Positions 1 through 39,876 of a stretch of 39,876 bases of DNA are shown here, piece after piece. The translations under genes were made by a program, and so were the position numbers. Each line of letters opens with the position of its first letter. Position 1 is the stretch's first letter. The notes below the pieces were generated by a model, which searched no databases, was not told the origin of the DNA, and was given only the letters and a program-made list of their open reading frames with translations. The DNA comes from a virus, in the IMG/VR virus record IMGVR_UViG_3300035183_000595, positions 1-39,876 of that record; one strand, given 5' to 3'.

Positions 1-39
1 GCCGGCACTGCCCGCCGGCGCGGCCACAGGAGGAGGCCC

Positions 40-348
40 ATGCAAGAGACCACAGACCCGCGCGACCCGCTGTTCTCGGTGACAGCGGAGCAGCGCGCAT
101 GCTTCGAGCGCACGCGCACACTGCTGCAGCAAGCGCGCTGCGACCCGTACCGCGCCGCTAACGTGGCGATGACCACGGCGACGGAGTACGCCATGCGGCT
201 GCGGTACGAGCGCGTGCTACAGGAGCTGCTGGCGGCACTGGAGGAACAAGACGACGCCCCGGACGACGCGCGCACCGATCGCGTTGACCAGGCGCGCAAG
301 GCCGCGCGCGACGCCCTGCCGCGCGCGAGAGAGACGGAGCAGTCATGA
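40..348 (+). CDS. Hypothetical small phage protein, 102 aa
   Basis: I do not recognise this protein. It is 102 residues, Arg/Ala/Glu-rich and probably helical, with no membrane segment or Cys pairs. The start is well supported: AGGAGGAGG sits a few bases before the ATG. Its stop overlaps the next start in an ATGA, so it is the first complete gene visible in a five-gene plus-strand operon that ends in a RusA-type resolvase. That context points to a replication or early-region accessory role, but this is inference only. The 39 bases before it are too few to assign. Confidence 0.7.
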   Translation: MQETTDPRDPLFSVTAEQRACFERTRTLLQQARCDPYRAANVAMTTATEYAMRLRYERVLQELLAALEEQDDAPDDARTDRVDQARKAARDALPRARETEQS

Positions 349-770
349 GGCAGGACCAGATCGTGGAGGTGATGTCGCCGCAGGCGCTGCGGCGCGCGTC
401 GTCGCTGGTGTCGGCGGCGTACGTGGCGCACGTGGAGCGGCACCTGCGCGGCAGCGCCGAGCAGCGCGAGCACGCCGCCGCGCTGACGGCACCGCAGACA
501 GCGCCGGAGCAGGCGCTGGTCGGCCTGGTGGCGGCGTGGGTGGCGATGGCGCACGAGTGTGAAGTGGAGACGCGCGGCAGCCTGGCGGCGTATGGTGACG
601 GCCGGCACGCCGCAGAGGCCATCGGCATCCTGCAAGGCGCGTATGCGCTCAGCTACACCGCGCCAGCGGTGGGCCGCGTGCTGCGCGACGAGCTGCGGGC
701 GCTGATGCACGACGTGGCCACGGCCGCCGGCTACCCGGCGCACTGGCGAGACCTGCAGGTGCCGCGATGA
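345..770 (+). CDS. Hypothetical phage protein, 141 aa
   Basis: Not recognised. It is a mostly helical, Ala/Arg-rich soluble protein of 141 residues with no obvious motif. It begins inside the stop codon of the upstream gene (ATGA overlap) and its own stop overlaps the next ATG in the same way, so the two overlaps argue for real, translationally coupled genes. It lies in the plus-strand operon with RusA; no function can be given from the sequence. Confidence 0.7.
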   Translation: MRQDQIVEVMSPQALRRASSLVSAAYVAHVERHLRGSAEQREHAAALTAPQTAPEQALVGLVAAWVAMAHECEVETRGSLAAYGDGRHAAEAIGILQGAYALSYTAPAVGRVLRDELRALMHDVATAAGYPAHWRDLQVPR

Positions 771-994
771 CGGAGTGGCGAGACGGCAGGATCAAGCTCG
801 CCGCCGCCTGGACGAAGCAGCGTGACAACGGCGAGAAGTACCAGTCGTTCGCGCTGGCGCCGTCGTTCGATCAGGCGATGGAGCTGTACAACTCGCAGCC
901 GTGCGTCATCGTCGGCTACCCCAACACCCGGCGACGGCCGGACAAGAACGACCCGAACGTCGAAGTCTGGGTCATCCCGAAGCGCGGCGGATGA
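767..994 (+). CDS. Hypothetical small phage protein, 75 aa
   Basis: Not recognised. It is a compact 75-residue protein with alternating charged and aromatic residues (for example VEVWVIPKRGG at the C-terminus) that looks like a small mixed alpha/beta fold. Start and stop both overlap neighbouring genes in ATGA junctions, which supports the frame. It is part of the plus-strand operon ending in the resolvase gene. Confidence 0.7.
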   Translation: MTEWRDGRIKLAAAWTKQRDNGEKYQSFALAPSFDQAMELYNSQPCVIVGYPNTRRRPDKNDPNVEVWVIPKRGG

Positions 995-1257
995 GCTACC
1001 TGCTGGTGAGCGGAGCCGGCCGGCCGCACCGTTGGGCCGTGGCCGGGTGGTTGAACAAGCTGCACCAGACGCGGCGCGGACGCACGCTGCGCGACACGCA
1101 GGTGGAGCTGGAGGTGGAGGACCTGCAGCGGCGCGGCCTGGAGATGCTGGACAACCTGGTGCGCACCTGCGCCGAGTTCGACATGCTGGCGCGCGTCGGG
1201 TCGGACCTGGTGGTGTTCAAGGGCTGCTACGCGCAGGCGCTCGACGATGAGACGTAG
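991..1257 (+). CDS. Hypothetical small phage protein, 88 aa
   Basis: Not recognised. The chosen start is the ATG at 991, which overlaps the upstream stop (ATGA); an earlier in-frame ATG at 901 would bury it in the preceding gene. The 88-residue product begins MSYLLVSGAGRPHRW and is helical in its middle part. The next gene, the RusA-like resolvase, starts 11 bases before this gene ends, so the two are likely translated together. Confidence 0.65.
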   Translation: MSYLLVSGAGRPHRWAVAGWLNKLHQTRRGRTLRDTQVELEVEDLQRRGLEMLDNLVRTCAEFDMLARVGSDLVVFKGCYAQALDDET

Positions 1258-1804
1258 ACGCACCCCAGCGCCCCGGCGGCGGCGACAGCGCGTGGATCCG
1301 GCCCCCAGCGGACCACCGCTGCCGCTGCCCGTCGTGGTGCAGGTGCTGGGCGCGCCGGTGGCCAAGCAACGCCCCCGGTTCGCCACCACCACGCCGCGCG
1401 GCCGGCCGCTGCGCCGGCCGGTGGTGTACACGCCGGCCGAGACGCGGGCCTGGGAGGAGGACGTGGGCTGGCAGGTGAAGGCGTGCACCGGCAACCACAC
1501 GCCGCCCGAGGGGCCGCTGGACGTGTGCCTGGTGTTCTGGTTGCCACCGCCGGTGCTGTACCGGCGCGGCGAGGCCGACGCGGACAACCTGGCCAAGGCG
1601 GTGCTCGACGCCGGCAACGGCCGTCTGTGGCGGGACGACGCGCAGCTGGCCAGGCTGGCCGTGGAGAAGCGGCCGGCGCCGACTGCCAGCCGGGCCGGCG
1701 TAACGGTGGCCGTGGCCGCCTGGGAGGCCGCAGGCGCGCCGCAGCCGTGGCCGGCCACACCAGCGCCGCCGCCGGCCGGCCGGCGCAGCCTGGCGGCTCC
1801 CTGA
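1247..1804 (+). CDS. rusA: RusA-type Holliday junction resolvase
   Basis: This is a RusA-family endonuclease, which resolves four-way DNA junctions during phage recombination and before packaging. The sequence shows the family pattern: GAPVAKQRPRF near residues 35-45, TPAETRAWEEDV near 62-73, then the acidic cluster with D111, D113, N114, K117 and D121, and the distal WRDDAQ (D130, D131). In E. coli RusA the equivalent aspartates bind metal. At 185 residues it is longer than the roughly 120-residue model, with a basic N-terminal extension (RRRR) and a Pro/Ala-rich tail; the true start may lie further in. It is the last gene of the plus-strand operon and its stop codon lies within a strong stem-loop. 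Confidence 0.88.
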   Translation: MRRRRTPAPRRRRQRVDPAPSGPPLPLPVVVQVLGAPVAKQRPRFATTTPRGRPLRRPVVYTPAETRAWEEDVGWQVKACTGNHTPPEGPLDVCLVFWLPPPVLYRRGEADADNLAKAVLDAGNGRLWRDDAQLARLAVEKRPAPTASRAGVTVAVAAWEAAGAPQPWPATPAPPPAGRRSLAAP

Positions 1805-1820
1805 CGGCCAGGGAGCCGCC
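1792..1820 (+). terminator. Stem-loop at end of the rusA operon
   Basis: GGCGGCTCCCTG (1792-1803) is followed by a 5-base loop and its exact reverse complement CAGGGAGCCGCC (1809-1820), a 12-bp perfect stem. The rusA TGA stop lies at the stem/loop boundary. No U-tract follows on either strand, so this is not a textbook intrinsic terminator. Its place between convergent operons suggests it stops or pauses transcription, possibly from both sides. Confidence 0.55.
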
Positions 1821-1840
1821 GCCGGCCACCGGCCAGGAAT

Positions 1841-1870
1841 GGCCGCCTGGCGGCCAGGGAGCCTCCCTGG
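1841..1870. repeat. Two adjacent palindromes in the convergent junction
   Basis: Two perfect inverted repeats almost abut here: GGCCGCCTGGCGGCC (1841-1855, overlapping a CCTGG core) and CCAGGGAG-C-CTCCCTGG (1854-1870, 8-bp arms). Together with the 1792-1820 stem they fill the 129-base gap between the plus- and minus-strand operons. GGCCAGG-like words recur through about 1805-2110. The likely role is transcription termination or pausing; a protein-binding site is also possible. Confidence 0.5.
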
Positions 1871-1933
1871 CGCTCGCGGCCGGCGCCGGCACCGCCAGGC
1901 AGGCTGGCCGGCAGCGCGTGCGGCCTGGCCAGG

Positions 1934-2206
1934 CTATGGCCGCCAGGCGTACCGGCCGGCGGCCAGACAGGGAACGCACCACACGCCAGGCGCGCAGGCG
2001 CAGGCCGGCAGCCGGCCCCACGGCTGCTCCCGCCGCAGCGCGGCCAGGCGGCGGCCGAGCAGGCCGGCCGCTGTTTCACGGTCAGGTTTCACGTGGCGCC
2101 CGGTCAGCCTGGCCAGCCGGCGCACCGCCGGCAGCGCCGCGCGCAGCTGCACCATGCGACGGCTGCGCCAGCCGTCGCCGTGGCGCCAGCGCACCACCAG
2201 GCTCAC
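1934..2206 (-). CDS. Possible small basic protein, 90 aa
   Basis: Not recognised. A GTG start at 2206 overlaps the stop of the upstream gene (GTGA), the same junction style used elsewhere in this operon. The product is very Arg-rich, with a helical stretch (GLLGRRLAALRREQ) and a C-terminal segment with three Cys residues. In such GC-rich DNA an open frame of 90 codons is weak evidence by itself; the overlap is the main support. It would be the last gene of the late operon before the convergent junction. Confidence 0.42.
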   Translation of the reverse strand: MSLVVRWRHGDGWRSRRMVQLRAALPAVRRLARLTGRHVKPDRETAAGLLGRRLAALRREQPWGRLPACACAPGVWCVPCLAAGRYAWRP

Positions 2207-2571
2207 GCCGGCAGACCGGGCCCCTGGTAGCCGGCCTGCGCGAGCGCGAGCATGGCCAGCTGCTGGACGGTCATGCCGCCCAGGTCCAGCGGCGTCGCGT
2301 GCAGGTTGCGCATGAGCACGCGGATGCCCTCGACCACCAGGTCGCGCTGCACCTCGGGCGGGAACGTCGGGTTGTCGGTCAGCACGCCGTTGGCGATCTC
2401 GAAGGCGTGCCGCACCACGCGCTCGCTCAGCGGCGCCTCGCGCAGGCTGGCCACCAGCGCGTCGATGCCTTGCGCGAGCAGTGACGCGGCGGCGGCGCCC
2501 AGCTTCTCGGCCAGCGCCGTTTCCAGCGCCGCCAGCGCGTCGGCCCACGGCTCGGCGGCCGGGGCGCTCAT
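2203..2571 (-). CDS. Hypothetical protein at end of late operon, 122 aa
   Basis: Not recognised. The 122-residue protein is Ala/Leu-rich and largely helical, with an acidic N-terminal half and PEVQRDLVVEGIRVLMRN in the middle. The start at 2571 overlaps the stop of the upstream membrane-protein gene (ATGA); the in-frame ATG at 2811 would lie inside that gene and is rejected. Being coupled to a holin-like membrane protein, it could be part of a lysis or host-envelope function, but nothing in it shows that. Confidence 0.65.
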   Translation of the reverse strand: MSAPAAEPWADALAALETALAEKLGAAAASLLAQGIDALVASLREAPLSERVVRHAFEIANGVLTDNPTFPPEVQRDLVVEGIRVLMRNLHATPLDLGGMTVQQLAMLALAQAGYQGPGLPA

Positions 2572-2984
2572 CGGCGCAGCAGGCCCGGCAGCACGTTGGC
2601 CGCCTTCTCGATCACCTGCGCGGCGGTGCGCGGGTCGATGGCCTGCACCACCGTGGTGGCGATCTCGTGCTCGGTGCGCAGCACGCCGGCCGCGCGCAGC
2701 TGCTCGCGCAGCGCCTGCGCCTTCTCGGGCGTCAGGTTGGTCAGCACGTCCAGCGTGTTGTCGCCGCTGCGCAGGAAGAACGCCGCACAGATCAGGCCGG
2801 CGCCGATCCACCAGCCGACATCGCCTAGCGTCTCGCTCAGCTTGGACAGCGGCACGATGCCGGTGAGCACGGCGACGCCGGCCGAGCCGACCAGGCCGCG
2901 CAGGCGGTTCCCGCAGCGCAGGCTGCCCAAGGTGGCGCGGAAGTACTCCAGGTCGGTGAAGAACAGATAGACGGCGGCGAACAT
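2568..2984 (-). CDS. Small membrane protein, holin candidate
   Basis: A 138-residue protein with a hydrophobic N-terminus (MFAAVYLFF), a first likely membrane segment near residues 30-46 (LVGSAGVAVLTGIVPL) and a second near 55-71 (DVGWWIGAGLICAAFFL), followed by a charged helical C-terminal domain of about 65 residues. Size, two to three membrane segments and a polar tail fit many phage holins, which time lysis by permeabilising the inner membrane. However, the amidase is 28 kb away, so the holin call is inference. It overlaps the next gene by 4 bases. Confidence 0.6.
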   Translation of the reverse strand: MFAAVYLFFTDLEYFRATLGSLRCGNRLRGLVGSAGVAVLTGIVPLSKLSETLGDVGWWIGAGLICAAFFLRSGDNTLDVLTNLTPEKAQALREQLRAAGVLRTEHEIATTVVQAIDPRTAAQVIEKAANVLPGLLRR

Positions 2985-2997
2985 GGCGGCACCTTGC

Positions 2998-3459
2998 TCA
3001 CTTCTTCTTGGCGGCCGGCGGCGGGTCCGGCGGCTCGCCGGTGAACAGCGGATACAGGCCGTCGATCTCGGCCGCCATCAGCTCCGGCGGCGCGTAGCTC
3101 CACGGCATGCGCATCTCGGTCAGCGTCTCGGCCTCGCGCATGAACGCCCGCAGCGCATCGTTGATCTTCTCGATGGCCTCGGCGTGCTCGGCGCGGTGCT
3201 GCGGCGCGATCACGTAGCCGGTGTCCTGCATCACCGGCGCGTCGCTGTCGTCGCGCAGGCAGTGTTCCTCCTGCAGCAGCCGCTGCTGCCGCTGCGCCGT
3301 GCGCTGCATGTCGGCCACCAGGTCGTTCATCGGCTGCAGCTGGCGGCGCCACTTGGCAAGCACGGCGCCGAACCGCAGGTCGCACTTCGTCATGGCGGCG
3401 CTGGAGATGGCGCGGTACATGCGCATCCATTCCTCGCGCGGCAGGGATAGCGGCTCCAT
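2998..3459 (-). CDS. Hypothetical helical protein, 153 aa
   Basis: Not recognised. I chose the ATG at 3459 because AAGGAGG lies 11 bases before it; an in-frame GTG at 3501 (167 aa) overlaps the stop of the upstream secreted-protein gene and is the alternative. The product is mainly helical with a likely coiled coil in the middle (QRTAQRQQRLLQEE) and a Pro-rich, Lys-tipped C-terminus (PPDPPPAAKKK). It sits directly after the two secreted proteins and before the holin candidate. Confidence 0.65.
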   Translation of the reverse strand: MEPLSLPREEWMRMYRAISSAAMTKCDLRFGAVLAKWRRQLQPMNDLVADMQRTAQRQQRLLQEEHCLRDDSDAPVMQDTGYVIAPQHRAEHAEAIEKINDALRAFMREAETLTEMRMPWSYAPPELMAAEIDGLYPLFTGEPPDPPPAAKKK

Positions 3460-3490
3460 GGGTCTGCTGTCCTCCTTCGGCTGTTGCGCT

Positions 3491-6400
3491 CTATAGTCCA
3501 CCCGGCATCTGGTGCAAACCCCAGCGCAGCGCCTTCAACGTGTCGGCGTACACGTCGCAGGCGTCGGCCCACTGGTCGCAGGTGAAGCCGCCGCCGGCGA
3601 CCGTGCAGGTGCCGCAGCTGGCCTCGGAGTGCGGCCACGGCGCGCTGTCGTCGTTGCGGTCCGGCGCGACCGTCAGCTTGCAGCCGCTCGCCGCGCATGG
3701 CCCGCCGTTCACCGCGCCGGCCCACGCCTTGTAGCAACTCTGTTTGGCGGCCGTGCAGGCCGGGTCCGAGTCGCACGCGCCGTAGCCGGCCGCGCTGCAG
3801 TCCGTGTCCCAATCGCACGGCTTGCGGCAGACGCCGGCGGTCGGCGTATCGCTGCCGGTGCCGTTGTCGCAGACCATGCCCAGCGGCCAGCAGTCGGAGT
3901 CCGTGGTGCACGCCGGCCCGGCGACGCTGCACTTGCCCACGCAGCCCTCCGCGAGCACCGGGTTCATGGCGTTGCTCATCGCCACCTGCATCGTGTCCGC
4001 GCAGGCGGGCGAGATGCCCAGCTCGTTGTAGCGGTCCTGCAGGTAGTTGCTGATCGGCACGATGAACTCGCGCAGCGGGCAGTTGCAGACCTCCCAGGCG
4101 TACTCGCCGTCCTTCGGCGGCGGCAGCGAGCCCGGGAAGCCCAGGTCCCCGATGCCGGTGTACTTGCCGGGTTGGGAGGAGTGGCCGAACAGGTGCACGT
4201 CGCACAGCGGCACGCAGGTGCCGCCGCCAGGGCAGCCGCCCTCGGCCTCGGTCTTATAGAAGCCGTCGCCGCTGGCCACCGGGCAGCCGGCGTGCGTGTC
4301 GCCAGGCAGCGGCGAGACGTACTTGAACGGGTCGGTGTCGCGCGAACACGGACAGGAGTTCTCGGTGACCGAGCACCGCTGCGCGCCGTCGTTGCTGCAC
4401 ACGCCGCAGGCGCTCTGCGGCAGGCCGCGACTGTTGGAGCCGGCGCGCTTGAACACCGCGTCCCAGTCCATCAGCGTGCAGTCCGGGTTCACCTCGCTCG
4501 GGTTCGACGCCTTGTCCTTGCGGCAGTGGGCCAGGCGCTCCCCCAGGTCCTGCGTGCAGTTGGCGGCGCCGCCGATCTCGCCACAGCGCGCCATGTTCGG
4601 CACGCCGACCCACGACGACGACGCGGCGTTGCCGAGATACCCGGGGCCGATGATCATTCGCGAGCACTGTCCCAGCCCGTACGGAGACGGGCAGCCTGGC
4701 GAGCCGCCGATGAGGCTGGTGAACCACCCGGCCTGGTTGCGCGTGGCGCGGATCAGGCCATCGGCCAGGTAGTTGCTCGCCTTGCTGTTCTGCTTGAACA
4801 GCCCGTTGCCCCACATGCCGGTGCCGGCGCAACTCTGCGAGATGCGGGGCGGCGCGATGCCAAGCGTCGCCGTCGCAGTCGGCGACGCGCCGGTGGTGTT
4901 GGTGCGCGTGGCCGTGCGCGTCGGCGTCAGCGTCTTGGTAAACGTCGGCACGCCTGGCGGCAATGTGTCGGTCGGCGTCGCCATGGCCGTCGCGGTCGGC
5001 GTGGCCGTGCGGGGGTCCAGCGTCGGCGTGCGCGTGCGGGTCGCCGTCGCCGGCGGCGGCCACGGCACGAACGGGCCGGTGCCGTCGCCGCCGCGCGGGA
5101 TGTACGGGGCGCGGCACAGCTGCCGCAGGCGCGGCCACCCTTGCTCTAGCTCCGGCTCCGCGTCTATCGCGCGGTTCTCGATGCACGCGGCGAACGCCAC
5201 CGCCTGGTCCACGCCATGCTCGTGAGCCGTCTCTAGGTCCAAAAAGCCCAGCGTGCGGCTGGCGGCCAGCTCGTCGTCCAAGAAGGCGTACGCCCAGCCG
5301 CGCATCGTGGCCAACGGCACCGCCAGCGGATCGTCCACCGCCGGCATGCGGCCGACCACCAGCACCGGCCAGGCATGCCGGTCGCGCACCGTCTGCACCA
5401 GCTGCCGCACCGTCTCCATCGTGCGCCCCAGCTCGTGGCGCTGCTGGCACGTGCCGCTGCTGCAGTTGGTCACCTGCACGTTGTCCATCTCGTCGTTGCC
5501 GAACAGCCACGCCTGACACGCGCTGCCGTCGCCAGGGTCGTCCGCGCAGGCCGTGCCGCCCGGGATGCAGGGCGTGCGGTACTGCGCGCCCCACGCGCAC
5601 TTCGCATGCATCCCTGGCGTGCGCCAGGTGTGCACGTAGTCGCCGTCCACGCGGCAGCCGACCGGCGGGTCCTGGCCCCAGCACTTGCCATCCGCCGGCG
5701 CGCTCCAGCTGTGCAGCAGGTCCTGGTACGCGAGCGAGATCACGTCGATGGCCACCAGGTCGCCCGCCGCGTTCGCGCCGCGCACCAGCGTGCCGGTGTC
5801 TCCGCAGAAGCTGATGCTGGTGTTGGCCTGCTGCTGCTGCAGCGCCTCCAGGCTGGTCTGCCCGTCCTTGGTCTGGTCGCACAGCGATCCCACGTCCGGC
5901 ATGCGGAACATCAGGCCCGGCAGCACGTCGTCGGAGAACGCCGTGGCGCCGACCAGCCACACGCCGCACAGCTGGTCGTCTCCCAGCACGTCGGGGCATG
6001 CATGATGGTTCTCGCCGAACGTCGGCGTCGCAGTGGCGGACGGCTCAGGCGTGTCGGTCGGCGTTGGCGTGACCGTGAAGGTGCGCGTGGCGGTGGCCGT
6101 GGCGGTGTCCGTCGCCGTTGCCGTGTTCGTTGCCGTGTTGGTCGGGGTGTCCAGCGGCGTGTTGGTGTTGGTCGGCGTCGGCGTCGGCAGACAGCCGCGC
6201 ACGATCAGCCGCATCTCGTTGGCGGTGCCCGCTGGCGGCGTCGGCGTCACGCTGCCCTCGGCCTCGAAGAACATCACTGCAGAGTCGCTGGCGCTCGGGT
6301 CGCCGCCGTCCGCGCCGATCTTGAACGCGATCCACTGCTGCGTCGGATCGATATAGGTCGCCGGCGTGAGCAGGTTGAAGCGCCACGGGTTGGAGGCGTA

Positions 6401-7597
6401 CACGCTCGTCGCGTCAATGGAGAACGCCGTCGCCGGCGAGATAGTGTCTTCGTGGTCGCCGGTGGACCACGAGCCGGCATAGGTGGTGACGTACTTGCCG
6501 ACGAAGTGGCGCGTGGAGCCGCCGGTCACTGCCGTGCGGAAGTTGTAGCCCTCCAGCCAGGCGTTGGTCACCGTCAGCGTGTTCGGCAGCGTCGTGATGT
6601 CGAAGGCCACCAGCAGGTCGTTCTCGATGTTGACGCCGAAGTTCCACTTGCCCGCAATGAGCTGATAGCTGGTGGTGTCGAGCGAGGCCGCGCCGTTGTT
6701 AGCGGACTGCGTGTAGCCGTCGTCGCCCACCGCGCTCACCGGGAACGTGTAGTCGCTGCAGAGTCCGCCCGCCGGGATCGTGGGGCTGGCCGTCTGCGTC
6801 GGCAGCGGCGTCGCGGTGTTGGTCGGCGTCGGCGTCGGCGTGGCCGTGTTGGTCGGCGTCGGCGTGTTCGTCGGGGTGTACGTCGTGCCGATCAGGTCGC
6901 TCTGTGTGAACTCGATCCAGCTGGCCTTGGTCGTGTCCGAGTCGCCGGTCAGGCTGAGGTCCGTGGCGCTGGTGCCGCCGCGAAAGAGCGAGGCGCTGCG
7001 CGACACGCCATCGTTGCTGTTGGACTGGTAGCCGATCTCCGCCACCAGGTAGTCGCCGGCCTGCGCGCTGGCGCAGGTGGTCACCGCGACGGTGCCGTTG
7101 CTCAGCACGGCGGCCGTGGCGCCGGCATTGCCGCCCCACTCGTTGTCGGTGTTGACGGTGCCGTTGGTGGCGTTGGCGACCAGCGTGCAGCGCACCAGCG
7201 AGGGGCTGCTTCCCTGCGCCACCCAGATATGCAGCGCGGTGATCGCGTTCTGCGCGTGGCCGCTCTCGGCCGTCATCAGCGCGAAGGTGAGCGTGCCCGA
7301 GATGGAGCCGGTGCCGCGCAGCGGCTGCGACGACACGAAGCGCGTCACCAGGTAGGTGGCCGTCTCGTTGGTGGCCTCGGAGGTCGTGGAGGAGGTCGCC
7401 GTGCCGCTCTTGCTGGTGCCCATGGCGGCCGTGGAGGTGCTGCCGACCGGCGGCGTCGCGGTGGTCGTACTCCAGCCGCCTTGCGGCGTCGGGTTGAACG
7501 GCGCCGCCGCGTTCTGCAGGTACAGCCGCGTCGCGGCCTGCGCCGGCCGCGCGGCGGTGAGCGCCAGGCAGACGGCAACGATCAGGCGCCGCCGCAT
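3491..7597 (-). CDS. Large secreted modular protein with Cys-rich C-terminus
   Basis: A 1368-residue protein beginning with a Sec signal peptide (MRRRLIVAVCLALTAARPAQA, predicted cleavage after AQA near 22). GGTGGAGG five bases before the ATG at 7597 fixes the start; the frame stays open to 8245 but that part overlaps another gene. Beta-rich domains are separated by three Thr/Pro linkers. Domain A spans about 24-236 and resembles beta domains of phage virion proteins. Domain B is about 273-466. Domain C, about 523-846, contains LFGNDEMDN, faintly like the GxND block of SGNH hydrolases. Domain D, about 913-1368, is Cys-rich with TDSDC/DTDC motifs. Function unknown; adhesin, receptor-binding or envelope-modifying roles are possible. 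A signal peptide in a tail operon is unusual. Confidence 0.8.
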   Translation of the reverse strand: MRRRLIVAVCLALTAARPAQAATRLYLQNAAAPFNPTPQGGWSTTTATPPVGSTSTAAMGTSKSGTATSSTTSEATNETATYLVTRFVSSQPLRGTGSISGTLTFALMTAESGHAQNAITALHIWVAQGSSPSLVRCTLVANATNGTVNTDNEWGGNAGATAAVLSNGTVAVTTCASAQAGDYLVAEIGYQSNSNDGVSRSASLFRGGTSATDLSLTGDSDTTKASWIEFTQSDLIGTTYTPTNTPTPTNTATPTPTPTNTATPLPTQTASPTIPAGGLCSDYTFPVSAVGDDGYTQSANNGAASLDTTSYQLIAGKWNFGVNIENDLLVAFDITTLPNTLTVTNAWLEGYNFRTAVTGGSTRHFVGKYVTTYAGSWSTGDHEDTISPATAFSIDATSVYASNPWRFNLLTPATYIDPTQQWIAFKIGADGGDPSASDSAVMFFEAEGSVTPTPPAGTANEMRLIVRGCLPTPTPTNTNTPLDTPTNTATNTATATDTATATATRTFTVTPTPTDTPEPSATATPTFGENHHACPDVLGDDQLCGVWLVGATAFSDDVLPGLMFRMPDVGSLCDQTKDGQTSLEALQQQQANTSISFCGDTGTLVRGANAAGDLVAIDVISLAYQDLLHSWSAPADGKCWGQDPPVGCRVDGDYVHTWRTPGMHAKCAWGAQYRTPCIPGGTACADDPGDGSACQAWLFGNDEMDNVQVTNCSSGTCQQRHELGRTMETVRQLVQTVRDRHAWPVLVVGRMPAVDDPLAVPLATMRGWAYAFLDDELAASRTLGFLDLETAHEHGVDQAVAFAACIENRAIDAEPELEQGWPRLRQLCRAPYIPRGGDGTGPFVPWPPPATATRTRTPTLDPRTATPTATAMATPTDTLPPGVPTFTKTLTPTRTATRTNTTGASPTATATLGIAPPRISQSCAGTGMWGNGLFKQNSKASNYLADGLIRATRNQAGWFTSLIGGSPGCPSPYGLGQCSRMIIGPGYLGNAASSSWVGVPNMARCGEIGGAANCTQDLGERLAHCRKDKASNPSEVNPDCTLMDWDAVFKRAGSNSRGLPQSACGVCSNDGAQRCSVTENSCPCSRDTDPFKYVSPLPGDTHAGCPVASGDGFYKTEAEGGCPGGGTCVPLCDVHLFGHSSQPGKYTGIGDLGFPGSLPPPKDGEYAWEVCNCPLREFIVPISNYLQDRYNELGISPACADTMQVAMSNAMNPVLAEGCVGKCSVAGPACTTDSDCWPLGMVCDNGTGSDTPTAGVCRKPCDWDTDCSAAGYGACDSDPACTAAKQSCYKAWAGAVNGGPCAASGCKLTVAPDRNDDSAPWPHSEASCGTCTVAGGGFTCDQWADACDVYADTLKALRWGLHQMPGGL
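4860..5060 (-). repeat. Thr/Pro linker 3 of the large secreted protein
   Basis: Low-complexity DNA made of GTCGGCGT-like units on the plus strand encodes about 65 residues rich in Thr, Pro and Ala (units such as TPTATA, RTRTPT). It joins the middle domain to the Cys-rich domain. Such linkers are usually extended and often glycosylated in cell-surface proteins. Confidence 0.75.
6018..6192 (-). repeat. Thr/Pro linker 2 of the large secreted protein
   Basis: Repetitive GTC/GTG/GCC-rich sequence encoding TNT/TAT/TPT units (for example NTATNTATATDTATATAT) over about 58 residues. It separates beta domain B from the central domain C. Confidence 0.75.
6775..6890 (-). repeat. Thr/Pro linker 1 of the large secreted protein
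   Basis: Short-period repeat encoding TPTNTPTPTNTATPTPTPTN-type sequence, about 36 residues, between N-terminal domain A and domain B. It has the same composition as the linker at 8398-8692 in the neighbouring gene, so the two genes share a building block. Confidence 0.75.
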
Positions 7598-9603
7598 ACA
7601 ACCTCCACCAGCAGGTCGGCCGCGCCGAAGCAGGCGTCCGGGACCGTGTTGGTGGACAGCGCCCACCAGCCCTGGTCGTCGTGCGCGTTCCATGCCTGCG
7701 TGTCCATCGGCGTCACGGCGCTGCCGGCCGGCCCGTCGAGCGTGCCGAGCGCAAGCCCTTCGACGTTGTTCACCAGCGCGCCCACCGAGACCCTGCAGCC
7801 GGCCGGCAGCGTGGTCGCCGTGGCGCCGTTGTACGCCGACACCACGGTGCCGATGGCCCAGCAGCCCATGAACTGCGGCACCTGCGCGTCGTCCGCGCTG
7901 GCCGCCGCCACGCCGTCCGTGCGGAAGTATTGCGGCGTGCCATTCAGTAGCACGCCGCTCAGGAGCACCGTGCGCTGTCCCCACGGCCGCATCTCGCGGC
8001 CGTTGCGGCGCGGCCCGGACGGCCCCTCGAAGTCGATGGTGGCCTGCATGTACGAGTCCAGCACCGTGGTGACGCCTTCCCAGCTGGCCACCACCGCCGC
8101 GTTCCAGTCGGGGATAAAGTTCGGGTTCCACTCCAGGTGCAGCGTGCGCAGCGCCTGGTCCAGCCAGAGCCGCAAGGTGCTGTTGATCTGCATGGTGTCC
8201 GGCCGCGGGTTGCCGGCGACCATCAGCCCGAGCGCGTCCTTCCACTGGCGGATGATGTCGGGGATGCCGAAGCAGCGGAACGCCTTGGGCAGGCTCGGCT
8301 GATCCGCGATGCAGCCCATGATGCCGGCCGTCTCCGGCATGGTCCAGAAGCCCTGCACGGTGGTGCGGCCGTCGCCATCGGTCACCGCCCAGTCCTCCGG
8401 CGGCAGCGTCGCCGTGAAGGTGGCCGTCGCCGTATAGGTGGGCGTCCGCGTCGGCGTCTCGGTCGGCGTGCGCGTGAGCGTCGGCGTGCGCGTGTTGGTG
8501 CGCGTGGACGTGACGGTCGGCGTGTTGGTGATGGTGGGCGTGTTGGTGATCGTCGGCGTGTTGGTGTTCGTGCCGGTCGAGGTCGGCGTGCCGGTCTGCG
8601 TGGGCGTGCTCGTCGGCGTGAAGCTAAAGATGGGCGTGTTGGTCACCGTCGCGGTCGGCGTGTCGGTGCTGGTGGGCGGCGGGCCAGGATACGGCGCCAC
8701 GCCGAACACTATGCTGGCCGAGCCGGACGCGGGCGTGGTGACGCAGAAGCCGCTGGTGGCCGAGCAGACGCTGCTGCCCGAGGTATAGAACGCGCCGCCG
8801 CTGTTCCAGTTGAGATAGTTGGCGATGCCGAGCGCGCCGTCCTCACCGCAGTTGGTGCTGATGGATACCACGCCGGTCAGGTTGGCATCGCTGCCATGGA
8901 GCGCGCCGTTGAACTTCCAGTTGGAGTAGTCCGTGCTCGCGTTGCCGCCAGGCGAGGTGCGCGCGCCGTTGGCGCTGCCGCTGCAGTTGAGGCCGATGTT
9001 AGGGTCGCTGCCGTCGTCGTCGCTGTTGCCGATGATCGCCACGAGCAGCGAGTTGGCCAGCGTGTCGGCCCCGTAGTCGCCGAGGGAGTTGGTGAGGTCG
9101 CGCGTGGCCGGCGAGGCGCCGGAGCCGCCGAAGATCAGCCCCTGGATCGGGTTCGACGGGTTGAAGGTGTTGGCCGCCGCGACCGTGACCACGGTGCAGA
9201 CGGCATGGTTGGTGATGCCGCTGACCGTGCAGGACTCGCAGTAGTTGTCGCCGTCGCCGCCGGGGATGTCGGCCAGCACGGCCTTCTTCCACCAGGCCCA
9301 CACCTTCGCGCTCGGCGCGTTGGTCTTGATGGCCGGCGAGGTGAGCGCGGGCGCGCCGTACGACACCGGCGTCCAGCTGCCATCGGCCACCAGCGCGGCG
9401 TCGCGCGACTGGCAGGCCATGACCATCAGGTCTCCGACCTGCGTGCCTGGCGCCACGTCCATGCCGCCGTTGGCGTCGCTGCAGCTGGAGCGGTTGGTGC
9501 GGCAGGCCGTGCCGGCGACGCCGACCCACGTAGGCGGCGTGAGCGCCAGCGCCTGGCTTGCCGCAGCAGCCAGGCACAGCAGTGCGAGCGCGAAGTGACG
9601 CAT
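7582..9603 (-). CDS. Secreted modular protein with Thr/Pro linker
   Basis: A 673-residue protein with a clear Sec signal peptide (MRHFALALLCLAAAASQALA, cleavage near 20-21). The start at 9603 is preceded by AAAGGAGG at 9 bases. The mature N-terminal domain, about 22-303, is beta-rich with paired Cys residues and PGTQVGDLMVMAC, a pattern seen in secreted repeat domains. A Thr/Pro linker covers about 304-400. The C-terminal domain, about 401-673, contains helical and beta parts (RLWLDQALRTLHLEWN) and conserved-looking Trp residues. It overlaps the following secreted-protein gene by 16 bases. No enzyme motif is seen. It follows the fibre gene, so a role at the virion tip or on the infected-cell surface is inferred. 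Confidence 0.8.
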   Translation of the reverse strand: MRHFALALLCLAAAASQALALTPPTWVGVAGTACRTNRSSCSDANGGMDVAPGTQVGDLMVMACQSRDAALVADGSWTPVSYGAPALTSPAIKTNAPSAKVWAWWKKAVLADIPGGDGDNYCESCTVSGITNHAVCTVVTVAAANTFNPSNPIQGLIFGGSGASPATRDLTNSLGDYGADTLANSLLVAIIGNSDDDGSDPNIGLNCSGSANGARTSPGGNASTDYSNWKFNGALHGSDANLTGVVSISTNCGEDGALGIANYLNWNSGGAFYTSGSSVCSATSGFCVTTPASGSASIVFGVAPYPGPPPTSTDTPTATVTNTPIFSFTPTSTPTQTGTPTSTGTNTNTPTITNTPTITNTPTVTSTRTNTRTPTLTRTPTETPTRTPTYTATATFTATLPPEDWAVTDGDGRTTVQGFWTMPETAGIMGCIADQPSLPKAFRCFGIPDIIRQWKDALGLMVAGNPRPDTMQINSTLRLWLDQALRTLHLEWNPNFIPDWNAAVVASWEGVTTVLDSYMQATIDFEGPSGPRRNGREMRPWGQRTVLLSGVLLNGTPQYFRTDGVAAASADDAQVPQFMGCWAIGTVVSAYNGATATTLPAGCRVSVGALVNNVEGLALGTLDGPAGSAVTPMDTQAWNAHDDQGWWALSTNTVPDACFGAADLLVEVVCGGA
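8398..8692 (-). repeat. Thr/Pro linker with near-identical 18-base units
   Basis: About 97 codons of Thr/Pro/Asn/Ser. Near 8515-8570 (plus strand) the unit GTCGGCGTGTTGGTGAT recurs three times with small changes, encoding TNTPTI/TNTPTV. Tandem slippage or recombination is the likely source, so the length may vary between related phages. Confidence 0.8.
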
Positions 9604-9624
9604 GATCGTGTGCCTCCTTTGGGG

Positions 9625-12102
9625 TTAGCTCAGCAGGTCGCAGCGCACGACAAAGACGCTGACGTGCACCTGGCCGCCGCTGAATGCGCCGGTCGCGCTG
9701 GTGAGCACCAGCGTCATCGGCACCGGCCCGACCTTGAACGGCTGCGGCTCGTTGGTAAAGGACTCGTTCGTCTCGCCCAGCGTGCCGGCCATGTTCTTGG
9801 CGAACCGCTGCGTGGCGCCAGCGACGCCGCAGTGCAGGCCGCCAGGCACCGGGTCTAGCACCAGCACGCGCACGAACTCCACGTAGCAGCCGGCCGGCAC
9901 CGGGATGTCGTCCAGGTTCACGCTGGCGCCGCTGGTCAGCGTCACCGTCGCCTCCAGCACCGCCGGCCGGCGCCGCCAGTGGTGGCCGGTGACCACACCG
10001 CCGCCGCCGAGCGGCGACACCACGCCATCGGGGCTGACCTGGTAGAACCCTTCGGCGCCGGCCCACAAGCCCCAGCCGCCGAACGGACACGTCGGCATGT
10101 CGCCGCGCTCGCTCATGTACACGCCGCCGTCGTGCGGAAAGCTGGTGTAGATGAACTGGATGGGGCCGAAGTTGTCTTGCATCACCAGGTAGTCGCCACT
10201 GCCGCGCTGGTCCAGGCGCAGGCACGGCGCATCGTCGCCGGCATCCACCACGGTGCTGGTCAGGTTCGCGTACTTGATGCTGGACGGCACGCCGCCGCTC
10301 AGGTCCTTGACGAAGTTGCCGCCGCGCGCCGTGGTGGTGTCCACCTCCAGGCCGCCGCCGGTGACGACCAGCGCGTTGCCGCCGCCGTCGCGGTTGATGG
10401 AGACGACGCCGCTGAAATACGCCGCCGGCCAGCTGCCGCCGATCACGTTGAAGCGCGCGCTGGCGGCAGGCGTGCCGCCGATGCTGACGCGATCCAGGTC
10501 CGGGTCGATCCAGAACAGGTGGTCCACCGTCTCGCCTTCGACGCGCACGTGCACGTTGCTGTTGGCGTCGTCGTTGATGACGATCTCGGTCACGCCGGTG
10601 TCGGTGTCGATGGCGAACACGCGGCCGTTCAGCGTCTGCACCTCCAGCGCCGTGGCCACCGCGCCGGCCTGCGTCACCTTGAGCGCGATGCCGGCGTTGG
10701 CGTTGTCGGCGTCGGACACCTGCAGCACCGGCGCGCTGGTCGTCGAGATGGCGGTACGCTCGAACAGGCCGAGCAGGCCAGGCGTCGTGCCCTCGATGTA
10801 CAGGCCCGCGCCGGTGCTGCTGGTGTTCTTGGTGATATGCACCGCGTCGGCGCCGCCGGTCTGCGTCACTAGCAGGCCGCGCACGGCCGCGCTGCTCGTC
10901 ACCTGCAGGTAGCCGGCGCCGCTGCCGGCCGGCGCGCAGTTGATGCCGACGGCGTTCAGCGCGCCGTCCAGGTGGAACATATCGGCGCTCGTGTCGCTCT
11001 CGATCACGAAGTCCCAGGCGCCGCCGCTGTCGTTGATGACCACGTGCGCGGTCGGCTGCCGCAGCAGGTATTGCGGATGGTCGTCGTCGAGCAGGCTGGC
11101 GCTGTCCAGGTTGCCGTGGTCGGTGACGCCGCCGGTGGCGAACGGCCCGACGATGCCGGCGGCGGTGCGCACGTACAGGCCGCCGCTCTTGCTGTACAGC
11201 AGCAGCTCGCCGGCGGCCGGCGCGGCCGGGTCGCTCACCTGGTCCACGTAGTGCACGCTGTGCTGCCCGAGCGAGAGGTCGCCGGTCATGGTGCGGCCGC
11301 CGTCCGTGCGCAGGTACTGCGTGTGCGGATCCCCGACGGTCAGGTTGGCCAGGTCGTTGTGGTTAAAGCCGGTGGCGCTGGCCAGCAGCGTCTCTGTGCC
11401 GTCCTCGGCCATGATGTAGGCGCCGCCGGACTTGAAGTAGAAGTACCAGCTGTTCGCCGGCGGGTTGGGCGCCGGGGTGCCGAACTGCTCCGCGATCACC
11501 AGTTTGCGGTCGCGGAGCCGTAGCTGCTCCTGCAGCACGTCGTTCGTCGTGGCGCCGAGCACCAGGTCCGTGTCCACGCTGGAGGTGGTGGGGTCGGTGA
11601 TGTCCCAGGCGATGTACCCGGCGTTCGTCACCAGGCCGCTCGCGTTGTCCAGCTGCGCGCGCACCTCCACGCCGTACCCGGCCACGGATGGACCGCTGGG
11701 CGAGTTCGTCGCGCGCACGGTGAGCGCGCGGGCGCGGGCGTTGTTCGTGGCCGTGGTGCGCTGCACCAGGAAGCCGGACGACAGGCCGACGCTCATGCCG
11801 ATCGAGCCGTCCGCGCGAATGAAGTCCTGCAGCGGGTGGCCGGCCAGCAGGTCGGCGTCCAGGCCGCTGCCTACGCCGTCCACGGTCTTGAGCACGTTCA
11901 GCACGGCTGCCGCGCTCAGCTCGTCCTCCGGCACGTGTCCTTGCGCGTCCAGCGTCGGCAGGCCGAACGGCTCGCCGTAGGCGTCCATGACCTGCTGCAG
12001 CGTCTGCCCCATCAAGTAGAGCGTGGCGCGCGCGTCGCGCGGCCGGTCGCTGCCGGCGTCCAGGTATTGCAGGTCCAACGTGAAGCTGGGCATCGCGGAC
12101 AT
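9625..12102 (-). CDS. Tail fibre / tail-tip appendage protein
   Basis: An 825-residue beta-rich protein. The motif DHGNLDSASLLDDDHPQYLL (about 338-357) and the similar FNHNDLANLTVGDPHTQYL (about 256-274) are typical of phage fibre shafts, which form trimers and end in receptor-binding domains. GAGGAGG six bases before the ATG at 12102 supports the start. The N-terminal 60 residues are likely the virion attachment part, and the C-terminal 100 residues (after GHHWRRRPAVLEA) probably form the distal knob. The gene lies directly after the J-like tip gene, as fibre genes often do. Confidence 0.82.
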   Translation of the reverse strand: MSAMPSFTLDLQYLDAGSDRPRDARATLYLMGQTLQQVMDAYGEPFGLPTLDAQGHVPEDELSAAAVLNVLKTVDGVGSGLDADLLAGHPLQDFIRADGSIGMSVGLSSGFLVQRTTATNNARARALTVRATNSPSGPSVAGYGVEVRAQLDNASGLVTNAGYIAWDITDPTTSSVDTDLVLGATTNDVLQEQLRLRDRKLVIAEQFGTPAPNPPANSWYFYFKSGGAYIMAEDGTETLLASATGFNHNDLANLTVGDPHTQYLRTDGGRTMTGDLSLGQHSVHYVDQVSDPAAPAAGELLLYSKSGGLYVRTAAGIVGPFATGGVTDHGNLDSASLLDDDHPQYLLRQPTAHVVINDSGGAWDFVIESDTSADMFHLDGALNAVGINCAPAGSGAGYLQVTSSAAVRGLLVTQTGGADAVHITKNTSSTGAGLYIEGTTPGLLGLFERTAISTTSAPVLQVSDADNANAGIALKVTQAGAVATALEVQTLNGRVFAIDTDTGVTEIVINDDANSNVHVRVEGETVDHLFWIDPDLDRVSIGGTPAASARFNVIGGSWPAAYFSGVVSINRDGGGNALVVTGGGLEVDTTTARGGNFVKDLSGGVPSSIKYANLTSTVVDAGDDAPCLRLDQRGSGDYLVMQDNFGPIQFIYTSFPHDGGVYMSERGDMPTCPFGGWGLWAGAEGFYQVSPDGVVSPLGGGGVVTGHHWRRRPAVLEATVTLTSGASVNLDDIPVPAGCYVEFVRVLVLDPVPGGLHCGVAGATQRFAKNMAGTLGETNESFTNEPQPFKVGPVPMTLVLTSATGAFSGGQVHVSVFVVRCDLLS

Positions 12103-12114
12103 GGCGCGCCTCCT

Positions 12115-15100
12115 CTACACCGTCAGCCGCGCGCCGCGAAAGCGGACATCCAACACCGCGTCCAGCGCCGCGCCGTTCTCAACGTCGTACACGCGGAACA
12201 GCGCGCCCAGGCGGTCCTTGGCCACCAGGCTCCAGGCCGCCGGCCGCGTGCTGTCCTGCACCGCCACGATCTCCGCCGTGCGCAGCGTGGAGAAGCGGCG
12301 CGCCGGCTGCACCAGCGCCAGGCCGGTCACGCGCCGGTACGCCACGCGCACGATGGTCTGCGTCAGCTCCGGCGCCTGGCTGCCGCTGCTCACTTCCATG
12401 TACGTCCGCAGGCGCACGCTGCGCGTGCGCACGTCGTCGCCGGTGGCCAGGCCGGCCAACGCCTGCACCTGGCCGCTGTTCACCAGCGTCTGCCAGGTCG
12501 CGCCGTCGTCGACGCTGGCTTGCGTCACCACCGTGCCGTCGTTGACCGTGGCCGTGTAGCTGGCGTAGGCGCGCAGGAACGACGGGATGAGCGCCAGCGG
12601 CACCGCTGGCGCCTCGCGGTAGCCGGCGACGACGAAGGATCGCGGGCCGCTGATAGCGGCGTTGATGCGCCCCTCGCTGGCGTCGAACAGCGCCGCCGCG
12701 TTGTTCACGTGGTTGCATGGGTAGTACGCCGCCAGGCGCGGGTCGCGGCGGTGCGAGGTCGTGTCGTAGTCGCGCAGCAGCTCGTCGCGGCCCCGGTGCC
12801 CCGCCCATACCGCCACTTCTTGCAGCCAGCCCTTGAACCGTTGGCTGCCGGCGTGGTCGGCGCCGACGCGCAGCGGATAGACGGTGGCGGGCGGCACCGG
12901 GAACGGCGACTGGTCACTGTTCAGCACCACGCGCTCCACACCGTTCAGCACGCCGCGCAGCAGGCCGCCGTCCAGCTGGTAGTCGATAGCGTAGACGGTG
13001 AACAGGTCCGGCACCGTGATGCGCGTCCCGGGCCACTCCGCGCCGTTCACGTAGAGGAAGAACTGCTTGGCGCTGGCGTCGAAGCAGAGGCGATAGGCAG
13101 CGCCTTTGCCGACGAGCACGCCGGTGCCGGTCATGGCGCTGTCCGGCCGGCACACCGCGCCCAGGCCCCAGCCGCTGAACGGCAGGTTGTGGCGCGCGCT
13201 GGCCACCGCCGCCGTCGCGTAGCTGCCCGCCGCGCCGTCCAGCAGGTACGCCGCGTGCGGCACCAGCGTCAGCGTGGTGAGGCCCGACGACTCGCGCGGC
13301 TCCACGCCGTACTGCCATGCGCTGCTACCAAACGCCGCCGCGTCGCGCTCGATGCGGTCCAGCAGCCCGGTCGGCAGCCGCATGCGGAAGTCCTCGACAA
13401 ACTCGCTGTCGTCGTTCTCGAACACGCGCACCAGGAAGCCCTCGGCGGTCGGCGCGCGCGGGTTGGACAGGTCCTCGTTGTAGACCACCAGGCGCCACTG
13501 CACCCAGCGGCCGAAGCCGCCGAGCGTGATCCCCCACGGTTCCCACTCCGGCTGGTCCGCGCGCTTCACGCGCGACTGCACGACGTACCGCTGCCCGTCG
13601 CGCATCCGCACCTGCCAGGTCCAGCGCAGGTAGCGGTTCCCTGGCCCCATGTCCTGCTCCGGCGTGGTGTACGCCACGGCAGGGCCGGCGGCGTTCCAGG
13701 CCAGGAAGGTGTCCCAGGTGTCCGTCTCGTCCCAGGTGAGGTCCGCGATGCCTTCCAGCTCGCCCCGGTCGTTCACCACGCCGTCGCGGATCGCGCCGTT
13801 GTGATCGGTCGGCCAGCCGTCCTCGGCGTAGTCGGTCTGCCACAGCAGGGACGGCATGGTGGCGGCCGAGAGCGAGACCTGCACCGAGCCGACGCCGTTG
13901 CTGTAGAACCCTTGCCGGTCGATGCTGCGCACGAAGAACGTGTAGTCGCCAGGCGCCACCGGCTGCGCCGTCTCGAAGCTGCGGTCCCGCGCGAAGGCGT
14001 TGCCGATGACGCGCGCGCCGCTCCAGTTCTCCAGCGTGCCGGCCTTGGCGCCGCGCGCCACCCGCAGCTCGAAGCCGGCCAGGTCCGGCGGCGCCGACGC
14101 GCCGGCCAGCGCCCACGTCAGCAGCCGCTGGCCATCGGACAGCTGGCGCACGCGCACGTCTACCGGGTCCGGCGGCGGCACCGTCTCGTACGTCACGCGC
14201 ACGGTCTTGGTGACGAAGGCGCTGGTGCGCTGCTGCAGCACGGTGGCGACGGCCACCTGGTAGGCGCCTACCTCCAGGCCGATGATCTCGTAGCGCGTGC
14301 CTGGCCACCGGACCACCGTCGTCTGCCACTGCAGGTCGCCGGCCAGGTTGCGCCAGCGCACGTCGAAGCCGTCCGCGAAGCCGTCGTCCGGCGGCGTCCA
14401 TTGCACCACCACCTTGGCGACGCGCGTGCCGTCCGGGTTCACGTGCGTCTGCTCCTGCACCGTCACGCCGCTCGGCGGCTGCAGCAGGAACGGATCGCCC
14501 AGGCCGGTGCGCGGCGGGTACTTGGACGGGTCGATCTCGTCCGCGTAGATCTGGTCGCTGTACTCCCACAGCTCCAGGTCTACGCCCCAGTCGCTCTGCA
14601 ACGTGCGGTCCATGACGCGGAACAGCTTGCCGCCGGCGACCACGTGGTAGGTCGGCCCTTCGTCGGTGCAGCTCTCGGCCACCTGCACCGCGTCGTCGCT
14701 CACCGCCACGACGGTCTTGATGCCGTTGTTCCCGGCCACGCTGCAGCCGCGCACCGGCCACTGCTGGCCAACCACCACGCCCGCGCCGATGTCGGTGCCG
14801 GCGTACGTCTTGGTCGCGGCGTCCACGGTGGCCGTGCCGATGAAGCCGAAGCCGAGGTACGGGTGGCAGACGTAGACGACCGACCACGGCACGATCTGCA
14901 TGAGGCGCGGCATGCCAGGCCACACCAGGCGCTGCGACAGCCGCGCCTGCTGCAGCGTGATCTGGGCCAGGCGCCGCGCGCGATCTACCTTGCACGTCCA
15001 CGGCAGCTCGATGTCCACGCTGAATTCCGTGTTGCCGTCCTCCGCGAGAAACTGCGGATGCGACACCGGCGCGAAGTCGTCCGGGAGGAAATTGTTGCGC

Positions 15101-16290
15101 TCGTTGATGAACGTGCCGCGCACGGTGTTCACGCGGTCCTTGCGGCCTGGCTGCGGCGACACCTGCAGCGCGGCCCCGGCGCGCAGGTCGTCCGGCGTCA
15201 GCGTCACGGCCGTGGCCGGACTGCTGCCGATGTCCACCGCCACCGGCTCCGTGGTGCCGGCCTTGATGTGCCAGAGGCCGCCGTAGAACAGCGTCGCGCC
15301 GGCCATCGCGGTGTTCAGCTTGGCCATGGTGTCGATGGGCACCTGGTCGGTCTCGAACACGCCGTCGCACTCGTAGCGGCGGATCTGCGGCATCGGCTCG
15401 CTCGGGTCGTCCGGGTCCTCCTTCTCGGACGGCGCGTCGATCATCTCGTCGCAGACGTTGGCGCTGGCGATGCAGCAGTCCTCGCAGATGCCGTCCTGCG
15501 GCACGCCGAGCCCGAAGCGCCGGTCGGTCAGGTAGCGCCGCATCGCCAGCGCCGGGTTCGTGTCGTAGCCCCAGGTGTCCTCGATCTCGGCCTCCTGGTG
15601 GCCGCCGGCATCGGTGCTCTTGCGCGGGTCGAACACCAGGTTGCCCTTGATCGTGGCGCGCACGTTGGGCGCGCCGCCCGGAAACACCTTCACGTCGAAC
15701 CGCAGCAGGCCCCACAGTCCGGCGATGCGGCGCAGCGGCCGGTACTGCTTCAACCACTCGCCCGGCAGCGCGCACTCCACGCCGTCCAGCTGCAGCGGCC
15801 CCCGGATCATCGGCTGATCGCGGAAGCCCATGAACGGGACGAACACCGCCAGGTCGGCGTACTTCACGCTGCTGGCCGCGTCGTCGTTCAACTGGATGTC
15901 GTAGATGTCCTCCACCGGGCCATGCATCATCAGCAGGCAGAAGTGCAGATACGGCCCGCCTTCCACCTGGATGCCGTCGCGGTTGACGCTGCGTGCGTAC
16001 GCGAGCACGCCGCTGATGCGGCAGCGGCCGAAGCCGACGCGCCACGGCGAGACGTTGTCCTTGACGATGCCGCGCAGGTTGTCGATGCGCGTGCTCGGCT
16101 TCAACTGGTCCGGCGGCTGGTACAGCGCGGCCTGGATGCCGTAGGTGAGGCCCGACACCACGACGCTGCTGACCACGCTGCCGATGATGGCGGCCGTGAG
16201 GCCGTAGGTGGTGGCGCTGCCGATGGCGAACGGGTCCTCGGTGTGCTGCAGCACGAAGGACGGCGGCGTGAACGGGCGGCGCTCGTGCAT
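12115..16290 (-). CDS. Tail-tip / host-specificity protein (lambda J-like)
   Basis: A 1391-residue tip protein by size, position and architecture. The N-terminal third has features of the J family: an early hydrophobic stretch (TAAIIGSVVSSVVVSGLTYG, about 31-50) and a DNLRGIVKDN segment near 70-79. Residues about 492-550 are a module also present in the tail tube. Residues about 603-807 look like two fibronectin type III domains (VVVQWTPPDDGFADGFDVRW). Residues about 1033-1192 form a LamG/concanavalin-like domain (FFLYVNGAEW, GWLQEVAVWAG, AAYYPCN). The product should close the tail tip and contact the receptor or a surface glycan. It starts three bases after the sulfotransferase gene. Confidence 0.87.
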   Translation of the reverse strand: MHERRPFTPPSFVLQHTEDPFAIGSATTYGLTAAIIGSVVSSVVVSGLTYGIQAALYQPPDQLKPSTRIDNLRGIVKDNVSPWRVGFGRCRISGVLAYARSVNRDGIQVEGGPYLHFCLLMMHGPVEDIYDIQLNDDAASSVKYADLAVFVPFMGFRDQPMIRGPLQLDGVECALPGEWLKQYRPLRRIAGLWGLLRFDVKVFPGGAPNVRATIKGNLVFDPRKSTDAGGHQEAEIEDTWGYDTNPALAMRRYLTDRRFGLGVPQDGICEDCCIASANVCDEMIDAPSEKEDPDDPSEPMPQIRRYECDGVFETDQVPIDTMAKLNTAMAGATLFYGGLWHIKAGTTEPVAVDIGSSPATAVTLTPDDLRAGAALQVSPQPGRKDRVNTVRGTFINERNNFLPDDFAPVSHPQFLAEDGNTEFSVDIELPWTCKVDRARRLAQITLQQARLSQRLVWPGMPRLMQIVPWSVVYVCHPYLGFGFIGTATVDAATKTYAGTDIGAGVVVGQQWPVRGCSVAGNNGIKTVVAVSDDAVQVAESCTDEGPTYHVVAGGKLFRVMDRTLQSDWGVDLELWEYSDQIYADEIDPSKYPPRTGLGDPFLLQPPSGVTVQEQTHVNPDGTRVAKVVVQWTPPDDGFADGFDVRWRNLAGDLQWQTTVVRWPGTRYEIIGLEVGAYQVAVATVLQQRTSAFVTKTVRVTYETVPPPDPVDVRVRQLSDGQRLLTWALAGASAPPDLAGFELRVARGAKAGTLENWSGARVIGNAFARDRSFETAQPVAPGDYTFFVRSIDRQGFYSNGVGSVQVSLSAATMPSLLWQTDYAEDGWPTDHNGAIRDGVVNDRGELEGIADLTWDETDTWDTFLAWNAAGPAVAYTTPEQDMGPGNRYLRWTWQVRMRDGQRYVVQSRVKRADQPEWEPWGITLGGFGRWVQWRLVVYNEDLSNPRAPTAEGFLVRVFENDDSEFVEDFRMRLPTGLLDRIERDAAAFGSSAWQYGVEPRESSGLTTLTLVPHAAYLLDGAAGSYATAAVASARHNLPFSGWGLGAVCRPDSAMTGTGVLVGKGAAYRLCFDASAKQFFLYVNGAEWPGTRITVPDLFTVYAIDYQLDGGLLRGVLNGVERVVLNSDQSPFPVPPATVYPLRVGADHAGSQRFKGWLQEVAVWAGHRGRDELLRDYDTTSHRRDPRLAAYYPCNHVNNAAALFDASEGRINAAISGPRSFVVAGYREAPAVPLALIPSFLRAYASYTATVNDGTVVTQASVDDGATWQTLVNSGQVQALAGLATGDDVRTRSVRLRTYMEVSSGSQAPELTQTIVRVAYRRVTGLALVQPARRFSTLRTAEIVAVQDSTRPAAWSLVAKDRLGALFRVYDVENGAALDAVLDVRFRGARLTV

Positions 16291-16293
16291 GGC

Positions 16294-16962
16294 TCAGTCC
16301 TCGTACCCGCACAACCACATCGCGCGGCCGTGGTCGCGCGCGATCTCGGCCGCCACCGCCGGCTCCAGTGCCGTGCGCCACTGGCCGGCGCGGCCGTCGC
16401 GGAAGAACGGCGCATGCGGCGACGCCTCGGCAAAGCCGTCGCGCGCCTCGGCCTCGCGGCAGCGGTCAAAGGCGCACTCGCGCACCACGTGCTCGGCGTG
16501 CTGCGCCGGCAGGCCGCACACGCCGGCCACCTGGCGCAGCGCCGCCACCGGGTCCGCGCGCAGCCGCTCGAAGGCGAGCACCAGGCCGCACACGCGCGCG
16601 TCCAGCCAGCCCTGCACGTGCGCGGACCAGCTGCCGAGGTAGGTGCCATCGCCTAGCACGGCGCCGCGCAGCAGCTCCGCCGCGCGCGCCTGCGTGCAGC
16701 CGTAGAAGGCCGCCATGGACAGCGCCACGTCGCGCGGGTCGCGCACCAGGTAGACCACGTCGGCGCCGGCAACGCGGTGCACGGCCGGCCGGTACTGCGC
16801 GTGCGTCTTCACCACGCGCGCCGTGGCGGCGGCCGGCGCGTGGTCGATGGGGATCGCCTGCAGCAGCTGCAGCGACCACGGCACGTCCGGCTGCAGCAGC
16901 CGCGCCAGCATGAGGCGCAGCCAGGTGTTCCCGGACTTGGGATAGGACGCGAGCCAGGTCAT
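16294..16962 (-). CDS. PAPS-dependent sulfotransferase
   Basis: A 222-residue sulfotransferase-fold protein, which would move a sulfuryl group from PAPS to a hydroxyl or amine. The 5'-phosphosulfate loop is SYPKSGNTW (residues 6-14, with K9 as the expected catalytic/binding Lys), followed by VVKTH (50-54). The 3'-phosphate site is YLVRDPRDVALS (71-82, with R74, S82). It is shorter than animal enzymes but within the bacterial range. The ATG at 16962 overlaps the stop of the NlpC/P60-like gene. Its place between K-like and J-like tail genes is where lambda has gene I. The substrate is unknown: host surface glycan, lipid or a virion protein are all possible. Confidence 0.87.
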   Translation of the reverse strand: MTWLASYPKSGNTWLRLMLARLLQPDVPWSLQLLQAIPIDHAPAAATARVVKTHAQYRPAVHRVAGADVVYLVRDPRDVALSMAAFYGCTQARAAELLRGAVLGDGTYLGSWSAHVQGWLDARVCGLVLAFERLRADPVAALRQVAGVCGLPAQHAEHVVRECAFDRCREAEARDGFAEASPHAPFFRDGRAGQWRTALEPAVAAEIARDHGRAMWLCGYED

Positions 16963-17411
16963 CGCCCGACCGCATACGCTACCGCGCCCGCGCGCGCGAT
17001 GGTCCTGATGGTCCAGCGCGCCAGCCCTTGCTTGGTGACCACGTACACCGAGCCGTCCACCTGCAGGCCGAGCACGCCGACCGCCCCGGCATGCTCGTTG
17101 GGGCGCGTGCCTGGCGCGAACAGAAAGATGTCGCCGCGCTGCGCCGTCAGCGCGTTGGCCAGCGGGCGGCAGCCGAACTCGGCCAGCGCGTCGGCCAGCG
17201 TGGTCCAGCCACGAAAGAGGCAGTAGCCTTGCGCGCCGTACTCGTCGTCGTACATGCCCGCCATCGCCTCGGCATGCGCGGTGCCGCACATGGCGTCGGC
17301 GGCGCGCAGCGGCCACACGGCGCAGTCGTGCGTGCCCCAGGCGAACGGCAGGTGGATGGTCTGCGCGTAGAAGCGCGCCAGGCGCTGCGGCCAGTCGGTC
17401 AGGCGCTTCAT
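16959..17411 (-). CDS. Tail-associated NlpC/P60-like protein (K-like)
   Basis: A 150-residue protein of the phage NlpC/P60-like class (DUF6950-type). Likely catalytic Cys is C30 in FAWGTHDCAVWPLRAADAM. Later GDIFLF (93-98) and HAGAVGV (107-113, H107) match the second half of the papain-like site. In lambda the K protein with this fold sits in the tail tip and is thought to trim peptidoglycan at DNA entry. The ATG overlaps the upstream stop (ATGA), and the in-frame ATG at 17549 is rejected because it lies inside the previous gene. Confidence 0.8.
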   Translation of the reverse strand: MKRLTDWPQRLARFYAQTIHLPFAWGTHDCAVWPLRAADAMCGTAHAEAMAGMYDDEYGAQGYCLFRGWTTLADALAEFGCRPLANALTAQRGDIFLFAPGTRPNEHAGAVGVLGLQVDGSVYVVTKQGLARWTIRTIARAGAVAYAVGR

Positions 17412-19468
17412 GTCGTCGTGCTCCCTTCGGGGTCGCTGTTCTCGTCGCGCGTGCGCGCCGGCCACCACTCCGTGGAGTCCACCATGGCGGCCAGGAACGC
17501 CAGGCCGAAGTCGTCCGGGTACTCGGCGCGGTGCGCCTGGTCGTTCCATCGCTGCGTGCCTGGCTGGCTCCAGCGCCGCAGGTGCGACTCGGCGGTCATC
17601 TCTATCGCCGCCACGTCGTCCTGCACGGCGATGTTCATGGTGTCCATCTGGCCTTCAAAGGCCAGCACCGGGTTCTGCACCAGCACGCCGTTCGGGTCGA
17701 ACAGCACCTGCCAGATGCGGCACGGCCGGTCCAGGTAGTCCGCGCGCAAGGCCAGCGCCACGAACTGCGGCTTGAGCGCCGGCAGCGAGAGCCGCGCGCC
17801 GGTCGGCACCAGGTCAGCCGGCTCCTGGATCACGTCGATGGTGCCGACATCGCCCAGGCCGGCGAAGGTGCTGCCGTTGTACGGCGCGGCCAGCGGGAAC
17901 TCCACCGTGTGCGGCGCGTTGCTCAGGTTCAGCACGTCGCCAGGCACGTCCAGGTGCAGCGGCGTTCCCTCGCGCCCGGGCGAGTACTCGGCCACGTCCT
18001 GGTCCACGTAGCCGGTCGGGAACCCGAACCAGTACGTGCGGCCGGCCGCGTCCCAGCCGCCCTGCAGCACGCCGCCGCTCCCTTCCTGCGTCAGCTGCAG
18101 GTCCAGGCCATGGCCGCTGATGTCGTGCGCCACGGTGCCGCTCGTCTCGTTCAGCGGGTACAGCGCGCGCAGCCCTTCGTTCGCCACCATGTCCGCGATC
18201 TCCACCGCGTTGGTGACCCGCCGCCGGCCGCGCTTGCAGATGGCGCCTGCGGTGAGCGCGTGGCCGGCGTAGATGCGGCACTCCGACAGCAGACCCTGGA
18301 AGCTGGTGGCGTTGGTGCTGGCGCTGGCGACCGGATGGCGGCCGAGCGTGAAGCGACCGTCCGTGGGGATGACGATGCCGATGGGCACGTAGATGCGCCG
18401 CTCCTTGTCGCCCACCTGCCGGATCTCGGTGGCCCTCTGATAGCGGCTGCGGACGGCGCGGTACGCCACCAGCTGCAGGTTGAGGAACAGCTTGAGCGAG
18501 AAGCCGTCGTAGGTGAGGCACACGTGCCACCAGCGGTTCATCTTCACCGCGCCCACGGCCGTGGCCAGGCCGGTCTGCGCGATGGCGAAGTTCTGCTCGT
18601 AGCCGAAGTTCTCGAACACCTGCACGCGCAGCGTGGCGTCGTCGCCGGCGGCCTCCAGGAACAGCAGCAGGCCGCCGCGCTCCTTGCCGTTGGCCGCCAC
18701 CGTGCTCCAGCCGCCAACGTAGCCGCTGTTCCGCTCCGGCCGCATCAGCAGCTCCCAGCTCATCGCCGCCTTGCCGTAGCGCGCCGGGTTGTCGGCCTGG
18801 CTCTCGTTCGCCGGCTTGCCGGCGGCCGGCTTGCCGCCGAAGCGCCACTCGACATCGCCGTGCGACACGTGCAGGTCCTGTGGCACGCCGTCCGCGTCGT
18901 GCCAGGCCGGCGCCACGTTGCGCACCGCACCGGCGCGCGCGCCGTTCAGCCGCAAGTACACCTCGCCCAGCGCGCGCAGGCCGCCGGCCTGGCGCCCCAC
19001 GCTCACCAGGCGGCCGTCTAGCAGCGACGGGTCGCTGGTCAGCGTCTCGGTGCGCGTGATCACGTCGCCGCTCTCCAGCGCAGCCGTCACCGTCAGGCTG
19101 TCGATGATCGCGCCGTTGCCGCCGTTCACGTACACCAGGCGCACGCGCACGTTGCGGTTGGTGACCACCGAGCCGACCGGCCATGGCACCTGTCCGTTCG
19201 GCGTGCCGTCCGACATCGGGATCGGGTCGCCACTGCGATAGACCCGCTGCCAGGTGGCGCCGTCGTCGATGCTGGACAGCACCCACACCTGCGACAGGTC
19301 GCCGCGCCCGGTCCACGAGATGCTGCTGTCCGGCACCGGCGGCACGCTGCCGACCTTGGCGCGCAGGCGCGTGCCGAAGATCAGCTCCACGCACGAGAAG
19401 GCAGCGTAGCCGTAGCGCGAGGAGAAGCCGGCGTGCGCCGCAGCGGTCATGTCGCTGCGCGTCGCCAT
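17408..19468 (-). CDS. Minor tail protein with LamG-like insertion (L-like)
   Basis: A 686-residue tail protein. The C-terminal quarter (LPALKPQFVALALRADYLD to AMVDSTEWWP) has the look of distal tail/L-like proteins that link the tube to the tip. The central part, about 226-465, is a LamG/concanavalin-type lectin fold: WWHVCLTYDGFSLKLFLN, then LLSECRIYAGHALTAGAI and LRALYPLNETSGTVAHDISG. Such domains bind sugars or proteins, so it may give reversible host adhesion. Its stop overlaps the K-like start by 4 bases and its start is one base downstream of the M-like gene, in lambda order. Confidence 0.78.
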   Translation of the reverse strand: MATRSDMTAAAHAGFSSRYGYAAFSCVELIFGTRLRAKVGSVPPVPDSSISWTGRGDLSQVWVLSSIDDGATWQRVYRSGDPIPMSDGTPNGQVPWPVGSVVTNRNVRVRLVYVNGGNGAIIDSLTVTAALESGDVITRTETLTSDPSLLDGRLVSVGRQAGGLRALGEVYLRLNGARAGAVRNVAPAWHDADGVPQDLHVSHGDVEWRFGGKPAAGKPANESQADNPARYGKAAMSWELLMRPERNSGYVGGWSTVAANGKERGGLLLFLEAAGDDATLRVQVFENFGYEQNFAIAQTGLATAVGAVKMNRWWHVCLTYDGFSLKLFLNLQLVAYRAVRSRYQRATEIRQVGDKERRIYVPIGIVIPTDGRFTLGRHPVASASTNATSFQGLLSECRIYAGHALTAGAICKRGRRRVTNAVEIADMVANEGLRALYPLNETSGTVAHDISGHGLDLQLTQEGSGGVLQGGWDAAGRTYWFGFPTGYVDQDVAEYSPGREGTPLHLDVPGDVLNLSNAPHTVEFPLAAPYNGSTFAGLGDVGTIDVIQEPADLVPTGARLSLPALKPQFVALALRADYLDRPCRIWQVLFDPNGVLVQNPVLAFEGQMDTMNIAVQDDVAAIEMTAESHLRRWSQPGTQRWNDQAHRAEYPDDFGLAFLAAMVDSTEWWPARTRDENSDPEGSTTT

Positions 19469-19469
19469 C

Positions 19470-20099
19470 TCAGGTCGCCTCTAGCAGCTCGGCCTGGACG
19501 GTCCACATCGGCGGGCCGTCCTCTACTTGCGTCACCACCGGCTCCTGCAGCCACATCAGCACCGGCGCGCACTTGACCAGCAGCGGCGCGCCGTGCGGCG
19601 GCGGCGTGCGGATGTACTGGTTCAGCTGCAGCGTCAACGCCGTGCCCACGCTGGTGGCGTCCGCGTGCACCTCGTACAGCTCGTTGGTGGCGGCGATGGC
19701 CACCAGGTCGCCGGCGCGGAACAGCAGCGTGTCGGCCGGCGCACCGGCGCACACCAGCTGGCGCGCGTGCTGGTCCGCACCGTTGACGGTCAGGGTGTCG
19801 TAGTCGGCGATGACGCGCGTGCCGTCGTCGATCAGCAGCGGCTGGTCGCGCGCCGGATCGAAGACGGTGAACGGCTCGTCGGCGTAGTAGTTGAGCACGG
19901 CCATGAGCAGGCCGAAGTCGCGGCGCGGCAGCTTCTGCCACTCCAGCTGCATGCGCCAGTTCCCGAAGCGCCGGAACCGCTGCTGTTGCTTGCTCCACGT
20001 GCTGGTGTGCCGCAGGGCGTTGGACACCCACTGCATCTCCATCCGCGTCGGACGGATGCCGATGATGTCGCCTAGCGTCGGGCTGCCGGTGGCGCTCAC
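19470..20099 (-). CDS. Minor tail protein (M-like)
   Basis: A 209-residue protein between tape measure and the L-like gene, the place of lambda gpM or the distal tail protein. It begins at a GTG (20099) that overlaps the tape-measure stop (GTGA); no in-frame ATG offers a better start. Residues about 21-60 (MQWVSNALRHTSTWSKQQQR onward) are basic and aromatic, then FTVFDPARDQPLLI suggests the beta part of the tube-tip junction. Assignment rests mainly on position and size. Confidence 0.7.
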   Translation of the reverse strand: MSATGSPTLGDIIGIRPTRMEMQWVSNALRHTSTWSKQQQRFRRFGNWRMQLEWQKLPRRDFGLLMAVLNYYADEPFTVFDPARDQPLLIDDGTRVIADYDTLTVNGADQHARQLVCAGAPADTLLFRAGDLVAIAATNELYEVHADATSVGTALTLQLNQYIRTPPPHGAPLLVKCAPVLMWLQEPVVTQVEDGPPMWTVQAELLEAT

Positions 20100-23000
20100 T
20101 GCATGCCCTTTCGCCGGCCCACCGCTGCGGCCAGCTTGCCGCCGCGCCCGATGCGCCGGATCAGTTCCTGTTCGATCACTGGCATGTTGTCCAGGATGGT
20201 GCGGTGCGCCTGCGCCGGCTGCAGGTCCTGCACGATGATCTGCGTCGGCAGGTGGATATGCACCGGCGCCTCGCGGCCAGTGGGGTCGTCGCGGTCCTCG
20301 TCGTCGCGGCGGCGGCGCTGGCCAGCCGGCACACTCGGCGCCACCTCCTGGCGCAGCGCGGCAGTCGGCGCCTCCACCCTGGCCGCCGCGCCGCCGTCCC
20401 AGGCCTCGCCAGGCGGCGCCAGGCGCACGCGCACGCCTCGGTCCTCGCCTAGCCACTCCTCCATCGTTGGCGTCGCGCCTGGAGGCTCGCTGGCCGTGCT
20501 GCGCAGGCGCTCCACGCTGAGCGCGAAGTTGCCGACGCCAACGCCGAGGTCGTCTACCGACCGCTGCAGGCTGGCGTCCCAGCTCCAGCTGCCGATCTGC
20601 GTGCTGCCATCGGTGCCGCTGAACGGGCCGCCGGCCTCGCTGGCCGGGATGCCGGTGCTGCCGCCGCCGGTGCCGCTGAACAGCCCGCCGGCGCCGCGCG
20701 CCACGCCGCTGATGAGGCCGCTGATGGCGGCGGCGCCGATGGTCTTGAAGAACCCCTCCCAGCTGGGCGCGCCGCTGCTGCCGCCGAACAGGCCGATGAA
20801 GATACTGGTGAACAAGGCGCCGACGCCGCTGATCATCGTCTGCCAGAGCCCCTGCACCACGCCGACCATGGACTGCCAGGCGCCCTGCACGACGCCCGCC
20901 GCCTGCGTCCACGGCGCGCTCAGCTGCTCGGCGCTCGGCACCGGCACGCCTTCCCCGCCCTGCTCGGCGCGCTGCTGCACCTGCGCCTCCGGCGTCGGCA
21001 CCGTCACGCCCGCTTCCGCCGCCGCGCGCTGCACGCCGTCCTCGGTGCGCGCGGCCAGCTTGGCCTCGCGGATGGCGCGCTTGACGCTGTTGACGATGGG
21101 GTTGATGAACAGCTCCTCCGCGAACAGCCGCACGAAGTCGTCGCGGATGCCGCGCAGCAGGTCCGTGAAGCTGGTGCGGGTGTCGTTGGCCAGGCCCACG
21201 AATGCATCGGCCGTCGCCTTGCCCACGTCCTCCACGGCGCTCTCGATGTTCCCTAGCGTCTCGTCCGCGCCGGCCTCCAGCTTGCGGTACTCCTCCAGCG
21301 TGCTCGCCACCGCCTGGCGCGTCTGCTCGGCGTTCAGGAACGGAGCGTTGGTCTTGGGGTCGATGCGCTCGCTCAGGTCCTTGATCTTGCGCAGGTCCTC
21401 GACCACCTGCTGGTACGGCGTGCGCGTGCCGTCCACGATGGCCTGCGCCGCCTGGCGATACTTGTCGGCGCCGGTGGCCGCGTCGTCGAAGGCGTCCTTC
21501 GCCTGGCGCAGGGCCGCGTTGTAGTGCTCCTGCGCCAGGTACGGCTTCAACGCCTCGATCTCTCGCAGCGTCTGCGCGTAGTCGTAGGCCGGGTCCACCG
21601 CGCGCGCCAGCTGCTCGGCCTGGCGGCGCAGCTGCTCTTCGTGCTTCGCGGCTTCCTTGGCCGCCTTCTCGGCGGCCTCCGCGCCGGCCTGCTGCTGCTC
21701 GGTCAGGCCGTGCGCGGCGCCGGCCGCACGGTTCTGCTGGCTGGTCAGCAGGTCCAGCCGGTACTGCTCCAGCGCCACGGCGTCGCTCAGGCGCTCCACG
21801 GCGTCGGTCGCCTGGCTGCTGCTGTCGGCCAGCGCCACGGTGCCGTCCACGGCCGACAGCGGCGCGGCGGTGGCCGCCGCCTGCTGCTGCGACAGCTCGC
21901 GCTGCAGCTGCGCGAGGCGCGCCTGGCTGGCCTGCACTTCGCGCGTCAGGCTGTCCTGGTCCAGCGCGTGCACCTCCAGGCGAATGTCGATCTTGCCGCT
22001 GGCGCGGTCGCGCGCCCGCTGCACCGCATCGGCCATGGCGTCGTACTTCTCGCCGGACTCCTGCGCCGCCCTGCCTGCCTCCCGCACGGCGTCGGCCACG
22101 CCGCTGCCTTCCCAGAGCGCGTTGATCTTCTCGCTGATGCCGAACGTCTCGTCGAAGAACTGAATGCCCCATACCAGCGTGTCGTACAGCTCGCGCAGCT
22201 TGCCGATGAACGCGGTGATGGCGCCGTTGGTCACGGTGTCCAAGATGGCGATGACGGTCTGCGTGCCGTTCACGAACGCCTGCCAGCCCTGCACCAGCTT
22301 GTCCGCGATCCAGCTGTCCAGCACCTGCAGGAAGGTGACGGCCTGGTCGATGTAGCCGATCCACTCGATGACCACCTTGGTGGCGTCGAGCACACCGAGG
22401 GCGAATTCGTCCACGCTGGTGCGCGCGCCTTCGCTCTCCTTGCGGTACTCGGCCAGCGCGCCGGCCGCGTCCAGGAACAGGCCGCTGACCTCCTGGTAGA
22501 CGGAGAGCACACCGTTGCTGGTGGTGATAAACGCGCCGACCTCCTCGCCTACGTCCCCGAAGGCGTTCTTCACCTGCTGCACGACGCCCGCGTAGTTCTG
22601 CGCCGCCGCGCGCGCCTGGCCGCCGAAGCGGCGCTCGATCTGGTCCAGCGCCTGCGCCAGCTTCTCGCTGCTGCTGGCGTTCTCGTCCACGATGATGCCG
22701 TAGCGACTGAGCGTGCCGAACTCGCCGGCCAACGCCTTGCCGAGCACCAGCGTGGCGCCTTGCAGGTCGCGGCCCATGCCTTCGCTCAGGTTCAGCACCG
22801 CCTCGGTCAGCTGCCCCACCTGGTCCCTGGTGGCGCCGAACGCGATCAGCTGTCCCTCGACGCCCTCGATCACCTCGTCGCCGTAGGTGGTGACGCGCTG
22901 CAGGCCGCCGGCGAGCTTGGCCAGGTCGTCGCTGTACTCCTGGGAGAACTGGCCGCTGCTGCGCAGCGTCTGGTTCAGCTTGGCGGTCGCGCGCTCCTGC

Positions 23001-23221
23001 TCCTCGCTGGCGCGGATGCTGAACGCCAGCGCGTCGGTGAACGGGCGAATGGCCGCCGTCACGAGGTCCAGCGTGGCCTTGACGCCGGCCATGACCGCGC
23101 CGAATGCGGTGGCCCGCGCTTCGCCGCGCGTGAACCCGCCGTCGAGCTTCCCGAGGTCGTCATCGACCTTCTGGAACCCTTCGGTCTCCACGCGGACGGT
23201 GAGCTTGGCAAGGTCAGGCAT
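20096..23221 (-). CDS. Tail tape measure protein
   Basis: A 1041-residue protein with long helical and coiled-coil regions and a few hydrophobic stretches (IGAAAISGLISGVARGAGGL), directly after the frameshifted chaperone genes. This is the standard place and character of the tape measure, which sets tail length and is ejected during DNA entry. The N-terminus MPDLAKLTVRVETEGFQKVDDD and the RASEEQERATAKLNQTLRSS segment are typical of lambda H-like tape measures. Family rule-of-thumb spacing would give a tail of about 150 nm (inference). No lysozyme or peptidase motif was recognised inside it. Confidence 0.92.
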   Translation of the reverse strand: MPDLAKLTVRVETEGFQKVDDDLGKLDGGFTRGEARATAFGAVMAGVKATLDLVTAAIRPFTDALAFSIRASEEQERATAKLNQTLRSSGQFSQEYSDDLAKLAGGLQRVTTYGDEVIEGVEGQLIAFGATRDQVGQLTEAVLNLSEGMGRDLQGATLVLGKALAGEFGTLSRYGIIVDENASSSEKLAQALDQIERRFGGQARAAAQNYAGVVQQVKNAFGDVGEEVGAFITTSNGVLSVYQEVSGLFLDAAGALAEYRKESEGARTSVDEFALGVLDATKVVIEWIGYIDQAVTFLQVLDSWIADKLVQGWQAFVNGTQTVIAILDTVTNGAITAFIGKLRELYDTLVWGIQFFDETFGISEKINALWEGSGVADAVREAGRAAQESGEKYDAMADAVQRARDRASGKIDIRLEVHALDQDSLTREVQASQARLAQLQRELSQQQAAATAAPLSAVDGTVALADSSSQATDAVERLSDAVALEQYRLDLLTSQQNRAAGAAHGLTEQQQAGAEAAEKAAKEAAKHEEQLRRQAEQLARAVDPAYDYAQTLREIEALKPYLAQEHYNAALRQAKDAFDDAATGADKYRQAAQAIVDGTRTPYQQVVEDLRKIKDLSERIDPKTNAPFLNAEQTRQAVASTLEEYRKLEAGADETLGNIESAVEDVGKATADAFVGLANDTRTSFTDLLRGIRDDFVRLFAEELFINPIVNSVKRAIREAKLAARTEDGVQRAAAEAGVTVPTPEAQVQQRAEQGGEGVPVPSAEQLSAPWTQAAGVVQGAWQSMVGVVQGLWQTMISGVGALFTSIFIGLFGGSSGAPSWEGFFKTIGAAAISGLISGVARGAGGLFSGTGGGSTGIPASEAGGPFSGTDGSTQIGSWSWDASLQRSVDDLGVGVGNFALSVERLRSTASEPPGATPTMEEWLGEDRGVRVRLAPPGEAWDGGAAARVEAPTAALRQEVAPSVPAGQRRRRDDEDRDDPTGREAPVHIHLPTQIIVQDLQPAQAHRTILDNMPVIEQELIRRIGRGGKLAAAVGRRKGMQ

Positions 23222-23227
23222 GACTGG

Positions 23228-24084
23228 TCACTCGGCCGGCTCCGCCCGGCCTGTTGCTTCCTCGCGGCGCCGCCGCCGCTCCTCTCGTTTGGCCTTCTGC
23301 CGCGACTTCATCAGCTCGAACGCCTCGCGGTCGAGCAGCGCCACCGCGAACTCCACATTGTGCCGGTCCTGCAGCGGCCATTGCTGCAGCTCGCAGTGCG
23401 CCAGCACCGCCTCCGGGCTGATGCGCTGCGGCGCCATCTCGCCGCCGCGCATGGCGGAGAGCGTCTGGTAGGCGCGGTAATACGGCACCAGGTCCGGCCA
23501 CACCTCCGGCCGGCGCTCCAGCGCCGGCAGCAGTCTGCCCTTCGCTGCGGAGCGGGACGAGAGCCAGTCGGCGTGCTCGCCCCACTCCGTGTCCCAGCGG
23601 AGGGCGTCTATCAGTTTCCCTGGGCGGCCTCATCGTTGCGCAGCTGGTAAGGCTCGCGCTCGCGGGCCTTGGTGGCCACCCACTCGCGCAGGTCGCGGCC
23701 GACGCCAGGCAGGCGGAACATCATGCGGACGTTCTCCGGCGTGCACAGCAGCGGCTCGCCGTTCCAGTCCACGTTCTCCCAGTCGATCACCACGCACTCG
23801 CTCAGCAGCTGCGTGGCGATCTCGATCTGCGCGGCCTGCGCCGTCTTGCCTCCGGCGCGCAGGCGCTGCCGGTGCTTGGTGATCAGCTCCTGCTCCAGGT
23901 CCTCGTACGCCTTGGAGTTGATGCGCGCCAGCTTCATGCGCGCGTAGCGGTACTCGGTGCGGGTGGCGCCGGGGCGCGTCTCGTCCGGCACCTGCAGTTC
24001 GTCCGGCGGCAGCACGTCGCACTCGAACCATGCGCCGGCCTTCTCCAGTTCGGGGTCGGTTGCCTGCTGCTTCAAGTCGGGCAT
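23228..24084 (-). CDS. Tail assembly chaperone G-T fusion (-1 frameshift product)
   Basis: The G-like frame (24084 to 23611) ends CAG GGA AAC TGA, and G-GGA-AAC is a canonical slippery heptamer. A shift of -1 at 23614 continues through LIDALRWDTEWGEHADW into an open frame that ends at 23228, giving a 285-residue fusion (157 + 128). The extension has no stop between the site and the C-terminal Arg/Glu-rich helix, and it has no good independent start. In lambda the G and GT products bind the tape measure and recruit tube protein. The position just before the tape measure agrees. Confidence 0.85.
23611..24084 (-). CDS. Tail assembly chaperone, short form (G-like)
   Basis: A 157-residue protein made when ribosomes do not shift. 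AACAGGAGGAG about eight bases before the ATG at 24084 marks the start. The middle (RYARMKLARINSKAYEDLEQ) is helical and basic, and the C-terminal half (NVRMMFRLPGVGRDLREWV) is mixed. It ends at a TGA that immediately follows the slippery heptamer. The role, by analogy with lambda gpG, is to coat the tape measure during tail assembly in the cytoplasm. Confidence 0.85.
   Translation of the reverse strand: MPDLKQQATDPELEKAGAWFECDVLPPDELQVPDETRPGATRTEYRYARMKLARINSKAYEDLEQELITKHRQRLRAGGKTAQAAQIEIATQLLSECVVIDWENVDWNGEPLLCTPENVRMMFRLPGVGRDLREWVATKAREREPYQLRNDEAAQGN
23614..23620 (-). promoter_or_regulatory. Slippery heptamer GGGAAAC for -1 frameshifting
   Basis: Read on the minus strand the sequence is G GGA AAC in the zero frame, directly followed by the TGA stop of the short chaperone. 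It fits the X XXY YYZ rule used in many phage G/GT pairs. A stop codon right after the site can itself raise slippage. Confidence 0.85.
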
Positions 24085-24128
24085 CTGCGGCACTCCTCCT
24101 GTTGGGTGGTTGGTGCCTGCGCGCCTAT

Positions 24129-24165
24129 CACGGCGGCGGCCTGGCGTACCAGCGCCGCCGCCGTG
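24129..24165. repeat. Strong stem-loop between tail tube and chaperone genes
   Basis: CACGGCGGCGGC (24129-24140) pairs exactly with GCCGCCGCCGTG (24154-24165), and the inner CTGG/CCAG (24141-24144 and 24149-24152) continues the stem around a CGTA tetraloop with one bulged C. There is no T-run after it on the minus strand, so it is not a standard intrinsic terminator. Lying just downstream of the tail-tube gene, it may lower read-through or protect the abundant tube mRNA. Confidence 0.65.
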
Positions 24166-24188
24166 TGCAGCCGGCTCGCCTCGCCCGC

Positions 24189-25376
24189 TTACGGCACCGC
24201 CGCGAACCGCTCGATCTGCATGGTGCAGGCCAGCACCGGATCGCGCACGGCCTGCCACTGGAAGTCCGCGAACACGTCCTGGTCGGCCGCCGGGGCGGTC
24301 GGCCCGCCGTCCAGGATGCGGATGCGCGGCCACGTGAAGATGTAGGTGTTGCTCGTGGTCGGCGCGTCCGGGTCGTCGTGCACCCACACCTGCAGCGCGC
24401 TCGCCGTGTGCTGCCGGCACTTGGTCAGCAGGTAGGCGCGCTCGTAGTAGGCGTTGATATTGCCGGTGACCACCAGGCGGCCCTGACGGATGCCGATGGC
24501 GGTGCGGCGCTTGATGGCGCGGCGGCCGGCCAGGTTGCCGTTGACGTTGAACCGCAGGCCCTGGATCTCGTCGGTGAGCGCCGCGAGGCTGGCGTACCCT
24601 TCCAGGATCTGGCCGATGTTGCTCTGCGCGTTCATCACGTCGTTGGTCGGCGCGTCGTCCGGGTCGCCGTCGCCTACGGTGGCGTCGGCCTCGATCCCTT
24701 CCTTGCCGATGACGCCGAAGCTGCCGCGAATGAAGGCGTCGGCCACCATCTCCATCTGCATGGTGGCGGCCTCCACGCCGGCGAAGGAGTGGTACTGGCC
24801 GGCCGCCAGGTCGCTCAGCAGCTTCTCCACCAGCATGCTCTGCTCGATGGTGCCGTTGCGCAGGCGGCTGCCTTCCACGTTGACGCTGGCGGTCGGCCCT
24901 TCGTCGGTGCAGGTCTCGGCCACGCGGAACTCGTCGGCGCTCGGCCGCGCGGTGACCGTCTTGAAGCCGTTGTTCCCGGGCGTGGTGCAGCCGGTGACGC
25001 GGACGTGCTGGCCGACCACGATGTTGGTGGCGATGCCGGTGCCGGCGTAGCTCTTGTTCGTGTCGTCCACCGTCACGCTGGCGGTGTTGTCGGCGTCCAC
25101 CCAGACGCCGTGCAGCAGCATGGCGAACCAGTCGTCGTAGGCGCCGAACGAGAGCTCGAAGGTGAACCCGCCCACCGCCGACGCGCCGATCTCCGGCACG
25201 TCCGGCACCTCGCCGGTGGCGTTGATCTCGGCGGACTGCGCGGTAGTCTTGCTGTGGCGGAAGGTTTCGCCGGTGAACCGCAGTGCCTTCATCTTCGGAG
25301 ACGCGAGTGCGCCGCCCCACCCGTTCGTCTCGGCGGTGTAGAACAGCTGCGCGCGGCTGGTGCTTGCCTGAGTCAT
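24189..25376 (-). CDS. Major tail tube protein
   Basis: A 395-residue protein with AAGGAGG five bases before the ATG at 25376, one of the strongest ribosome sites here, as expected for an abundant structural protein. ALRFTGETFRHSKTTAQSAEI near the N-terminus and the FELSFGAYDDWFAMLLHGVW segment are characteristic of siphovirus tube subunits. Residues about 105-165 are an inserted module (SYAGTGIATNIVVGQHVRV, NNGFKTV, CTDEGPT) that also occurs in the J-like tip protein. The insert probably decorates the tube surface. The gene sits between the terminator and chaperone genes. Confidence 0.82.
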   Translation of the reverse strand: MTQASTSRAQLFYTAETNGWGGALASPKMKALRFTGETFRHSKTTAQSAEINATGEVPDVPEIGASAVGGFTFELSFGAYDDWFAMLLHGVWVDADNTASVTVDDTNKSYAGTGIATNIVVGQHVRVTGCTTPGNNGFKTVTARPSADEFRVAETCTDEGPTASVNVEGSRLRNGTIEQSMLVEKLLSDLAAGQYHSFAGVEAATMQMEMVADAFIRGSFGVIGKEGIEADATVGDGDPDDAPTNDVMNAQSNIGQILEGYASLAALTDEIQGLRFNVNGNLAGRRAIKRRTAIGIRQGRLVVTGNINAYYERAYLLTKCRQHTASALQVWVHDDPDAPTTSNTYIFTWPRIRILDGGPTAPAADQDVFADFQWQAVRDPVLACTMQIERFAAVP

Positions 25377-25390
25377 GGGAGCCTCCTTAG

Positions 25391-25795
25391 TTAGTCCGTG
25401 CCGTGGAACACGAACGGGACGGTGATGTTGCCTTGGTAGTAGCCCTGGTCCTGGCCGACCACGACCAGCTGCACGGTGCGGCACTGCACCAGGCCGCCGA
25501 TCTTCTTGAGCGCGAAGATGCCGCGCACCAGGTCCGCCATCTGTCGCAGCGGCGCGGTGCCGCTGCTGCGGGGCGTGAACGCCTGCACCAGCACGCGGCC
25601 GGTGTAGCGCGTGAGCGGCGGCTTGCCCATCGCGGCCTGCACGCTGCCGTCCTCGCGCAGGCAGAACCGCACCCAGCGGCCGGACGGCTTGCGGAACTCG
25701 CCGCTGTTCTCGTACTCGACCGGGATGGTGTTGGCGTCCCAGCCGGCCGCGAACGCCTGGTGCAGCACGGTGCCCGCCTGCTCAAAGCCCGCCAT
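25391..25795 (-). CDS. Tail terminator / tail-completion protein
   Basis: A 134-residue protein placed between an HK97 gp10-like gene and the tail tube, where siphoviruses encode the tail terminator that caps the tube. The composition is alpha/beta, with IPVEYENSGEF near 24-34 (the usual early beta strand of the terminator fold), GRVLVQAFTPRSSG, and a C-terminal strand VPFVFHGTD. It starts 14 bases before the upstream stop. The assignment rests on gene order and these features. Confidence 0.72.
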   Translation of the reverse strand: MAGFEQAGTVLHQAFAAGWDANTIPVEYENSGEFRKPSGRWVRFCLREDGSVQAAMGKPPLTRYTGRVLVQAFTPRSSGTAPLRQMADLVRGIFALKKIGGLVQCRTVQLVVVGQDQGYYQGNITVPFVFHGTD

Positions 25796-26225
25796 CGCCG
25801 TTCACCACTTCTTGCACGATGCCGGCGAAGCCGGCCTTCGTCTCGTTGATCGCCTCGTCGGCCCAGCCGGCCGGCGCCTGGCTGCTGCTGCCTTGCACCA
25901 GAAACGGGATGTGCTGGACGTTGTTCGTGATGAAGTACACGCGCGCCGGGTCGCTGGACGGCGCGAAGCGCGGCGGCTGCGGCGGCGGCGTGGGGTTGGT
26001 GCAGCGGCCTTCGTCGTCGCGCTGCACCTGCGACGGCCGCGCGGCGGCCTCCAGGTTGATGCGGTCCACCGAGCCCTTCCAGCTGGCGCGCGCCTGCCCG
26101 GTGTCCACCGGCGTGCGCAGCATCAGCCGCGTCCACACGTCGAACGCCATGGCGCGCTTCACTGCGTCGATGCGGCGCACCACGCGCTCGCGAAACGCGG
26201 CGATCTGCTCGTTGCGGATGGCCAT
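25782..26225 (-). CDS. HK97 gp10-like connector / tail-completion protein
   Basis: A 147-residue protein with the HK97 gp10-type hallmark: an N-terminal helix (RERVVRRIDAVKRAMAFDVW), then TPVDTGQARASWKG (about 38-51), and a later FITNNVQHIPFLVQG strand-helix (about 98-112). Proteins of this kind join the filled head to the tail. A Pro-rich, probably flexible loop (NPTPPPQPPRF) lies between. The ATG at 26225 is chosen; the in-frame ATG at 26300 lies inside the previous gene. Confidence 0.8.
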   Translation of the reverse strand: MAIRNEQIAAFRERVVRRIDAVKRAMAFDVWTRLMLRTPVDTGQARASWKGSVDRINLEAAARPSQVQRDDEGRCTNPTPPPQPPRFAPSSDPARVYFITNNVQHIPFLVQGSSSQAPAGWADEAINETKAGFAGIVQEVVNGDGGL

Positions 26226-26229
26226 GGCC

Positions 26230-26628
26230 TTACGGCACCGGCCAGGCGCGCGCGCTGTTGCGCACGCGCAGGTCCCATAGGGCGTGGGCGCCGCCCGCAT
26301 CGTTCACGCCCGCCACTTCCACCACCTGGCCGCTGGCGCGCCGCATCAGGTCGCCGGCCTTCGGCACCACCGCCAGGTCCAGCGCCGCCACCAGGCAGCG
26401 GTCCTCGTCCGGCGCCACCTCCAGCCGCGCGCGCTCGCTCTCGGTGTAGTCCACGAACGCGGCCGTGCCGGCGACCGGCGTGCTGGCGCCGATGTCGTCC
26501 GGGACGCCGGTGCCGGCGTTGAGCGTCGGCGCGTCCAGCGTCTGCAGGTAGTCCACCGCCTCGAACATGTTGCCGAAGGACTGCCGCGCCGTCTGCGCCA
26601 GCGTCTGGAAGGTTTCGCGCAGGCCCAT
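26230..26628 (-). CDS. Head-closure / head-tail joining protein
   Basis: A 132-residue protein between the adaptor-like gene and the gp10-like gene, the slot for the head-closure (stopper) protein. It has an N-terminal helix (GLRETFQTLAQTARQSFG), then a beta-rich body with LVAALDLAVVPKAGDLMRR and VVEVAGVNDAGGAHALWDL. The stopper fold has similar strands, but no diagnostic motif is visible, so the call rests on order. It begins two bases after the adaptor gene ends. Confidence 0.6.
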   Translation of the reverse strand: MGLRETFQTLAQTARQSFGNMFEAVDYLQTLDAPTLNAGTGVPDDIGASTPVAGTAAFVDYTESERARLEVAPDEDRCLVAALDLAVVPKAGDLMRRASGQVVEVAGVNDAGGAHALWDLRVRNSARAWPVP

Positions 26629-26630
26629 CG

Positions 26631-27185
26631 CTACACCCGCACCGCCGCGATGGTGCCGCCTTGCACGCCGCCGCGCGCCAGCGCGAAGCCGATGATGTCC
26701 ATGACCTCGCGCGGCACCACCTCGTCACGGTCGCCGGCGACGGCCGCCTGGTCGTAGCTGACCGACATGGGGCCGAGGGTCAGCGACGAGATGCCGGCAC
26801 TGTCCGGCCGCGCGGTCGGGTCGCGCCCCAGCAGCAGCAGCGCGCCCACGGCCGTGGCCTCCTTGGCGAAGTCCGGCACGGCGTCGCTGGGGTAGTAGCC
26901 GGGGTCGCCGGGCTGGAACTGGCTGCCGGCCACCAGCTCGCGCTTCGGCAGCCAGGCGCGCGGGAAGCACAGCGCCTGGTCGTCCTTCACGCGGTAGCCC
27001 TGCCACACCAGCCGCGTCAGCATGCGGCTCATCCAGGCCAGCGCCGCCTCCTGCTTGGCGGCGTTGGCCGGGTTGGTCCAGGCGTCGCTGTACAGGCGCA
27101 GCGCCAGGATGGTGGTGGCGTCCGCGACGCTGACCAGCGACTGCGCGTTGGCCAGGCCGGTGCCGTCCTCGACGATCAGTGCCAT
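26631..27185 (-). CDS. Head-tail adaptor-like protein (phage DnaT-like family)
   Basis: A 184-residue protein starting MALIVEDGTGLANAQSLVSV, the signature N-terminus of a large family often labelled DnaT-like ssDNA-binding in phage annotations. In this place (between head and tail genes) it is more likely the head-tail adaptor bound to the portal. The helical middle (AALAWMSRMLTRLVWQGYRV) and the conserved LCFPRAWLPKRE are also family-like. CAGGGGG lies a few bases before the ATG. Confidence 0.78.
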   Translation of the reverse strand: MALIVEDGTGLANAQSLVSVADATTILALRLYSDAWTNPANAAKQEAALAWMSRMLTRLVWQGYRVKDDQALCFPRAWLPKRELVAGSQFQPGDPGYYPSDAVPDFAKEATAVGALLLLGRDPTARPDSAGISSLTLGPMSVSYDQAAVAGDRDEVVPREVMDIIGFALARGGVQGGTIAAVRV

Positions 27186-27230
27186 GGCGCCCCCTGTATC
27201 AGCGAGGCGCCAGGCAGCGCGAGCGTCGCG

Positions 27231-27956
27231 CTACGGCGCCTTGCGACCGCCGCCGCCGGATCGGCCACCGCCGCCAGGCGCAGATGCGGCTGCATTGTTG
27301 CCCTCCTGCACGGTCGCGGCAGTGGCACCCGGCCCGGTTGCCGTGGTCTGCGGCGCCGCCTCCTGCGCAGGCGCGGCCGGCGGCGGCGGTGCGCTGGCAC
27401 CGGCCACCGGCGCGCTCTCAGGCGCGACGCCAAAGGTCGTCACTTCCAGGTTGGCCGAGGGCTGGATGGCCGGCACCGCCGCGCCGCCGCCCGGCTGCTG
27501 CTGCCCCATGCTCGCCACCACGGCCGCTTCCGCCGCCGCGTCGCGCACGGTCACCTGCTGGCGCCACTCCTCCTGGGAGGGCGCGTTGATCGCGTCGGCC
27601 ACGGTGTCCGGCACCACGCAGAGCCGCGCCTGCGGCGCGATGCGCTGGTAGGTGGCGATGATGAACGGCTGGTTGGCGCGCACGTACACGGCGACGGCCG
27701 CCGCCACCGCCGTGTCGGCGTTGAACAGACGCGGGTTGCAATGCCGCACCGGCATGCCAGGCCACCGGCCCGCCGCGTCCTGCACGCAGCGCGCCCGCAG
27801 TCCCGCCTCCTCGTTGTTCGTGTAGATCACGACCATCGCGGCGGTCAGGACTGCGGTGGGCGCCGGTGGCGCTGCCGGCATCGCGCCCACCGATACGTCT
27901 ACGGTGGCGCCAGGCAGTGCCGCCGGTGCCCCTGCGGCTGCGAACAGGTCAGACAT
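27231..27956 (-). CDS. Hypothetical head-module protein, Ala/Pro/Gly-rich tail
   Basis: Not recognised. The 241-residue protein has an ordered-looking middle (AMVVIYTNNEEAGLRARCVQ to PDTVADAINAPSQEEW, about 40-125) and a low-complexity C-terminus of Ala, Pro and Gly ending GGGGRSGGGGRKAP. GGAGGAT lies 8 bases before the ATG at 27956. It lies just after the major capsid gene, where head decoration or neck proteins are often encoded; a decoration role is a guess. Confidence 0.7.
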   Translation of the reverse strand: MSDLFAAAGAPAALPGATVDVSVGAMPAAPPAPTAVLTAAMVVIYTNNEEAGLRARCVQDAAGRWPGMPVRHCNPRLFNADTAVAAAVAVYVRANQPFIIATYQRIAPQARLCVVPDTVADAINAPSQEEWRQQVTVRDAAAEAAVVASMGQQQPGGGAAVPAIQPSANLEVTTFGVAPESAPVAGASAPPPPAAPAQEAAPQTTATGPGATAATVQEGNNAAASAPGGGGRSGGGGRKAP

Positions 27957-27987
27957 GCGGTCGATCCTCCAGCTGCGCTGCGGCGGC

Positions 27988-28974
27988 TTACGTGGTGGTG
28001 ATGCGGATGCCGGCGAGCAGCTTGTTGTCGTGCGACACCTTGGTCCAGTTGCCGCTCGACCCCAGCGTGCTGTCGTCGGGGTTCTCGCCACCGCCGCCGA
28101 TGTTGTACTTGTAGCCGCGGACGCGGACGTTGAAGGCGTACTCGCCCTGGATCCGGGTCATCAGGTTCTCGTACCCGGTCAGGTCCTGCGCCATGATGTC
28201 GCGGCTCTCCGACTCGAGGATCACCACGCCGTTCTCGACCAGGCCGAGCGTGCGATACAGCGGCGTGGTGCCGGCGACCACCAGCTGGTCGCTGTCCACC
28301 ACCACGATCGGGCGGTTGAACGTGGCGATGTTGCCGGTCTGGATGGTGATGCCGGCGACCTCGAACACCTTGTCGGTGATGGCCTGCTTCATCAGGTCGT
28401 AGTACGGCTTCGAGTGCATGACGAAGCAGCGCACGGCGTTGGCCGCATCGCCGCGCTTGGACAGGCCGGTGACGAGCACCGTGTGCGTCATCGTCGGCCC
28501 GTTCGGCAGGCTGCCGCCGCTCACGTCGGCGTTGAGCGCCGCGACGCCGGCCAGGGCCGCGTCCACGGCGTTGATGGCGGTGTTCACGTAGTCCACCATC
28601 GCGGCCTTGCCGGTCTGTTCGCCGAGCATGAGGCTGAACAGCTGCGGGTCCTGCGCGATCTTCTTGAAGGCGTCGCGCGTGTTGGTGACCGGACCGATGC
28701 GGCGGTTCAGCTTCACGCTGATGAACTCGTCCATGGTCATGCCGGCATCGCTGACCGTGGACACGCTGGTGGTGACGCGGCGGTTGATCAGGCCGCTGAC
28801 CACCTCGAAGAACGACTCCTTCTCGTAATCGCCCTTCTTGCCTTCGGTGACCAGGCGCATGCAGTTGTTCGACGCCTGGTTGAACACCTCGGTGTTCATC
28901 TGGAGCACCTCGGTCATCCCCGAGAAGAACTGCTCGTCGTAGATGACGAAGTCGCTCTTGGTGCTGGCAGACAT
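27988..28974 (-). CDS. Major capsid protein
   Basis: A 328-residue protein directly after the scaffold gene. Segments such as MSASTKSDFVIYDEQFFSGM, TVSDAGMTMDEFISVKLNRR and the C-terminal GEYAFNVRVRGYKYNI match siphovirus capsid proteins, which normally adopt the HK97 fold and self-assemble around scaffold. GAGGA sits five bases before the ATG. No protease domain is seen in or beside it, so maturation may rely on a scaffold that leaves without cleavage. Confidence 0.85.
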   Translation of the reverse strand: MSASTKSDFVIYDEQFFSGMTEVLQMNTEVFNQASNNCMRLVTEGKKGDYEKESFFEVVSGLINRRVTTSVSTVSDAGMTMDEFISVKLNRRIGPVTNTRDAFKKIAQDPQLFSLMLGEQTGKAAMVDYVNTAINAVDAALAGVAALNADVSGGSLPNGPTMTHTVLVTGLSKRGDAANAVRCFVMHSKPYYDLMKQAITDKVFEVAGITIQTGNIATFNRPIVVVDSDQLVVAGTTPLYRTLGLVENGVVILESESRDIMAQDLTGYENLMTRIQGEYAFNVRVRGYKYNIGGGGENPDDSTLGSSGNWTKVSHDNKLLAGIRITTT

Positions 28975-29047
28975 GGGGTCCTCGTTCTCAGCGCGGCGCG
29001 GTAGTTAGCTCTCGCCGCCTCGGCCAGTGCGCCGCGTGCGTGCCTGG

Positions 29048-29863
29048 CTACAGAGGCAGCTGCTCGTATGCCTCGCGGCCGATCTCGCTGATGAGGTCGC
29101 TCTTTTGCTTCCTCGACAGCTGCGAACGCCGGATGCCTGCGAGACTGCCCGCCGTGCGAGCGCCGCCCGCCTGCGGGTTGGAGGCCCCACCTCCGCTGTT
29201 GGACACGAACAGGTGCTCGGCCTGCTTCTGCAGGTCCACGAACCACTCGTCCAACGAGAGCGGTTCGCCACCTTCTCCGCGCACCACCTGGCCGTCAGGC
29301 CCCAGCGGTGCCACCTTGCCTTCGCCGTTCACCTTGAACACCTTGGCGGCGCGCTCCAGCACGTCGGGCACGGCCGCCGGCCGCACGCCGTACTTCGCGC
29401 ATCCCGCCATCACGCGGCTCACCACCAGCTCCGTGTGGAGCGCGGTCCTGAGCTGCGTGTTCTCGGCGGTCAGCGTATCCTTCTCGCGCGTGAAGGCGTC
29501 GCGCATGCGGCGCGTCGCCTCCTCCTCGCGCTTGGCGATCAGCTTGTCCAGCTCGCCCTTGTCGATCAGCTCCTTGTCCTGCGCCTCTTTCCACTTGCTC
29601 ACGATGTCCTTGAGCGCGTTGGGGTCCTCGACCCCGAGGCTGGCCAGGAACTCCTCGCGCTGCCGCAGCTGCTCCTTCGCGCGGCGCCGCTCCTCCTTCT
29701 CCTCGTCCAGCGCGCGCTTGAGCGGCTTGGCGAAGGTGGTCTCCACCTCGTCGGCGTTCAGGTCCAGGTGGTACAGGCCGTCGTCCTTGCGAACGTAGAT
29801 GGCGCGGAGGGCTTCGCCTGCGGCGTCGTACTGCTCCTGCGTCAGCTTGAGTGCGATGGGCAT
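29048..29863 (-). CDS. Capsid scaffolding protein
   Basis: A 271-residue, highly charged helical protein with a strong coiled coil (DEEKEERRRAKEQLRQREEF, about 53-72, then a further heptad-like region to about 142) and a C-terminal basic segment (RRSQLSRKQKSDLISEIGRE) of the type that docks on capsid subunits. Its place before the major capsid gene agrees. A TTGACA element overlapping the stop of the upstream MuF-like gene lies 33 bases before this ATG. Confidence 0.83.
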   Translation of the reverse strand: MPIALKLTQEQYDAAGEALRAIYVRKDDGLYHLDLNADEVETTFAKPLKRALDEEKEERRRAKEQLRQREEFLASLGVEDPNALKDIVSKWKEAQDKELIDKGELDKLIAKREEEATRRMRDAFTREKDTLTAENTQLRTALHTELVVSRVMAGCAKYGVRPAAVPDVLERAAKVFKVNGEGKVAPLGPDGQVVRGEGGEPLSLDEWFVDLQKQAEHLFVSNSGGGASNPQAGGARTAGSLAGIRRSQLSRKQKSDLISEIGREAYEQLPL

Positions 29864-29896
29864 ATTGAGCGCCCTCTACTCGCCACCGCAGCAGTG

Positions 29897-29902
29897 TGTC
29901 AA
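29897..29902 (-). promoter_or_regulatory. TTGACA element before scaffold gene
   Basis: TTGACA on the minus strand matches the sigma70-type -35 consensus. It overlaps the MuF stop codon and lies 33 bases before the scaffold ATG. The bases at a 16-18 spacing (AGTAGAGG) are a poor -10. Two similar elements occur at 32634 and 34976. Confidence 0.4.
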
Positions 29903-30969
29903 GCGGCCAGGCCCAGCTCCTTCAAGGTCAGCGTGCGGCCGGACTGGTCCACCAGGTCGCGCAGCTTCAAGTCGCCGTCGCGCCACGCCTCGGCCTTGGT
30001 GCGGCCGATCATCTCGACCACCTGGTCGAACGGCTGGCCGCGCAGGAACTCGTCCATGGTGGTGCTCGCCGCGATCTGGCCGTTGATGCTGGCGCGCTTG
30101 CCTTCCGGCAACTGCACCAGGCGGTCCTTCTTGCGGCCAGTGATCTGCCGCAGGCTCTTGAGCACCGGGATGAGCACGGTGCGGCAGTTGAAGTGCCATG
30201 GCGGCGGCCCCGGATAGGCGTAGCTGACCGCGCTGTCCGGCAGCGCCGCGCCCGTCTCCAGGTTCCACGCGCCGCCGCTGCGCGCGATGCAGATCTCGCT
30301 GGTGCGGCCGTCGAACGTCACCAGCGCCTGGACGCCCCGGATGATGTCGCTGTTGGCCTGGAACACCGCCTCGTTGGTCTGGTTGTGCACGGCCAGCACG
30401 GCGGTGCGCGTGGTGGCCTCGGCCTCCCGCCGGCTGGCGCCGAGCGAGGCGAAGTTGGCACTGCGCCGGATCACGTCGATGCTGTCGCCGCGCAGGACGC
30501 CCATGCGCACCGCATCCATGAACCGGCGCTGCGCGTTGACGCCGACGCGGGACCAGTACTCGCTCGCCGGCGTGCCGTGGATCATGGTGTCCCCGACCAG
30601 GTTCTCCAGCACCTCGGTCGGCACGCGCGTGGTCATCACGTCTACGCCCAGCGCGCGATGCACCACGATGCGGCTATGGTCGGCCTCGATCTCGGCCAGC
30701 TCCAGCAGCTCGTCCTCCACGGCGCGTCGGGCGTTGCGGACGCCGGTGCGCAGCGTGGCGCTCACCTGCTTGTCCAGCGCCACCAGCCGCTTCTGGCGAT
30801 ACGACAGGCCGCTCACCGCCGTGGGGTCGAACTGCAGGAGGTCCCGCTGCAGCTGGTGGTGCAGGCGGTCCATCATGCCGCGCACCTTGCGGCGCAGGCC
30901 GGCCTCGTAGCGGAACAGGTAGATGGCGCGGCGGCTGTAGCCGGCGGCGATCTGGTCGGAGACGTTCAT
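29899..30969 (-). CDS. MuF-like minor head protein
   Basis: A 356-residue phage Mu F-like protein. The N-terminal 150 residues are helical (VRGMMDRLHHQLQRDLLQFD). Then comes TTRTAVLAVHNQTNEAVFQA (about 186-205), TFDGRTSEICIARSGG (about 218-233) and PPWHFNCRTVLIPV (about 256-269), with the Cys/His pattern of the family. Such proteins sit on the portal inside the capsid and are often ejected or help packaging. The order portal - (island) - MuF - scaffold - capsid is common in siphoviruses. Confidence 0.88.
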   Translation of the reverse strand: MNVSDQIAAGYSRRAIYLFRYEAGLRRKVRGMMDRLHHQLQRDLLQFDPTAVSGLSYRQKRLVALDKQVSATLRTGVRNARRAVEDELLELAEIEADHSRIVVHRALGVDVMTTRVPTEVLENLVGDTMIHGTPASEYWSRVGVNAQRRFMDAVRMGVLRGDSIDVIRRSANFASLGASRREAEATTRTAVLAVHNQTNEAVFQANSDIIRGVQALVTFDGRTSEICIARSGGAWNLETGAALPDSAVSYAYPGPPPWHFNCRTVLIPVLKSLRQITGRKKDRLVQLPEGKRASINGQIAASTTMDEFLRGQPFDQVVEMIGRTKAEAWRDGDLKLRDLVDQSGRTLTLKELGLAA

Positions 30970-31033
30970 GGCGCGGCGGCAGGCCCCAGGCCGCGCGTGA
31001 TCTGCACGACCAGCGGCGCCTGGCGGTGCGGCG

Positions 31034-31570
31034 CTACACGACCGGCAGCGGCTCCATCGCTGGCGCCTTGCTCTCGATCCAGTGCGCCACGGCCAGCAGG
31101 AAGGTCGCCCATGGGAAGTCCTGGCCGGGGTCTACCTTGCGGCCGTGCGGCGTGGCAACGGCGTCATGCCCGACGATGCGGTTGAGCGGGATGCCGTAGG
31201 TGACGCACCGCTCCGCGCACCATTGCGCCGCCGCCTGCAGCTGCGCGGGCGTGTATCGCGGCTCCGGCGTGCCGCCGTCCACGTCCACCAGCTCCACGCC
31301 GAGCGAGAAGGCGTTAACGGTGATCTCACCGTGCAGCTGCGCGGCGCCGGCATGCCACGCCGCCTGCGCGTCCGGCACCACGCGGTACACGGTGCCGTCG
31401 CGGTCGATCACCACGTGCGCGCTCACGCGCGACTCCGGCTTGCCGAACCACGCGAGCGAGCCGGCAACCTCGCGCGCGCCGGTGTCGTGGATGATGATGG
31501 CCGTGATGGCCTTGCCCTTGCGGCTGCTGCGGTGCGGCGAGCCGTAAGGCGATGGCAGCTCATGAACCAT
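31034..31570 (-). CDS. N-acetylmuramoyl-L-alanine amidase (endolysin)
   Basis: A 178-residue Amidase_2-type enzyme that cuts the bond between muramic acid and the peptide stem. Zinc ligands are visible as H28 (IIIHDTG), H135 (VGHDAV) and D147 (KVDPG), with AWHAG (71-75) and FSLGVELV (88-95) as the usual core strands. There is no signal peptide or wall-binding domain, so export would depend on a holin. Unusually it lies between the tRNA and the MuF-like gene, inside the head module. Confidence 0.88.
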   Translation of the reverse strand: MVHELPSPYGSPHRSSRKGKAITAIIIHDTGAREVAGSLAWFGKPESRVSAHVVIDRDGTVYRVVPDAQAAWHAGAAQLHGEITVNAFSLGVELVDVDGGTPEPRYTPAQLQAAAQWCAERCVTYGIPLNRIVGHDAVATPHGRKVDPGQDFPWATFLLAVAHWIESKAPAMEPLPVV

Positions 31571-31593
31571 GGTGGTCCTCCCTGGTGACGAGG

Positions 31594-31678
31594 TGGGTGC
31601 GGCAGGGATCGAACCTGCTTGCCTCGAAGGGCGCGGGGTTACAACCCGCCGGATGCCTCCACTGGCCCCAGCGCACCC
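31594..31678 (-). tRNA. tRNA-Tyr (GUA anticodon), class II
   Basis: The acceptor GGGTGCG (31678-31672) pairs with CGCACCC (31601-31595), and the discriminator is A (31594). The anticodon stem GCGGG/CCCGC (31649-31645 with 31637-31633) holds the loop TTGTAAC; the anticodon GTA is at 31642-31640. The T arm is GCAGG-TTCGATC-CCTGC. A 14-base variable region with a GCC/GGC stem fits bacterial tRNA-Tyr. The CCA end is not fully encoded (ACCT). The D stem is weak (G-T and G-A), and position 8 reads C rather than T, so loss of function is possible. Confidence 0.85.
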
Positions 31679-31706
31679 GTAGTCCTGGCGGCAGCGGCAC
31701 GGTGTT

Positions 31707-32333
31707 TCATGCCGGACCGCTCGGCGTGGCCCTGTCCCAGGATCTCCCTAGACACCATGCCGCGCCACTGCCGCCAAGGTCGCTCACTGCACGTCGAACC
31801 GCAGGCGCTCGTGCAGCTTGGCGCTCACGACGCGCTTGTACTGCTCGTCGTAGAACGTGACGCTGCGGGCGCGCTTGGCCAGGTCCTTCGCGCTGTGCTC
31901 CATCTCGATGGTCACAAGCACGGTGACCTTCTTGCGGCGCGGCGCCTTGGCCGGCTCCTTCCGCTTGGCCGGCTGGCGCGCGGCCTTCTTGCCTGCTGCC
32001 ATGGGTCCTCCTTCGGCTGCTGCCGCTGCTGTCTGCGGCGGCGGGTGGTGGTGGTGGTGACTTACGACACCGGCGTCGGCGTCGGCGTGGCGGCGCCGGC
32101 CGGACATCCGGGCAGTGACGCCACCTTGCAGACGGTGGCGCAGCCGCTGAGCGCGGCGGCCACCAGCATGGCGACAATGAGCGCGCGCATGGATAAACCC
32201 TCCCTTCCTGTGGGTCCACGGCCACCAGCAGCAGCACCACCACGAACAGCGCCACCACCACCAGGCACAGCAGGCCCAACGCGGCGGCACCGAACCACCA
32301 CAGCAGCCAGTCCAGCACGGCCACCAGCGTCAT
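31707..32333 (-). CDS. Membrane-anchored ORF overlapping a lipoprotein gene
   Basis: An ATG at 32333 overlaps the zinc-ribbon stop (ATGA) and opens MTLVAVLDWLLWWFGAAALG, then a Val/Leu-rich run: about 36 hydrophobic residues, one or two membrane spans. After VDPQEGRVYP the frame stays open to 31707 (208 aa) but is Arg/Pro-rich and runs out of frame through the lipoprotein and the small basic gene. The N-terminal part looks real; the true 3' end is unclear because all three minus frames are open here. A small holin or an Rz/Rz1-like nested pair are the options. Confidence 0.4.
   Translation of the reverse strand: MTLVAVLDWLLWWFGAAALGLLCLVVVALFVVVLLLVAVDPQEGRVYPCARSLSPCWWPPRSAAAPPSARWRHCPDVRPAPPRRRRRRCRKSPPPPPAAADSSGSSRRRTHGSRQEGRAPAGQAEGAGQGAAPQEGHRACDHRDGAQREGPGQARPQRHVLRRAVQARRERQAARAPAVRRAVSDLGGSGAAWCLGRSWDRATPSGPA
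31784..32002 (-). CDS. Small basic protein, 72 aa
   Basis: Not recognised. The product opens with a Lys/Arg/Pro/Ala-rich segment (KKAARQPAKRKEPAKAPRRK) and continues into a likely beta/alpha body (VTVLVTIEMEHSAKDLAKRA). GGAGG is a few bases upstream of the ATG at 32002. The basic arm suggests nucleic-acid or capsid binding; nothing else is visible. The region 31680-31783 between it and the tRNA holds no feature I can support. Confidence 0.65.
   Translation of the reverse strand: MAAGKKAARQPAKRKEPAKAPRRKKVTVLVTIEMEHSAKDLAKRARSVTFYDEQYKRVVSAKLHERLRFDVQ
32062..32190 (-). CDS. Tiny lipoprotein, possible o-spanin (Rz1-like)
   Basis: A 42-residue peptide with a lipoprotein signal: MRALIVAMLVAAALSGC, lipobox LSGC with Cys17. 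The mature part is only 26 residues and ends in TPTPTPVS, the short Pro-containing form seen in outer-membrane spanins. GGGAGG upstream of the ATG at 32190 supports it. It lies entirely inside the membrane-anchored ORF in another frame. If a spanin, it would imply a Gram-negative host. A decoy lipoprotein for superinfection exclusion is the alternative. Confidence 0.6.
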   Translation of the reverse strand: MRALIVAMLVAAALSGCATVCKVASLPGCPAGAATPTPTPVS

Positions 32334-32596
32334 GCCGCCGCCCGCTGCGCCGGCACGCGGCGCTCCATGGTGTCGAAGGTGCTGCGGCACCGTTGGCACT
32401 GGCGCGTGCGCTGCACGCCCCACGGCAGCGTCCGGTGCGCCACCACGTGCATCACCTCCGGCCCGCCGCAGGTGCCGCAGTCCCACACGTACGGCAGGAG
32501 GGCGCGCCGCACAGACGCGCCGTGGGCAGCGGCGTCAGCCGGGTCGGAGGGGATCGGCCTTGCCGGCTGAGTGTCTGTGCGGCGCGCGTCGCTCAT
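32330..32596 (-). CDS. Zinc-ribbon protein, 88 aa
   Basis: Two CxxC pairs (C40-GT-C43 and C67-QR-C70) about 24 residues apart form a zinc ribbon, a fold often used to bind nucleic acid or protein. The start at 32596 has no Shine-Dalgarno sequence but lies 37 bases after a TTGACA element, so it may be read from a near-leaderless mRNA. The stop overlaps the ATG of the membrane ORF. The exact role is unknown. Confidence 0.7.
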   Translation of the reverse strand: MSDARRTDTQPARPIPSDPADAAAHGASVRRALLPYVWDCGTCGGPEVMHVVAHRTLPWGVQRTRQCQRCRSTFDTMERRVPAQRAAA

Positions 32597-32620
32597 GCGA
32601 GTGCGCCACGCCCTATCCTA

Positions 32621-32639
32621 CTGCTGCAGCAGCTGTCAA
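32621..32639 (-). promoter_or_regulatory. TTGACA element with adjacent 12-base palindrome
   Basis: TTGACA (32639-32634, minus) is followed by the perfect palindrome CTGCTGCAGCAG (32632-32621) and then TAGGATAGGG. It lies in the 63-base gap before the zinc-ribbon gene. The -35 match is exact but the -10 (ATAGGG at 17-base spacing) is poor. The palindrome could be an operator. Confidence 0.45.
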
Positions 32640-32659
32640 CTGCCGTGGCGCGCGCGCCT

Positions 32660-33355
32660 TTAGCGGCCGATGCCGCCAAGCGCGCCGGTCGGTGCCGGCG
32701 TGTCCATGCTCGGGTAGTAGCGGCGCGGCTCCCACGGCATCTCGTGGTGCTGCGCGTTCCAGAGGAACGAGTTCACGCGGTCCTGCATCTGCAGCTCGTT
32801 GTCGATGAGCATCCAGATGGCGCGGAACTGCGTCTCGATCTCCTCCAGCTTCTGGCGCTGCGCGACCTGCTCGGTGCGCAGGTCGCGGCGGTCTGCCATG
32901 CTCTGTTCGTCGCGCGCCGCGCCGTCGCGGGCGATGGCATGCACCTCGTCCTGCAGCTGCCGCACGCCCTCTACGGCGGCGCGCTTGGCCTCGGCGCTCT
33001 CGCGCTCGGCGGTGGTGTTGATGTTGCTGATCCACATGTAGCCAGGCGACATCAGCGCCGCGATGACGCTGATGACCGTGACCAGCATGTGCCAGTCCAG
33101 CGACTGCGCCGGCGCCGGTGCCGGTGCCGCCGCCGACTGCGCCTGGCAGGCGTCCGCGCTCCGCTTCTCCTGCTGCTCGATGCTGCGGGTGATGGCCGTG
33201 CCCACGCGGTCCAGGCTCTCGGCCAGGCCACGGAAGCCGTCGCGCATGGCGAACTGGCTGCGCTCGATCGCCTCCAGGTTGCGCGACCCCTGGTCCTCGA
33301 TCGCGCGCAACAGTAGCTCGGTCTGCGGACTTCCCACGTTCCCCCCACGCGCCAT
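32660..33355 (-). CDS. Coiled-coil membrane protein
   Basis: A 231-residue protein with one likely membrane span at about 89-109 (HMLVTVISVIAALMSPGYMW), preceded by an Ala/Pro linker (AAAPAPAPAQS) and a helical N-terminal domain, and followed by a coiled coil about 112-190 (ESAEAKRAAVEGVRQLQDEV). The start at 33355 lies one base after the portal stop; longer in-frame starts are inside the portal gene. One span plus a coiled coil could fit an inner-membrane spanin, but the long N-terminal part is not usual, so I leave it open. Confidence 0.68.
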   Translation of the reverse strand: MARGGNVGSPQTELLLRAIEDQGSRNLEAIERSQFAMRDGFRGLAESLDRVGTAITRSIEQQEKRSADACQAQSAAAPAPAPAQSLDWHMLVTVISVIAALMSPGYMWISNINTTAERESAEAKRAAVEGVRQLQDEVHAIARDGAARDEQSMADRRDLRTEQVAQRQKLEEIETQFRAIWMLIDNELQMQDRVNSFLWNAQHHEMPWEPRRYYPSMDTPAPTGALGGIGR

Positions 33356-33356
33356 G

Positions 33357-34943
33357 TTACTGCGCCTCGCGCGGCGCCGCTTGGCGCCGGCCGCCTGGCT
33401 GCCGTTGCTGCTGCTGCGGCGATGGCGGGTTCCCGGGCTGGTCATCGGCGGGGTCCTCCTGCGCGTCCGGGTCCTGGTTTGCATCACCAGGTCTAGCAGG
33501 CATGCGCGGCGGCTCCTCGTCCGCAATGTCTTCAAGTTCCTGCTCCACGGTCTTGCCCGGCGGCAACAGCTCGCCCTTGTGCAGCAGGTACATGAACGTT
33601 TCCTGACTGATGCCGCCTTGCTGCCACAGCTGCATCAGCGCGATGGCGTCGCTGGCGGCCAGGCCGCCCTCGCTGAACTCTTGGTTCAGCTCGAACTTCA
33701 AGTCGGCGCTCGGCTCGAAGTTCCACCAGAGCCACCACTGCAGCGCCTGGCGCACGCCGCTGCTCACCGTGCGCGCCACCGTGGCCAGCGTCGCGCTCTC
33801 GCCCGCCTGGCGCAGGCGCAGCGCCTCGGCCGTCTCGGCGGCGCGCTTCTCTTCCTGCAGCAGGCGCGCGCCCAGCATGGCCATCTTGCGTTCCTTCTCT
33901 TCCATGCCGCTGGCCAGGTGCTGCAGGCCACTGCCGCTCGGCTCGGCGAAGGCCAGCGTGTCGCCTTGGTTCAGCTTGATCACCTCGGTGGGGCCAAGCG
34001 GCAACGGCGACGGCAGCTGCGCGCCGCTGGTGGCGACCCACGGCGTGGCCATGCCGCAGGCGTGGCGGCCGTGCTCCAGGTCCGCGCTGTTGCGGAAGTG
34101 CGCGATGTTCATGTCAGCCACCGGCAGGAGGGGCGGCTTGTCGATGCAGCCACCCAGGCGGCGCGGGCCGATGATGACGAACGGCAAGAAGTTCAGCGTC
34201 GCCGTGCGGCGCTTCGGCTCGATCACGCGCGACGGCTTCTCGGCCGCGTGCTCGCCGGTGCCGTCCGGGTCGTAGATGCGCTGGACGTAGCTGCCGCCGC
34301 GCACCAGCTCCAGCTCGCGCCACTGCTTGCGGCACACCAGGCCCTTGCCGCCCTCGCCTGGCTCCTGCAGCTCGTACTCCAGCACTACGTACGTCAGTTG
34401 CGGGCGGCCGGCCACCGTCTGCTCCCGCCACATGATGATCTGCTCGCACTTCCACATCACCAGGTACGGGACCTTCGGCGCCTCCTTGTCGTCGTCCGGC
34501 GGCACGTCTACCTGCAGGCCCACGCGGCCGACCTGCAGCACCTCGTCCACCAGGCCGAGCGCGAACACGTCCAGCGGCGTGCCGGCGTTGTCGATGTTCT
34601 CCTTGGTGGCGCCCTTGAACAGCAGTGCCTCGGCAGGGCTGCGCTGCTCCTGCGGCCGCAGCAGTCGCTCCGGGATGCCCTCCACCGTGGGCGGCCGGCG
34701 GCCGACGACGCCGACGCCGCCGACGCGCGTGCGATCCGTGGCGTCGTACCATACGGCGCGCGCCAGATAGCTGGCGTACTTCTCCGCGCCGTCCGGGTCC
34801 TTGGACCAGCCGCTGAGCATCGGCAGGTACAGCACGCCGCCCTTCTTGATGGCGTCCTGGCCTTCCACCGCGTCGCGCACGCGGCGCCAGCGCGGCGCCC
34901 AGGTGACGTACTCGGGGTGACGCTCGTCTACGCGGACCGCCAT
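33357..34943 (-). CDS. Portal protein (DUF4055-type)
   Basis: A 528-residue portal subunit, which forms the 12-fold ring for DNA entry and exit. MAVRVDERHPEYVTWAPRWR at the N-terminus, the VGRVGLQVDVPPDD segment near 155-170 and the NIAHFRNSADLEHGRHACGM stretch are typical of the DUF4055 portal family. The C-terminal 50 residues are Gln/Pro/Asp-rich and probably disordered. The ATG at 34943 has no clear Shine-Dalgarno sequence but a TTGACA element precedes it by 32 bases. The gene follows the terminase as expected. Confidence 0.88.
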   Translation of the reverse strand: MAVRVDERHPEYVTWAPRWRRVRDAVEGQDAIKKGGVLYLPMLSGWSKDPDGAEKYASYLARAVWYDATDRTRVGGVGVVGRRPPTVEGIPERLLRPQEQRSPAEALLFKGATKENIDNAGTPLDVFALGLVDEVLQVGRVGLQVDVPPDDDKEAPKVPYLVMWKCEQIIMWREQTVAGRPQLTYVVLEYELQEPGEGGKGLVCRKQWRELELVRGGSYVQRIYDPDGTGEHAAEKPSRVIEPKRRTATLNFLPFVIIGPRRLGGCIDKPPLLPVADMNIAHFRNSADLEHGRHACGMATPWVATSGAQLPSPLPLGPTEVIKLNQGDTLAFAEPSGSGLQHLASGMEEKERKMAMLGARLLQEEKRAAETAEALRLRQAGESATLATVARTVSSGVRQALQWWLWWNFEPSADLKFELNQEFSEGGLAASDAIALMQLWQQGGISQETFMYLLHKGELLPPGKTVEQELEDIADEEPPRMPARPGDANQDPDAQEDPADDQPGNPPSPQQQQRQPGGRRQAAPREAQ

Positions 34944-34956
34944 TAGGGCAGCCGTG

Positions 34957-34981
34957 TGACAGCGCCACGCTGCACTGTCAA
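34957..34981 (-). promoter_or_regulatory. TTGACA element inside an inverted repeat before portal
   Basis: TTGACA (34981-34976, minus) starts nine bases after the terL stop. It overlaps the inverted repeat TGACAGTGC - AGCGTG - GCGCTGTCA (34980-34957), a 9-bp stem with one G-T pair. It may be a promoter with a symmetric operator, or an RNA hairpin that separates packaging from head expression. No good -10 is present. Confidence 0.42.
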
Positions 34982-34989
34982 GCCGGCGT

Positions 34990-36534
34990 TCAGAAGCCGG
35001 CGTTGGACAGCCGCTGCACGCCGCCGACCTGCGCGAGCACCATGTACCGCGCCTCGTCCGCGATATGGTCCTCGGCATTGGTGTCCACGTCCTCTGGCTT
35101 GCGCACGTCGCGCGGCAGCGTTGGCACGGTGCGGATGAACTGCTCGCACACGTCGCAGATGAACATGCCGGGGCGCTCCATGGGCCACTGCGTCGCGGCC
35201 TCCAGCATCTGCCGCATCATGGCCCAGCCGTTGGCGCGGCTGCCGGCCTTGGCCTCGCCCGCCGTCCACTGCACGCCGCAGGTGGCGAACTCGCGGCCGA
35301 CGTTGACGCCGTTGTACGTGGCGAAGATCGACGGGTCGGCCGGCCCTGGCACCACGCGCTCGCTCCAGCCGCGCGCCGCTTCGATCTCGCGCACCTTGGC
35401 GGCGATGCGCGGCACCGTCCATCCCACGCCGGTGTTGGGGTTCCGGCCGTCCCAGCCGTAGTACTCGCCCACGCGGATCATGGTGCCGCGCGCGAAGTGT
35501 ACCACGCGCCCTTGGATGATGGCGGGCGTGCCGTCGCTGATCGCCCACCAGCCGACGCTGAACGGGCGGGTGCTGCCGTTGTCGAAGCTGCGCGTGATGG
35601 TCCAGCTGCCAGGCACCGGGAACGTCGGGATCACGAAGATGCGGTTGGCCGGCACCACGCGGCCGTCCGGCAGCGTCACCATGGCGTTCCAGATGTCGTC
35701 GAAGAAGCCGCCGGCGACAATGTCCCACTCGCCGTATCGCCAGGCGTGCAGGAGCGCGCGGTTGTTCCCAACCGCTGCGACGATGCGCTGCCAGTACTCC
35801 GGGTCCGCCTGCATCAGCGCCGGGTTGTCGTCCACCGTCGCCGGGATGTAGACGCGCCAGGTGCCGCCGGTGCCCTTGGCGTTGGGCGCGAAGAAGGCGC
35901 GCATGCCCTTCTTGCCGCCCGGCGTGATGTACCGCGCCTTCACCCAGTTGTGGCCAGCGCCGCCAGGGTTGCCGCTGGCGCGGAACACCTTGGGCACGCC
36001 AGGCGCCGTGCTGCGCAGGCAGGCGCGCAGCTTGTCGATGGGTTCGGGGTTCGGGAACTGCGGCAGCTCGTCCACGCCGATCCAGGTGTACTCGTGTCCC
36101 TGGTAGCGTTCGGCGTCCTTGTCGCGTTCCAGGTATCCCAGGCGCAGCGTGGCGCCGCTGCGGTGGCGCCAGAGCTTCTTGCTCTCTTTGAACACCCAGC
36201 CGAGGCGCGGCATGATCTCTTGTCCGCGCTCGATGACGCGCGACAGCTCCGGCAAGGTTCGCCGCAGCAGCAGGCCGCGGGCATATCGCCCGTAGAGGTC
36301 GGCGTGCTGCAGCCAGTCTCCGATCAGGCCGTCCGTCTTGCCGCCGCCGCGCGCGCCGCCGAAGAACACGTCCTCGACCGGACAGGCGAGCAGCGCCTGT
36401 TGCGGACCGTCCTGCGCGCCCCAGACGATGCGCTGCGGGTCCGGCGGTGGCGCGGCGTCCTTAGTGCGTCGTGTGGCCGTTCGTGCCGCCGCCATGCCCG
36501 GACCCGTTGGCGGCGCCATTGCCTGCGTGTCCAT
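34990..36534 (-). CDS. terL: Terminase large subunit
   Basis: A 514-residue packaging motor ATPase and nuclease. Walker A is GGARGGGKT (about 59-67) and Walker B is WIGVDE (151-156). The C-terminal nuclease half has the expected acidic residues in WWAISDG, GPADPSIF and NAEDHIADEARYM. ATGs at 36534, 36519 and 36495 are all possible starts, none with a strong ribosome site; I give the longest that stays mostly clear of terS coding. The first 28 residues are low-complexity and overlap the end of the small terminase gene. Confidence 0.92.
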   Translation of the reverse strand: MDTQAMAPPTGPGMAAARTATRRTKDAAPPPDPQRIVWGAQDGPQQALLACPVEDVFFGGARGGGKTDGLIGDWLQHADLYGRYARGLLLRRTLPELSRVIERGQEIMPRLGWVFKESKKLWRHRSGATLRLGYLERDKDAERYQGHEYTWIGVDELPQFPNPEPIDKLRACLRSTAPGVPKVFRASGNPGGAGHNWVKARYITPGGKKGMRAFFAPNAKGTGGTWRVYIPATVDDNPALMQADPEYWQRIVAAVGNNRALLHAWRYGEWDIVAGGFFDDIWNAMVTLPDGRVVPANRIFVIPTFPVPGSWTITRSFDNGSTRPFSVGWWAISDGTPAIIQGRVVHFARGTMIRVGEYYGWDGRNPNTGVGWTVPRIAAKVREIEAARGWSERVVPGPADPSIFATYNGVNVGREFATCGVQWTAGEAKAGSRANGWAMMRQMLEAATQWPMERPGMFICDVCEQFIRTVPTLPRDVRKPEDVDTNAEDHIADEARYMVLAQVGGVQRLSNAGF

Positions 36535-37093
36535 TGCCCAGCACGGCGGTCCCGCCGCCCCACGTGCGTTGCCACGCCTCGATGCTCTCGGCCTTCGGCG
36601 GCACCTGCAGCAGGTACGTGCCGACCTCGCCGGTGATCTCCAGATCCTGCTTCTTGCGCCACCGCTCGGCGCGCGCACGCTCCAGCCACCAGGCGTCAGC
36701 CTGCCACACTGGCAGCGCGGTGCGGCCGACCTCGTAGGTGCGCTCCTTCACGAGCACGCGCAGCACCGTGCCGTCCGGCATGCTGCGCAGCTCGTACTCG
36801 CGCTCCACGCGCGTCTCGGTCACGGTGGTTCCGCCCTGCGCCGCCTTCTGGATGCGCAGCTGCGCCGCCAGCTCGGCCTCCGCGCGCGCCGTCTCCACCG
36901 CGTCCACCAGGCGCTCAAAGCGCGGTTGCGCCGGCCGGTCCTTCCGCGTGCCTTCGCCGCGCGCGCGCCACTCGATGGCCGTGCTCGTCGGCACGCCGGC
37001 CTTGCGCGCCGCCACCAGGTAGTCCGCACCGGCACGCACCATGGTGACGATCTGCTGCTCGATGGCGTCGGTGAGCTTACAGCGCCGCCCCAT
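36461..37093 (-). CDS. terS: Terminase small subunit (likely)
   Basis: A 210-residue protein just upstream of terL. The N-terminus is a DNA-binding helix-turn-helix-like segment (LTDAIEQQIVTMVRAGADYL, then AARKAGVPTSTAIEWRARGE), usual for small terminases that recognise the packaging site. A helical middle (VDAVETARAEAELAAQLRIQ) fits the oligomerisation domain. The C-terminus is Gly/Asn/His-rich (GNGHAGNGAANGSGHGGGTN). The ATG at 37093 is chosen; an ATG at 37543 would lie inside folE. Function is inferred from position and the DNA-binding head. Confidence 0.78.
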   Translation of the reverse strand: MGRRCKLTDAIEQQIVTMVRAGADYLVAARKAGVPTSTAIEWRARGEGTRKDRPAQPRFERLVDAVETARAEAELAAQLRIQKAAQGGTTVTETRVEREYELRSMPDGTVLRVLVKERTYEVGRTALPVWQADAWWLERARAERWRKKQDLEITGEVGTYLLQVPPKAESIEAWQRTWGGGTAVLGNGHAGNGAANGSGHGGGTNGHTTH

Positions 37094-37098
37094 GACAG

Positions 37099-37656
37099 TC
37101 AGGATCGCACGCGGCCGGCGGCGAGCGCAAGGAACTCGGCGCGCAGCGGGCCGTCGTAGAAGCGGCCCCCCAGGCAGCTGCTCGTCATCAGCGCGGGCGT
37201 GCGCACGCCGCGCAGGGTCATGCACAGGTGCTCGCCGCGCGCCAGCACCGCCACGTCCGCGCTGCCAGTCGCCTCCTGCACCGCCGCCGCCACGTCGCGC
37301 ACCAGGCGCTCCTGCACCTGCAGCTTGGCCGCGCAGCGGCGCGCCAGGCGGGCGAACTTGGACAGGCCGAGGATGCGCCCGCGCGGCACGTAGCCCACCG
37401 CCATGTCGCACCAGAAGGGCAGCAGATGGTGCTCGCACAGCGACCACACGCGCATGTCGCTCACCACCACCAGCTGGTCGTCGTCGGCCGGCTGCGTGAA
37501 CGTGGTGGGCGTGCCGTGGTCGCCGTCGATGAAGTCGCGCCACCAGCGCGCCCAGCGCGCCGGCGTCTCCACCAGGCCGTCGCGGTCAGGGTTCTCGCCG
37601 ATGGCCTCCAGGAGCAAGCGGCCGGCCTGCTCCAGCTTTGCCTGGTCACACGCCAC
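37099..37656 (-). CDS. folE: GTP cyclohydrolase I
   Basis: A 185-residue FolE that opens GTP to 7,8-dihydroneopterin triphosphate, first step to folate and to preQ0. All three zinc ligands are visible: C74 and H77 in [10 protein letters not shown] and C145 in [25 protein letters not shown] and [11 protein letters not shown] are also family-typical. It overlaps the end of queE by 11 bases, so here it most likely feeds the 7-deazaguanine route rather than folate. It is somewhat shorter than the E. coli enzyme, mainly at the N-terminus. Confidence 0.93.
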
Positions 37657-38464
37657 GGCGGGCCCCCCAGAGGCTGGTCTGCAGGCGCCAGCCGAGCACG
37701 AAGCCGCGCCGCTGGTAGATGGCCGGCAGCAGCTCGTGCGCCGTGGCTGCCAGGTGCCACACGTCCACGCCTTCCGGCATGATCGTCACCGGAGGCACGC
37801 CGGCCTGGCCGACCGGGTAGCCGGCCGCCTTGGCCACGGCCGCCGCCTCCAGCACGTCGGCCGCCGTGCGGCAGACGAACTTGAGGCGCAGCTGCTGCGG
37901 TGTGTAGCCGTGCGCGTAGAACGGCCGCAGGTCCACGCGCGCCTTGTCTACCGCGTTGCCGCTGTGCGCCAGCTTGGGACTCACGTTGAACGTGACCCAC
38001 TCCGGCAGGTCAGGCACCGGCGCCACCGTGCCGGCCGTCTCGATCTCAACCGCCTGCATGCACGACAGCGTGCGGCGCGCCAGGTGCAGCAAGCTGACCA
38101 GCGCCGGCTGCTGCAGCATTGGCTCGCCGCCGGTGATCACCAGCAGCGGCACATGCGCGGCCTTGGCCGTGGCCAGCACCTGCAGCGTCTCGGCCACCGC
38201 AGCCACGGTCAGCTTCGCCGTCTCGCGCGCCTTGTCGTGCCGCTTCCAGTCCCACGTGTACGGCGTGTCGCACCAGCTGCACGCCAGGTTGCAGCCGGCC
38301 AGGCGCAGGAACACGGCCGGCGTGCCTGCGCTCGGGCCTTCGCCTTGCACGGTCGGCCCGAAGATCTCGCTCACCACCAGCGTTCTGGCCGCCGCACGCG
38401 CGGCGGCTTCTGCCTGGCCGGCTTCGCTGTGGCGGTACGCCCACTCTTCGATGGACTCGCTCAC
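37646..38464 (-). CDS. queE: 7-carboxy-7-deazaguanine synthase (QueE)
   Basis: A 272-residue radical-SAM enzyme that turns 6-carboxytetrahydropterin into 7-carboxy-7-deazaguanine. The iron-sulfur motif is C58-NLA-C62-SW-C65 ([15 protein letters not shown]), followed by ITGGEPMLQ and the characteristic C-terminal end [32 protein letters not shown] before the cluster is also family-typical. The start is a GTG at 38464 that overlaps the upstream stop (GTGA); the in-frame ATG at 38566 would be inside the HExxH gene. With folE it supplies part of preQ0 synthesis. Confidence 0.93.
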
Positions 38465-38991
38465 GCGGCCTGCCTGTAGCAGCGCCGCGCCACGCGATCC
38501 AGGTGCCGCCGCCACCAGGCGCGCCAGAAGCCGGACACCGCGTCGCCGGCCACGCGCGCGCACCACTCCTCGTCGCGCTCGGCGTGCACCGGGTCAAACG
38601 GCTTGCGGCGGCGCTGCAGCAGCGTGCGCACCAGGTCGCAGTACCCGAGCGCGACGTGCGTCATCTCGTGTGCCACCAGGCCGCTGCCGACGCACGTGAT
38701 GTCGAACAGGACCTGGCCGACGCAGTTGTCGATGCGCCTGGCGCGGCGGCGCGCGCCGCGCGGCGGCACGTTGACCGTTAGCCACATGCTGGTCTGCGCC
38801 ACGAAGTCGCAGCGGCGCTTGCGTGCCGCGACCTGGCCGAAGGCGCCGGTGGCCAGCTGCGCCTTCCAGTAGACGTACATGGCCTCGCGGTTGGCGAACA
38901 GCAGGCAGCGCACGTACCGCCGGCTGCCGCGCTCCAGGCGCACGGTGAACCTGGCGGCCAGGCCGTCAGGCAGCTTCGCCTGTCGCTTCAT
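38461..38991 (-). CDS. HExxH putative metalloprotease-like protein
   Basis: A 176-residue protein with HEMTH at 108-112 ([14 protein letters not shown]), the zinc-binding pattern of metallopeptidases, and [13 protein letters not shown] downstream (E141/E142 as a possible third ligand). The N-terminal half is basic with strands ([19 protein letters not shown]). No signal peptide. Proteins of this type are common but unstudied in phages. The ATG at 38991 overlaps the phosphoribosyltransferase stop, and the stop overlaps the queE GTG. Enzyme activity is inferred only from the motif. Confidence 0.72.
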
Positions 38992-39443
38992 CGCAGGCCC
39001 CGCGCCTGCCGGTAGGCTGCCTGGTCGCGCGCCACGCTGCGGGCGTCCCTGCGCTCCCAAGGGAACACCACCCAGCGGTCGGCGCTGACGCGGCGGTGAA
39101 ACGCCTGCAGCAACGCGCCGGCGTCCACCTTGGTGCACCAGGCCAGGCAGGTGGCGCGCAGCGGCAACACCTCGCGGGCGCGGCGCAGCGTGATCCCACT
39201 GTCCACGATGTCGTCTACCCACACCACCGGCGGCAGTTGCTCCGGCGGCGCCTTTATGCTCTCCGCGCCGACCACCAGCAGGCTACCGGGCACGGCGTGC
39301 GAGAGCGCCAGCGCCAGCGCCAGACCGCCGCGCGGCTCGGCCACGATCACCGGCCGCTGCACGCGGCGCGTGTCCAGGTACTGCGCCATACCGGCGACCA
39401 CCTGGTCGAACTCCTGCCATGAGAGCACCAACTGCGACGGCAT
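38988..39443 (-). CDS. Phosphoribosyltransferase (type I, purine-type)
   Basis: A 151-residue PRTase. The PRPP-binding motif is VVWVDDIVDSGIT (73-85), with the early AEPRGGLALALALSHA loop (35-50) and ADRWVVFPWE near the C-terminus, which occurs in hypoxanthine/xanthine-guanine PRTases. It could salvage a purine base or, given its neighbours, act on a deazapurine base, but the substrate cannot be read from the sequence. It shares a 4-base overlap with the HExxH gene. Confidence 0.82.
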   Translation of the reverse strand: MPSQLVLSWQEFDQVVAGMAQYLDTRRVQRPVIVAEPRGGLALALALSHAVPGSLLVVGAESIKAPPEQLPPVVWVDDIVDSGITLRRAREVLPLRATCLAWCTKVDAGALLQAFHRRVSADRWVVFPWERRDARSVARDQAAYRQARGLR

Positions 39444-39455
39444 GCTGCATGGCGC

Positions 39456-39683
39456 TCACAGCGTGACGACGGACAGCGCGACCGGCGGGTGCGTGTCGCC
39501 GGCAACGGTCAGCTCGATGGCGCCGCCGCGCTGCAGCACGGCCAGCTCCTCGGGCGTCGGCACCCAGCGACTGCTGCAGGTGCCGCGCTCGGCGCGCACG
39601 TGCAGGTCTACGCACTGCTCCTCGGTCCAGCCTGGCGGCTTGCGCAGGACGCGGTTCGTGCCGTCGAAGTCGATGGGTCGCAT
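39456..39683 (-). CDS. Conserved small phage protein, 75 aa
   Basis: The 75-residue product starts MRPIDFDGTNRVLRKPPGWT and ends PPVALSVVTL. A protein with this layout (an M-x-PIDF start, GWTxEQC, a central WxPTxEE and a PPVAL end) is widespread in phages, function unknown. AGGGAGG lies six bases before the ATG at 39683, so the longer in-frame ATG at 39749 is rejected. It sits upstream of the phosphoribosyltransferase gene in the same direction. Confidence 0.8.
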   Translation of the reverse strand: MRPIDFDGTNRVLRKPPGWTEEQCVDLHVRAERGTCSSRWVPTPEELAVLQRGGAIELTVAGDTHPPVALSVVTL

Positions 39684-39705
39684 GTCTGCCTCCCTGCTGC
39701 GCGGT

Positions 39706-39876
39706 CTACTGGTTGATGCCGCCGAGCTTGTCGAACGCCGGCAGGCCACTGCTGGCGCGGTACTCGCGGCGCTTGTCGGCGCTCTCCAGCGCGCGGATCA
39801 TGCGCGCCTTGATGCGCAGGCACTTCTTCGCCATGTCGCGGTCGCGGAACACCGGCGCGCTGGCGTCGCGCAGGCG
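39706..39876 (-). CDS. Partial CDS at right edge, C-terminal 56 residues
   Basis: The minus frame is open from the window edge to a TAG at 39706-39708 and ends PAFDKLGGINQ. The visible part is basic and helical (KKCLRIKARMIRALESADKR). The start lies outside the window. It is followed 22 bases later by a strong ribosome site and the next gene, in line with the operon. I cannot assign a function. Confidence 0.65.
   Translation of the reverse strand, partial: RLRDASAPVFRDRDMAKKCLRIKARMIRALESADKRREYRASSGLPAFDKLGGINQ

Follow-up and report, generated by a model that had tools for sequence, protein, structure and literature searches.

Teg12 and StaL sulfate large glycopeptide-type acceptors, and these two enzymes together with Teg14 were the solved structures nearest, in both sequence and fold, to a predicted sulfotransferase encoded in the tail operon of an IMG/VR virus record (39,876 bases, 71% G+C; this whole stretch is referred to as the window). 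Teg12, Teg14, and StaL differed from the window protein in showing 26-30% identity to it, and no glycopeptide biosynthesis genes were found beside the window gene, whose flanks were phage tail genes. The bacterial PF00685 sulfotransferases (~277 aa, from Alphaproteobacteria and others) shared the same motifs with the window protein at an identity of no more than 41%, but the window protein was shorter by ~33 residues in the segment linking the P-loop helix to KTH, and none of the 80 cellular loci had window-related tail genes adjoining the sulfotransferase. The sulfotransferases of IMG/VR phages (loci L003, L013, L061, L064, and others) belonged to the same Pfam family and were tightly packed in virion operons, but they displayed 21-34% identity to the window protein, were ~55 residues longer, and occupied head or fibre positions instead of the junction between K-like and J-like tail genes. 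The gene order K-I-J of lambda resembled the tail-tip gene order around the window sulfotransferase; lambda has I, while the module composed of DUF6950 (K-like) and J-like genes had no I gene and the sulfotransferase was an addition to it.

Phage sulfotransferases have been published as auxiliary genes whose function was called unclear (PMC10580990, PMC10829341). Sulfotransferase family proteins are also borne by Synechococcus phages and OM43-phage metagenomic genomes, those of the latter being Sulfotransfer_3 proteins, unlike the PF00685 protein of the window; for annotated phage sulfotransferases, the structures listed were weak matches. Phage sulfotransferases as such were thus already known, and the new parts were the compact form, the K-J junction, and the virion-operon pattern, for which no paper was found in the literature searched (subscription journals lay outside its scope). 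Siting in a virion operon turns a vague auxiliary annotation into a testable question, namely, whether the particle or the host surface is sulfated late.

The compact sulfotransferase and its predicted fold

The window gene (16294..16962, minus strand; 222 aa, ATG to TGA) encoded a compact PAPS-dependent sulfotransferase, matched by Pfam Sulfotransfer_1 (PF00685) at E 4.9e-22 over model positions 4-249 of 255 and with a score of 79 bits vs a cut-off of 22. The first-pass annotation had recognized a PAPS-binding sulfotransferase by the motifs SYPKSGNTW and YLVRDPRDVALS; both were present in the 222-aa product, and the strand, which that annotation had omitted, was minus.

A motif alignment was composed of the window sulfotransferase plus 141 viral and cellular homologues, in which the P-loop YPKSGNTW, K52-T-H54, R74, S82, E132, and C-terminal FFRxGxxGxW were kept. 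Four sites were located on the minus strand: (i) the 5'-phosphosulfate loop YPKSGNTWL with K9 (codons 7-15, 16918..16944; homologue alignment), whose positions 7-14 were conserved in 97-98% of the 141 homologues; (ii) KTH, containing the catalytic His54 plus Lys52 (codons 52-54, 16801..16809), and (iii) the 3'-phosphate site YLVRDPRDVALSM, containing R74 and S82 (codons 71-83, 16714..16752), each invariant in an 80-homologue alignment; and (iv) the C-terminal cofactor motif RxGxxGxW, FFRDGRAGQWRTA (codons 186-198, 16369..16407), assigned from sequence plus alignment. Residues K9, K52, H54, R74, and S82 of the window protein were all aligned, being invariant or near-invariant among homologues, while its RYED motif was altered at two positions (D133 to R and Y131 to F). 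Its 222 aa compared with median lengths of 277 and 278 for viral and cellular homologues, respectively; in the alignment with these homologues, the absent segment of ~33 residues was the one lying ahead of KTH, which we take, from the known fold, to lie on the acceptor side in relatives.

The AF2 model of the window sulfotransferase reached a pLDDT of 92.4 and a pTM of 0.89, and its fold matched Teg12 (Z 22.9 over 220 residues, rmsd 2.7), StaL (Z 21.4), and animal SULTs (Z ~19). With the profile match, the intact cofactor and catalytic motifs, and this modelled fold, the predicted identity as a PAPS sulfotransferase held up, and the product was most likely a working enzyme made late.

Tail operon and the K-like/J-like junction

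The gene order on the minus strand was terminase, portal, head genes, tail terminator, tape measure, distal tail protein, LamG tail protein, DUF6950, sulfotransferase, J-like, and fibre-like genes. From the tape measure onward, the profile assignments were as follows: tape measure protein phrog_27166 (20096..23191), distal tail protein phrog_1302 (19470..20099), tail protein phrog_2048 with a Laminin_G_3 domain (17408..19468; Pfam plus PHROG matches), K-like protein DUF6950/phrog_2134 directly upstream of the sulfotransferase (16959..17411), and J-like tail tip protein phrog_31 directly downstream of it (12115..16290; E 6.7e-50, with a C-terminal Laminin_G_3 domain). The embedding between K-like and J-like genes described in the first-pass annotation was thereby confirmed: the DUF6950 and sulfotransferase genes had the 4-base overlap ATGA in common, and the J-like ATG started 3 bases past the sulfotransferase stop, with a ribosome-site-like GAGG sitting ahead of the J-like gene within the sulfotransferase 3' end. 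Gene spacings from tape measure through J-like were -4, +1, -4, -4, and +3 bases, so the sulfotransferase was packed as tightly as the true tail genes; nor was it compositionally foreign, since its GC3 was 0.960 vs a genome mean of 0.940 (sd 0.027).

Three further observations concerned the tail proteins. A concanavalin-like Laminin_G_3 domain was found by Pfam in both the J-like tip (12115-16290, minus strand) and the 17408-19468 protein, hinting that the tail may bind sugar. The DUF6950 protein (16959-17411, minus strand), called a K-like peptidase in the first-pass annotation, had a WGxxDC cysteine that all ten homologues examined share, whereas no histidine was conserved after it, and as a peptidase it was putative and unproven. 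The region 3491-9462 (minus strand) encoded two large tail-end proteins, 1368 and 626 aa in length. Both carried long repeats rich in Thr and Pro (68% T+P over 40 residues), and the larger also had 55 cysteines and a signal-peptide-like start, unusual for tail fibres.

The junction comparison was applied to two sets: (i) eight annotated named phages (hosts: Salmonella, Providencia, Escherichia, Pseudomonas, Synechococcus, Yersinia, Roseobacter, and Acinetobacter), in all eight of which the DUF6950-related gene directly abutted the J-like gene, and (ii) 80 IMG/VR loci collected by a DUF6950-alignment search, 79 of which had a detectable J-like gene and none of these 79 an inserted gene. The 79 junctions comprised 76 that abutted or overlapped, one (L314) with a gap of 82 bases, in which no gene would fit, and two (L373 and L376) with broken J frames. 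The last two initially showed gaps of 536 and 767 bases and were rejected as occupied junctions upon all-frame reading, which placed the J-like N-terminus against DUF6950 and the break further in. The window was the only example, among these named phages and IMG/VR loci, with a gene at this junction, and the sulfotransferase was thus an extra gene, compact, divergent, and intact, inserted at a normally empty K-like/J-like junction. The first-pass annotation had placed it in the slot of lambda tail gene I, a replacement at variance with the empty junctions of both sets; moreover, no similarity to tail-assembly families was detected among PHROGs at E 0.01.

The same annotation had made its reading depend on conservation at this locus in relatives, and this was not found either: no sulfotransferase was present in 50 head-module relatives (contigs retrieved through their terminase or major head protein), though their tail tips differed. 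Under the refuting condition set by that annotation itself, a gene missing from relatives or sited elsewhere in them, its gene-I part failed. All 50 were also without DUF6950, and they therefore gave no direct test of the slot and displayed only that the tail module was mosaic. Closer relatives were sought with the J-like protein, which retrieved one distant locus, with the window DUF6950 protein as a single query, which retrieved no close-relative locus, and with 16 kb in megablast against named phages, which gave no match.

Neighbours and ancestry of other phage sulfotransferases

The window sulfotransferase matched 69 loci in viral contigs, mostly at 21-34% identity, while tblastn against 50,697 records of named phages gave no match. 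Neighbours were counted at 61 non-redundant viral loci with six virion (head/fibre) families scored, and at least one of these families lay within three ORFs of the sulfotransferase at 40 of the 61, being the immediate neighbour at 34. Within three ORFs, the P22-type coat protein was found at 21 loci, SU10-type adaptor at 15, scaffold at 11, small virion protein phrog_3758 at 10, and podophage fibre protein Gp80 at six (each out of 61), and coat plus adaptor occurred together at 11. Head and structural families likewise dominated the PHROG scan of 119 immediate neighbours. Since viral contigs are recognized by virion genes, the counts are biased in favour of such neighbours, which the subset of contigs of 30 kb or more (virion-family neighbour in 9/18) reduces and does not remove; a small control anchored on the window's FolE gene, which covered 11 of its 15 viral loci and neighbours out to three ORFs, gave queuosine-pathway, terminase, and polymerase neighbours instead.

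Virion-operon sulfotransferases were seen in unrelated uncultured phages (L003, L013, L015, L030, L046, L059, L061, L064, and others), and these recurring genes of IMG/VR phages are perhaps more interesting than the window gene. The idea that the small upstream proteins phrog_3758 and Gp80 form one fibre family found no support, with no detectable relation between them (probability 0.7%). Two tandem sulfotransferase pairs were also observed: one in the phage contig L004/L005 (7980-9625), with a 4-base overlap and lying between fibre-like genes, and one in a bacterial contig (L247, 7231-8861).

In an 80-sequence tree, viral and cellular sequences were separated by six changes vs 24.7 in shuffles (0/500 shuffles as low). 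A group of 27 viral plus two cellular rows had a support of 96 without the window gene, which was placed near this clade on a long branch (2.16); a tree holding it with the clade was not rejected (p-AU 0.71), and its membership is only possible. The sequences nearest to it by identity were cellular (41% over aligned columns). Between related phage sulfotransferases, dN/dS was 0.24-0.41, indicating that the enzymes have been kept for function in those other phages; the window gene itself had no close relative.

Possible roles of the window sulfotransferase

The explanation we favour has layers of unequal strength. The sulfotransferase would be made late through translational coupling in the tail operon, and as a cytosolic enzyme it would draw PAPS from the host and move the sulfuryl group to a hydroxyl; it would be cargo using the late transcript rather than a tail part, the weaker of these steps. 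Judged on motifs, model, and gene order, the enzyme and cargo layers are very probably right. That phage sulfotransferases have different partner genes (coat, adaptor, scaffold, and fibre) is easier to reconcile with late-expressed cargo than with an enzyme serving only the adjacent gene product. A tail- or receptor-related job, which the first-pass annotation read from the tight coupling, is possible, as phage sulfotransferases do recur in virion operons; with neighbour proteins so different, though, tight coupling alone does not reveal the substrate. The acceptor would most likely be a sugar or glycolipid of the host envelope, or a precursor in the cytosol; late in infection the dying cell's surface would be altered, and fewer new particles would be lost to already infected cells or debris. 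The variation of neighbours favours, with low confidence, such host-envelope cargo over an enzyme acting on the adjacent protein. The envelope acceptor is nonetheless the weak step, and the explanation as a whole is a tentative one, with somewhat less than an even chance of being correct. Next to the window sulfotransferase, neither a glycosyltransferase nor any other gene for surface modification was identified, and the timing of a tail operon is late for an enzyme meant to block superinfection; both points count against reading the host surface as the target. Sulfation of the virion and of small molecules are close rivals of the host-envelope cargo.

Sulfation of the phage particle itself, on a tyrosine or on a sugar of a tail or fibre protein, would tune receptor binding or stability and is possible, if rather unlikely. 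The direct coupling of the sulfotransferase to the J-like tip gene, the position of other phage sulfotransferases directly after virion proteins (phrog_3758 at 10 loci, Gp80 fibre I at six, and coat or adaptor at many), and the Thr/Pro-rich stretches of the downstream window genes all speak for it, but the neighbours vary by phage, the J-like gene included, the two small upstream families are unrelated as far as could be detected, and the literature searched gave no known case of virion sulfation in phages. A bolder version, in which unrelated phage groups would have independently placed PAPS sulfotransferases in virion operons to sulfate their own particles, is doubtful. If it were true, the targets would be tyrosines or sugars of fibre, tip, or capsid, with the window gene as the tail-tip example, and self-sulfation would be a post-translational modification of phage particles absent from the literature searched.

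An auxiliary metabolic enzyme sulfating a small host metabolite, lipid, or signalling compound is likewise unlikely. Family-wide, the substrates of sulfotransferases, including enzymes among the structure matches, comprise small phenols, steroids, and lipids, and auxiliary metabolic genes are the category to which phage sulfotransferases are usually assigned (PMC10580990, PMC10829341, PMC13079714). The shortened acceptor-side region of the window protein argues the other way, since it may alter the pocket typical of small-molecule enzymes, and metabolism alone does not explain the virion-operon position.

That the gene encodes a remnant, or an inactive domain with no role today, is improbable: the long branch, the short length relative to a median near 277 aa, and the two RYED changes would suit decay, but the ORF is full, the fold is confidently predicted, and every cofactor-contacting motif is kept at about 40% identity. 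Replacement of lambda gpI by the sulfotransferase as a tail hub assembly protein is scarcely credible, for beyond the position between K-like and J-like genes and a length similar to that of gpI, it faces a tail-module type that works without a gene at the junction, the lack of a PHROG match and hence of any tail family, and a full-length ordinary sulfotransferase fold.

Outside the tail operon, one run of window genes at 37099-39443 (minus strand) encoded FolE (GTP cyclohydrolase I), a phosphoribosyltransferase, and a radical SAM protein resembling QueE. These genes constitute a partial 7-deazaguanine pathway, possibly for DNA modification, and viral FolE homologues were seen to adjoin QueC/QueD/QueE genes.
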